Shown here piece by piece: positions 1-64,000 of a DNA stretch of 64,000 nt. A program made the translations under genes and the position numbers. The DNA comes from Meghimatium bilineatum (taxonomy: Eukaryota > Mollusca > Gastropoda > Stylommatophora > Philomycidae): contig CM067307.1 in assembly GCA_034231615.1 (NCBI GenBank), positions 3,125,147 through 3,189,146 on the forward strand, in the 5' to 3' direction. Numbering within the stretch: position 1 is the stretch's first letter; each line of letters begins with the position of its first letter. Below the pieces are notes generated by a model. It made no database searches and was not told the origin of the DNA. It worked only from the letters and a program-made list of their open reading frames with translations.

Positions 1-30
1 TATTTAAAGACAGAAAATCACAAAAGGTAC

Positions 31-180
31 ACGTCACCAATTCTTCACATCCTGTTATGACCACGTCATAAATATTTACCACGTGATGCACACGTTTTGC
101 ATAACAAAGGAAGATCACGTCACCAGTTCTTGAACTCTATTTATGGCAACGTCATCAATTTTCTCCTTTATACCACGTCA
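31..180. promoter_or_regulatory. cluster of five ACGTCA motifs and one E-box
   Basis: ACGTCA, the reverse complement of the CRE half-site TGACGT, occurs at 31-36, 63-68, 117-122, 149-154 and 175-180. A palindromic CACGTG E-box lies at 80-85. Five copies in 150 bp is dense and the spacings differ, so this is not a simple tandem repeat, although the flanking words are partly alike (CACGTCACCA three times). It lies about 0.8 kb upstream of the putative first exon at 997-1069. A promoter or enhancer role is inference only; no TATA box or start site could be assigned. Confidence 0.25.
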
Positions 181-996
181 CCAGCAAATGACCTCATTAA
201 TTATGAACATCACCTAGGCTGTCAAAATATGTTAACAAATATCACACTGCGGCAGTTGTTTAAATAAATATTTATATTACGTGAATATAACGTCTGTTGA
301 AGTAAATCGTATAAATATGTGAAAAATAATAACACAGATAATAATAACAGTAGCCACGTATCTGTAAATTGTGTTATGATTTCGTGTAGAAAAGAACACT
401 GGGAACATTTGAATATTTATTGTGAATATATTTCTATTTAGATTTATAAAAAACCGAATACAAACTTAACCTGCAAGTTTCGGGTGGACTTTATTTTGTC
501 CACATTAAGAGAACGCTAAGGATGTTTAAATAATTGATGATGTTTTGATGTGGGGTGAATTTTATTGCATTCAATTTACGTCTGATTTCGATAGAAAAAG
601 TGTCGGCGATAAGCACTGTCTGTGTAGCTAGCGCGGAGTTCCTAAGTTTTTATGTACAGCTCAGTTCAATCACATTCGTGGCTGAATCTACTTAAACTGT
701 GATATTACAACACATCAAACTTAAAACCTTTGAGTTTAAACTCACTATTTCTAAATTCGTCAGAAACCACATTAATCTTTCACATATTTCGATGCGATGT
801 GATATATACAATGAGCCCATCATGTGAATTCTGTCAACGCAAATTGTAACAAACCAGTGATTAAACATCTGGTGTAAGTGAAGCTTTGAATCGATTAGGA
901 TTACACAAGATAAACTAGATACATTCCAAGGATTAAAGAACAGTTCTGGGAATTATCTTCACGATTAACAAGTGGCCTAATTTCTCAGTGGAAAAA

Positions 997-1069
997 ATGA
1001 GAATTTATCAAGAGACGGTTCCAGTCATCATCATGTTGCTCGGTGTGCTCAGCCAGTGTAGATATGGAG
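997..1069 (+). CDS. putative first coding exon with signal peptide, gene otherwise not found
   Basis: An ATG at 997 opens 24 codons plus one base, followed directly by a consensus donor (GAG then GTAAGT, intron from 1070). The peptide begins MRIYQETVPV, continues with the hydrophobic stretch VIIMLLGVLS and ends near QCRYG, which looks like a cleavable signal peptide. The donor is in phase 1, as is usual after signal-peptide exons of secreted or Ig/EGF-type proteins. I could not find a second exon on the + strand: what follows is mostly tandem repeat and LINE remnant, so the next exon may lie far downstream, be unrecognisable, or not exist. An isolated chance ORF with a donor is the alternative. 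Confidence 0.4.
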
Positions 1070-1080
1070 GTAAGTAATAT

Positions 1081-1644
1081 ATAAGTTCTGTTTCCTACCT
1101 TTCTACCGTGTCTAGACCTCCGTTTAATACCATTCTTCTGCTTCTAGACTTCTGTTTCCTACCATTCTTCTGCTTCTAGACTTCTGTTTCCTACCATTCT
1201 TCTGCTTCTACACCTATATTTCCTACCTTCTTTTGTTTCTCAACACATATTTCCTACCATTCTGTGCCTCTAGACCTATGTTTCGTAACGTTCTTCTGCT
1301 TGTAGACCCTGTTTCGTACATTCTTCTCCCTCTAGATCCCCTGTGTCTGTGTAATTTAGGAAATATCCATAAATAATGTCATGGATTTTGGGATGGTAGT
1401 GTGGTCTGAATACGTATGACATCTGTTCACAAAGGGGGCGGGGGGGGTGGATAAAGTTGAATCTACAATTTGTTATGTGTCATTGCTGGAACGTGATATT
1501 TATTTTTATAGAAAAAAATATGAAATGTTATTGTTGTGTACTTTTTCTGCCAAAACATTATTTTTAGAATGATGAAAATGGTGGGGGGGGGGGGGATGTT
1601 GTACTTGTTAGACATAATTAAGCAGGAAAGGTTAGGTTACTTCT
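1081..1644. other. non-coding stretch with imperfect CT-rich repeats and G-runs
   Basis: From about 1090 to 1340 there are roughly eight degenerate copies of a motif around CCTACCATTCTTCTGCTTCT. Poly-G tracts lie near 1435-1450 and 1583-1595. If the exon at 997 is real, this is the start of its first intron. No exon was recognised. Confidence 0.5.
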
Positions 1645-1972
1645 TGAATCTTTGACAGTCTGTTGTTGTTGAATCTTTGACAGTCTGTTGTTGTTGAATC
1701 TTTGACAGTCTGTTGTTGTTGAATCTTTGACAGTCTGTTGTTGTTGAATCTTTGACAGTCTGTTGTTGTTGAATCTTTGACAGTCTGTTGTTGAATCTTT
1801 GACAGTCTGTTGTTGTTGAATCTTTGACAGTCTGTTGTAGAATCTTTGACAGTCTGTTGTAGAATCTTTGACAGTCTGTTGTTGAATCTTTGACAGTCTG
1901 TTGTTGTTGAATCTTTGACAGTCTGTTGTAGAATCTTTGACAGTCTGTTGTTGAATCTTTGACAGTCTGTTG
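1645..1972. repeat. 25-bp minisatellite with shortened variants, about 14 units
   Basis: Units contain GAATCTTTGACAGTCTG followed by a variable number of TTG triplets, so the period is 25 bp with some 22-bp and other shortened units. Variation is almost entirely in the TTG run. Open frames across it on the minus strand are repeat artefacts. Confidence 0.95.
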
Positions 1973-2769
1973 AGAAAGGAGGGGATCAAAAATTGGCAAA
2001 AACCAGTTGACGCAATGTCTGGGTAGCCCCTTAGTACAACAGCTATGCAACTCTATTTATGGGTAGCCGTTTATGCCAGTAGCAAAGGGACTCTATTTAT
2101 CTTTGTCGTTTACTACTGTCAAATTTATTATTATTATGGAAGATGTGGCTGTGTGGTTAGAAAGTACGCTTGACAATCGTGCCGAAACAGTTTCATGTCA
2201 CGATAACGAATAAGTGTTCATTTTTAGAATGTAAAATTTATAGACTACACGTTTTTGCGATTACTGTGACAGAAGAGACTTGTGTTGTCTGAGAATATTC
2301 TATATGAACTCTTTAATAAAGTAACTCAGCTGTTAGTGAACTCTTTAATAATGTAACTCAGCTGTTAGTGAACTCTCTTCTTGGTCAAGTATTGTAATTT
2401 TCAATTCCGAGTTAAACCGCAAATATTATAAAATCAAAAACGGCTTCTAGATCGACCGAGATTAAAGGAAATGGGTTCCATATTATCTGAAAATTAAGGC
2501 AGCGGGGAATTTAAAGTAAGGGCATAACACCGGATATGCTATACGATTAGATGATGTGTAAAACAGGACAAAACATTTCTCAATAAATATGTTACTGAGA
2601 AAGTAATGCCATTTGTAATTGATTACTTATTTGATTCATACTATAATCTGTTCTCGTTGTCATTATATCATCACGTTTAACATTATTTTTCTAATACACA
2701 TTACTTGTATGTAATGTAACTTCTAACTGGTACAGAGATCGGCTTTCTAATACTACCACCTTGTATGTA
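1973..2769. other. unique AT-rich sequence, no gene seen
   Basis: No supported exon or RNA gene. A near-duplicate motif (GAACTCTTTAATAA then GTAACTCAGCTGTTAGT) occurs twice around 2305-2370. The words TTGTATGTAATG and TAACTGGTACAG near 2703-2735 resemble the 21-bp unit of the next array and may be its decayed edge. Confidence 0.5.
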
Positions 2770-5700
2770 ATGAATCCTGTAACTGGTGCAGTGAATACTG
2801 TAACTGGTGCAGTGAATACTGTAACTGGTGCAGTGAATACTGTAACTGGTGCAGTGAATCATGTAACTGTTGCAGTGAATACTGTAACTGGTGCAGTGAA
2901 TACTGTAACTGGTGCAGTGAATCATGTAACTGTTGCAGTGAATACTGTAACTGGTGCAGTGAATCATGTAACTGGTGCAGTGAATCATGTAACTGGTGCA
3001 GTGAATACTGTAACTGGTGCAGTGAATCATGTAACTGGTGCAGTGAATACTGTAACTGTTGCAGTGAATCATGTAACTGGTGCAGTGAATACTGTAACTG
3101 GTGCAGTGAATACTGTAACTGGTGCAGTGAATCATGTAACTGGTGCAGTGAATACTGTAACTGGTGCAGTGAATACTGTAACTGGTGCAGTGAATACTGT
3201 AACTGGTGCAGTGAATCATGTAACTGTTGCAGTGAATACTGTAACTGGTGCAGTGAATCCTGTAACTGGTGCAGTGAATACTGTAACTGGTGCAGTGAAT
3301 CCTGTAACTGGTGCAGTGAATACTGTAACTGTTGCAGTGAATCATGTAACTGGTGCAGTGAATACTGTAACTGGTGCAGTGAATACTGTAACTGGTGCAG
3401 TGAATCCTGTAACTGGTGCAGTGAATACTGTAACTGGTGCAGTGAATCATGTAACTGTTGCAGTGAATACTGTAACTGGTGCAGTGAATCCTGTAACTGG
3501 TGCAGTGAATCATGTAACTGTTGCAGTGAATACTGTAACTGGTGCAGTGAATACTGTAACTGGTGCAGTGAATCATGTAACTGGTGCAGTGAATACTGTA
3601 ACTGGTGCAGTGAATACTGTAACTGGTGCAGTGAATCATGTAACTGGTGCAGTGAATCATGTAACTGGTGCAGTGAATACTGTAACTGGTGCAGTGAATC
3701 ATGTAACTGTTGCAGTGAATACTGTAACTGGTGCAGTGAATCATGTAACTGGTGCAGTGAATACTGTAACTGGTGCAGTGAATCCTGTAACTGGTGCAGT
3801 GAATACTGTAACTGGTGCAGTGAATACTGTAACTGGTGCAGTGAATACTGTAACTGGTGCAGTGAATCATGTAACTGGTGCAGTGAATACTGTAACTGGT
3901 GCAGTGAATCATGTAACTGTTGCAGTGAATACTGTAACTGGTGCAGTGAATCCTGTAACTGGTGCAGTGAATACTGTAACTGGTGCAGTGAATCATGTAA
4001 CTGTTGCAGTGAATACTGTAACTGGTGCAGTGAATCATGTAACTGGTGCAGTGAATCATGTAACTGTTGCAGTAAATACTGTAACTGGTGCAGTGAATCA
4101 TGTAACTGTTGCAGTGAATACTGTAACTGGTGCAGTGAATCCTGTAACTGGTGCAGTGAATCATGTAACTGTTGCAGTGAATCCTGTAACTGGTGCAGTG
4201 AATCCTGTAACTGGTGCAGTGAATCATGTAACTGGTGCAGTGAATCCTGTAACTGGTGCAGTGAATCATGTAACTGGTGCAGTGAATCATGTAACTGGTG
4301 CAGTGAATCATGTAACTGGTGCAGTGAATCCTGTAACTGGTGCAGTGAATACTGTAACTGGTGCAGTGAATCATGTAACTGTTGCAGTGAATACTGTAAC
4401 TGGTGCAGTGAATCCTGTAACTGGTGCAGTGAATACTGTAACTGGTGCAGTGAATCCTGTAACTGGTGCAGTGAATACTGTAACTGTTGCAGTGAATCAT
4501 GTAACTGGTGCAGTGAATACTGTAACTGGTGCAGTGAATACTGTAACTGGTGCAGTGAATTCTGTAACTGGTGCAGTGAATACTGTAACTGGTGCAGTGA
4601 ATCATGTAACTGTTGCAGTGAATACTGTAACTGGTGCAGTGAATCCTGTAACTGGTGCAGTGAATCATGTAACTGTTGCAGTGAATACTGTAACTGGTGC
4701 AGTGAATACTGTAACTGGTGCAGTGAATCATGTAACTGTTGCAGTGAATACTGTAACTGGTGCAGTGAATACTGTAACTGGTGCAGTGAATACTGTAACT
4801 GGTGCAGTGAATCCTGTAACTGGTGCAGTGAATCCTGTAACTGGTGCAGTGAATACTGTAACTGTTGCAGTGAATACTGTAACTGGTGCAGTGAATCATG
4901 TAACTGTTGCAGTGAATACTGTAACTGGTGCAGTGAATCATGTAACTGTTGCAGTGAATACTGCAACTGGTGCAGTGAATCCTGTAACTGGTGCAGTGAA
5001 TCATGTAACTGTTGCAGTGAATCCTGTAACTGGTGCAGTGAATCCTGTATCTGGTGCAGTGAATCATGTAACTGGTGCAGTGAATCCTGTAACTGGTGCA
5101 GTGAATCATGTAACTGGTGCAGTGAATCATGTAACTGGTGCAGTGAATCATGTAACTGGTGCAGTGAATCCTGTAACTGGTGCAGTGAATACTGTAACTG
5201 GTGCAGTGAATCCTGTAACTGGTGCAGTGAATCCTGTAACTGGTGCAGTGAATCATGTAACTGTTGCAGTGAATCATGTAACTGGTGCAGTGAATCATGT
5301 AACTGTTGCAGTGAATCATGTAACTGGTGCAGTGAATCATGTAACTGTTGCAGTGAATCATGTAACTGTTGCAGTGAATACTGTAACTGGTGCAGTGAAT
5401 CATGTAACTGGTGCAGTGAATCATGTAACTGTTGCAGTGAATCATGTAACTGGTGCAGTGAATCATGTAACTGTTGCAGTGAATACTGTAACTGTTGCAG
5501 TGAATCATGTAACTGGTGCAGTGAATACTGTAACTGGTGCAGTGAATCATGTAACTGGTGCATTGAATACTGTAACTGGTGCAGTGAATCATGTAACTGG
5601 TGCAGTGAATACTGTAACTGGTGCAGTGAATACTGTAACTATTGCAGTGAATCATGTAACTGGTGCAGTGAATCATGTAACTGTGGCAGTGAATCATGTA

Positions 5701-7980
5701 ACTGGTGCAGTGAATCATGTAACTGTTGCAGTGAATCATGTAACTGGTGCAGTGAATCATGTAACTGGTGCAGTGAATACTGTAACTGTTGCAGTGAATC
5801 ATGTAACTGTTGCAGTGAATCATGTAACTGGTGCAGTGAATCATGTAACTGTTGCAGTGAATACTGTAACTGTTGCAGTGAATACTGTAACTGGTGCAGT
5901 GAATCCTGTAACTGGTGCAGTGAATCATGTAACTGGTGCAGTGAATCATGTAACTGTTGCAGTGAATACTGTAACTGGTGCAGTGAATACTGTAACTGTT
6001 GCAGTGAATCATGTAACTGTTGCAGTGAATCATGTAACTGTTGCAGTGAATCATGTAACTGTTGCAGTGAATCATGTAACTGGTGCAGTGAATACTGTAA
6101 CTGGTGCAGTGAATACTGTAACTGTTGCAGTGAATCATGTAACTGGTGCAGTGAATCATGTAACTGTTGCAGTGAATCATGTAACTGGTGCAGTGAATCA
6201 TGTAACTGTTGCAGTGAATACTGTAACTGTTGCAGTGAATCATGTAACTGGTGCAGTGAATACTGTAACTGTTGCAGTGAATACTGTAACTGTTGCAGTG
6301 AATACTGTAACTGGTGCAGTGAATCATGTAACTGGTGCAGTGAATCATGTAACTGGTGCAGTGAATCATGTAACTGTTGCAGTGAATACTGTAACTGGTG
6401 CAGTGAATACTGTAACTGTTGCAGTGAATCATGTAACTGTTGCAGTGAATCATGTAACTGTTGCAGTGAATCATGTAACTGTTGCAGTGAATCATGTAAC
6501 TGGTGCAGTGAATACTGTAACTGGTGCAGTGAATACTGTATCTGTTGCAGTGAATCATGTAACTGGTGCAGTGAATCATGTAACTGTTGCAGTGAATCAT
6601 GTAACTGGTGCAGTGAATCATGTAACTGTTGCAGTGAATACTGTAACTGTTGCAGTGAATCATGTAACTGGTGCAGTGAATACTGTAACTGGTGCAGTGA
6701 ATCATGTAACTGGTGCAGTGAATACTGTAACTGGTGCAGTGAATCATGTAACTGGTGCAGTGAATCATGTAACTGTTGCAGTGAATCATGTAACTGGTGC
6801 AGTGAATCATGTAACTGTTGCAGTGAATCATGTAACTGGTGCAGTGAATCATGTAACTGTTGCAGTGAATACTGTAACTGTTGCAGTGAATACTGTAACT
6901 GGTGCAGTGAATCATGTAACTGGTGCAGTGAATCATGTAACTGTTGCAGTGAATACTGTAACTGGTGCAGTGAATACTGTAACTGTTGCAGTGAATCATG
7001 TAACTGTTGCAGTGAATACTGTAACTGTTGCAGTGAATACTGTAACTGGTGCAGTGAATCATGTAACTGGTGCAGTGAATCATGTAACTGTTGCAGTGAA
7101 TACTGTAACTGTTGCAGTGAATCATGTAACTGGTGCAGTGAATCATGTAACTGGTGCAGTGAATCATGTAACTGTTGCAGTGAATACTGTAACTGGTGCA
7201 GTGAATACTGTAACTGTTGCAGTGAATCATGTAACTGTTGCAGTGAATCATGTAACTGTTGCAGTGAATCATGTAACTGTTGCAGTGAATCATGTAACTG
7301 GTGCAGTGAATACTGTAACTGGTGCAGTGAATACTGTAACTGTTGCAGTGAATCATGTAACTGGTGCAGTGAATCATGTAACTGTTGCAGTGAATCATGT
7401 AACTGGTGCAGTGAATCATGTAACTGTTGCAGTGAATACTGTAACTGTTGCAGTGAATCATGTAACTGGTGCAGTGAATACTGTAACTGGTGCAGTGAAT
7501 CATGTAACTGGTGCAGTGAATACTGTAACTGGTGCAGTGAATCATGTAACTGGTGCAGTGAATACTGTAACTGTTGCAGTGAATACTGTAACTGTTGCAG
7601 TGAATCATGTAACTGGTGCAGTGAATCATGTAACTGTTGCAGTGAATCATGTAACTGGTGCAGTGAATCATGTAACTGTTGCAGTGAATCATGTAACTGG
7701 TGCAGTGAATCATGTAACTGGTGCAGTGAATACTGTAACTGTTGCAGTGAATCATGTAACTGTTGCAGTGAATCATGTAACTGGTGCAGTGAATCATGTA
7801 ACTGTTGCAGTGAATACTGTAACTGTTGCAGTGAATACTGTAACTGGTGCAGTGAATCCTGTAACTGGTGCAGTGAATACTGTAACTGGTGCAGTGAATC
7901 ATGTAACTGGTGCAGTGAATCATGTAACTGGTGCAGTGAATCATGTAACTGGTGCAGTGAATCATGTAACTGTTGCAGTG
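2770..7980. repeat. 21-bp minisatellite, about 248 units
   Basis: The period is 21 bp over 5.2 kb. The fixed core is TGTAACTG followed by GTGCAGTGAAT or TTGCAGTGAAT. Almost all variation is at two sites: a dinucleotide after GAAT (AC, CA or CC) and a G/T after AACTG. Because 21 is a multiple of three and the unit lacks stops, long frames are open on both strands (1756 aa on +, 1798 and 936 aa on -), made of heptads such as VTGAVNT. These have no other protein features and I do not regard them as genes. Higher-order copies are visible: 5941-6260 recurs at 6361-6680 (420 bp, 20 units apart), and 4141-4360 recurs near 4981-5200 (840 bp). Confidence 0.97.
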
Positions 7981-8525
7981 GTCGGCTGTAATCACATCCT
8001 TGTTGAGATTTCTTTTCAGTGTAGTTTCTGACCCAGTGAATTCGCTTGAATTGCGGTTATATCTGAAGTTTCTATAAACATCTTCTATAAACCTCACCGC
8101 GCTTTATATCACCTACATAGGTATGTAGTCTCTATCCTCCACTGTTGTTTCCATTGTCCAGTGTATTTGTCTTATTACTTTATATTATGGACAATTCTGA
8201 GGAATTTGCTTTGCTTTCTAAGGTGTCCATCCACATGGACACACAGTTGTAATTTTGCCAATCATGAACTTTGTATGCATGTGGCTGTCGAGTGTGTAGT
8301 GTCATGTTCTTTGCTGTAGAATAACAACACGTTCTGGCATGTATATAACTTAGTAGTCATCTTGTGATGGCTTTCTCATTTCTTTTATCATCTTCTTCTA
8401 TTCCTGGTAAGTTATTATCACATTTGCTTGATCCTCAGCAGCTTGACTCCTTCGCTAGAAAATATGTATTCAGGTATTCCACAATTTGATGGTATGCACA
8501 GCATTGCTAACATGTACCGACTGTT
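7981..8525. other. unique sequence, no gene seen
   Basis: AT-rich unique DNA separating the 21-bp array from the next array. It contains no convincing exon, RNA gene or transposon signature on either strand. Confidence 0.5.
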
Positions 8526-8759
8526 GAGTTCGGTCAGTGAATAATTATTTTGGTTAGTGGATAATTAGATAGGTCAGTGGATAAATAGTTCGGCCAGTGG
8601 ATAAATAGCTCGGTCAGTGGATAAACAGATCGGCCAGTGGATAAATAGTTCGGCCAGCGGATAAATAGTTCGGCCAGTGGATAAATAGTTCGGCCAGTGG
8701 ATAAATAGTTCGGCCAGTGGATAAATAGTTCGGCCAGTGGATAAATAGTTCGGCCAGTA
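8526..8759. repeat. 20-bp minisatellite, about 11 units
   Basis: The unit contains ATAAATAGTTCGGCCAGTGG. Units near 8526-8630 are divergent (GGTCAGTGG, GGTTAGTGG), while the distal ones are identical. This gradient suggests recent spread at the right-hand end. Confidence 0.93.
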
Positions 8760-8837
8760 GTATTTGCAGGTTTTGTAGTTTCTAGATTAGAACGATTTTA
8801 TTGCTGATCTTATATTGTTCAGTAACGTAAACGACCG

Positions 8838-9174
8838 AGAATTAAACAGTAGAACGAGATTTCAACAGTAGAACGAGATTTCAACAGTAGAACGAGATTT
8901 AAACAGTAGAACGAGATTTAAACAGTAGAACGAGATTTAAACAGTAGAACGAGATTTAAACAGTAGAACGAGATTTAAACAGTCGAACGAGATTTAAACA
9001 GTAGAACGAGATTTAAACAGTAGAACGAGATTTAAACAGTAGAACGAGATTTAAACAGTAGAACGAGATTTAAACAGTAGAACGAGATTTAAACAGTCGA
9101 ACGAGATTTAAACAGTAGAACGAGATTTAAACAGTAGAACGAGATTTAAACAGTAGAACGAGATTTAAACAGTC
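8838..9174. repeat. 19-bp minisatellite, about 17 units
   Basis: The unit is ACAGTAGAACGAGATTTAA with few variants: ATTTC in the first units and GTCGAACG twice, near 8980 and 9113. Confidence 0.93.
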
Positions 9175-9264
9175 TTACTGTTGCCAGGATTTCGGCATCC
9201 TAATTATGACATGATATCCTCGTTAGTACTTTAATGATATTCCTAAGAGTGTAAAGGTACTATA

Positions 9265-9560
9265 ATGGCACTTTGATAGTAACATTGTTTGGGTAGTAAC
9301 ATTTTAGTAACTTTGATAGTAACTTTGTAGTAACTTTGGTAGTAACTTTGGTAGTAACTTTGTAGTAACTTTGGTAGTAACTTTGATAGTAACATTATTT
9401 CCTAACATTGTTTTGGTAGTCTGATGGTATTCCTAACATTGTTTGGGTATTCTGATAGTATTCCTAACATTGTTTGGGTATTCTGATGGTATTCCTAACA
9501 TTGTTTGGGTATTCTGATGGATTTCCAAACATTGTTTGGGTATTCTGATGGTATTGCACA
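9265..9560. repeat. two adjoining arrays, about 12-bp and 31-bp units
   Basis: From 9285 to 9400 there are degenerate GTAGTAACTTTG units. From about 9400 to 9555 there are roughly five copies of a 31-bp unit containing CCTAACATTGTTTGGGTATT. About 300 bp of unique sequence without a gene follows, to 9864. Confidence 0.85.
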
Positions 9561-9864
9561 CCGTATTTGGGTGCTATACGTATATTATTCTTACCCAATT
9601 ATTCACGACATTCAATAAACGAATACATGTCACTGATAGTAGCGGCACATTAACAAGCTGTGTGACAACCTTGTACAGAGCTCGTCTTTGACGACCAAGG
9701 TATTATATTGAAGTCCTTCCGCATGCCATGTTCATCCGGAGACTTTCGATAGCAATTACAACATACTAAACGTATTTATATTGCCTAGAAACTCGCTATA
9801 GATAAACAATTCTGGGTTGATAGATTAACCTTGTATAGCATATGCTACTAAAAAGAAAACGTAT

Positions 9865-12800
9865 GAGAAAGAAGGAAAATAGCAACTCATGGTTTACCAC
9901 GCATCAGTAATATCATCACTCATTAATGCCTGTGAAACATGGACAGTATATGCCAGACACTCTATAAAACTCAACCACTTCCACCTAATGTACCTTCGTA
10001 AGATGCTCAACATCCATTGATGGGATAAAATACCAGAGAGTGAAGTACTGATGACATCTAAGTCTGTACGCAAACATACAATGTTGATGAAGGCCCAGAC
10101 ACGCGAGGCAGAACACATGGACCATATGACAGATCATCGTCTACCAAGAAATGTTTTATTTGGAGAACATCAGACTGGTTCCCGCAAGGCAGGAGGACAG
10201 AAGAAATGTTTTATTTGGAGAACATCAGACTGGTTCCCGCATGGCAGGAGGACAGAAGAAATGTTTTATTTGGAGAACATCAGACTGGTTCCCGCAAGGC
10301 AGGAGGACAGAAGAAATGTTTTATTTGGAGAACATCAGACTGGTTCCCGCAAGGCAGGAGGACAGAAGAAATGTTTTATTTGGAGAACATCAGACTGGTT
10401 CCCGCAAGGCAGGAGGACAGAAGAAATGTTTTATTTGGAGAACATCAGACTGGTTCCCGCAAGGCAGGAGGACAGAAGAAATGTTTTATTTGGAGAACAT
10501 CAGACTGGTTCCCGCAAGGCAGGAGGACAGAAGAAATGTTTTATTTGGAGAACATCAGACTGGTTCCCGCAAGGCAGGAGGACAGAAGAAATGTTTTATT
10601 TGGAGAACATCAGACTGGTTCCCGCAAGGCAGGAGGACAGAAGAAATGTTTCATTTGGAGAACATCAGACTGGTTCCCGCAAGGCAGGAGGACAGAAGAA
10701 ATGTTTTATTTGGAGAACATCAGACTGGTTCCCGCAAGGCAGGAGGACAGAAGAAATGTTTTATTTGGAGAACATCAGACTGGTTCCCGCAAGGCAGGAG
10801 GACAGAAGAAATGTTTTATTTGGAGAACATCAGACTGGTTCCCGCAAGGCAGGAGGACAGAAGAAATGTTTTATTTGGAGAACATCAGACTGGTTCCCGC
10901 AAGGCAGGAGGACAGAAGAAATGTTTTATTTGGAGAACATCAGACTGGTTCCCGCAAGGCAGGAGGACAGAAGAAATGTTTTATTTGGAGAACATCAGAC
11001 TGGTTCCCGCAAGGCAGGAGGACAGAAGAAATGTTTTATTTGGAGAACATCAGACTGGTTCCCGCAAGGCAGGAGGACAGAAGAAATGTTTTATTTGGAG
11101 AACATCAGACTGGTTCCCGCAAGGCAGGAGGACAGAAGAAATGTTTTATTTGGAGAACATCAGACTGGTTCCCGCAAGGCAGGAGGACAGAAGAAATGTT
11201 TTATTTGGAGAACATCAGACTGGTTCCCGCATGGCAGGAGGACAGAAGAAATGTTTTATTTGGAGAACATCAGACTGGTTCCCGCAAGGCAGGAGGACAG
11301 AAGAAATGTTTTATTTGGAGAACATCAGACTGGTTCCCGCAAGGCAGGAGGACAGAAGAAATGTTTTATTTGGAGAACATCAGACTGGTTCCCGCAAGGC
11401 AGGAGGACAGAAGAAATGTTTTATTTGGAGAACATCAGACTGGTTCCCGCAAGGCAGGAGGACAGAAGAAATGTTTTACTTGGAGAACATCAGACTGGTT
11501 CCCGCAAGGCAGGAGGACAGAAGAAATGTTTTATTTGGAGAACATCAGACTGGTTCCCGCAAGGCAGGAGGACAGAAGACATGTTTTATTTGGAGAACAT
11601 CAGACTGGTTCCCGCAAGGCAGGAGGACAGAAGAAATGTTTTATTTGGAGAACATCAGACTGGTTCCCGCAAGGCAGGAGGACAGAAGAAATGTTTTATT
11701 TGGAGAACATCAGACTGGTTCCCGCAAGGCAGGAGGACAGAAGAAATGTTTTATTTGGAGAACATCAGACTGGTTCCCGCAAGGCAGGAGGACAGAAGAA
11801 ATGTTTTATTTGGAGAACATCAGACTGGTTCCCGCAAGGCAGGAGGACAGAAGAAATGTTTTATTTGGAGAACATCAGACTGGTTCCCGCAAGGCAGGAG
11901 GACAGAAGAAATGTTTTATTTGGAGAACATCAGACTGGTTCCCGCAAGGCAGGAGGACAGAAGAAATGTTTTATTTGGAGAACATTAGACTGGTTCCCGC
12001 AAGGCAGGAGGACAGAAGAAATGTTTTATTTGGAGAACATCAGACTGGTTCCCGCAAGGCAGGAGGACAGAAGAAATGTTTTATTTGGAGAACATCAGAC
12101 TGGTTCCCGCAAGGCAGGAGGACAGAAGAAATGTTTTATTTGGAGAACATCAGACTGGTTCCCGCAAGGCAGGAGGACAGAAGAAATGTTTTATTTGGAG
12201 AACATCAGACTGGTTCCCGCAAGGCAGGAGGACAGAAGAAATGTTTTATTTGGAGAACATCAGACTGGTTCCCGCAAGGCAGGAGGACAGAAGAAATGTT
12301 TTATTTGGAGAACATCAGACTGGTTCCCGCAAGGCAGGAGGACAGAAGAAATGTTTTATTTGGAGAACATCAGACTGGTTCCCGCAAGGCAGGAGGACAG
12401 AAGAAATGTTTTATTTGGAGAACATCAGACTGGTTCCCGCAAGGCAGGAGGACAGAAGAAATGTTTTATTTGGAGAACATCAGACTGGTTCCCGCAAGGC
12501 AGGAGGACAGAAGAAATGTTTTATTTGGAGAACATCAGACTGGTTCCCGCAAGGCAGAAGGACAGAAGAAATGTTTTATTTGGAGAACATCAGACTGGTT
12601 CCCGCATGGCAGGAGGACAGAAGAAATGTTTTATTTGGAGAACATCAGACTGGTTCCCGCAAGGCAGGAGGACAGAAGAAATGTTTTATTTGGAGAACAT
12701 CAGACTGGTTCCCGCAAGGCAGGAGGACAGAAGAAATGTTTTATTTGGAGAACATCAGACTGGTTCCCGCAAGGCAGGAGGACAGAAGAAATGTTTTATT

Positions 12801-15800
12801 TGGAGAACATCAGACTGGTTCCCGCAAGGCAGGAGGACAGAAGAAATGTTTTATTTGGAGAACATCAGACTGGTTCCCGCAAGGCAGGAGGACAGAAGAA
12901 ATGTTTTATTTGGAGAACATCAGACTGGTTCCCGCAAGGCAGGAGGACAGAAGAAATGTTTTATTTGGAGAACATCAGACTGGTTCCCGCAAGGCAGGAG
13001 GACAGAAGAAATGTTTTATTTGGAGAACATCAGACTGGTTCCCGCAAGGCAGGAGGACAGAAGAAATGTTTTATTTGGAGAACATCAGACTGGTTCCCGC
13101 AAGGCAGGAGGACAGAAGACATGTTTTATTTGGAGAACATCAGACTGGTTCCCGCAAGGCAGGAGGACAGAAGAAATGTTTTATTTGGAGAACATCAGAC
13201 TGGTTCCCGCAAGGCAGGAGGACAGAAGAAATGTTTTATTTGGAGAACATCAGACTGGTTCCCGCAAGGCAGGAGGACAGAAGAAATGTTTTATTTGGAG
13301 AACATCAGACTGGTTCCCGCAAGGCAGGAGGACAGAAGAAATGTTTTATTTGGAGAACATCAGACTGGTTCCCGCAAGGCAGGAGGACAGAAGAAATGTT
13401 TTATTTGGAGAACATCAGACTGGTTCCCGCAAGGCAGGAGGACAGAAGAAATGTTTTATTTGGAGAACATCAGACTGGTTCCCGCAAGGCAGGAGGACAG
13501 AAGAAATGTTTTATTTGGAGAACATTAGACTGGTTCCCGCAAGGCAGGAGGACAGAAGAAATGTTTTATTTGGAGAACATCAGACTGGTTCCCGCAAGGC
13601 AGGAGGACAGAAGAAATGTTTTATTTGGAGAACATCAGACTGGTTCCCGCAAGGCAGGAGGACAGAAGAAATGTTTTATTTGGAGAACATCAGACTGGTT
13701 CCCGCAAGGCAGGAGGACAGAAGAAATGTTTTATTTGGAGAACATCAGACTGGTTCCCGCAAGGCAGGAGGACAGAAGAAATGTTTTATTTGGAGAACAT
13801 CAGACTGGTTCCCGCAAGGCAGGAGGACAGAAGAAATGTTTTATTTGGAGAACATCAGACTGGTTCCCGCAAGGCAGGAGGACAGAAGAAATGTTTTATT
13901 TGGAGAACATCAGACTGGTTCCCGCAAGGCAGGAGGACAGAAGAAATGTTTTATTTGGAGAACATCAGACTGGTTCCCGCAAGGCAGGAGGACAGAAGAA
14001 ATGTTTTATTTGGAGAACATCAGACTGGTTCCCGCAAGGCAGGAGGACAGAAGAAATGTTTTATTTGGAGAACATCAGACTGGTTCCCGCAAGGCAGAAG
14101 GACAGAAGAAATGTTTTATTTGGAGAACATCAGACTGGTTCCCGCATGGCAGGAGGACAGAAGAAATGTTTTATTTGGAGAACATCAGACTGGTTCCCGC
14201 AAGGCAGGAGGACAGAAGAAATGTTTTATTTGGAGAACATCAGACTGGTTCCCGCAAGGCAGGAGGACAGAAGAAATGTTTTATTTGGAGAACATCAGAC
14301 TGGTTCCCGCAAGGCAGGAGGACAGAAGAAATGTTTTATTTGGAGAACATCAGACTGGTTCCCGCAAGGCAGGAGGACAGAAGAAATGTTTTATTTGGAG
14401 AACATCAGACTGGTTCCCGCAAGGCAGGAGGACAGAAGAAATGTTTTATTTGGAGAACATCAGACTGGTTCCCGCAAGGCAGGAGGACAGAAGAAATGTT
14501 TTATTTGGAGAACATCAGACTGGTTCCCGCAAGGCAGGAGGACAGAAGAAATGTTTTATTTGGAGAACATCAGACTGGTTCCCGCAAGGCAGGAGGACAG
14601 AAGAAATGTTTTATTTGGAGAACATCAGACTGGTTCCCGCAAGGCAGGAGGACAGAAGAAATGTTTTATTTGGAGAACATCAGACTGGTTCCCGCAAGGC
14701 AGGAGGACAGAAGAAATGTTTTATTTGGAGAACATCAGACTGGTTCCCGCAAGGCAGGAGGACAGAAGAAATGTTTTATTTGGAGAACATCAGACTGGTT
14801 CCCGCAAGGCAGGAGGACAGAAGAAATGTTTTATTTGGAGAACATCAGACTGGTTCCCGCAAGGCAGGAGGACAGAAGAAATGTTTTATTTGGAGAACAT
14901 CAGACTGGTTCCCGCAAGGCAGGAGGACAGAAGAAATGTTTTATTTGGAGAACATCAGACTGGTTCCCGCAAGGCAGGAGGACAGAAGAAATGTTTTATT
15001 TGGAGAACATCAGACTGGTTCCCGCAAGGCAGGAGGACAGAAGAAATGTTTTATTTGGAGAACATCAGACTGGTTCCCACAAGGCAGGAGGACAGAAGAA
15101 ATGTTTTATTTGGAGAACATCAGACTGGTTCCCGCATGGCAGGAGGACAGAAGAAATGTTTTATTTGGAGAACATCAGACTGGTTCCCGCAAGGCAGGAG
15201 GACAGAAGAAATGTTTTATTTGGAGAACATCAGACTGGTTCCCGCAAGGCAGGAGGACAGAAGAAATGTTTTATTTGGAGAACATCAGACTGGTTCCCGC
15301 AAGGCAGGAGGACAGAAGAAATGTTTTATTTGGAGAACATCAGACTGGTTCCCGCAAGGCAGGAGGACAGAAGAAATGTTTTATTTGGAGAACATCAGAC
15401 TGGTTCCCGCAAGGCAGGAGGACAGAAGAAATGTTTTATTTGGAGAACATCAGACTGGTTCCCGCAAGGCAGGAGGACAGAAGAAATGTTTTATTTGGAG
15501 AACATCAGACTGGTTCCCGCAAGGCAGGAGGACAGAAGAAATGTTTTATTTGGAGAACATCAGACTGGTTCCCGCAAGGCAGGAGGACAGAAGAAATGTT
15601 TTATTTGGAGAACATCAGACTGGTTCCCGCAAGGCAGGAGGACAGAAGAAATGTTTTATTTGGAGAACATCAGACTGGTTCCCGCAAGGCAGGAGGACAG
15701 AAGAAATGTTTTATTTGGAGAACATCAGACTGGTTCCCGCAAGGCAGGAGGACAGAAGAAATGTTTTATTTGGAGAACATCAGACTGGTTCCCGCAAGGC

Positions 15801-18800
15801 AGGAGGACAGAAGAAATGTTTTATTTGGAGAACATCAGACTGGTTCCCGCAAGGCAGGAGGACAGAAGAAATGTTTTATTTGGAGAACATCAGACTGGTT
15901 CCCGCAAGGCAGGAGGACAGAAGAAATGTTTTATTTGGAGAACATTAGACTGGTTCCCGCAAGGCAGGAGGACAGAAGAAATGTTTATTTGGAGAACATC
16001 AGACTGGTTCCCGCAAGGCAGGAGGACAGAAGAAATGTTTTATTTGGAGAACATCAGACTGGTTCCCGCAAGGCAGGAGGACAGAAGAAATGTTTTATTT
16101 GGAGAACATCAGACTGGTTCCCGCAAGGGCAGGAGGACAGAAGAAATGTTTTATTTGGAGAACATCAGACTGGTTCCCGCAAGGCAGGAGGACAGAAGAA
16201 ATGTTTTATTTGGAGAACATCAGACTGGTTCCAGCAAGGCAGGAGGACAGAAGAAATGTTTTATTTGGAGAACATCAGACTGGTTCCCGCAAGGCAGGAG
16301 GACAGAAGAAATGTTTTATTTGGAGAACATCAGACTGGTTCCCGCAAGGCAGGAGGACAGAAGAAATGTTTTATTTGGAGAACATCAGACTGGTTCCCGC
16401 AAGGCAGGAGGACAGAAGAAATGTTTTATTTGGAGAACATCAGACTGGTTCCCGCAAGGCAGGAGGACAGAAGAAATGTTTTATTTGGAGAACATCAGAC
16501 TGGTTCCCGCAAGGCAGGAGGACAGAAGAAATGTTTATTTGGAGAACATCAGACTGGTTCCCGCAAGGCAGGAGGACAGAAGAAATGTTTTATTTGGAGA
16601 ACATCAGACTGGTTCCCGCAAGGCAGGAGGACAGAAGAAATGTTTTATTTGGAGAACATCAGACTGGTTCCCGCAAGGCAGGAGGACAGAAGAAATGTTT
16701 TATTTGGAGAACATCAGACTGGTTCCCGCAAGCAGGAGGACAGAAGAAATGTTTTATTTGGAGAACATCAGACTGGTTCCCGCAAGGCAGGAGGACAGAA
16801 GAAATGTTTTATTTGGAGAACATCAGACTGGTTCCCGCAAGGCAGGAGGACAGAAGAAATGTTTTATTTGGAGAACATCAGACTGGTTCCCGCAAGGCAG
16901 GAGGACAGAAGAAATGTTTATTTGGAGAACATCAGACTGGTTCCCGCAAGGCAGGAGGACAGAAGAAATGTTTTATTTGGAGAACATCAGACTGGTTCCC
17001 GCAAGGCAGGAGGACAGAAGAAATGTTTTATTTGGAGAACATCAGACTGGTTCCCGCAAGGCAGGAGGACAGAAGAAATGTTTTATTTGGAGAACATCAG
17101 ACTGGTTCCCGCAAGGCAGGAGGACAGAAGAAATGTTTTATTTGGAGAACATCAGACTGGTTCCCGCAAGGCAGGAGGACAGAAGAAATGTTTTATTTGG
17201 AGAACATCAGACTGGTTCCCGCAAGGCAGGAGGACAGAAGAAATGTTTTATTTGGAGAACATCAGACTGGTTCCCGCAAGGCAGGAGGACAGAAGAAATG
17301 TTTTATTTGGAGAACATCAGACTGGTTCCCGCAAGGCAGGAGGACAGAAGAAATGTTTTATTTGGAGAACATCAGACTGGTTCCCGCAAGGCAGGAGGAC
17401 AGAAGAAATGTTTTATTTGGAGAACATCAGACTGGTTCCCGCAAGCAGGAGGACAGAAGAAATGTTTTATTTGGAGAACATCAGACTGGTTCCCGCAAGG
17501 CAGGAGGACAGAAGAAATGTTTTATTTGGAGAACATCAGACTGGTTCCCGCAAGGCAGGAGGACAGAAGAAATGTTTTATTTGGAGAACATCAGACTGGT
17601 TCCCACAAGGCAGGAGGACAGAAGAAATGTTTTATTTGGAGAACATCAGACTGGTTCCCGCATGGCAGGAGGACAGAAGAAATGTTTTATTTGGAGAACA
17701 TCAGACTGGTTCCCGCAAGGCAGGAGGACAGAAGAAATGTTTTATTTGGAGAACATCAGACTGGTTCCCGCAAGGCAGGAGGACAGAAGAAATGTTTTAT
17801 TTGGAGAACATCAGACTGGTTCCCGCAAGGCAGGAGGACAGAAGAAATGTTTTATTTGGAGAACATCAGACTGGTTCCCGCAAGGCAGGAGGACAGAAGA
17901 AATGTTTTATTTGGAGAACATCAGACTGGTTCCCGCAAGGCAGGAGGACAGAAGAAATGTTTTATTTGGAGAACATCAGACTGGTTCCCGCAAGGCAGGA
18001 GGACAGAAGAAATGTTTTATTTGGAGAACATCAGACTGGTTCCCGCAAGGCAGGAGGACAGAAGAAATGTTTTATTTGGAGAACATCAGACTGGTTCCCG
18101 CAAGGCAGGAGGACAGAAGAAATGTTTTATTTGGAGAACATCAGACTGGTTCCCGCAAGGCAGGAGGACAGAAGAAATGTTTTATTTGGAGAACATCAGA
18201 CTGGTTCCCGCAAGGCAGGAGGACAGAAGAAATGTTTTATTTGGAGAACATCAGACTGGTTCCCGCAAGGCAGGAGGACAGAAGAAATGTTTTATTTGGA
18301 GAACATCAGACTGGTTCCCGCAAGGCAGGAGGACAGAAGAAATGTTTTATTTGGAGAACATCAGACTGGTTCCCGCAAGGCAGGAGGACAGAAGAAATGT
18401 TTTATTTGGAGAACATCAGACTGGTTCCCGCAAGGCAGGAGGACAGAAGAAATGTTTTATTTGGAGAACATCAGACTGGTTCCCGCAAGGCAGGAGGACA
18501 GAAGAAATGTTTTATTTGGAGAACATCAGACTGGTTCCCGCAAGGCAGGAGGACAGAAGAAATGTTTTATTTGGAGAACATCAGACTGGTTCCCGCAAGG
18601 CAGGAGGACAGAAGAAATGTTTTATTTGGAGAACATCAGACTGGTTCCCGCAAGGCAGGAGGACAGAAGAAATGTTTTATTTGGAGAACATCAGACTGGT
18701 TCCCGCAAGGCAGGAGGACAGAAGAAATGTTTTATTTGGAGAACATCAGACTGGTTCCAGCAAGGCAGGAGGACAGAAGAAATGTTTTATTTGGAGAACA

Positions 18801-19945
18801 TCAGACTGGTTCCCGCAAGGCAGGAGGACAGAAGAAATGTTTTATTTGGAGAACATCAGACTGGTTCCCGCAAGGCAGGAGGACAGAAGAAATGTTTTAT
18901 TTGGAGAACATCAGACTGGTTCCCGCAAGGCAGGAGGACAGAAGAAATGTTTTATTTGGAGAACATCAGACTGGTTCCCGCAAGGCAGGAGGACAGAAGA
19001 AATGTTTTATTTGGAGAACATCAGACTGGTTCCCGCAAGGCAGGAGGACAGAAGAAATGTTTTATTTGGAGAACATCAGACTGGTTCCCGCAAGGCAGGA
19101 GGACAGAAGAAATGTTTTATTTGGAGAACATCAGACTGGTTCCCGCAAGGCAGGAGGACAGAAGAAATGTTTTATTTGGAGAACATCAGACTGGTTCCCG
19201 CAAGGCAGGAGGACAGAAGAAATGTTTTATTTGGAGAACATCAGACTGGTTCCCGCAAGGCAGGAGGACAGAAGAAATGTTTTATTTGGAGAACATCAGA
19301 CTGGTTCCCGCAAGGCAGGAGGACAGAAGAAATGTTTTATTTGGAGAACATCAGACTGGTTCCCGCAAGGCAGGAGGACAGAAGAAATGTTTTATTTGGA
19401 GAACATCAGACTGGTTCCCGCAAGGCAGGAGGACAGAAGAAATGTTTTATTTGGAGAACATCAGACTGGTTCCCGCAAGGCAGGAGGACAGAAGAAATGT
19501 TTTATTTGGAGAACATCAGACTGGTTCCCGCAAGGCAGGAGGACAGAAGAACTGTTTTATTTGGAGAACATCAGACTGGTTCCCGCAAGGCAGGAGGACA
19601 GAAGAAATGTTTTAAAGTCACTCTTAAGACTTTACTGACTCACTTTAAAATATACAAAGATTCATGGGAGAATCTTGCACAAGACAGATCTAACTGACGT
19701 CGTAGTATCAAGAATGGTGTAGCAGAGAACCTCAGACAAAATGATGAGGAAAGCAAGCGTGCTAGAAGAAAGGCATGGGCTGCTCAATGTCCCACAGTCT
19801 TCTCCCACATATTCTCAGAGTGTGGTAGACAATTTCAAGCACGCACAGGGCTTATTAGTCACAGTCGGGCGCAGTGCAGACATCAGCATCCTCATCATTA
19901 CCCCAGTTGAGATGAATGCACATCGTTGGCTACGGAGAACGAGCA
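9865..19945 (+). mobile_element. non-LTR retrotransposon (LINE) ORF2 C-terminal fragment, interrupted by a 55-bp satellite
   Basis: Before the array, the + strand (about 9890-10175) encodes motifs typical of the region after the reverse transcriptase of invertebrate LINEs: SLINACETWTVY, LNHFHLMYLRKML, WDKIPESEVL and DHRLPRNVLFGE. After the array the same protein resumes with TLLTHFKIYKDSWENLAQDRS, then a charged Arg-rich stretch (SKRARRKAWAAQ), then a Cys/His C-terminus around CPTVFSHIFSECG and QARTGLISHSRAQC, resembling the C2H2 tail of such elements. Stops interrupt both parts (one after KMLNIH; one TGA at 19695 in place of the expected Trp codon), so the copy is dead. The related copy at 45.6-46.6 kb shows the same order without the array. 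The 5' part of the element is missing. Confidence 0.85.
10146..19614 (+). repeat. 55-bp satellite grown inside a LINE, about 172 units
   Basis: The unit is 55 bp and reads, in the LINE frame, RNVLFGEHQTGSRKAGGQKK, which aligns with YGELEKGMRSQGGQRKR in the LINE copy at 46.2 kb. The array therefore consists of repeated LINE coding sequence. The 13-mer AAGAAATGTTTTA occurs once per unit and also at the junction with the right flank (19602-19614), where the LINE protein continues as KKCFK. Because 55 is not a multiple of three and no frame has a stop, three units translate to a 55-aa period in every + frame, giving artefact ORFs of up to 3163 aa. Units are nearly identical to about 15.98 kb; several with one-base changes in length (for example near 15984 and 16128) lie between 15.98 and 17.45 kb. 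Confidence 0.97.
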
Positions 19946-19980
19946 GCAGTATATACTACCATCAAGACATTACAAAGTAA

Positions 19981-20325
19981 GCTAATATGTACCAGGTAAT
20001 ATGTGCCAAGTATTATGTGCCAGGTAATTTGTGCCAAGTAAGATTTGCCAACAAATATGTATTAAGTAATGCGTGCCAAGTAATATGTACCAGGTAATAT
20101 GTGCCAAGTAATATTTTCCAGGTAATCTGTACCAAGTATTATGTGCCAGGTAATCTGTGCCAAGTATTATGTGCCAGGTAATCTGTGCCAAGTATTATGT
20201 ACCAGGTAATCTGTGCCAAGTATTATGTACCAGGTAATCTGTGCCAAGTATTATGTACCAGGTAATCTGTGCCAAGTATTATGTGCCAGGTAATCTGTGC
20301 CAAGTATTATGTACCAGGTAATATG
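19981..20325. repeat. 14/28-bp minisatellite
   Basis: Basic 14-bp words ATGTACCAGGTAAT and ATGTGCCAAGTATT alternate to give a 28-bp dimer, about 12 dimers. Isolated related words reappear at 20440-20535. Confidence 0.9.
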
Positions 20326-20435
20326 TATCATCGCACGTCTGTGTGAAATTGCAATGAAACGGGAGACATGGAAATCTATGACATCCGCCCTATGTGCCGT
20401 CTTAGGCCCTAGTGAAATAACTAACTAACTAAATA
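20326..20435 (+). mobile_element. possible LINE 3' end with (CTAA)n tail
   Basis: A unique block of about 90 bp interrupts the CCAGGTAAT array and ends in GAAATAACTAACTAACTAAA. The RNase H LINE copies at 27.7 and 55.2 kb also end in TAAC/TGAC tetranucleotide tails. A short 3' fragment of a related element that landed in the array is a reasonable reading. No protein similarity was seen. Confidence 0.3.
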
Positions 20436-20535
20436 TATATCAAGTAACATGTACCAGGTATATATGCTAAGATTTACCAGGTAATATATGCCAAGTAATA
20501 TGCACCAGGTAATATATACCAAGTAATATTTGCAC

Positions 20536-21240
20536 AAATACTACAATGTTAAAGTAATGTTTCACAAACAACTGGATAGTAAGTAGTTGAACAAGTTTAT
20601 ATTCTCTGTATAAATCTATTTATTAGAAACTATATTTTATATAAATATGTTTATAAGAAACAATATGAAGCATTTTATCCAATGAAAACAAATCAATTGT
20701 CCTCTATTTGTGAACGAGTTCAATTTCAGAAGATTAAAACCTGAGTAGTATACATATTAGCATGGTGTCTACAAAGTCGCTATACGCTCACTGACAATGT
20801 TTGTGACACGACGCCGTATGAATTGTGGGTATGTATTGCGGACGTTCGACTACAGCGTGACACACAAGCAATTGTCGAGCAATTTTATTAAAAAACGGTA
20901 TCATAGTGCATTTCTGTTCTACTGACTAATCCTGGTGGAAATTTAGCAGGACCATTGTCCTGCTACAGGAGGAATCTGGTGGGAGTATGAGAACGACGTA
21001 AACCCCTCCCACCCCCCACAGAAAAAAAATGGTAAAAAGAATCAACAAAACTAGAACACATCTTCCAGAAACAAATATTTTATAGTCATCTCGAGAGTAA
21101 TGATTTATTATAACAATTACACACATCGAGAGAGTAATGATTTACTATAACAATTACACACAAAGAGAGAGTAATTATTTTACTCTAATAATCATACAAA
21201 ATTCTGACAATATTGCCTGGTAGCTTTCAGGAAATATTTT
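20536..21240. other. AT-rich sequence with one interspersed-repeat fragment
   Basis: No gene seen. About 20926-20985 (CCTGGTGGAAATTTAGCAGG and following) matches the middle of the GAA-tailed family described at 42444-42597. Around 21090-21185 a motif near GAGAGTAATGATTTA is repeated three or four times. Confidence 0.5.
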
Positions 21241-21254
21241 ATTGTTTTTTGGTT

Positions 21255-21590
21255 TGATGAATCATAACAGCAGTGCCCACTGTGATTGCTGCGCCGTGAC
21301 ATCGTTGTCCATTGTGATTGATGTGCCATGGCAGCAGTGTCCACTGTTATTGCTGTGCCATGGCAGCTGTGTCCAGTGTGATTGATGTGCCATGACTGCA
21401 GTGTCCACTGTGATTGTTGTGCCGTGTCAGCAGTGTCCACTGTGATAGCTGTGCCGTGACAGTGGTGTCTACTGTGATTTCTGTGTCATGAGTGTCCAGT
21501 GTGATTGCTATGTCATGAGTGTCCAGTGTCATAGCTGTGCCATGAGTGTCCAGTGTGATTGCTGTGCCATGGCAGCAGTGTCCAGTGATA
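21255..21590. repeat. degenerate minisatellite of about 30 bp, roughly 11 units
   Basis: Units contain GTGTCCACTGTGATTGCTGT with linkers such as GCCATGGCAGCA. Both base changes and unit length vary, so this array is older than its neighbours. Confidence 0.85.
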
Positions 21591-21694
21591 CCAGTGCTTA
21601 TATTTTAGATATCATGCCTTACGATAGCAATACTTGTCGCTATTTGAAAATATATACACACTGTACGGTTCCTCATAGATACAAAGCTCGTTAA

Positions 21695-21965
21695 GAACGC
21701 GGTGGTCTAGTTGATAGTAAGCTTGATGATTATCACCGGGTAAAGAGTGTAAGGTTCGAAACCATATTCCGGACAAAAATTCAAAAATCCGGACTGCAAT
21801 TTTTTGTCTGACACGATGTCACTTCCAGTCGACCCAGCTTTAAATGTATACCTGACATGAGATAAGGAAGGTAAGACAACAAGGAAGAGAACATATGACC
21901 TTACATAATAGTTGCTGCGACGTAGTACATCGCCGACATCAGCTTCCTGCCATGAAACGTACATG
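21695..21965 (+). mobile_element. tRNA-derived SINE
   Basis: The 5' end carries an RNA polymerase III type 2 promoter: an A-box-like TGGTCTAGTTG (21703-21713; ten of eleven positions fit TRGYNNARNGG) and a perfect B box GGTTCGAAACC (21753-21763). The body continues through TCGACCCAGCTTTAAATG (about 21820) and ATAAGGAAGGTAAGAC, which recalls the conserved central domains of metazoan SINEs; that resemblance is from memory and unverified. It has no tRNA cloverleaf, so it is not a tRNA gene. The right end runs into the 24-bp array. Confidence 0.65.
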
Positions 21966-21994
21966 TTACTATAGACACAATAAGCATTAGAACA

Positions 21995-22600
21995 TATAGG
22001 TGTTAGTTCAGTAGAACATTCAGGTGTTAGTTCAGTAGAACATTCAGGTGTTATTTCAATAGAACATTCAGGTGTTAGTTCAGTAGAACATTCAGGTGTT
22101 AGTTCAATATAAGATTCAGGTGTTATTTCAGTAGAACATTCAGGTGTTAGTTCAATAGAACAATCAGGTGTTAGTTCAGTAGAACATACAGGTGTTAGTT
22201 CAGTAGAACATGGAGGTATTATTTCAGTAGAGCATGGATGTGTTAGTTCAGTAGAACATTCAGGTGTTAGTTCAGTAGAACAAACAGGTGTTAGTTCAGT
22301 AGAACATTGAGATTTTAGTTCAGTAGAACATTCAGGTGTTAGTTCAATAGAACATTCAGGTGTTAGTTCAGTAGACCATGTAGGTGTTAGTTCAGTAGAA
22401 CATTCAGGTGTTAGTTTGGTAGAACAATCAGGTGTTAGTTCAGTAGACCATGTAGGTGTTAGCTGAGTAGAACATTCAGGTGTTAGTTCAGTAGAACATT
22501 CAGGTGTTAGTTCAGTAGAACATTCAGGTGTTAGTTCAGTAGAACATTCAGGTGTTAGTTCAGTAGAACATTCCGGTGTTACTTCAGTAGAACATGCTGG
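21995..22600. repeat. 24-bp minisatellite, about 25 units
   Basis: The unit contains CAGGTGTTAGTTCAGTAGAA. On the minus strand it reads as the octapeptide STELTPEC, giving a 303-aa open frame that runs on into the SINE. Substitutions change amino acids freely, and no signal peptide or domain is present, so it is treated as non-coding. Confidence 0.92.
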
Positions 22601-22859
22601 GAGCTCGCACTTCGTCATCCAAGTTAATTTTTGTTTAGTTCAAAGTATATCTAGTTGTGAGGCACGCCACTATCAACCACGAACGTTATTCCAAATTAAT
22701 ATATCAAAGCTCTGTATCAATAAAGTGAAGGAAATTGTTGATTTGACGAAACAAAACACCCGCGGGATTCTTCATTAATTAAATCGAGAATTGAACATTT
22801 AATGTTTACACCATATGGTGAGGTACACGTTCCTTGCAACCGTGGACATGAGCACAATT

Positions 22860-23080
22860 TGGTTATATTAACTTTTTTACTTCTTTCCTAACAACGTCCT
22901 TGTATGTCGATGTATGATCATACCTGTAGGTGCTTGTGTATACATTTTTGTGTGTTTTAACCACATTCTTTCTCTCTGTCAGTCTTTCTGCACGTACATA
23001 TCGCCGACTACCGATGTCATTCAAGATACAGACCCGTGTTGCCTTCTGTGTGGCAAAAAAATAAATATCAGCCAGCATGC
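22860..23080 (-). mobile_element. remnant of RNase H-encoding LINE
   Basis: The minus strand encodes FATQKATRVCILNDI followed closely by RRYVRAERLT. These match two separate parts of the RNase H copies at 26.9 and 54.4 kb ([14 protein letters not shown], then the ERADHL or AERLAT segment). About 60 residues between them are missing, so this is an internally deleted scrap. The rest of 22620-23135 shows nothing recognisable. Confidence 0.5.
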
Positions 23081-23137
23081 AACATCAAAGTAGATACGAT
23101 CAGTCTTAAACAAGTCAACATATTCAAATAGTTATGC

Positions 23138-23315
23138 CCACCGAAGACGGATGACCGGGCCATTGACGAACATAGAACGGCGACGCAACACATTTCCATT
23201 ATCTGGACTAAATCCTGTTGGAAATCTAATAGGACGATGGTCCTGCTTCAAGAGAGATCCAACGGGAGTTTGAGAATGAACACTGAATAAGAAAAAGAAG
23301 AAATAGTTGTGTAGA
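23138..23315 (+). mobile_element. short interspersed element with GAA-rich tail, copy 1
   Basis: Begins near CCGAAGACGGATGACCGGGC, passes through TTTCCATTATCTGGACTAAA and TTTGAGAATGAACACTGA, and ends in AAGAAAAAGAAGAAA. The same order is seen at 42444-42597, 47531-47665 and 63070-63165, all on the + strand. It lies just downstream (3') of the GMC oxidoreductase stop codon, in opposite orientation to that gene. Confidence 0.6.
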
Positions 23316-23425
23316 TTAATAACATCAGATGAAAAATGTATTAAAGAAGTCATATGTAGAATTGCCAGAGGCTAATGCATGGACCACAAGAAGAACAAGA
23401 GGCAATGTCTTGTTATTACATGATA

Positions 23426-24942
23426 CTATACATTGTAAATCGGTTGCAACTGTAGCCCACGAATTAAGTCCGCTGCCTTTTCGCCTATCATCATCGCTGC
23501 AGCGTTAGTATTTGCAGACACAATATATGGCATGATTGATGTGTCGGCTACTCGTAATTTGTCTATTCCTCGAACCCTCAGTTGAGAGTCGACCACAGCT
23601 GACGAGTCATTAGCTGGGCCCATCTTGCAGGTTCCTACATAGTGAAATACAGTGTTTGGTCGGGATCTTATAACACACGCCCAGTGTTCACTAGATCCAA
23701 CAGAATATTCACTGCAGACTCTGATCTGACGGGTGTCCGCTATCCTAGCTCGTATGCTAGACAAAGCTTTTGTGTCAGCGAGTTTCTTACAAATCTCCAC
23801 CCCTTTAAGCATTATCTCCATTTCCTCTTTCCTCTGATAGTAGTTGGGGTATATTAGAGGATGATCAAAAGGATCCCTGCTTCGTAACTTAATCTCGCCT
23901 CTACTAGCAGGACGCATTGGACAAGGCAAACACACAAAACCGTTAGCAATATTGTCTCTATAAGAATAATCGTTCATGACATCAGAATTGACGTTAGCGC
24001 TGGCTAGAAACGCTGAATCCACGTCATTTCCCCGTGTGACGAACATTATTTGCAGATCTGGCCAATCTTTAAGTTTACTTTCTTCAGTCACTGACGTAAA
24101 GAACAATACAGTGCCACCAAACGTTGACAGTTTTCCTGTTCTCAGAAATTTATACTTAAGAAATTCCCAAGTGTCATTCCAACTAGAATCGTAAGTTCCG
24201 TCTGTGCGTTCAAATTCTACTAGAATGTCGTGAAGTGTATGGTCATGTAGATTTTTGCCAACAGGAAGATCTTTCACTACTGGAATGTTGAATACATCTA
24301 GTTCTTTCTTTGGTCCAATACCAGACAGCATTAGAATCTGAGGCGTTTCAAGAGCACCAGCTGACAGCACAATCTCCTTGCGTGCCTGCACCACAAACTT
24401 TCGTCCATTTTGAATAAGTTCTACAGACTCCGCCTTGCTATTGTTTATTATAACCCTCTGTACACGAGAGTTCAGGGCGATATTTAAATTGGATCTGTGT
24501 AGAAACGGACGCAGAAATGATCGACCTGTGTTTGATCTTTCCCCATTTTCAATGTTTTCCTGCACTGTTGTGAAACCTTCCATGGTTTTTCCATTGTAAT
24601 CTTCGTTATACGGATATCCTAATTCTCGAAATCCTTCCATGATCTTCTGTGCAAGAGGAATTTGGCTGTCACCTTGCGTGATTCCTACCATCCCTTCCGT
24701 CCCGTGGTAAACCGACTTCGACAACTTAGGACTTGTCATCTTCTCAGATCGCTTGAAGTAGGGTAGAACATGGTTATAATTCCAAGTAGGGTCTTGTGTG
24801 TATTCTGCCCATCGATCAAAATCATGTCTTGAACCCCTGACATACAACATGAAGTTGATACTGCTACTTCCGCCAAGGGCTCTACCTCTCGGCCATATTG
24901 CCTGTCCATTCTTTAGACCTTTGAAATTGGTCTTGTCAGGAG
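23426..24942 (-). CDS. GMC oxidoreductase exon 3 (terminal)
   Basis: 1517 bp, preceded by the acceptor TCTCTTTCAG. It begins [19 protein letters not shown] and runs uninterrupted to the stop at 23428-23426 (last residues IYNV). It carries both GMC signatures and the whole substrate-binding and catalytic part. An internal Met at 24850 would give a shorter 474-aa frame, but that start would drop signature 1 and the flavin fold, so the spliced form is preferred. Confidence 0.93.
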
Positions 24943-27900
24943 CTGAAAGAGATTACAATAATAGTGTACACAAGATGTAATTGTATTACTTACAATTATA
25001 CAAGATAAAGTAAACAAAATACACTAAGTAGTAAAATTACGATTAGAAAATACATGAACTCAGCGTTTCGACCAAAAAGTCTCTATCAAAATAGATATCT
25101 ACACTGAAGCCGGGGTAGTATAATGTTAAGTAATTCGCCAGCTGACCAGGAAACCCGGGTTTACTCGTTATTCGTAGTTTGAAAAAACAAATTACTCTCA
25201 TCACTCACCGAGACGCCAAGAAGTAGGAACCATGATTCATGCGCTGGACAGGTTGAGGAAAGCCGGTCAGTTTCTGGGCAACCACTGACTAGGCAATTTC
25301 TGGGCAACCATTGATTAGGCAGCTTGTGGGTAACCATTGGCTAGGCAGCTGAGTAGTTTTTGGGGAAACTGTTTGCGATAATACTTTGTTCATATCTCAT
25401 ATCTCGTTACCTTTACGTCCATATTTATGTACATCGATAAATAACAAAATCTATGCTGAGTTTGTGGATTAAGTACAGTGACGTCGCAACACTATGTGAG
25501 TACACATAGGTGCACATTCTCTTGTAGGTGATAACATGTATGCGTGATGATAGATCCTGCATCCGATTGTTGTGCAAACATCTCTGCGGTAATTTCCCTA
25601 GCTTAGTTATGAAGAAATCACTAGTGTATTCAAGATGTTGAGGGATTGAAATTTGCCCTCGATATCTTCTTTATAGAATATGTTTGTTTCCGAGAATCCC
25701 TGGAGATTATCGTTTGAAGCTACGGAGTTACGTGCTGTGAGTTGTACTATATGCTGGCCGCGCGCCTCTTTATTCAGAGAGATGGTCTACATATTGGGTA
25801 ATGAGAGTACAATTAAATGAATCCTCTACCTCTCTGGAGAAGAATGTCTCATCTGTCTAAAATGTCCCTTATTAAATTTAATCACGTTGTTGTTTTTTCT
25901 CTTTACGTTCTTCCTGAAATTTCTGCAGTTTAGTAGGATGTATTCCTGCAGTTTAGTAGGATTTATTCCTGCAGTTTAGGAGGATGTATTCCTGCAATTT
26001 CGCAGGATTTTTTCTTGCAGTTTAGCACGATGTACTGCTGCAGTGCAGCAGGATGTATCCCTGCAGTTTAACAAGGTGTATTTCTGCAGTTAAGCAGAAT
26101 GTGTTTCGGATATTGGAATGTGTAGATCACGTCCATAAACTGATTTCTTCCAGATTGGCATGCATTCTGTCTCTCAATAACCTTCAAGTAGAAACAGTTA
26201 TTAAATGAAAAATATTTAGTACTTAATAATACATAACCTTTCAGGGTCGTAAGAGTGCCACACTGGAGATCCATCAGGCTCGTAGTGGTGCCACACTGAC
26301 TGTAGTCCCGGCAGGGTCGTAGGGGTGCCACACTGGAGATATCAACACAGATGAGCCTTCAGATACCCCTGTCCTCAGACATTTGGAGGAGTGTAAAAAG
26401 TAATGCCCGGAACATCCCTTGACGTTATTAATCAAGAAATGTATGTGTGCAATTTTGCTCCTTCTCCGACGACTCTTCTATGCAAATTAATCTTAGAAAG
26501 TGAGTCATGTATCGTTACATGTCCACACCAAGACACGTTTACGATTACAATAACCTGCAAGTTTGTTTATTTGTTGTAGGACTAATATATTTGTTGTGTG
26601 TCTATGTAGATAATTGTCAACAAACATCCGTTGTACTTTTTTTCAAAAGTCTGAATTCTTCATTCTATATCCGCATTGAGTGTCCAACTTTCACATCGAT
26701 ACAACTTTCACATCGATACAACTTTCACATCGATACAACTTTCACATCGATACAACTTTCACATCGATACAACTTTCACAGCGATACAACTTTCACATCG
26801 ATACAACTTTCACATCGATACAACTTTCACATCGATACAACTTTCACATCGATATAAAAGTATATTTAGCACTAGTGGAATGGATAAGTCTACCCACAGA
26901 TTTCGAAACTTGTTTGAGAGTAGTAATAATACTTAGCAGGGAATGTAGAGAATGGTGTCCCACAGCTGTGGAGAAAGAGGTGCAGACTTTAGTCAGTGAG
27001 AATACCAAAGAGGGGGATGTGATTATATACACTGATGGATCTGTGATTAGACATGTTCGCAGTGCTTGAGCCTTCACAGCACAGTGCGCAGGTAAAACGA
27101 TGAAGGATGAGAGTGGTACCTTTGCTGTGACTACGAGTACCATGACCATGGCAGTGACCAGGGCATTTGAATGGGTAGTCACACAGAAGGTAACGCAGGT
27201 CTGCATCTTAAGTGACTCTATGAGTATGATTAGGAAGGTACAAGTGGGTCTTGCTTGCGAACAGTGGATTGAGGCCTTGAAAAAGGCGAGGCTGAAAGTG
27301 GTTACATTTATTTTCGTGCCGGAACATGTGAGTGTTCGAAGCACTGAAAGAGCAGATCACCTGTCGTCATGCGCGATTGTGGCACAGAGTGATGGGGTAA
27401 TAGATCGCGCTGATGTTTTGAACTCCATAAGAAATATTGCACGGGAGAGTGAGACCAGTGTGGATCGTGATTCCTTTTCAATGACTAGGATTAAAGATCA
27501 GGGTTTGAAATGCGGTGTTGCTAGAAGTGAACATTTTGAATGGCGCAGAAGAATGATGGTCAACCAGCATAGGACATGTACTCTCAGCAGAAGTGTAATG
27601 GCGTATACACTAAGGAAGAGATCGGAAGTAGCAACTATGGACGTGTCCAGTTTGCAGTGATGAATATCCGACGTCTACTAACTAACTAACTAACTGACTG
27701 ACTGACTGACTGACTAACTGATTGACTGACTGAATTAACTAAACTAACTATATATTGATTATTACTGTAATACCGATCTTATTTTTCCAAATCATATTTA
27801 ACCTTGCCATGGCAACCATGGTCATGGAAAGACTTAACTTAACCTGATGCCCTGAGTTGTCATCATCACTTATATGAAACCCACGATATCTGATTAACTT

Positions 27901-30900
27901 CTTGGCCAGTGAAGATCCTTATACGATGCTCTCCTGGCAGAACGTGACGATGCTGGCGTACCGCTGTACTGGGATGTCGCCTTCGAAGGCCAAACATACG
28001 CACATAATCTCCTAAATATATATATGAACCCCTAGCCCGTGAGTGTTGCAAAGGTACCATGGTGGACGCGTCACCACACAGAGACATGCAGAGATTTATA
28101 TCTTTAACGATGCGGAAAAATAAGGAAAGATTGTAACGTGTTCAGAACTTGATGTATGTTGTCTATGTTCTCTACTTTTCTTCCTACCAATGACTGTTCC
28201 ATGTACCATCTTATTTGACAAGGAATCACTGCTGTCATCACATGACCATATCATCTCCAGATTTCACTAACACAAGTATGCGGATGAGACACCAATCCTT
28301 ATACGAGTTTCGGTGTTATCTCGTTAATCAACAATGTGTTTTTGTCAGAAACGATAATTACTATCAAGAGCTACTTACTCACAGCTATATGAAGTACTGC
28401 TTCAGTGTCATTATCATGAATCATTAGCATCCATCATCATCATCCATCATACTGTTTCACTGATACAACGGCATAACAACAAGTGACATATTAAAAAATC
28501 TACGTATTCAGAAATAATGCCTTCATCAGTGTAAGACATTGAAAAAGATTACACTAAAACTATTAATCACATCGACAGAGTAAGAACCTGTATAAAAGTT
28601 TGCCACAACATCTGGATCCTCCGTCTGGATTAAACGAGCTAATCCAGGAGTGGATATATAAGGATGCCCATTGTCGTCTCCTCCAGCTTCAACAAGCAGC
28701 ACAGTGACATGAGGATTCTCACTAAGTCTGCTAGCTATGACTGCTCCAGCAGAGCCTGCGCCAACTGTCGATACATATTTGAAAAATAGAATATAGATTA
28801 TAATATTATCAATTCATACATAGTTTCTAAAAACACATACTAAACACATAATAACACGTAATAAACACATAACAAACACGTAATAAACACGTAATAAATA
28901 CGTAATAAACACATACTACACACGTAATAAACACATACTACACACGTAATAAACACATACTACACACGTAATAAACACATACTACACACGTAATAAACAC
29001 ATACTACACACGTAATAAACACATACTACACACGTAATAAACACATACTACACACGTAATAAACACATACTACACACGTAATAAACACATACTACACACG
29101 TAATAAACACATACTACACACGTAATAAACACATACTACACACGTAATAAACACATACTACACACGTAATAAACACATACTACACACGTAATAAACACAT
29201 AGTACACACGTAATAAACACATACTACACACGTAATAAACACATAACAAACACGTAATAAACACGTAATAAATACGTAATAAACACATACTACACACGTA
29301 ATAAACACATACTACACACGTAATAAACACATACTACACACGTAATAAACACATACTACACACGTAATAAACACATACTACACACGTAATAAACACATAC
29401 TACACACGTAATAAACACATACTACACACGTAATAAACACATACTACACACGTAATAAACACATACTACACACGTATTAAACACATACTACACACGTAAT
29501 AAACACATACTACACACGTAATAAACACATACTACACACGTAATAAACACATACTACACACGTAATAAACACATACTACACACGTAATAAACACATACTA
29601 CACACGTAATAAACACATACTACACACGTAATAAACACATACTACACACGTAATAAACACATACTACACACGTAATAAACACATAGTACACACGTAATAA
29701 ACACATACTACACACGTAATAAACACATACTACACACGTAATAAACACATACTACACACGTAATAAACACATACTACACACGTAATAAACACATAATACA
29801 TATATACTTAACACATAATAAACGCACAATAAGCTCCCATGTGTGCAACACTCTATCATATTGCCAACTTTGTGTTTGATCTGTATTCAGTTGTTTATTG
29901 CCTTATAAGTTATTTAATTGTATCTTGAACTTCAACTTCACTGCTTTAACACATTTCAGATCTGTAGATTTTTCTGTTATTATACGCACGCGTTTATTCT
30001 TCCGTTACTCTTTCTTCTGTTATTGTTATTCTTGGCTTGCATCTTCTTTTTCTCTCATCTTCCCGTTTTTAGTATTTTCTTTTGTTCCTCTATTACATTA
30101 TATATTATTCTTTTGTAATATTAATTTTCTATCTGTTTCTCATTGGCCTGATGAAGATTTGTTTAGTCGAGACGACTTCTGTGTATGTTTATGTTGTGTG
30201 TTATGTACTTTGTTGGAGCACTCCGTACTTATATATGTTTATAAATCATATCAAATAACGACGCAGCATGTTACGTCACATCAAATCACATCATGGCCAT
30301 ATCGTATCATATCATATGTTATGATATCAGATTATATCACATCCTAATATATTATACTACATCATATACCATCACAAAAATATCATATTGCATTACCTGA
30401 CATTGTAGTGTGTTGTTTTGTATTCCTGGACACTGTAGTCGCATTCCTATTCGCCTTTGTGTTGAATTTTATTACATTGTTTACTAAGATTATGTAATTT
30501 TTTATCTATTATTGATCATTATTCTGACGAAGGTGACAGAGAGAGAACACAGAAGAGAAAGAAATAATAACATATTCAGTAATATTAGCAGTAATAGTAG
30601 ACGTTGTAATAGTAGCAGTAATAGTAGCAATAATAGTAGCAGTAATAGTAGATGTAGTAATAGTAGCAGTAATAGTAGATGTAGTAATAGTAACAGTAAT
30701 AGTAGATGTAGTAATAGTAGCAGTAATATTAGCAGTAATAATAGATGTAGTAATAGTAGCAGTAATAGTAGCAGTAATAGTAGATGTAGTAATAGTAGCA
30801 GTAATAGTAGATGTAGTAATAGTAGCAGTAATAGTAGATGTAGTAATAGTAACAGTAATAGTAGATGTAGTAATAGTAGCAGTAATAGTAGATGTAGTAG

Positions 30901-33211
30901 TAGTAGCAGTAATAATAGATGCAGTAATGGTAGCAGTAATAGTAGCAGTAATAGTAGATGTAGTAATAGTAGCAGTAATAGTAGATGTAGTAATAGTAGC
31001 AGTAATAGTAGATGTAGTAATAGTAGCAGTAATAGTATATGTAGTAATAGTAGCAGTAATAGTAGCAGTAATAGTAGATGTAGTAATAGTAGCAGTAATA
31101 GTAGATGTAGTAATAGTAGCAGTAATAGTAGCAGTAATAGTAGATGTAGTAATAGTAGCAGTAATAGTAGATGTAGTAATAGTAACAGTAATAGTAGATG
31201 TAGTAATAGTAGCAGTAATAGTAGATGTAGTAATGGTAGCAGTAATAGTAGCAGTAATAGTAGATGTAGTAATAGTAGCAGTAATAGTAGATGTAGTAAT
31301 AGTAGCAGTAATAGTAGATGTAGTAATAGTAGCAGTAATAGTAGATGTAGTAATAGTAGCAGTAATAGTAGCAGTAATAGTAGATGTAGTAATAGTAGCA
31401 GTAATAGTAGATGTAGTAATAGTAGCAGTAATAGTATATGTAGTAATAGTAGCAGTAATAGTAGCAGTAATAGTAGCAGTAGTAGTAGATGTATTAATAT
31501 TAGCAGTAATAGTAGCAGTACTATTGGATTTAGTAATAGTAGACATAGTACTAGTTGCAGTTATTGTAAATGCAGTAATAATAGACATAGTACTAGTTGC
31601 AAATATTGTAAATGCAGTAATAGTAGACATAGTACTAGTTGCAGTTATTGTAAATGCAGTAATAATAGTAGCAGTGGTTGATATATCTGCAGCAGGAGTA
31701 TAACCAGTAAAACGATGGTTGTATATGAGAGTTCAGGAGCTGCATGTCAAAGTCGATACAAAACAGCCCAGTAGGAGTAGCAAAGTATATCAGCGATAGC
31801 AGTTAGTTCAAGGTTTGTATCTCTAAAAAGACACACATCAGCACACAAAGGTACAAGCGGGTCTGTGATACATTTGACATACTGCGGGGCACTCTGTGTA
31901 GCTCAGGTTGGTATTGTGAATCACATCTGTCATCGGCACGGATCGTAGAATACATTTTTGTAATACAACAATAATACTATCGTCTGGGAGAATGGAAATG
32001 TGCCTACCACGTAAGAGATGCGTTATACGTCATCATAGTCATGGATCTTATATTGTATTTCTTATAGCACAACACTAATGCTACTATCTGACAGGACGGA
32101 ATAGTGCCTACTACTGTAGCAGCGTCAGCTGTATTAGCAGCTGTATTAGCAGATGTATTAGCAGATGTATTAGCAGCTGTATTAGCAGCTGTATTAGCAG
32201 CTGTATTAGCAGCTGTATTAGCAGATGTATTAGCAGCTGTATTAGCAGCTGTATTAGCAGATGTATTAGCAGCTGTATTAGCAGCTGTATTAGAAGCTGT
32301 ATTAGCAGCTGTATTAGCAGCTGTATTAGCAGCTGTATTAGCAGCTGTATTAGCAGCTGTATTAGCAGCTGTATTAGCAGCTGTATTAGCAGCTGTATTG
32401 CAATCACATTTGTAGTAGCAGTGATGGTAGCAGGAACATTATAATTCGTTGTAGTACATTAATATTACTTACCCACAATGTAGTACATTAATATTACTTA
32501 CCCACAATGTAGTACATTAATATTACTTACCCACAATGTAGTACATTAATATTACTTACCCACAATGTAGTACATTAATATTACTTACCCACAATGTAGT
32601 ACATTAATATTACTTACCCACAATGTAGTACATTAATATTACTTACCCACAATGTAGTACATTAATATTACTTACCCACAATGTAGTACATTAATATTAC
32701 TTACCCACAATGTAGTACATTAATATTACTTACCCACAATGTAGTACATTAATATTACTTACCCACAATGTAGTACATTAATATTACTTACCCACAATGT
32801 AGTACATTAATATTACTTACCCACAATGTAGTACATTAATATTACTTACCCACAATGTAGTACATTAATATTACTTACCCACAATGTAGTACATTAATAT
32901 TACTTACCCACAATGTAGTACATTAATATTACTTACCCACAATGTAGTACATTAATATTACTTACCCACAATGTAGTACATTAATATTACTTACCCACAA
33001 TGTAGTACATTAATATTACTTACCCACAATGTAGTACATTAATATTACTTACCCACAATGTAGTACATTAATATTACTTACCCACAATGTAGTCGTATGA
33101 TGCCTTCGGTCCAGACACAAACGCAGATGTTTCTTTATTATTAGCAACATAATACCACCGGACTAAAGCTGCGGACAGAGCAACAATTACAGCCGTGGAC
33201 ACCAACGACAT
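23426..33211 (-). CDS. GMC (FAD-dependent) oxidoreductase, three exons, 607 aa deduced
   Basis: Exons, in transcript order: 33211-33082, 28764-28588 and 24942-23426. All introns are GT-AG and in phase 1. The protein starts with a hydrophobic N-terminal anchor or signal (about residues 4-23, [14 protein letters not shown]). The FAD-binding motif YDYIVVGAGSAG (39-50) is split by intron 1, and the ribose-binding acid is in [11 protein letters not shown] signature 1 is [11 protein letters not shown] (122-132) and signature 2 is [15 protein letters not shown] (about 298-312). The C-terminal catalytic region has HYVGTCKMG (His-536) and [18 protein letters not shown], so the active-site pair looks like His plus Asn rather than His-His. 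Length and motif order fit choline- or glucose-dehydrogenase-like GMC enzymes, which oxidise an alcohol group using FAD. The substrate cannot be read from sequence. No frameshift or internal stop is present, so the gene appears functional. The introns, 4317 and 3645 bp, are filled with tandem arrays and a LINE fragment. Confidence 0.93.
24943..25910 (-). other. GMC intron 2, part without other genes
   Basis: This is the distal part of intron 2 (28587-24943). It has a three-copy imperfect repeat around CTGGGCAACCACTGACTAGG at about 25270-25350. No exon was found on either strand. Confidence 0.6.
25912..26100. repeat. 23-bp minisatellite, about 8 units
   Basis: Units centre on CCTGCAGTTTAGTAGGATGT and decay progressively to the right (CAATTTCGCAGGA, CAGTGCAGCAGGA). 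It lies in GMC intron 2. Confidence 0.85.
26238..26340. repeat. three-copy repeat of about 30-40 bp
   Basis: GGGTCGTAAGAGTGCCACAC, GGCTCGTAGTGGTGCCACAC and GGGTCGTAGGGGTGCCACAC follow one another in GMC intron 2. Confidence 0.75.
26690..26855. repeat. 17-bp minisatellite, about 10 units
   Basis: The unit is ATCGATACAACTTTCAC, one unit with GCGATA. All + frames are open because 17 is not a multiple of three and the unit lacks stops. The repeat borders the LINE fragment at 26880. Confidence 0.95.
26880..27765 (+). mobile_element. LINE fragment with RNase H domain, in GMC intron 2, antisense to the gene
   Basis: Encodes an RNase H domain: [10 protein letters not shown] (first Asp), [10 protein letters not shown] (third acid) and TERADHL (last Asp), with VTFIFVPEH between them. 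A stop at 27067-27069 replaces the expected Trp in SAWAF. The usual catalytic Glu region reads [10 protein letters not shown] with no Glu, so the domain is inactive. A second frame from 27070 runs to 27660 and includes the conserved tail [10 protein letters not shown]. The 3' end is a TAAC/TGAC tetranucleotide run (27675-27760), which suits I-clade-like LINEs carrying RNase H; clade assignment is inference. Same family as 54431-55216. Confidence 0.8.
27766..28587 (-). other. GMC intron 2, proximal part, no other feature
   Basis: Mostly unique sequence. An open minus-strand frame at 27866-28087 (73 codons) has no recognisable domain. A small CAT/ATC-rich run lies near 28425-28455. Confidence 0.5.
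28588..28764 (-). CDS. GMC oxidoreductase exon 2
   Basis: 177 bp, opened by the acceptor CGACAG and closed by the donor ACAG then GTTCTT, which is GT but weak. It encodes [13 protein letters not shown] through [12 protein letters not shown] to VVANFYT, i.e. the rest of the ADP-binding beta-alpha-beta fold and the start of the substrate region. Phase 1 at both ends matches exons 1 and 3. Confidence 0.9.
28840..29815. repeat. 22-bp minisatellite, about 42 units, in GMC intron 1
   Basis: The unit contains CACGTAATAAACACATACTA. A divergent block with ACATAACAAACACGTAATAA occurs at about 28867-28915 and again at 29243-29290, showing a copied block about 375 bp apart (17 units). Units outside that block are nearly identical. 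Confidence 0.95.
29816..30574. other. GMC intron 1 unique stretch
   Basis: AT-rich. Degenerate ATCATATC-like words lie at 30240-30400. No exon recognised; the longer open frames are low-complexity Phe/Leu/Ser-rich. Confidence 0.5.
30575..31680. repeat. trinucleotide-like array with 27-bp and 12-bp units
   Basis: Built from AGTAATAGTAGC and AGTAATAGTAGATGT blocks. A 27-bp unit is interrupted at intervals by an extra 12-bp AGTAATAGTAGC. Lengths are multiples of three, so frames stay open on both strands (for example SNSSSNSR and TITATITT peptides of 370-390 residues). These have no other protein features. Units become degenerate after 31480. Confidence 0.93.
31681..32118. other. GMC intron 1 unique stretch, nothing recognised
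   Basis: Two loosely similar segments (around 31970-32000 and 32070-32100, both with ACTATC then TCTG and GGA) suggest an old local duplication. No exon. Confidence 0.4.
32120..32399. repeat. 12-bp minisatellite, about 23 units
   Basis: The unit is GCAGCTGTATTA with a few GCAGATGTATTA and one GAAGCTG. It holds a CAGCTG E-box in nearly every unit. The open frames (LAAVLAAV on +, LLIQLLIQ on -) are repeat artefacts. Confidence 0.95.
32452..33090 (-). repeat. 29-bp array of the GMC exon 1 splice-donor junction, about 22 units
   Basis: On the minus strand each unit contains ACATTGTGGGTAAGTAATAT. This is the last codons of exon 1 (TAC ATT GTG G), the donor GTAAGT and the first intron bases. The gene-proximal unit is the real exon boundary (33082/33081); the others lie in intron 1. 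All units appear identical, so the array is young or homogenised. Use of any downstream donor would read through GTG GGT AAG TAA and stop, so only the first donor gives a full-length protein. Confidence 0.93.
33082..33211 (-). CDS. GMC oxidoreductase exon 1
   Basis: 130 bp: ATG at 33211-33209, 43 codons and one base, ending YDYIV before the donor GTAAGT (33081 downward). Joining to exon 2 restores the valine of IVVGAG, which confirms both boundaries. The donor junction is also the seed of the 29-bp array that follows immediately in intron 1. Confidence 0.9.
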
Positions 33212-33840
33212 ACTGGCATTTAAATATTAAGGTTGCATAAGTGTTAACTTATTTTCACACAGAATTGAGACCTGTTATCTTATTTACCAACAATTATTTA
33301 AAAAAAGACTATTCCGTAGATATCCAGAGTTGCAAATCTAGATCAACGATTCTCAACTTGTTTTCACCCTTGCTATTTTTCCAAGTTTCAAGACACATCT
33401 TCTGTGAATGAAATAATTTGGAATTAGATATGAAAATATGAACGATGGATTCCTGCAGGGTAGAGTGTGAATCTTGGTCAACTAGAGAGTCACGGGAACC
33501 ATCAATATGAATACTCTTCGTCATCTAATGGGAGGGGGGATTAGGGATGGACACTAGTGAATTTTTCCAGAAACCAATAATGTTACCTTGTAACCAAAAA
33601 CCGAATAACCACATTTTTCTATACCCGGCTCCGTAAAAAAGAAATTAGTTGACTATGTTTGCAAGTTTTTCAACTGTATTGTTATATTCTTCGTTGTATG
33701 CGCTTATTTTCAGACATCCAACACGAATGTTTCTGCGGTTGCCCTGGGAGAATGATGAAAAAACGTTGTTTTACCGTTTAATTTGGCCCATGTAGACCCA
33801 GAAAATCACATTTCTTCACGCCTTTAAATTTGTTGAGCAT
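33212..33840. other. region upstream of the GMC oxidoreductase start
   Basis: Expected to contain the 5' UTR and promoter of the minus-strand GMC gene. No convincing TATA box or conserved motif could be assigned, and no other gene was recognised. Confidence 0.4.
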
Positions 33841-33879
33841 ATCTAGTTTATGATAATCTTCCTATCTCTCGTCTCTCGA

Positions 33880-34250
33880 TGGGATCGTTTCAACGCAGGT
33901 TGTGATAGTCTCCCTACCTGTCGCCTGTCGAGGATAGTCTCTCAAACTAGCGTGTGATAACCTACCTATCTGTCGCCTGTCGAGGATAACGTTTCAAACT
34001 AGCGTGTGATAACCTACCTATCTGTCGCCTGTCGAGGATAACGTTTCAAACTAGCGTGCGATAACCTACCTATTTGTCGCCTGTCGAGGATAGCGTTTCA
34101 AACTAGCGTGCGATAACCTACCTATTTGTCGCCTGTCGAGGATAGCGTTTCAAACTAGCGTGTGATAACCTACCTAACTGTCGCCTGTCGAGGATAGCGT
34201 TTCAAACTAGCGTGTGATAACCTACCTTCTGTCGCGGAGATAGTTTCAAT
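33880..34250. repeat. 52-bp minisatellite, about 6-7 units
   Basis: Units contain GATAACCTACCTATCTGTCG and CTGTCGAGGATAGCGTTTCA. Degenerate flanking copies extend from about 33850 to 34330. Confidence 0.92.
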
Positions 34251-34330
34251 ATAACCTGCCATAGTCATCCTAACTGTTGCCTGTTGAAAAGAGCGTATCA
34301 ACCTAGCCCGTGATAACCTTCCAACATGTC

Positions 34331-35090
34331 GCTTATCTAAGAGAGGTTATCAACTTAGCAAGTAATAATCTCAATTTCTCTCGGCAGGCGAGTAGTAGAG
34401 TGTATTATCTCTATTGCATGATATTTTATCACAAATATTATCGTCTGACTTTACATGACAAAATATATCTCTGTGTGGCAGTCTCCAAGGAGACGATACG
34501 ATTCTAGATTTGGACATGGGTCGACTACGTCTGTCTATTATGAGGTGTTCATCTCGCCAGTGGACTTGTCCCGCGTAATTAGACGGCCCATTGTACAGTG
34601 TGCCATCTAGAACTGAATCCCTTTTTTCATCGCGAAACTAGTTGCACAATATGAAACGCTCTCTAGAATATAGTTCGTCTAAGGTTGGTTCGCCATCTTG
34701 TCCGAGGTTTCACTCACCGACACCATCTTCTTCAAGTTTTAGCTTCTACACTCATTTTCGTTTTTACCGGAAACACATGGACATGTCATTCCACTTTCTA
34801 CATGTGCTGCTATCGGGAGCCAGTTGAAGGCTTGTTCTCGAACATGTACAATGACCTCGCTATGGTTTCAGTCTTCTCAATTATCCCTGCCGTCTAGCAC
34901 TGTGCCATTTTGCGTGTACTCAATAGACGGACCTTACTTCTCAAGAGACTAGTTCCTTCCCTACACACGCTTTCATGAGCTTCACGACAAGCTTCCCCCA
35001 GGATTCTATGCTATGCGTTATATTACAGTGTTCTGGGACAAGGTCATAATATGATGGTCAAGAGTTACTATTCAGGTTGCTAGTGCTAAG
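34331..35090. other. unique stretch, no gene recognised
   Basis: Small open frames on the + strand (61-70 codons around 34640-34900) lack domains or splice-site support. Confidence 0.45.
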
Positions 35091-35094
35091 TAAG

Positions 35095-35570
35095 TATACT
35101 TTTATACGGATGTAAAAGCTGGACACCCAATGCAGACACCGAAAGATTGATTCGGGCTTTTGAATACATGTGCTACAGACGTTTATTAAGAATACGATAT
35201 ATAAAACACAAGATGAATGTGTTCATCCGGCAGGCAGTAAGCAAACATGCAGGTTATCAAAAACAAGTTTTAACAGTGGTGAAACGGCGTAAACGTGTTT
35301 GGTCTGGATTCTGGACATGTAGCAAAACACTAGTCATTTTCTACAATTATCTTTCAAGGAACGGTTGGATTGGAATAAGAGCTGGTCAAAGAAAAATCAT
35401 CGATTGATAGCATCAAAGAATGGTCATGTATGATTTTTCAACTCTCTTCCGAACAATTCTGGACAAAGATGTTGGGAGGGAGTTTGCGCTGATGTCTCCA
35501 GTGAGGCACAACTACGACCCTGACGGGTTATGGGTATTATTGTTATTATTATTATTATTCGGAGATCTTG
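35095..35570 (+). mobile_element. LINE C-terminal fragment ending in an ATT-rich tail
   Basis: The + strand encodes YGCKSWTPNADTERLIRAFE, MCYRRLLRIRY and VVKRRKRVWSGF, the familiar segment after the reverse transcriptase of many LINEs (usually RIQAFEMRCYRRLLRI and KRKLRWFGH). The frame decays after about 35330. The 3' end is a (TTA)n tract at 35535-35560, as expected of a LINE with a simple-repeat tail. It is a different family from the copies at 9.9 and 45.6 kb. Confidence 0.7.
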
Positions 35571-35930
35571 ATTCTCCTGTGCAATCAATTCATATTTCAT
35601 CCCTGTTCCCATTACCCGGACATGATCATTTAAGCTTTAGTCGTTTTGCTTTGTACGAACTGTGAATTATTCCGTTTCCAGTTTGCACAACGGAGAGGTG
35701 CTTTTATGATGTGACGATATGTCATCCGTAAGATTACACGAGGGCAATGAACCCCACCCCCTCCCTGTACCCCGCTGTATCACTATAAATAATGCTTCTT
35801 TCTAGTTTAAATCGTTATCTTCTTGTCTCCCCCTAGACGGATCTTTTGCTGTTAATTTTCTAAATGTGTTTTTACTATGTGCTCTGATTACCGCCTAAAA
35901 TGTAGGTCAACTAACATAAAACAAACGGGA
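35571..35930. other. unique stretch, nothing recognised
   Basis: No exon, repeat or RNA signature found on either strand. Confidence 0.4.
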
Positions 35931-35931
35931 A

Positions 35932-36082
35932 TTCAACATGGGTAGGGTTAGAGAGTGACAATCGATAGTTCAACATGGGTAGGGTTAGAGAGTGACAATC
36001 GATAGTTCAACATGGGTAGGGTTAGAGAGTGACAATCGATAGTTCAACATGGGTAGGGTTAGAGAGTGACAATCGATAGTAC
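35932..36082. repeat. 37-bp repeat, four units
   Basis: The unit contains CATGGGTAGGGTTAGAGAGT and ends in CAATCGATAGTTCA. Units are essentially identical. The GGGTTAG word occurs once per 37 bp and is not a telomere tract. Confidence 0.93.
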
Positions 36083-36955
36083 TATACGACATAACTGAAA
36101 CAAGTAGACATGTCTTCATTTGGCATGTTGTTGATTGCTGTCACGCTATCCATTGGTTGCTATTTGTATATATGGAGTGGCTTTGGTATTTCATTTTTGC
36201 ATGCGATTCCAAGTATATAAGTATTAACCAACGAATAACAGGGGAATAGCCAAGCAAAAAAACAAATGAAGGCCTAATTACTTCAGAGAAGAGGTATTCT
36301 ACTGCCGATCGATGGCGGTTAGAGATATTGACATTAAATTTCGATGTGAATGTATCTGTGCCACTTTGAAGCTATATTTATAATTTGTAAGTTGACAATA
36401 AAGATCTGGAGAGTTTTTCAGTAAATCAGAGTAAATAGTACCTATTGTACTCTATTTCCACCTGTATGTTTCCGTGGCTACAGAGGGCTATGTGTCTCAC
36501 ATTGAGAACCGCTTATCTATATTAACATAAACCACAACAAATTGCCGTGTCAATTTCACGTCACATTATTAAAATATTGGATTAGAATAGTTTAGCCAAG
36601 CTAAAGTCTACTATGCAAGTACAAGCTACACACGTGACTAATGTCTATCATACAAAGACTTAGTACTAAGTTGGAACAATCGCCTGATGTGTAGACCAGA
36701 AATCTGATTGCTATCTGGACCAAATTTTGAAATTGATCATTGAATTGTCAGTCACGTTCTGAATATGACTGCGTGAAGAGTTTTATTAACAATATGTCAT
36801 CCTCCGTTGTTGTAGGTCAGGTTGTCATAACCATAAGGGGTTCAGATCCTTTGCATTAAGATTACTTTCTGGAAAGAAAAATGTTGCTTCTAAAAGATAT
36901 CACTTTTACATTTGCATGTTGTTAGATTAAACAAATTATTCGTCTTTTCTTCAAA
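36083..36955. other. unique stretch, no supported gene
   Basis: A 36-codon hydrophobic frame at 36110-36220 is the only item noted and is not supported by other evidence. Confidence 0.4.
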
Positions 36956-36957
36956 CA

Positions 36958-37280
36958 CAATTTATCAAAAGCAAATATTTCAATAAATCAAACATCCAAT
37001 AAATCAAATATCCAATAAACCATCCATTAAATCAAATATTTAATACATCAAACGTCCAATAAATCAAATATTTTCATAAATCAAACATCCAATAAATCAT
37101 CCAATAAATCAAATATTTAATACATCAAACATCCAATAAATCACATATTTAATACATCAAACATCCAATAAATCACATATTTAATACATCACATCCAACA
37201 AATCACATATTTAATACATCAAACATCCAATAAATCATACATCCAATAATTCAAATATTAAATACATCAAACAATACATA
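36958..37280. repeat. AT-rich degenerate repeat
   Basis: Words AATCAAACATCCAATAA and AATCAAATATTTAATACATC alternate with no strict period. Looser related words run to about 37490. Confidence 0.8.
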
Positions 37281-37604
37281 AATAAATCATTCAATATATA
37301 TATAATTTTTGAAGCAACCAGTAAAGGAAACAACAAATACATCGAACAATAATAAATAAAGTAGCCGAAAAATTAAACAACCAATAAATCAGACAACCAA
37401 TAAATCATACAGTAAATTAATAAGTCAATAAATCAACTAACCAGTAGTTCGAAAATCCATAAATATAACAACCGATAAATAAGTAAATAAAAAAGTAAAG
37501 TAACCCATATCATTTAATGATGTCTTAGGCGTGTGATATGTTAGCGATCTCACATTTCAGAGGCTCTGCAAATGAGGGAGGTAAGCATCTCATTTCCCTC
37601 GCAT

Positions 37605-38025
37605 GAATCTAGATTGCTACAATAATGCATCTAGACTGGTACAATAATGTATCTAGACTGGTAAAATAATGTATCTAGACTGGTACAATAATGAATCTAA
37701 ATCGGTGCAATAATGTATCTAGATTGGTACAATAATGAATCTAGACTGGTACAATAATGAATCTAGACTGGTACATTAATTAATCTAGACTGGTGCAACA
37801 TCGAATATAAATTGGTACAATAATGAATCCAGACTGATACAATATTGAATATAAATTGGTAAAATAATGAATCTAGACTGGTATAAACATGAATCTAGAC
37901 TGGTATAAACATGAATCTAGACTGGTATAAACATGAATCTAGACTGGTATAAACATGAATCTAGACTGGTATAAACATGAATCTAGACTGGTATAAACAT
38001 GAATCTAGACTGACTGTGTTTCTAA
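37605..38025. repeat. 22-bp minisatellite, about 19 units
   Basis: The left part has GAATCTAGACTGGTACAATA units with many substitutions; the right part (37865-38015) has about seven nearly identical GAATCTAGACTGGTATAAAC units. The homogeneous end marks recent expansion. Confidence 0.93.
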
Positions 38026-38930
38026 CATCAATATAGATTTATCAAACCCGCATTGATATCCTGGCATTGCAATCTTGTTTTAAAATGTGATCTTATTCTT
38101 CGTCTTCCTCGTTTGTTCTCAATTCCCGCAGATTGTCAGGTCGGAGTCTAAAGAAGGAAATGTGCAGTGTCACGGTGCACATAGTGGCTGCGATATCCCT
38201 TCTCGGCCTGAAACATACATCTTCAGTATGGCTTCTGGGGCATGTGGGTGGCAAGGCAAATTCACATACCAACTCTTCATTAGTCGCCTATAACGACATG
38301 CATGTAAAGTAAAAATATGGGTATTCGTTGTCTACACACGTGTACCGACAACACATGCGTGTAAGTTAAACAATATCGCTATTAGTTGTTGCTCTCATTT
38401 GTCTCGACAACACAGATATCAGACCTGTGAGAAATTCATGCATGAAGACTGATGTTTCTGTACTTCAAAAGTGAAAGAAAGTTGTCAACCCTGACCTCTC
38501 TGTACCTGCGCTTCTATGTAATCTTAGTAGACCAAAGTATTCCCAAGTTGTTATTGAATGCACTGACATCTTCGTTTATTCAGGGTCAATGTCTGTCTAT
38601 GATGTTATACCATTATATTTTATGCTGAAATAGAACATGAATACTGCGGGGATGTTCGTGATACAATCTTACAAAACATGATAAGTAAGAATTTTACAGT
38701 CTCAGTTGGGGCATGTTAAAAACAATGTTGAGAAACACTGAACTAACGTATTAATGTCATGTTTTGCATATCTCATGTTATTTTTTGTAAACAAACTTAC
38801 ATTGTCAACCGTCACAGCGAAATGTTTTGTGTTAGTTTTCCTTTGATGTTCATACAAAATTCATGAAACTACCATCATTAAGTACCGTCTCCGCGACGAA
38901 GGTTGACTGCCACAGACTTCAAAAATTCAC
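38026..38930. other. unique stretch, possible SINE domain fragment
   Basis: About 38225-38300 has CTTCATTAGTCGCCTATAAC then GACATGCATG, which recalls a conserved SINE central motif (TCGCCT, then ACGACATGCATG); this is from memory and uncertain. A 68-codon frame at 38087-38293 covers it and is probably not a gene. Confidence 0.3.
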
Positions 38931-38939
38931 TGTCTCTTG

Positions 38940-39335
38940 TGTTGATGGTTCACTCTGCTAAATTGTAACATGTCCATCTCGCGATGTTGCTCTCCCACTT
39001 GTATCTCTGCCTAACTATTTCTCGCCTCCCCTCTGACTTTACGCTCATGTAAGATCTTCAACAAGGTATTATGTCTTTTAATGTGTCCACAATATTTTAT
39101 TTGCTTGATCTTTATGCCCTTTAATAATTCTTTCTTCATATTAAGTGATGTTAGAACCTTTTAGTTTGCTTTCTTCTCTTTCCATAATGTTCTCCCTATT
39201 CTTCTATAGGCCCTACATCCATATCTGAAAAAAATATGTTTTCTGATTGCTTGTTTATTGTCCATGTTTCTGAGCCATACATTAATACATATTAGATGTA
39301 GCATTGCATAATACATATTTTTTAATGAAACTAAC
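38940..39335 (-). mobile_element. degenerate LINE C-terminal fragment
   Basis: Read on the minus strand, interrupted frames give NMDNKQAIRKHIFFRYGCRA, a Trp-Lys-rich stretch, then IKQIKYCGHIKRH and LKILHERKVRGEARN. The order resembles the LINE segment with a GHI-x-RH motif followed by E-G-x-x-x-G. Frameshifts and stops are numerous, so this is an old copy. Confidence 0.5.
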
Positions 39336-39559
39336 CATTATTTAAATCAAGAATTATATAATGTATGAGCAGTCATATGAAACTTGTTGCAGAACGTGAT
39401 TCTGCTGACTCAGAACTCGCAGTGTAGCAATGCTCTGTTGATGTATCCATCCAATCTAGAGGAGAAACTGTTCCACATTAATACGTCTTACTGGACTACC
39501 TTATGTAACGAATTGTTAAGATAATCTGGGGACGAATCAAGATAGTACCGCATTTCTAG

Positions 39560-40178
39560 ATCTTGTCGTTCAACAACTATTTGACAATCTTTCATACAAG
39601 GTTTTTATACAAGAAATAATGAAAAGTGTAACTGCAGATTTTGCCTTGTACGAAGGTACAGTTTTTCTGGAGTGAATTGCAAAAGGAGTTCTTCGCCTTG
39701 CTACTACGAACAAGTATATGGCAGGGATAATGCAATTCACTTTGTAGTTATTGTTAGAGTAGACGTTAGTTACAGTCGAGGGATAGTTCCAACTGAATAA
39801 TTGCAAGTGGATGGATCATTGACACACAGTAACAGAAATCTGACACTGCCGAATGTTTACGATTCTAGACGCGTTATTTTGGTACCAAGTGTGAACAATC
39901 TTGACGCTGTGGAAGTGTCACACTCTTGTGGTAATCTTATACCAAAAGAAATGAATATTATAAAGTTGTGTTGTACTAACGATGCCAAACCGTGCTATCC
40001 AAGAATTGCCATCAATGGATCTGTTGTCACGGAGAACACATCGACGTGTGTAACATACCAGCTCACACCAAATGATGACAAATATTCACTCAATGTAACC
40101 AAATCTGTATCAATGTGTAGTTTGGATAATTACATCACAACCAGTTCATGTTTACTATTTTCAAAGGCATTACAATAA
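39560..40178 (+). pseudogene. Ig-like membrane protein family, broken fragment C
   Basis: From about 39595 the + strand encodes QEIMKSVTADF, then (after stops and a frame change) CKRSSSPCYY, then from 39798 LTLPNVYDSRRVILVPSVNN and CCTNDAKPCYPRIAINGSVV to DNYITTSSCLLF. These align in order with about residues 60-255 of intact copy B at 60.2 kb (FEIMKAGTSRF, CKPIIKTCYC, CCTNAALPCYPRISLNGSVV, NYITTSSCNLL). The signal peptide, the Ig-like domains and the membrane segment are absent, and at least two stops interrupt it, one just before 39801. It lies in opposite orientation to copies A and B and is clearly more divergent. The right end fades into CA-rich sequence. Confidence 0.75.
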
Positions 40179-41040
40179 TATCTACACATTCACACATCTG
40201 CGCATACAAATAATGCAGTATTTCAATTATTAGTAACGGACAAACTGATTATATAACAATCTACAAGATACACCTGCACACTGAATATATAACAATTTAC
40301 ACGACACACACACACACACATACACACTCTGACTAAATATCAGATAACATGACGAGGAAGAACATTTGTTATTTTTTATATTTGTGTTGTATAGAAAACC
40401 ATCTTGTATATATGTATATATGAATGGTATAAACATTTGAGGTATTTCTGAAACATTCTACTAACATCAGATTCGAACACACCAAGGAACAGCATAGAAA
40501 AGAATGTGGTGATTTATCTCTGCGCCATGCATGCGAATAATAGAATTATTAATACACACGTTTGGTTTACGGATCACAGACGACAATTATAGTAAGATTG
40601 AGTTTATAGGATTAACGTTGTGACATGGAAGTGTAGATTGTATTCAACAAATAGTTGAACTATAGGAAGTTTCAAGAGTTCAACATCTTGGAAGAGAGAA
40701 ACTGTTCAGCTTATACCTTGACCTACGCCCAGTATAGACGTATGAACAGCAAATAAAGATGACCTTATTCTGTACGTTTATGAAAATTGCCGTGTTTTTT
40801 TTGGTCAATAGTTTTATAATTGAAGTCGTGCCAAAAAGGCAAGACCGACCAACGAGATTCATGGAAATAATAAACAATCAGCCTCTTTTGGTAATGGTTA
40901 CATTCTTTTCAGAGGTCTTACAGTGCTGTCAATGGTTACGACTTATCTAAAAATAGTGGAGTAATAGGAAGTCAAAAAAGCTGAATATCTTAGCGGGCAT
41001 GAAGTGTAGAGCTTATCTCAGTAATATTTGAGCATATGGT

Positions 41041-41260
41041 GCCGCATGGCCGAGAGGTTAGAGTGTTGGTCTTACAACCATGAGTCGACACTGGGTTCGA
41101 CACTGGGAAGGAACTTATTTACTTTCTTTTCCTGTCATAGGTTAACTTAAAAAAAAAAAACCAACCCTGTATATGACGTGTATACAGCGAGTGAATGTGG
41201 CCTGTATCACAAGAACCACACACAACATCCCATGTAAAAACCTAACAGGGAGGCGCGTAG
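41041..41260 (+). mobile_element. tRNA-derived SINE, copy 1
   Basis: An A box TGGCCGAGAGG (41047-41057) fits TRGYNNARNGG exactly. A B-box-like GGTTCGACACT starts at 41094. The head resembles a class II (Ser/Leu-type) tRNA but lacks a matching acceptor stem. The body (GTGAATGTGGCCTGTATCAC and after) is shared with the copy in the second duplicate. Confidence 0.55.
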
Positions 41261-41384
41261 AATTGACAATGTTTGTTTACAGTGATACTAAAATGGATTT
41301 CCTGCAGAAAAAAAGGAACATTATGTAAAAGTCACATAATTTTAATCCATGTTTAGAAATGTCGATAAAGGGTGACAATGACAT

Positions 41385-41570
41385 ACGTGAATGGCTCCGA
41401 CATGAGTGAATGGCTCTGACATGAGTGACTGGCTCCGACATTAGTGAATGGCTCCGACATGAGTGAATGGCTCCGACATGAGTGAATGGCTCCGACATGA
41501 GTGGGTGGCTCCTTGATTGAGTGGCTCCAACATGAGTGAGTGGCTCCGACATGAGGGATCGGATTGTATT
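41385..41570. repeat. 19-bp minisatellite, about 9 units
   Basis: Units are GTGAATGGCTCCGACATGA with small variants. The second duplicate holds only about four (56190-56290). Confidence 0.9.
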
Positions 41571-41727
41571 GCCTAGTAGCATTTGTAAAGAGTTCAATAG
41601 ATTTCGAATCCTTGGCATGCCGAGTCCACAACAACGAAAGAGCCGAGACATTAACGTCATACGCACCATTACTATAAGAATTATTAATGAACAAGAATAT
41701 CACATTAACATCTCTACACGAACGCCG

Positions 41728-42380
41728 TTTGCTCGGTGTGATGTTTGCTCGGTGTGGTGTTTGATCGGTGTGATGTTTGCTCGGTGTGACGTTTGCTCGG
41801 TGTGACGTTTGCTCGGTGTGATGTTTGCTCGGTGTGATGTTTGCTCGGTGTGACGTTTGCTCGGTGTGACGTTTGCTCGGTGTGATGTTTGCTCAGTGTG
41901 ATGTTTGCTCGATGTGACGTTTGCTCGGTGTAACAGTTGCTCGGTGTGATGTTTGATCCATGTTGTGTTTGCTTGGTGTTATATTTGCTCCGTGTGGTGT
42001 TTGCTCGGTGTGATCTTTGCTCGATGTGATGTGTGCTCGGTGTGGTGTTTGCTCGGTGTGATGTGTGCTCTGTGTGGTATTTGCTCGGTGTGGTGTGTGT
42101 TCTGTGTGGTTTTTGCTAAGTGTGGCGTTTGCTCAGTGTGGTGTGTGCACGGTGTGGTATTTGTTCGGTGTGGTGTGTGTTCGGTGTGGTGTTTGCTCGG
42201 TTTGATTTTTGTTAAGTGTGGTGTGTGCTCCGTGTGATGTTTTCTCGGTGTGGGTGTTTGCTCGATTTGAAGTTATGTCGGTGTGGTGTATGCTAGGTGT
42301 TGGTGTTTTCTGGGTGTGGTGTTTGCTCAGAGTGATGTTTTCACGTTGTGATATTTGCTGTGTGTGGTGTTTACAGTATG
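41728..42380. repeat. 16-bp minisatellite, about 40 units, copy 1
   Basis: The unit is TGCTCGGTGTGATGTT with drift of the second half (GTGGTGTG, GTGACGTT). It ends in a conserved spacer (TTGCTGCCCTAAACAT and following) shared with the end of the corresponding array in the second duplicate. Confidence 0.9.
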
Positions 42381-42443
42381 ATATTTGCTGCCCTAAACAT
42401 TTCTGTCTGATTGCTGTATTATTATAGTTATTGAATTCAGAAT

Positions 42444-42597
42444 CCCGCCGAAGACGGATGTGTCGGGCCATTAGCGCAAATGAAACAGAGACACAACGCA
42501 TTTCCATTTTCTGGACTACATCCTGCTGGAAATCTAGCAGGACCATGATCCCGCTAGATCCAGGTGGAGTTTGAGAATGAACGCAGAAAAAGAAGAA
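42444..42597 (+). mobile_element. short interspersed element with GAA-rich tail, flanked by target-site duplication
   Basis: A 154-bp insert is flanked by the 11-bp direct repeat GAATTCAGAAT (42433-42443 and 42598-42608). The second duplicate has a single GAATTCAGAAT (57952-57962) and no insert, i.e. an empty site. It begins CCCGCCGAAGACGGATGTGT, passes TTTCCATTTTCTGGACTACA and TTTGAGAATGAACGCAGA, and ends in AAAAAGAAGAA. The tail plus target-site duplication indicate retroposition. No pol III box or coding capacity is seen; it could be a LINE 3' end. Confidence 0.8.
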
Positions 42598-42608
42598 GAA
42601 TTCAGAAT

Positions 42609-42930
42609 TAATAAGGAGGAATACATTGTTGATTTAATTTTCAATCGCCTCCTGAATGCAGACACTACTATAGATGATACATCTAGGATAGGATTTGTAT
42701 ATGTAGAAACTATTGTAGAAGATGTTTCTAGGATACGATTGTTGAATGTAGACACTATTTTAATCTAGGATACGATTGTTGAATGTAGAGCCTATTATAT
42801 ATGATACATCTAGAATACGATTGACTAATGTAGACATTATTGTAGATTATACATCTAGGATACGATTGTTGAATGTTGACACTATTATAAATGGTACATC
42901 CAGGATACAATTGTTGAATGTAGAGACTTA
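42609..42930. repeat. diverged 37-bp repeat, few units, copy 1
   Basis: Six to eight irregular copies of words like TAGGATACGATTGTTGAATG and GTAGACACTATT. The second duplicate carries the expanded form at 57995-59925. Confidence 0.8.
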
Positions 42931-42934
42931 TATA

Positions 42935-43250
42935 TGTAGTGGGTTGCTCTATGTAGTATTTGTTCCGTGTAGTATTTGCTCCATTTAGTATTTGCTCCAT
43001 GTAATGTTTGCTCCGTGTAGTGTTTGCTCCATGTGGTGTGTTGCGCCATGTACTGTTTGCTCCGTGTAGTCTTTTCTCCATGTAGTATTTGCTCCATGTA
43101 GTGTTTGCTCCATGTAGTGATTGTTCCGTGTAGTGTTTTCTCCATGTAGTGTTTGCTCCATGTAGTGTTTGCTCCATGTAGTATGTTGCTCCATGTAGTG
43201 TTTGTTCCGTGTAGTGTTTCCTCCGTGTAGTGTTTGCTTAATGTAGTGTT
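42935..43250. repeat. second 16-bp minisatellite, about 20 units
   Basis: The unit is TTGCTCCATGTAGTGT. It is related to, but distinct from, the array at 41728 and is followed by a second version of the same spacer (GCTGCAGTAAACATATGTGT). Copy 1 thus holds two array-plus-spacer modules where copy 2 holds one. Confidence 0.88.
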
Positions 43251-43636
43251 TACAGTGTGGTTTTCGCTGCAGTAAACATATGTGTCTTATTACTGTGTTA
43301 TTATAGTGTATGAATTCAGAATTGATAAGGACTACATTTTTCGTATAATTTTCAATGGACTGTTGAATGTTGACACAATTATACTTGATATATCTAGGAT
43401 ACGAATATTTGGTATTCAGTTTCGTACGTGGATGTCTGAGCGTCATCGATAACAGTGAGAAATGTGTTCAACAATTGCACCTCAAGAAACATCAGTTATA
43501 CATACACTATGATATTTGCCTCAAGAGACTGAGTATCCATAGGTGTGCCCGGAGTGGAACGACTACGACTCGTAATCAATAATCAATGTAGCTGTTAACA
43601 CTTATATTGATATTGTACATGTAATCGATATTTGCG

Positions 43637-45345
43637 TTACAGGAAACGTGTATGTATCTTGTTTGCATCATTTAGTACTAAACCCAGAAGTAAACCAAGC
43701 ATTAAGCTGACAAACCCTGCAGTGTGAAAAATGATTAAAGTTGATGGCGAAGTATTGGACAAAGATTGTTGTGAACTTGCAGCAAGTTGGTTATCAGTTT
43801 CAGCAAAAACAATGAAATCTGAACGAATACAAGAGTCATTTCCTGTGTTGCTACAGTGTGCAGCTATACGTACATGGTTCTCGTAGCTGAAAGAAAATGA
43901 AAACGCCATGAGATAATCATTTTCGTTGGGATACACGGCGATAGCTTGTTGATAAATTGAAGACCTTGGCATATCGTTGCATTATCACACTCCCTAGTTA
44001 TTAACATACTAAGCCTATCATCATTGGCTGGAATATTTTGTACGAGACAATTTCGGTAGATCATCCAATTCAATTTTACCTTGTCTGTAGGTATATTCTT
44101 CTCAACATATCCAGAACACACAGAAATTACAACGCCGGGTCTGGGTGAGGCAATAATTGCCGATCCGTTTGATTGTTTCGAGGCCACAGATACTGTAACT
44201 CGCATATTTTTAACGGGAAACTGCACTTTAATTCTATAGTTCATCCTACTCGTAAAGTCATCTGTATAATGACACTGACAGGAATAGTTTCCTTCGTCCA
44301 CATTCTGAAGAAATAATATTGTCATTAATAAAGTGTACGCTGGTAAATCTCCCGTAATTCTTAACCGCGGGTGATACCGTACACCATACGTGATATTGAT
44401 CTCGTTCATTGTAGCAATATTATACCAGAATTGAGTAATGTACCACATTGTAATTTTGGTTAATGTATACCCTTCTCCAGGCTTATCACATTTGCAAGTC
44501 ACCGTGATGTCTGCACCAATCACTAAATCACCATTAAAGGAAACAGTACCGATTTTTGGAATCCTGAATTCTGGTAATGTAAGGAGATTACAGGAACTAG
44601 TTGTGATGTAGTTACATGAACACATGGAATACGATTTAGTCAGATTCACTACATAATTTTCATTCTCTGGTGTAATTTCGTATGTTACACACGGTGAATT
44701 TTTGTCAGCAACAACAGAACCATTTAAAGAAATTCTTGGATAACAAGGCAATGCAGCATTAATGCAACACAACGTTATATTATTCTTGAATTTCGGTGTT
44801 AAATGAATCCCACAAGACTACATGTTTTCCATAGCCTTGTTACCATTGACACGCAATACCAGAATTCTGTTCCTTAAATTGTAATTAAGTGGTAAAGTAT
44901 GGTTTTTATCACTGTATATAATGTATCCTTTCTTGTTCTCTCATGTACCTCTAATTATCGCTCCACTGTGACTTTTGGAAGCTATAGAAGTGGCAAAAAC
45001 TACAGCCGACCCATCGATTATTCTAACATAGTTACAGTAACAAGTTTTGATAATGGGTTTACAATACTCCATATTAGGTCCAATTGATACTGTGCATAAA
45101 TCTTTGAATCTGCTAGTACCTGCTTTCATAATTTCAAATGTTACGGAAGAATCCCAACCTGCTTCATAGTGTTCAAGATATCGTGGACCGAAATATCCGA
45201 TAATTCTAAACTTAGCGTTGTTCCGCAACAAATTTACAGCACATGATGTTAAGTACCCCATATCACCCAGAATGATTGCCTGAGTATCGATACCTTGTGA
45301 ATTTATAATGAGCAGAAACACTATGGAAAGCATGATTGTCTGCAT
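43637..45345 (-). pseudogene. Ig-like membrane protein copy A, disabled
   Basis: Matches intact copy B along its whole length, but is disabled by TGA at 44941-44943 and TAG at 44818-44820, both where copy B has Trp, and by a 1-base deletion near 43948-43950. It also has a 6-bp in-frame difference after PGEG, and the Cys of FSCSFSY in the second Ig-like domain is replaced by Phe. The start (MQTIMLSIVF) and the membrane segment are preserved. The lesions are few, so loss was recent and followed or accompanied the duplication. Upstream, a LINE derivative is inserted at 45607. Confidence 0.88.
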
Positions 45346-45606
45346 ATTATTGAGACGGGAAGAATAATCAACAAATTGATTAGTTCCAGGAAACTAGAAT
45401 ATGGAGGAGTGAAATTCAGCAGTGCATGGCGAACTATATTATCTTTATCAAGGTTGGACTCCTACAAACACCGCAACGAAACTGTTAAGGGGTGCAGGAA
45501 CTATAAATGTTTTATGACAACAACTCACAATAAACAGCAAGGAACTGTGGTACAGTTCGTATAGAAATAGTTCAGAATTATGATGGTATGATCACTAGCC
45601 TACACA

Positions 45607-46608
45607 TTATCTGCCCACCGGGTAATGTAGGCGAACACCAGCAACGCGGTGTGGACCGCATGGGGCATGGTGAGACACGTAGAAAACCATTGTCATCCAC
45701 TTCATCGTACTTCACTTCCAGTCGTCTCGATTCTTCTTGCCACTGGTTTCAAATGAGGTCCGACAAGAGAGTGAGGGCGACGCTTTGCACAACTCTTCCT
45801 CACTTTAATCCAAATCCCCAGTGCAAGTCATTTTCACATTCACGAATATTCACCCGAAGGGAAAAGCTTTTCCCACTGACTCTTGGAGCATGGAATGTAC
45901 GCACACTCCTCGACAATGACTCTAACACAAATAGACCGATTCGAAGAACAGCCCTGATTGGGAGAGAGTTAGCAAGGTACCATATTGACATATCAGCTCT
46001 GAGTGAAACACGACTTGCTGGAGTCGGTCAGCTCTGTGAAAGAGTTGCAGGATATACATTCTTTTGGAGCGGAAGAGATATTAAGGAAAGACGTGAAGCA
46101 GGAGAGCGCTGGTATCCCAAGCATTGACACGATCCTGATGCAGACACAGATTCGTTGGGCAGTTCATTTGGTGCGTATGCCAGATCATCGTCTGTCAAAG
46201 ATACTTCTCTATGGTGAGCTAGAGAAGGGTATGCGATCTCAAGGTGGCCAAAGGAAGCGCTACAAGGACTCGTTAAATAACTCACTGAAAGCCTTTGAAA
46301 TAGACCACGATACATGGGAAGAACTTGCACAAAATAGATCTACATGGCGTTCTAAAATAAAAAAGAGCGCATCATCTTGTGAAAAGAAAAGAAATGCAGC
46401 AGCTCAACAGCGGAGAGCAGCTAGAAAGTCACGGATAGACCAAGATCCGTCTACAGTCGTCATTCCATGTCCAAACTGTCCAAGGACATTTACAGCTCGA
46501 ATAGGGCTCATCTACGAACTCATAATCAAGGACATAACTAAAATGGAATTTTCAAAAGTGGATGTAACAAATGGTCATCATCACTTGTGATGGACGAACA
46601 ACATTAAC
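45607..46608 (+). mobile_element. internally deleted LINE with target-site duplication
   Basis: Flanked by the 10-bp direct repeat AGCCTACACA (45597-45606 and 46609-46618). The second duplicate has it once (62146-62155) with no insert. The 5' half encodes the start of an AP-endonuclease domain (LGAWNVRTLLDN, ARYHIDISALSETRL, FFWSGRDIKERREAG). It jumps near 46100 to the ORF2 C-terminus: IRWAVHLVRMPDHRLSKILL, YGELEKGMRSQGGQRKRYKD, WEELAQNRSTW, then a zinc-finger-like CPNCPRTFTARIGLI. The rest of the endonuclease and the whole reverse transcriptase are missing, and the frame changes at the junction. It may have moved as a deletion derivative using enzymes from an intact relative. Confidence 0.85.
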
Positions 46609-46618
46609 AGCCTACACA

Positions 46619-47530
46619 ACTGTTACTCTGCCATTTTGTTGTCGAGTTCAAAACAAATGCTGTAAAGTGCGCACGTTTGCAATCTGTATGTATCGCCGTT
46701 TGAGTCTTGCAGATAATCATGAAGAAATTAGAAGAATCAATGAATTGAGATTTTTCTGAACAATTCATACTGTTCAAGATATCACTTCACAGTAAAAGAA
46801 GATACTTGTTTTCAACTTCCTATTTTCTCTTCCATATAATTAAACATATTGTTTGTAATCACCGTGTCATTGACCAATGTAGCTTCTAGAACTTGTGCAC
46901 TTGACCAACAGACGAACGAGACGAATTCGTGATTATTTATTTAAAATTGGCTTAACAGCACGCTGGACATTCCCATCAGTGTTCCGGCCTCCGTTCCAAC
47001 AGCCATCTTATTGCATTCGTGAGAAATACACGTCAAATCCCATACTCCCGACTTGTTTTGCAAAGCAGAAAATCAAGGAAAGTGTATCAATTATGTGTCT
47101 AATTCGACTGTCGCCGTTTATTTCATGAAGGCTGGTACTGGAATGGTATCCCTACACAAGGAATATCTTGCTGCGTGCGCAGAGCTTCGTCGGAGGAAAT
47201 ACACACAATGGAAGACCGAGGTAAACTAGGCATTTAGCTCGGGATACATACCCATATACCCCTTCAGAGAAGAAGGCTCCTTAAATAGGCATTATACTTA
47301 GCCACAAGCTAAATCTCCTGGATATAAATTGATGCTCCGAGAAACCACCACACTGCACATAGGAAGTAAGAGCAAATTGTTCAGAATTCATGTAGATAGC
47401 AACCAACCAAACCCCTGTCCGATAATATTCATTAGCATACATCTTGTATATAACGCAGTATATCGTATCACCGTCAGTCATCGCACATGTCTCCATGATA
47501 TGCTTCATATATGATATCATAGTCACATGC
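46619..47530. other. non-coding duplicated sequence (matches 62156-63060)
   Basis: Collinear with the second duplicate. Open frames here differ between the two copies and none has a recognised domain. TCTGTATGTATCGCCGTTTG and AATACACGTCA words are shared. No gene supported. Confidence 0.6.
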
Positions 47531-47665
47531 TGAAGTCGGATGTGTCAGGCCGAAAGGCGCAGATATCGCAGCAATGCTGTTAACCATGACACAGGACATT
47601 CCGTTCTCCGGACTGCATCCTGCTAATTTGCAGGTGTTTGAGTACGAACGCAGAAGAAGAAGATA
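47531..47665 (+). mobile_element. short interspersed element with GAA-rich tail, copy 3
   Basis: AAGTCGGATGTGTCAGGCCG through CCGTTCTCCGGACTGCATCC to GAGTACGAACGCAGAAGAAG. Also present at 63070-63165, so it predates the segmental duplication. Confidence 0.6.
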
Positions 47666-47915
47666 TCACCGTCAGTCATCACACCTGTCTCCATGATATA
47701 CTCAGTATATCATATCACCGTTAATCTGTGCACCTGTCTCCATGATATACTCAGTATATCATATCACCGTTAATCTGTGCACCTGTCTCCATGATATACT
47801 CAGTATATCATATCACCGTTACTCTGTGCACCTGTCTCCATGATATACTCAGTATATCATATACTCAGTATATCATATCACCGTTAATCTGTGCACCAGT
47901 CTCCATGATATACAT
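47666..47915. repeat. 49-bp repeat, about 5 units
   Basis: The unit contains ACCGTTAATCTGTGCACCTG and ATGATATACTCAGTATATCA. The second duplicate has two (63165-63265). Confidence 0.9.
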
Positions 47916-48279
47916 AACATTCTTCTATAAAATCTATGCTGCATCATATTTTCCACCACAATGTTCATTTATTGTCTAAAACTCGCGTTCATATTAGAAT
48001 CGGTGTTATGGAATCACACAAGATGTAATCATTTTCATAGTTTGCTCAATCATTGGTGAATCAGATATTGGTGAGTCGCCACCACCACACAAGGCTGTAA
48101 CACATTACAGACCGCAAGGCACACGCACACACAAACACGCACATACCGACTAAATAATAGACTACACGAAACACACGCCGAATAAATAGCGGACTCCAAG
48201 GCTCACTCACACTGACTAAAAAGCAAATTACAATGCACAGAAAAATTGAATATATAACCGACTACAGGGCACATACACA
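47916..48279. other. unique duplicated spacer, CA-rich to the right
   Basis: No gene. Matches 63266-63635. From about 48110 it becomes CA-rich, with words leading into the 32-bp array. Confidence 0.6.
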
Positions 48280-49795
48280 CTTATTTAATAACAGATTACA
48301 CGGACCATACACTGATTAAATAACAGATTACACGGACCATACACTGATTAAATAACACATTACACGGACCATACACTGATTAAATAACAGATTACACGGA
48401 CCATACACTGATTAAATAACAGATTACACGGACCATACACTGATTAAATAACAGATTACACGGATCACACACTGATTAAATAACAAATTACACGGACTAC
48501 ACACTGTTTAAATAACAGATTACACGGACCACACACTGATTAAATAACAGATTACACGGACCATACACTGATTAAATAACAGATTACACGGACCATACAC
48601 TGATTAAATAACAGATTACAAGGACCATACACTGATTAAATAACAGATTACACGGACCACACACTGATTAAGTAACAGACTACACGGACCACACACTGAT
48701 TAAATTACAGATTACACGGACCATACACTGATTAAATAACAGACTACACGGACCACACACTGATTAAATAACAGATTACACGGACCATACACTGATTAAA
48801 TAACAGATTACACGGACCATACACTGATTAAATAACAGATTACACAGACCATACACTGATTATATAACAGATTACACGGACCACACACTGATTAAGTAAC
48901 AGACTACACGGACCACACACTGATTAAATAACAGACTACACGGACCATACACTGATTAAGTAACATACTACACGGACCATACACTGATTAAATAACAGAT
49001 TACACGGACCACACACTGATTAAATAACAGACTACACGGACCACACACTCTTTAAATAACAGATTACACGGACCATACACTGATTAAATAACAGATTACA
49101 CGGACCACCCACTGATTAAATAACAGACTACACGGACCATACACTGATTAAGTAACAGATTACACGGACCACACACTGATTAAATAACAGACTACACGGA
49201 CCACACACTGATTAAATAACAGACTACACGTCCACACACTGATTAAGTAACAGACTACACGGACCATACACTGATTAAATAACAGATTACACGGACCACA
49301 CACTCTTTAAATAACAGATTACACGGACCATACACTGATTAAATAACAGATTACACGGACCACACACTGATTAAATAACAGATTACACGGACCATCCACT
49401 GATTAAATAACAGATTACACGGACCATACACTGATTAAATAACAGATTACACGGACCATACACTGATTAAATAACAGATTACACGGACCACACACTGATT
49501 AAGTAACAGACTACACGGACCACACACTGATTAAATAACAGATTACATGGACCACACACTGATTAAGTAACAGACTACAAGGACCACACACTGATTAAAT
49601 AACAGATTACACGGACCATACACTGATTAAATAACAGATTACACGGACCATACACTGATTAAATAACAGATTACACGGACCATACTCTGATTAAATAACA
49701 GATTACACGGACCACACACTGATTAAGTAACAGACTACACGGACCACACACTGATTAAATAACAAACTACACAAACCACACACTAAATAACATAC
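48280..49795. repeat. 32-bp minisatellite, about 47 units
   Basis: The unit contains ACACTGATTAAATAACAGAT and CACGGACC. The main variants are GATTAC/GACTAC, CAT/CAC and AAATAAC/AAGTAAC. The second duplicate has only about three units (63640-63740). Confidence 0.95.
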
Positions 49796-49844
49796 TGCAA
49801 TGCCGATATAGAAAGACTAAGCGACAGACAACAAGACCCACACT

Positions 49845-50760
49845 CGATGACTAAATAACATACTATACGGACAACACTCACTGACTAAATAACATACTAC
49901 ACGGACAGCACTCACTGACTAAATAACATACTACACGGACAACACTCACTGACTAAATAACATACTACACGGACAACACTCACTGACTAAATAACATACT
50001 ACACGGACAACACTCACTGACTAAATAACATACTACACGGACAACACTCACTGACTAAATAACATACTACACGGACAGCACTCGATAACTAAATAACATA
50101 CTACACGGACAACACTCGATAACTAAATAACATACTACACGGACAACACTCACTGACTAAATAACATACTACACGGACAACACTCACTCACTAAATAACA
50201 TACTACACGGACAACACTCACTGACTAAATAACATACTACACGGACAGCACTCACTGACTAAATAACATACTACACGGACAGCACTCGATAACTAAATAA
50301 CATACTACACGGACAACACTCACTGACTAAATAACATACTACACGGACAACACTCACTGACTAAATAACATACTACACAAACAACACTCGATAACTAAAT
50401 AACATACTACACGGACAACACTCGATAACTAAATAACATACTACACGGACAGCACTCGATAACTAAATAACATACTACACGGACAGCAATCGATAACTAA
50501 ATAACATACTACACGGACAACACTCGATAACTAAATAACATACTACACGGACAGCACTCACTGACTAAATAACATACTACACGGACAGCACTCACTGACT
50601 AAATAACATACTACACGGACAGCACTCACAGACTAAATAACATACTACACGGACAACACTAACTGACTAAATAACATACTACACGGACAGCACTCACTGA
50701 CTAAATAACATACTACACGGACAGCACTCACTGACTAAATAACATACTACACGGACAAAA
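49845..50760. repeat. 34-bp minisatellite, about 27 units
   Basis: The unit contains TGACTAAATAACATACTACA and CGGACAACACTCAC, with CGATAA substituted for CACTGA in blocks. The second duplicate has about two units (63785-63830). Confidence 0.95.
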
Positions 50761-50929
50761 CTCAATGACTAAATAAGAGACTACAAAGACAAAAATACTG
50801 ATTAGATCACAGACAACAAAGGACACACACTGAAAAAATACTACAGCAAGAGACACACACACACAAACTGACTAAAATAGACTATAAGACACACACACTG
50901 ACTAAAAACAGACCACAGGACATACACAC

Positions 50930-51065
50930 TGACAATATAAAATACTTCAAGACACACCCAATGACTACATAACATACTTCAAGACACACCCACTGACTAC
51001 ATAACATACTTCAAGACACACCCACTGACTACATAACATACTTCAAGAGACACCCACAGACTACA
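50930..51065. repeat. 32-bp repeat, four units
   Basis: ACATAACATACTTCAAGACA units, again linked by CACTGACT. Confidence 0.88.
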
Positions 51066-52730
51066 AGTTGCACATAGTGACCAAAGCTGAGACAACGTTG
51101 TACACAAACACACACACAGTGAGCAAATAACAGAATACAAGACACAGACGCACACAGACTAAATAGCAATCTATACACACACACAGACTAAATAGCAATC
51201 TACAATACATACACAAACACACTGACTAAATAGCAATCTACAACACACACACTGAAGAAATAGCAATCTACAATATACACACACACACACACCGACTAAA
51301 TAGCAATCTACACCACACACACACACTGACTGAAGATATACACAGCACACTCATACACTGACTAAATAGCAATATACAACACACACAAACACTGACTCAA
51401 TTGCAATCTAAAATACACACACACTCACAAAAGAGCAATCTACAAAACATACACACACACTGGCTAAAGATATACACAACACACACGCATACTGACTAAA
51501 GATATTCACGACACACACAATGACTAAAGATATACACAACACACACACACACTGACTAAGATATATATATATACAACATACATACACTGACTAAAGATAT
51601 ACACAACACACACAAACTGACTAAAGATATACACACCACACACACATACACTGACTAAAGATATATAAACCACACACACTGACTAAAGATATAAAGATAT
51701 ACACAACACACGCACACACACACTGAATAAAGATATACACAAAACACACTGACTAAAGATATACACAACACACGTACACACTGACTGAATATATACACAA
51801 CACACACACACACACACACTGACTAAAGATATACACAACACACACACATACTGACTAAATATATACACAACACACACACACACACTGACTAAAGATATAC
51901 ACAAAACACACATACAGACTAAACATATACACAGCACACATACATACTGATTAAATATATACACAACACACACACAATGACTAAAGATATACACAGCACA
52001 CACATACATACTGACTAAAAATATACACAACACACACACACACACACTGACTAAATATATACACAACACACACACATACTGACTAAATATATACACAACA
52101 CACACACACATACTGACTAAATATATACACAACACACACATACATACTGACTAAATATATACACAGCACACACATACGTACTGACTAAATATATACACAA
52201 CACACACACATACTAACTAAATATATACACAACACACACACACTGACTAAAGATATACACAGCACACACATACACACACACATAAATAGTAACTATATAA
52301 CATTTCAGAAACATTCAATTATTAAATAACATTATTCAACCCAAACACACACCCATTGACTAAATAAGAATCTACACGAAATAACACACATATTGACAGA
52401 ACAATATTCTACACCACACAACACACCCACTGACTAAATACGAATATACCTGATACACACACACACACATACTAACTACATAAACACAGTACAACACACA
52501 CACACATACTGAATAAATAATCACAGTGCAACACACACACATACTAACTACATAAACACAGTACAACACACACACATACTAACTACATAAACACAGTACA
52601 ACACATACATGAACATACTGACTAAATAATCAAAGTACAACACACACAGACACACATACTGACTAAATAATCAAAGTACAAGATGCACACACAAATACAT
52701 ACACAATGACTACATTAGAATCGACACGAC
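51066..52730. repeat. CA-rich irregular repeat region
   Basis: (CA)n runs of varying length are separated by ACTGACTAAATATATACACA or ACTGACTAAAGATATACACA. Open frames rich in Cys, Val and Tyr on the minus strand are artefacts. Confidence 0.9.
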
Positions 52731-52734
52731 GTAC

Positions 52735-54150
52735 ACAGTGACTAAATAAATAAACTACAAGACACACACTGACTAAATAAATAAACTACAAGACACACAG
52801 ATACACACTGACTAAATAAATAAACTACAAGACACAACTATACACACTGACTAAATAAATAAACTACATGACACACAGATACACACACTGACTAAATAAA
52901 TAAACTACAAGACACAAATATAAACACTGACTAAATAAATAAACTACAAGACACAACTATACACACTGACTAAATAAATAAACTACAAGACACAACTATA
53001 CACACTGACTAAATAAATAAACTACAGGACACACAGATACACACACTGACTAAATAAATAAACTACAAGACACAACTATAAACACTGACTAAATAAATAA
53101 ACTACAGACACAACTATACACACTGACTAAATAAATAAACTACAAGACACAACTATACACACTGACTAAATAAATAAATTACAGGACACACAGATACACA
53201 CACTGACTAAATAAATAAACTACAAGACACAACTATAAACACTGACTAAATAAATAAACTACAGACACAACTATACACACTGACTAAATAAATAAACTAC
53301 AAGACACAACTATACACACTGACTAAATAAATAAATTACAGGACACACAGATACACACACTGACTAAATAAATAAACTACAATACACAACTATAAACACT
53401 GACTAAATAAATAAACTACAAGACACAACTATACACACTGACTAAATAAATAAACTACAAGACACAACTATACACACTGACTAAATAAATAAACTACAAT
53501 ACACAACTATACATACTGACTAAATAAATAAACTACAAGACACAACTATACACACTGACTAAATAAATAAACTACAAGACACAATTATACACACTGACTA
53601 AATAAATAAACTACACGATACTACTATACACACTGACTAAATAAATAAACTACAAGACACAACTATAAACACTGTCTAAATAAATAAACTACAAGACACA
53701 CAGATACACACACTGACTAAATAAATAAACTACAAGACACAACTATACACACTGACTAAATAAATAAACTACAAGACACACAGATACACACACTGACTAA
53801 ATAAATAAACTACAAGACAAACAGATACACACACTGACTAAATAAATAAACTACAAGACACAACTATAAACACTGACTATATAAATAAACTACAAGACAC
53901 AACTATACACACTGACTAAATAAATAAACTACAAGACACAACTATACACACTGACTAAATAAATAAACTACAAGACACAACTATACACACTGACTAAATA
54001 AATAAACTACAATACACAACTATAAACACTGACTAAATAAATAAACTACAAGACACAACTATACACACTGACTAAATAAATAAACTACAAGACAACTATA
54101 CACACTGACTAAATAAATAAACTACAAGACACACAGATACACACACTGAC
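52735..54150. repeat. 39-bp minisatellite, about 36 units
   Basis: The unit contains CTGACTAAATAAATAAACTA and ACAAGACACAACTATACACA, with an alternate form carrying CACAGATACACA. It ends exactly where the second segmental duplicate begins. Confidence 0.93.
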
Positions 54151-54430
54151 TAAATATCAAAGGACATGACAAGGAAGAAGATTTGCAATACTTTATATTT
54201 GTGTTGTATAGAAAACCATCTTGTGTATATGTATATATGAATGGTGTAAACATTTGAGATATTTCTGAAACATTCTACTAACATCAGTTTCGAACACTCT
54301 AAGGAAAAGCATAGAATATAATGTGGTGAATTATCTCTGCGCCATGCATGCGAATAATAGAATTATGAATAAACACGTCTGGTTTACGGATCACATGCGA
54401 TAGTATAGTAAGATTGAGTTTATATGATTA

Positions 54431-55216
54431 TATGATTAATAACACTTAATAGGGAGTGCAGAGAATGGTGTCCGACAGTGGTCGAGTCGATATTGATTTT
54501 TCTGATCGGTGAGAATTCCAGGGAAGGTGATATGATTATATATACAGATGGGTCGGCTGAAAGATACACCAGGAATTATTGTGCCATTACAGCTCACAGG
54601 TGGAGGAGGGGGGGGGGCCATCAGAGAGGAAAGTGGTGCATTCGCTCAGACGACAAGCAACATGAAAATGGACATTTTGACAGTAACTAAAGCTTTAAAA
54701 TGGGTGTGCTCACAGACTGCCTGCAAGCATACCTGTATACTCAGTGACTCCATGAGAATGATTGTGAAAGTTCAGGCGGGGTACGTTCTGGAATAGTTGC
54801 TGGATGCAGTGAATAATTCCTGTCTGCGTAGAGTGACTTTTATTTTTGTGCCGGTACATGCGAGATTCCGGGGTAATTATAGAGCGGAAAGGTTGGCCAC
54901 CCACGCTGCTACTACAGCTGCTGGTGGAGCGATGAATCGGGCAGACATTTTGAATGCCCTACGGGAAAATACACGAACAAATGACTGTAAAAGTGACGAT
55001 GACTGTTGTTCCATAACTAAAAAAAAACAATTTGGCTTGAAATGTGGTGTCGCTAGAAAGGAGCGGTTTTGTTGGCGAGAAAGATTGATGGTCAATCAAC
55101 GACATACTGGATACGTCAGTCAACGTAAAATGGCGGCTACACTCAAGGACAGATCTGAGCACCCATAAAATTGTCCCGAGTGCAATAACGATGATGCAAC
55201 GACTAACTAACTAAGT
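54431..55216 (+). mobile_element. LINE 3' fragment with RNase H domain, with target-site duplication
   Basis: Encodes GDMIIYTDGSAERY, TCILSDSMRM, RVTFIFVPVHARF and RAERLATHA, an RNase H domain with several frame breaks; the catalytic Glu position reads Asp (MKMDILTV). It ends with the tail AACGACTAACTAACTAAG. It is flanked by AGTTTATATGATTA (54417-54430) and AGTTTATAGGGTTA (55217-55230), 12 of 14 bases alike. The first duplicate has one such site (40601-40614) without the insert. Same family as 26880-27765. Confidence 0.8.
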
Positions 55217-55356
55217 AGTTTATAGGGTTAACGTTTTGACATGGAAGCGCAGATTGCATCCTACAAATATGTTGTACAATAGCAAGAGTTAACATCTTGC
55301 CCCAGAGGAGAGGTGTTGAATTTATACCATGACCGGCCTCTATTATGGGCTTGTGA

Positions 55357-55540
55357 GTGTCTTGTGACGTATTCCTTCCAGAACGTTGTCTTCCCAATGA
55401 ACTCTCTGAACATCTCTCTGTCTTGGGCGATGTGGCTTGCATTTTCTATTGATGTATTCATGTTATCTTTAATGTCGTCAGTCCATCGTCTTCTTGGTCT
55501 ACACCTTCTCCTCTTCCCTGGTACTCTTCCCTCCATTATT
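55357..55540 (-). mobile_element. LINE C-terminal fragment inserted in duplicate 2
   Basis: The minus strand encodes IMEGRVPGKRRRCRPRRRW, TDDIKDNMNTSIENA and AQDREMFREFI. This is the common LINE C-terminal motif EG-x-x-x-GKRRRGRP-x-x-RW-x-D-I-K. Similar bases TGGGCTTGTGA (55346-55356) and TGGGCATGTGA (55541-55551) flank it. The first duplicate lacks it near 40735-40750. It is 5'-truncated. Confidence 0.65.
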
Positions 55541-55551
55541 TGGGCATGTGA

Positions 55552-55861
55552 ATAGAAAGTAAACACGACTTCATTCTTCACGTTTTTTACTGTTGCCGTA
55601 AAATTCATTGGTCACTATTTTTATATTTTAAGTCGATTGCCAAATAGGCGAGACCGACGAACAAGCGAAATGCCTGGAAATAAAAACATCATTTTTTGTG
55701 TGTGTAATGCTTACTTTCTTTTCAGAGATCTTACAGTACTATCGTTGGTTACGACTTATCTAAAAAATAGTGGAGTAATAGGAAGTCAAAAGGATGAGCA
55801 GTTCTTATTGACGAGCGTGAAGTGTAGACCTTATTTCAGTAATAGTTCTTCATATAGTGCT
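55552..55861. other. duplicated spacer without gene
   Basis: Matches 40750-41040 in the first duplicate. Words include GAGTAATAGGAAGTCAAAA. No conserved coding frame. Confidence 0.5.
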
Positions 55862-56075
55862 TCATGACCGAGAGGTTAGACTCACAAAGGCTTCAGGTTC
55901 CGACTCTGGCAAGGTCATGTTTAACTTTTGTTTCCGTGTCGAAGGATCATTTTTTTAAAATAGTAAATCGTGTACGTGGCGTGGCTACAACGAGTGAATG
56001 TGGCCTGTATCACCACAAAAAAACACACATCATCCCATGTAAAATCCTAACAGGGAAACACGTAGAATTGACAAT
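55862..56075 (+). mobile_element. tRNA-derived SINE, copy 2 (duplicate of 41041)
   Basis: The A-box TGACCGAGAGG is at 55865-55875. The stretch to the B box is shortened relative to copy 1 and the B box has changed (GGTTCCGACTC), so it is more decayed. The body matches copy 1. Confidence 0.5.
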
Positions 56076-56454
56076 GTTTGTCTACAGTGATACTGAAATG
56101 GATTTCCGGCAGAAAAAAACGTAACATTATGTAATAGTAAAATAATTTTAATCCATGTTTAGAAATTTCAATAAAGGGTGACAATGACATACGTGAATGA
56201 CTCCGACATGAGTGAAAGGCCCGACATGAGTGGGTGGCTCCTTGATTGAGTGGCTCCAACATGAGTGAGCGGATCCGACATGAGGGATCGGATTGTATTG
56301 CCTAGTAGCATTTGCAAAGAGTTCAATAGATTTCTAATCCTGGACATGCCGAGTCCACAACAACGAAAGAGCCGAGACATTAGCTTCATAAGCACCAGTA
56401 CTATGAGAATTGTTAATGAACAAGAATGTCACTTTAACATCTCTACACGAACGC

Positions 56455-57895
56455 TGTTTGCTCGGTGTGATGTTTGCTCTGCGTGACGTTTGCTCGGTGT
56501 GATGTTTGCTCGGTGTGATGTTTGCTCGGTGTGACGTCTGCTCGGTGTGACGTTTGCTCCGTGTGACTTTTGCTCGGTGTAGTGTTTCCTCGGTGTGATG
56601 TGTGCTCGGTGTGGTGTGTGCTCGGTGCCGTATGTTCTCGGTGTGATGTTTGGTCAGTGTCCTGTGTGTTCGTTATGATGTATGGTCGGTGTGATGTTTG
56701 CTCGGTGTGACGTTTTGTTGGTATGATTTTTGCTCGGTGTGATATTTGCTTGGTGTGGTGTTTGCTAGGTGTGATGTTTGCTTGGTGTATTGTTTGCATG
56801 GTGTAATGTTTGCTCGATGTGACGTTTGTTCGGTGTGACGTTTGCTCTGTGTGGTGTTTGCTCTGTGTGGTTTTTGCTCGGTGTGACGTTTGCTCGGTGT
56901 GATATTTCCTCAGTGTGATGTTTGCTCGGTGTGATGTTTGGTCGGTGTGATGTTTGCTCGGTGTGATGTGTGCTCGGTGTTGTGTTTGCTAAGTGTGATG
57001 TTTTGCTCGATTTTGTGTTTGCTCGGTGTGGTGTTTGCTTGGTGTGATGTTTGCTGGGTGTGGTGCGTGCTCGGATTGATGTATGCTCGGTGTGATGTTT
57101 CCTCGGTGTGGTGTTTGCTCTATTTTACGTATGCTCTGTGTAGTGTTTGCTCTGTGTGGTGATTGCTCGGTGTGGTGATTGCTCGGTGTGGTGTTTGCTC
57201 GGGTTGACGATAGCTCTGTGTGGTGTTTTCTCTGTGTGGTGTATGCTCTGTGTGACGTGTGCTTTGTGTGATATTTGCTCGGTGTGAAATTTTCTCGGTG
57301 TGACGTTTGCTAGCTGTAATGTTCGCTCGGTGTTGTGTTTGTTTGGTGTGATGTATGCTCGGTGTGGTTTTTGCTCGGTGTTGTGTTTGTTCGATGTGGT
57401 GTGTGCTCGGTGTGGTCTGTTCTCGGTGTGATGTTTGGTCGGTGTCGTGTTTGATCGGTGTGACGTTTTCTCGGTGTGGTGTGTGCTTAGTGTGATGTGA
57501 GGTTGGTTTCGTGTTTGCTCGTTGTGATTTTTGCTCGGTGTGATGTTTGCTGGGTGTGGTGTGTGCTCGGTGTGATGTGTGGTTGGGGTCGTGTTTGCTA
57601 GTTGTGATGTTTGCTCAGTGTGACGTTTGTTTGATGTGGTGTGTGCGTGGTGTGGTTTTTTTTTCTCGGTGTGATGTGTGTGATGTGGTATTTGCTGGAT
57701 GTGATATGTGCTCGGTGTTGTGTTTGCTCGGTTTGAAGATTTCTCGGTGTGATGTTTGCTCGGTGTGATGTGTGCTGTGTGCTCGGTGTGGTGTGTGCTC
57801 GGTTTGACGTTTTCTTGGTGTGGTGTTTTCTCTGTGTGGTGTTTGCTCAGAGTGGTGTTTTCACGATGTAGTATTTGCTGTGTATGGTGTTTACA
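56455..57895. repeat. 16-bp minisatellite, about 90 units, copy 2
   Basis: Same TGCTCGGTGTGATGTT unit as 41728-42380 but more than twice as long and more varied. The minus strand carries a 264-aa artefact frame of HTEQTSHR-like peptides. Confidence 0.9.
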
Positions 57896-57994
57896 GTAGA
57901 TGTTTGCTGCCCTAAACATGTATGTCTGATTACTGAATTATTATAGTTAGTGAATTCAGAATTGATAAGGAGGAATACATTGTTGATATAATTT

Positions 57995-59925
57995 TCAATC
58001 GCCTGTTGAATGCAGACTCTACTATAGATGATACATCTAGGATAGGACTTTTAAATGTAGACACTATTTTACTCTAGGATACGATTGTTGAATGTAGACA
58101 CTATTTTAATCTAGGATACGATTGTTGAATGTAGACACTATTTTAATCTAGGAGTCGTACGTTGAATGTAGACACTATTTCAATCAACGATACGATTGTT
58201 GAATGTAGACACTATTTTAATCTAGGATACGATTGTTGAATGTAGACACTATTTTAATCTAGGATACGATTGTTGAATGTAGACACTATTTTAATCTAGA
58301 ATACGATTGTTGAATGTAGACACTATTTTAATCTAGAATACGATTGTTGAATGTAGACACTATTTCAATCTAGGATACGATTGTTGAATGTAGACACTAT
58401 TTTACTCTAGGATACGATTGTTGAATGTAGACACTATTTTAATCTACGATACGATTGTTGAATGTAGACACTATTTTACTCTAGGATACGATTGTTGAAT
58501 GTAGACACTATTTAAATCTAGAATACGATTGTTGAATGTAGACACTATTTTACTCTAGGATACGATTGTTGAATGTAGACACTATTTTAATCTAGAATAC
58601 GATTGTTGAATGTAGACACTATTTTAATCTACGATACGATTGTTGAATGTAGACACTATTTTAATCTACGATACGATTGTTGAATGTAGACACTATTTTA
58701 ATCTACGATACGATTGTTGAATGTAGACACTATTTTAATCTACGATACGATTGTTGAATGTAGACACTATTTTAATCTAGGATACGATTGTTGAATGTAG
58801 ACACTATTTTAATCTACGATACGATTGTTGAATGTAGACACTATTTTAATCTACGATACGATTGTTGAATGTAGACACTATTTTAATCTAGGATACGATT
58901 GTTGAATGTAGACACTATTTTAATCTAGAATACGATTGTTGAATGTAGACACTATTTTACTCTAGGATACGATTGTTGAATGTAGACACTATTTTAATCT
59001 AGAATACGATTGTTGAATGTAGACACTATTTTAATCTAGAATACGATTGTTGAATGTAGACACTATTTTAATCTAGAATACGATTGTTGAATGTAGACAC
59101 TATTTTAATCTAGAATACGATTGTTGAATGTAGACACTATTTTAATCTAGAATACGATTGTTGAATGTAGACACTATTTTACTCTAGGATACGATTGTTG
59201 AATGTAGACACTATTTTACTCTAGGATACGATTGTTGAATGTAGACACTATTTTAATCTAGAATACGATTGTTGAATGTAGACACTATTTTAATCTAGGA
59301 TACGATTGTTGAATGTAGACACTATTTTAATCTAGAATACGATTGTTGAATGTAGACACTATTTTAATCTAGAATACGATTGTTGAATGTAGACACTATT
59401 TCAATCTAGGATACGATTGTTGAATGTAGACACTATTTTACTCTAGGATACGATTGTTGAATGTAGACACTATTTTAATCTACGATACGATTGTTGAATG
59501 TAGACACTATTTTACTCTAGGATACGATTGTTGAATGTAGACACTATTTTAATCTAGAATACGATTGTTGAATGTAGACACTATTTCAATCTACGATACG
59601 ATTGTTGAATGTAGACACTATTTTACTCTAGGATACGATTGTTGAATGTAGACACTATTTTAATCTAGAATACGATTGCTGAATGTAGATACTATTTTAA
59701 TCTAGGAGTCGTATGTTGAATGTAGACACTATTTCAATCTACGAACGATTATTGAATGTAGACACTATTTTAATCTAGGATACGATTGTTGAATGTAGAC
59801 ACTATTTTACTCTAGAATACGATTGTTGAATGTTGACACTATTTTAATCTAGGATACGATTGTTGAATGTAGACACTATTTTACTCTAGGATACGATTGT
59901 TGAATGTTGACACAATTATACATGA
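57995..59925. repeat. 37-bp minisatellite, about 51 units
   Basis: The unit contains ACGATTGTTGAATGTAGACA and CTATTTTAATCTAGGAT. Variants are mainly ACTCTAGGAT, ATCTAGAAT and ATCTACGAT. The first duplicate has only a handful of irregular units, so this expansion is specific to copy 2 or was lost from copy 1. Confidence 0.95.
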
Positions 59926-60173
59926 TATATCTAGGATACGAATATTTGGTATTCAGTTTGGTACGTGGATGTCTGAGCGTCATCGATAACAGTGAGAAAT
60001 GTGTTCAACAATTGCACCTCAAGAAACATCAGTTATACATACACTATGATATTTGCCTCAAGAGACTGAGTATCCATAGGTGTGCCCGGAGTGGAACGAC
60101 TACGACTCGTAATCAATAATCAATATAGCTGTTAACACTTATATTGATATTGTACATGTAATCGATATTTGCG

Positions 60174-61889
60174 TTACAGAAAACGAGTATCTATCTTGTT
60201 TGCATCATTTAGTACTAAACTCATAAGTAAACCAAGCATTAAGCTGACAAACCCGGCAGTTAGAAAAATGATTAAAGTTGATGGCGAAGTATTGGACAAA
60301 GATTGGTGTGAACTTGCAGCAAGTTGGTTATCAGTTTCAGCAAAAACAATGAAATCTGAACGAATACACGAGTCATTTTCTGTGTTGCTACAGTGTGCAG
60401 CTATACGAACATGGTTCTCGTAGCTGAAAGAACATGAGAACGCCATGAGATAATCATTATCTTTGGGATACTCGGCGATAGCTTGCCTGATAAATTGAAG
60501 ACCTTGGCATATCGTTGCATTATCACACTCCCTAGTTATTAACATACTAAGCCTATCATCATTGGCTGGAATATTTTGTACGAGACAATTTCGGTAGATC
60601 ATCCAATTCAATTTTACCTTGTCTGTAGGTATATTCTTCTCAACATATCCAGAACACACAGAAATTACAACGCCGGGTCTTGGTGAAGCAATAATTGCCG
60701 ATCCGTTTGATTGTTTCGAGGCCACAGATACTGTAACTCGCATATTTTTAACGGGAAACTGCACTTTAATTCTATAGTTCATCCTACTCGTAAAGTCATC
60801 TGTATAATGACACTGACAGGAATAGTTTCCTTCGTCCACATTCTGAAGAAATAATATTGTCATTAATAAAGTGTACGCTGGTAAATCTCCCGTAATTCTT
60901 AACCGTGGGTGATACCGTACACCATACGTGATATTGATCTCGTTCATTGTAGCAATATTATCCCAGAATTGAGTAATGTACCACATTGTAATTTTGGTTA
61001 ATTTATACCTTGATCCCTCTCCAGGCTTATCACATTTACAAGCCACCGTGATGTCTGCACCAATAAATAAATCACCATTGAAAGAAACATTACCGTCTTT
61101 TGGAATTCCTAATTCTGGTAATGTAAGGAGATTACAGGAACTAGTTGTGATGTAGTTATATGAACACATGGAATACGATTTAGTCAGATTCACTACATAA
61201 TTTTCATTCTCTGGTGTAATTTCGTATGTTACACACGGTGAATTTTTGTCAGCAACAACAGAACCATTTAAAGAAATTCTTGGATAACAAGGCAATGCAG
61301 CATTAGTACAACACAACGATATAGTATTCTTAAATTTCGGGGTTAAATGAATCCCACAAGACCATATGTTTTCCACAGCGTTGTAACCATTGACACGTAA
61401 TACCAGAATTCCGTGCCTCAAATCGTAATTAAGTGGCAAAGTATGGTTTTTATCACTGTATATAATTGATCCTTTCTTGTTCTCCCATGCACCTCTAATA
61501 ATCGCTCCACTGTGACTTTTGGTAGCTTTAAAAATGGCAAACACTGCAGCCGACCCATCGATCCTTCTAAGAAAGTTACAGTAACAAGTTTTGATTATGG
61601 GTTTGCAATACTCCATATTAGGTCCAATTGATACTGTGCATAAATCAATGAATCTGCTAGTACCTGCTTTCATAATTTCAAATGTTACGGAAGAATTCCA
61701 ACCTGCTTCATACTGTTCAAGATATCGTGGACCGAAATATCCGATAATTCTAAACTTATCGTTGTTCCGCAACAAATTTACATCACATGATGTTAAATAA
61801 TACATATCATCCAGAATGATTGTCTGAGTATCGATACCTTGTGAATTTATAATGAGCAGAAACACTATGGAAAGCATGATTGTCTGCAT
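60174..61889 (-). CDS. intronless type I membrane protein with Ig-like domains, copy B (571 aa)
   Basis: One uninterrupted frame. Residues 1-18 are a signal peptide (MLSIVFLLIINSQG). A Cys-rich N-terminal part (Cys 35, 84, 95, 102, 104) and a middle part (Cys 178, 193, 194, 201, 219, 242, 252) match no family I know. About 265-380 looks like an Ig-like domain: Cys-284, Trp-303, then the DEGNYSC motif ending at Cys-358. About 385-510 looks like a second one: Cys-412, Trp-429, Cys-486 in MAFSCSFSY. A transmembrane helix lies at about 538-560 (LIIFLTAGFVSLMLGLL), followed by a short tail of about 11 residues. Roughly ten N-glycosylation sequons fit a cell-surface glycoprotein. The absence of introns is unusual for an Ig protein and would suit a retrocopy or a gene of viral or transposon origin; neither is shown. 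Family and function are unknown. It is the only undamaged member of three copies here. Confidence 0.85.
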   Translation of the reverse strand: MQTIMLSIVFLLIINSQGIDTQTIILDDMYYLTSCDVNLLRNNDKFRIIGYFGPRYLEQYEAGWNSSVTFEIMKAGTSRFIDLCTVSIGPNMEYCKPIIKTCYCNFLRRIDGSAAVFAIFKATKSHSGAIIRGAWENKKGSIIYSDKNHTLPLNYDLRHGILVLRVNGYNAVENIWSCGIHLTPKFKNTISLCCTNAALPCYPRISLNGSVVADKNSPCVTYEITPENENYVVNLTKSYSMCSYNYITTSSCNLLTLPELGIPKDGNVSFNGDLFIGADITVACKCDKPGEGSRYKLTKITMWYITQFWDNIATMNEINITYGVRYHPRLRITGDLPAYTLLMTILFLQNVDEGNYSCQCHYTDDFTSRMNYRIKVQFPVKNMRVTVSVASKQSNGSAIIASPRPGVVISVCSGYVEKNIPTDKVKLNWMIYRNCLVQNIPANDDRLSMLITRECDNATICQGLQFIRQAIAEYPKDNDYLMAFSCSFSYENHVRIAAHCSNTENDSCIRSDFIVFAETDNQLAASSHQSLSNTSPSTLIIFLTAGFVSLMLGLLMSLVLNDANKIDTRFL

Positions 61890-61959
61890 ATTAATGAGAT
61901 TGCAAGAATAATCAACAAATTGATTAGTTCCAGGAAACTAGAATATGGAGGAGGGAAAT

Positions 61960-62545
61960 TCAGCAGTGCATGGCGAACTATATTATCTTTATCAAGGTGG
62001 GACTTTTACAAACACCGCAACGAAGATGTTTAGTGGTGCAGGAACTATAAATGTTTTTTTTTGTGGAAACAACTCATCATAAACAGCAAGGAACTGTGGT
62101 ACAGTTCGTATAGAAATAGTTCAGTATTATGATGGTATGATTACTAGCCTACACAACTGTTACTCTGCCATTTTGTTGTCGAGTTCATAACAAATGCTGT
62201 AAAGTGCGCACGTTTGCAATCTGTATGTATCGCCGTTTGAGTCTTGCAGATAATCATTAAGAAATTAGAAGAATCAATGCATTGTGATTTTTCTTAACAA
62301 TTCATACTGTTCAAGATATCACTTCACAATAACAGAAGATTATTGTTTTCAAATTTCTTCTTTCTCTTCCATATAATTAAACATATTGTTTGTAGTCACT
62401 GTGTCATTGACCAATGTAGCTTCTAGAACTTGTGTACTTGACCAACAGACGGACGAGACGAATTCGTGATTCTTGATTTAAAACTGGCTTAACAGCACGC
62501 TGGACATTCCCATAAGTGTTCCGGCCTCCGTTCCAGCAGCCATCT
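61960..62545. other. region upstream of copy B, duplicated, no gene
   Basis: Matches the region upstream of pseudogene A without the LINE. An ACTATAAATG word (62045) is conserved in both copies but reads as a TATA box on the + strand, the wrong direction for copy B. On the minus strand GATAATATAG (about 61978-61987) is a weak candidate. No firm promoter. Confidence 0.3.
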
Positions 62546-63069
62546 TAGTGCATTCGTGAGAAATACACGTCATATCCCATACTCCCGACTTGTTTTGCAA
62601 AGCAGCACATCAAGGAAAGTGTATCAATTATTTGTCTTATTCGACTGTCGCCGTTTATTACATGAAGGCTGGTACTGGAATGGTATCCCTTCCCAAGCAA
62701 TTTCTTGCTGCGTCCGCAGAGCTTCGTCGGAGGAAAAACACACAATGGAAGACCGAGGTAAACTATCCATTTGGCTCGGGATATATACCCATATACCCCT
62801 TCAGAGAAGAAGGCTCCTTAAATAGGCATTATACTTAGGCACAAGCTAAATCTCCTGGATATAAATTGATGCTCCGAGAAACCACCACACTGCACATAGG
62901 AAGTAAGAGCAAATTGTTCAGAATTCCTGTAGATAGCAACCAACCAACCCCTGTCCGATATTATTCATTAGCATACATCTTGTATATGACGCAGTATATC
63001 ATATCACCGTCAGTCATCGCACCTGTCCCCATGATATGCTTCATATATGATATCATAGTCACATGCTGA
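62546..63069. other. duplicated spacer, no gene
   Basis: Matches 47010-47530. Short frames on both strands are not conserved between duplicates. Confidence 0.5.
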
Positions 63070-63165
63070 ATACGGATGTATCAGGCCGAAAGGCGGAGAT
63101 ATCGCAGCAATGATGTAAACCATAGCAAAACGCATTCCAGTCTCCGGACTACATTATGCTAATAC
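63070..63165 (+). mobile_element. short interspersed element, copy 4, 3'-truncated
   Basis: TACGGATGTATCAGGCCGAA through CCAGTCTCCGGACTACATTA. The GAA-rich tail present in the duplicate at 47531 has been lost, and the sequence joins directly to the 49-bp repeat. Confidence 0.55.
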
Positions 63166-64000
63166 TCAGTATATCATATCACCGTTAATCTGTGCACCTG
63201 TCCCCATGATATACTCAGTATATCATATTACCGTTAATCTGTGCACCTGTCTCCATGATATACATAACATTCTTCTATAAAATCTATACTGCATCATATT
63301 TTCCACCACAGTGTTCATTTATTGTCTAAAATGCGCGTTCATATTAGAATCGGTGTTATGGAATCACACAAGATGTAATCATTTTCATAGTTTGCTCAAT
63401 CATTGGTGAATCAGATGTTGATGAGTCTCCACTAACACACAAGGCTGTAACACATTACAGACCGCAAGGCACACGCACACACAAACATGCACATACCGAC
63501 TAAATAATAGACTACACGAAACACACCCCGACTAAATAGCGGACTCCAAGGCTCACTCACACTGACTAAAAAGCAAATTACAATGCACAGAAAAACTGAA
63601 TATATAACCGACTACAGGGCACATACACACTTATTTAATAACAGATTACACGGACCACACACTGATTAAATAACAGACTACAAGGACCACACACTGATTA
63701 AATAACAAACTACACGGACCACACACTGATTAAATAACATACTGCAATGCTGATATAGAAAAACTAAGCGACAGACAACAAGACCAACACTCGATGACTA
63801 AATAACATACTGCACGGACAACACTCAATGACTACAAAAAAAAATACTGACTAGATCACAGACAACAAAGGACACACACTGAATAAATACTACAGCATGA
63901 GACACAAACAAACACACACACACTGACTAAAAGAGACTACAAGACACACACACACTGACTAAAAACAGACCACAGGACAAACATACTGACAATATAAAAT

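Follow-up and report, generated by a model that had tools for sequence, protein, structure and literature searches.

How a gene can stay intact when its first intron opens with a long run of identical 5′ splice sites, and whether such a run serves the gene or is an accident of the sequence around it, is the question raised by this locus. The gene encodes a GMC oxidoreductase and lies on the minus strand of the window (the whole stretch of 64,000 nucleotides that was analysed); in a model read from the sequence, it comprises three exons that join into 607 codons without a stop (Table 1).

An array at a junction that the enzyme needs

The exon 1 ATG is preceded by an in-frame stop, and the spliced protein matches both GMC domains: GMC_oxred_N (PF00732; 176.9 bits against a cut-off of 23), matched from profile position 1 starting at residue 39, and GMC_oxred_C (PF05199; 125.6 bits against a cut-off of 24.6). 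Residue 39, where the first of these matches starts, is encoded by exon 1, and the alignments to the ten best solved structures begin at residues 35–39 (best 8rpf, E 5e-85). Because exon 1 encodes the residues up to the DYIVV strand, the array sits on a junction that the enzyme needs. Among the 53 genome matches listed, the best match of each exon is the window itself. Scans of the window with Rfam (gathering thresholds) and ARAGORN returned nothing.

Table 1. Positions of the gene, the donor array, and neighbouring tandem repeats in the window
Feature	Positions	Strand	Remarks
Coding exon 1	33082..33211	-	starts with the ATG at 33211 and ends at 33082 in phase 1; final 12 nt are array
First donor GTAAGT	33076..33081	-	only one of 22 joining exon 2 in frame without a stop
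29-bp minisatellite	32450..33093	-	sense unit GTAAGTAATATTAATGTACTACATTGTGG; 22 donors from 33081 down to 32472
ACTACA, exonic array edge	33088..33093	-	one arm of presumed founding 6-bp direct repeat
ACTACA, intronic array edge	32450..32455	-	other arm of presumed founding 6-bp direct repeat
Intron 1	28765..33081	-	4317 nt; four merged arrays of tandem repeats cover 2965 nt
12-bp array, 22.8 copies	32126..32399	.	intron 1, beside donor array
27/93/120-bp array	30578..31668	.	intron 1
22-bp array, 44 copies	28833..29800	.	intron 1
Coding exon 2	28588..28764	-	177 nt; acceptor TATCGACAG followed by TTGG
Intron 2	24943..28587	-	3645 nt, five smaller arrays totalling 554 nt
Coding exon 3	23426..24942	-	encodes GMC_oxred_C in full and the greater part of GMC_oxred_N; ends with the stop codon

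The original prediction placed about 22 tandem copies of a splice-donor junction at 32452..33090, and this is borne out: these positions fall within an array that TRF delimits at 32450–33093 as a perfect 29-bp minisatellite (22.2 copies, 100% matches, 0 indels), which on the minus strand reads as 21 exact full units and one partial unit. With 12 nt of exon 1 and the GTAAGT donor inside the array, its unit does consist, as had been proposed, of the end of exon 1, the donor, and the start of the intron. The array measures 22 × 29 + 6 nt, with the hexamer ACTACA at both edges. The predicted ladder of identical 5′ splice sites opening intron 1 is likewise present: GTAAGT occurs 22 times in 29-nt steps (33081, 33052 ... 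32472, minus strand), out of 25 occurrences on that strand in the whole window. All 22 donors share 35 identical nucleotides, from −12 to +23 (12 exonic or exon-like, 23 intronic), and widening this context by 1 nt on either side divides them into two versions. Chance does not account for perfect identity across 644 bp, and what identical units show is that the array expanded or was homogenised recently, not that it was selected.

Tandem repeats make up 53% of the window; in intron 1 their share is 69%. When the nine intron arrays were placed at random (50,000 trials, with an overhang of up to 12 nt allowed), one of the four splice sites was crossed in 5.9% of trials and the first donor in 1.3%; the crossing of a splice site by an array is thus unlikely for one gene and expected among many genes.

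Consequences of donor choice

All 22 donors were joined to exon 2 in silico. The first yields 607 amino acids, and each of the 21 others yields 45 amino acids ending in SYDYIVGK and then a stop, the codons being GTG GGT AAG TAA (Val-Gly-Lys-stop). The earlier expectations that any distal donor would bring in an in-frame TAA at once, and that the product would be truncated, therefore hold at the sequence level for 21 of 21 donors. A series of alternative donors adding whole codons without a stop is ruled out by the same result, since every distal donor stops after codon 45; because a 29-nt step is not divisible by 3, the reading frame further downstream also varies with the donor. With donors 2, 3, and 4, the stop would precede the exon 1/2 junction by 21, 50, and 79 nt, respectively. 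Decay is the general rule for such stop-containing transcripts and, with the stop before the exon 1/2 junction and a further junction after exon 2, would be expected for those made from distal donors.

Because the 22 donors have the same 35 nt, the site itself cannot bias their usage; any bias must stem from position or wider context, with the distance to the cap, the exon, and the order of transcription as candidate sources. Even as a by-product, the ladder is thus a clean natural test of donor choice. Against the 5′ end of U1, in the sequence that it is taken here to have, each of the 22 forms 8 contiguous Watson–Crick pairs (−11.9 kcal/mol). The other 768 of the 790 GT sites in the gene region reach at best 7 contiguous pairs and −10.2 kcal/mol, with at least one of them totalling 8 pairs that are non-contiguous. 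The U1 footprint quoted in one splicing paper extends over 23 nt on the upstream side and 12 nt on the downstream side, and the authors of that paper thought that two donors 33 nt apart could both be bound, closely, by U1. A spacing of 29 nt is tighter than this, so full occupancy by U1 is uncertain and neighbours may exclude each other.

Between comparable donors, the intron-proximal one tends to win according to the paper that quotes the footprint, and the cap-binding complex is cited in another as aiding U1 at the cap-proximal site. At the sequence level, only the choice of the cap-proximal donor preserves the GMC protein, and the gene presumably uses its first donor. Selection of this donor by RNA structure was considered and rejected, as the nine donor bases have much the same predicted chance of being unpaired at all 22 sites: 0.086 for the first donor against 0.056–0.098 for the rest (W80), 0.032 against 0.002–0.019 (W150), and 0.015 against 0.001–0.006 (W240), the first donor being predicted slightly more open in the two longer folding windows. 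The array is itself predicted to fold on itself at −231.5 kcal/mol for 778 nt, a figure that carries no weight in the argument here. On the sense strand, AATAAA occurs once in exon 1 (33139, upstream of the ladder), never in the array, and three times in the rest of intron 1, against 45 occurrences on the opposite strand of intron 1 outside the array; nothing firm on premature polyadenylation follows from these counts.

Boundary-crossing repeats in this genome and elsewhere

Across the genome (1.61 Gb, 32 contigs), three GTAAGT at a spacing of 18–46 nt gave 35,611 + 36,781 = 72,392 hits, fewer than the 57,990 + 61,948 = 119,938 hits of the same pattern read backwards, which was the single control. 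Overlapping matches within one array are counted separately, so arrays are fewer than hits, and the counts are irrespective of exon adjacency. Donor-like arrays are therefore abundant but not enriched relative to that control, and a GTAAGT-bearing array is not exceptional in this genome. An introner-like or dispersed element would have similar copies elsewhere in the genome; in a search that scores the best candidates only and skips common words, the other matches listed for the array itself were 64%–73% identical, the best being an array of a different 27-bp unit.

Of the 53 genome matches listed for the GMC exons, 3 are the gene in the window. The analysis covered 48 of the remaining 50 (all but C14:55924121 and C22:32089173), some of the examined stretches overlapping. 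The control consisted of 47 chaperonin loci, from 51 Cpn60_TCP1 matches with four long or adjoining ones left out; in both sets, match ends serve as a proxy for splice sites. Tandem repeats account for 16.4% of the GMC loci and 3.1% of the chaperonin loci. An array lies within 40 bp of the match edge at 8 of the 48 GMC loci, all eight of which were read by eye, and it crosses the junction at two. One of these, L029, is a diverged 19-bp donor ladder of about 10 units that are 75% alike. Its first GTRAGT (1375) directly follows the exon match ending at 1374 and is kept as GTAAGT; with those at 1412, 1488, and 1507, GTRAGT stands in only 4 of the roughly 10 units, against seven occurrences in the other 2370 bases. 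The second, L031, is a 40-bp acceptor-side duplication (1.9 copies, 83%). Two arrays abut the junction, one starting at intron position +4 (L042) and one, pyrimidine-rich, ending at the acceptor (L053), and the remaining four (L013, L028, L040, and L049) lie beyond it, apparently without copying it.

Among the 47 chaperonin exon loci, a clear junction-crossing array was found at none, so arrays of this kind are not a common feature of genes in general. Three have an array within 40 bp of the match edge: in L065, GTAAGGAT is common to donor and array, making the case ambiguous; in L074, a TA repeat follows the donor; and in L092, the array is upstream of the acceptor. Boundary-crossing arrays thus recur where minisatellites are dense.

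The GMC array is a further, very regular case of boundary-spanning minisatellites already known from amphioxus, ABCA7, and IFI6. The amphioxus ‘mirages’, tandem repeats spanning exon–intron boundaries, are described in Adh3, the globins BflGb6 and BflGb9, troponin C, and PGBD5, with regular splicing reported as undisturbed (PMC3087553, PMC3902484). As in mirages, the GMC unit spans an exon–intron boundary (as placed by the gene model), and splice signals recur in further units, here as 22 identical GTAAGT. The Adh3 units are given as 10–72 bp, compared with 29 bp here; the globin units measure 150–160 bp in few copies, and the PGBD5 repeats are imperfect, whereas the GMC array is perfect. The minisatellite of human IFI6 (6-16) also supplies multiple splice donors, its downstream repeat units acting as donors for known isoforms (PMC4526556, citing Turri et al. 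1995). In human segmental duplications, variable internal tandem repeats at exon–intron boundaries can give alternative splicing (PMC2812944). These resemble the GMC array in having units of about 30 bp at exon–intron boundaries and a changed intron structure, but they are described between paralogues, average 4 units, and in many cases have alternative transcripts.

Among the closest known likenesses of the GMC array, as a donor-bearing minisatellite directly at an exon end, is the human ABCA7 intron-18 VNTR, a 25-bp unit present in 23.7 copies in the reference genome (PMC5954066). It directly follows exon 18 and includes the donor; its unit begins with the donor GT, and if one unit is retained, the frame is lost and a stop follows, as in the GMC ladder. 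The ABCA7 units vary slightly, however, whereas those of the GMC array are identical, and exon 18 is internal, whereas the GMC exon is the first coding one. Retention of one unit, through the next donor, is put at 2 ± 1% and is independent of VNTR length, while longer alleles show lower expression and more skipping of exon 19; a cryptic exon-18 acceptor accounts for 14 ± 6% of transcripts, and alternative transcripts together exceed the canonical one in 90% of the samples from one brain region (PMC5954066). RT-PCR supports regular splicing of the amphioxus globins, downstream donors of IFI6 yield known isoforms, and length polymorphism, expression, skipping, and the cryptic acceptor have been measured for ABCA7, whereas the GMC array is read from the sequence of one assembly.

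Origin of the ladder

Beyond the sequence-level claims borne out above, the original prediction proposed that the array might bind many U1 snRNPs, serve as a splicing decoy or enhancer, or tune output with its copy number. The ladder could act as a U1 platform or rheostat, gathering U1 snRNPs near the promoter for first-intron recognition, telescripting, or an output titrated by copy number. The 22 donors are predicted to pair with U1 better, in contiguous pairs and in energy, than any other GT site in the gene region, an AATAAA lies upstream of the ladder in exon 1, and titration by copy number has a precedent in ABCA7, where expression falls and exon-19 skipping rises as the donor-bearing VNTR lengthens (PMC5954066). 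Nevertheless, triple GTAAGT stays below its one reversed-pattern control genome-wide, the identity of the units reflects homogenisation and not selection, and the 29-nt spacing is smaller than the quoted 35-nt footprint, though the authors of that paper allowed 33 nt. The ABCA7 authors also saw no effect of length on NMD and proposed other routes to the lower expression (PMC5954066). Little here favours either a functional platform or a copy-number rheostat, and such a function is considered unlikely. The stronger proposal, under which selection has kept the ladder as a control of output that copy number can adjust through U1 clustered at 22 equal donors, such ladders having been gained more than once in GMC genes (here and at L029) for first-intron splicing and protection of nascent RNA, is very improbable.

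Regulated unproductive splicing, in which distal donors would be used in some tissues and stop-containing isoforms would lower output, would fit the shared early stop of all 21 distal donors, as well as the one-unit retention of about 2% in ABCA7 (PMC5954066) and the use of two downstream repeat units as donors in IFI6 (PMC4526556). Donors identical over 35 nt leave little for a regulator to tell apart, however, and their predicted accessibility is alike, with what small difference there is in the longer windows favouring the first; this reading is judged improbable. The gene model rests on sequence, and assembling an array whose units are identical is difficult, so that another first exon, or an array collapsed or expanded in assembly, might be envisaged. 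Exon 1, however, encodes the beginning of the GMC domain in frame, from profile position 1, and carries its own ATG, which an in-frame stop precedes; each exon finds its best match, among the 53 listed, in the window, and an assembly error could alter copy number but hardly the junction unit, all of which makes an error of model or assembly highly improbable.

The favoured reading, held at a probability of roughly 0.78, is that of a donor-side ‘mirage’: a minisatellite that started by chance on the exon–intron junction, as an ordinary by-product of a repeat-rich genome. On this reading, no function of the array is needed to explain it. The junction would have been duplicated by slippage, or by unequal exchange, between the ACTACA of exon 1 and a second one 29 bp away in the intron; by hand count, a six-base overlap arises by chance about once in 4,000. 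The duplicate would then have grown to 22 copies and been homogenised, as 100% identity suggests. The exon- and cap-proximal first donor would be taken in most transcripts, so that the gene tolerates the array, the remaining 21 donors, with their TAA codons, would be removed with the intron, and expansion would lengthen the intron alone provided that splicing keeps to the first donor. A low level of splicing from nearby distal donors would yield the 45-aa truncated frame and, probably, nonsense-mediated decay. Taken alone, the intron-proximal preference speaks against the by-product reading, as it predicts distal donors and a broken gene, and boundary repeats are not always silent, as ABCA7 and duplicated human genes illustrate. 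The case shows boundary-crossing minisatellites in a genome that is large and rich in repeats, where L029 is a diverged counterpart that may represent an aged state of such a ladder.

Arrays near exon-intron junctions at other GMC and chaperonin loci

With the ends of exon matches standing in for splice sites, arrays at or beside an exon-intron junction were found around four other GMC exon matches in the same genome (Table). One of these, at L029, is a second donor ladder, i.e., a tandem array repeating the junction with its 5′ splice site, and here the end of the exon match is followed immediately by the first GTAAGT. In the control set, the stretch around one chaperonin (Cpn60_TCP1) exon match, L065, carries an array at 815-1068, 29 bp past the match; GTAAGGAT is common to this array and the exon's donor, and the array is possibly an old donor ladder that has since been disrupted.

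Table. Arrays and a CP2-matching frame (L loci in their own local coordinates)
Feature	Position	Strand	Details
Second donor ladder, diverged, another GMC gene	L029 1371-1562		19-bp unit, ~10 copies, 75%
Junction duplication, acceptor side	L031 1365-1440		
Array starting at donor's intron position +4	L042 1117-1200		
Pyrimidine-rich array ending at acceptor	L053 1346-1530		
55-bp array	window 10146-19614		172 copies, 99% alike
Short open frame, CP2 transcription factor match	window 33309-33524	-	25.6 bits vs cut-off 25

Tandem-repeat density

Tandem repeats (43 merged arrays) make up 53% of the window (1-64000), compared with 16.4% of the stretches surrounding 48 other GMC exon matches in the same genome and 3.1% of those surrounding 47 chaperonin exon matches. 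The 55-bp array is largely traversed by three overlapping plus-strand open reading frames of 3211, 2028, and 1229 aa, despite a unit length not divisible by 3.

Other open frames and a duplicated segment

Two plus-strand open-frame stretches, 27070-27660 and 54436-55165, resemble, by eye, both each other and RNase H parts of non-LTR retrotransposons; Pfam gave no match above its cut-off for 27070-27660 or for 54436-54687, a part of the second stretch. Positions 43358-45606 and 59895-62155 are two copies of one segment (94.8%), and in one of them an open frame of 587 aa runs in a single piece on the minus strand (60177-61937), and the other is broken into shorter frames; neither the 587-aa frame nor the 317-aa piece had a Pfam match. 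The CP2-matching frame is located 5′ of the GMC gene.
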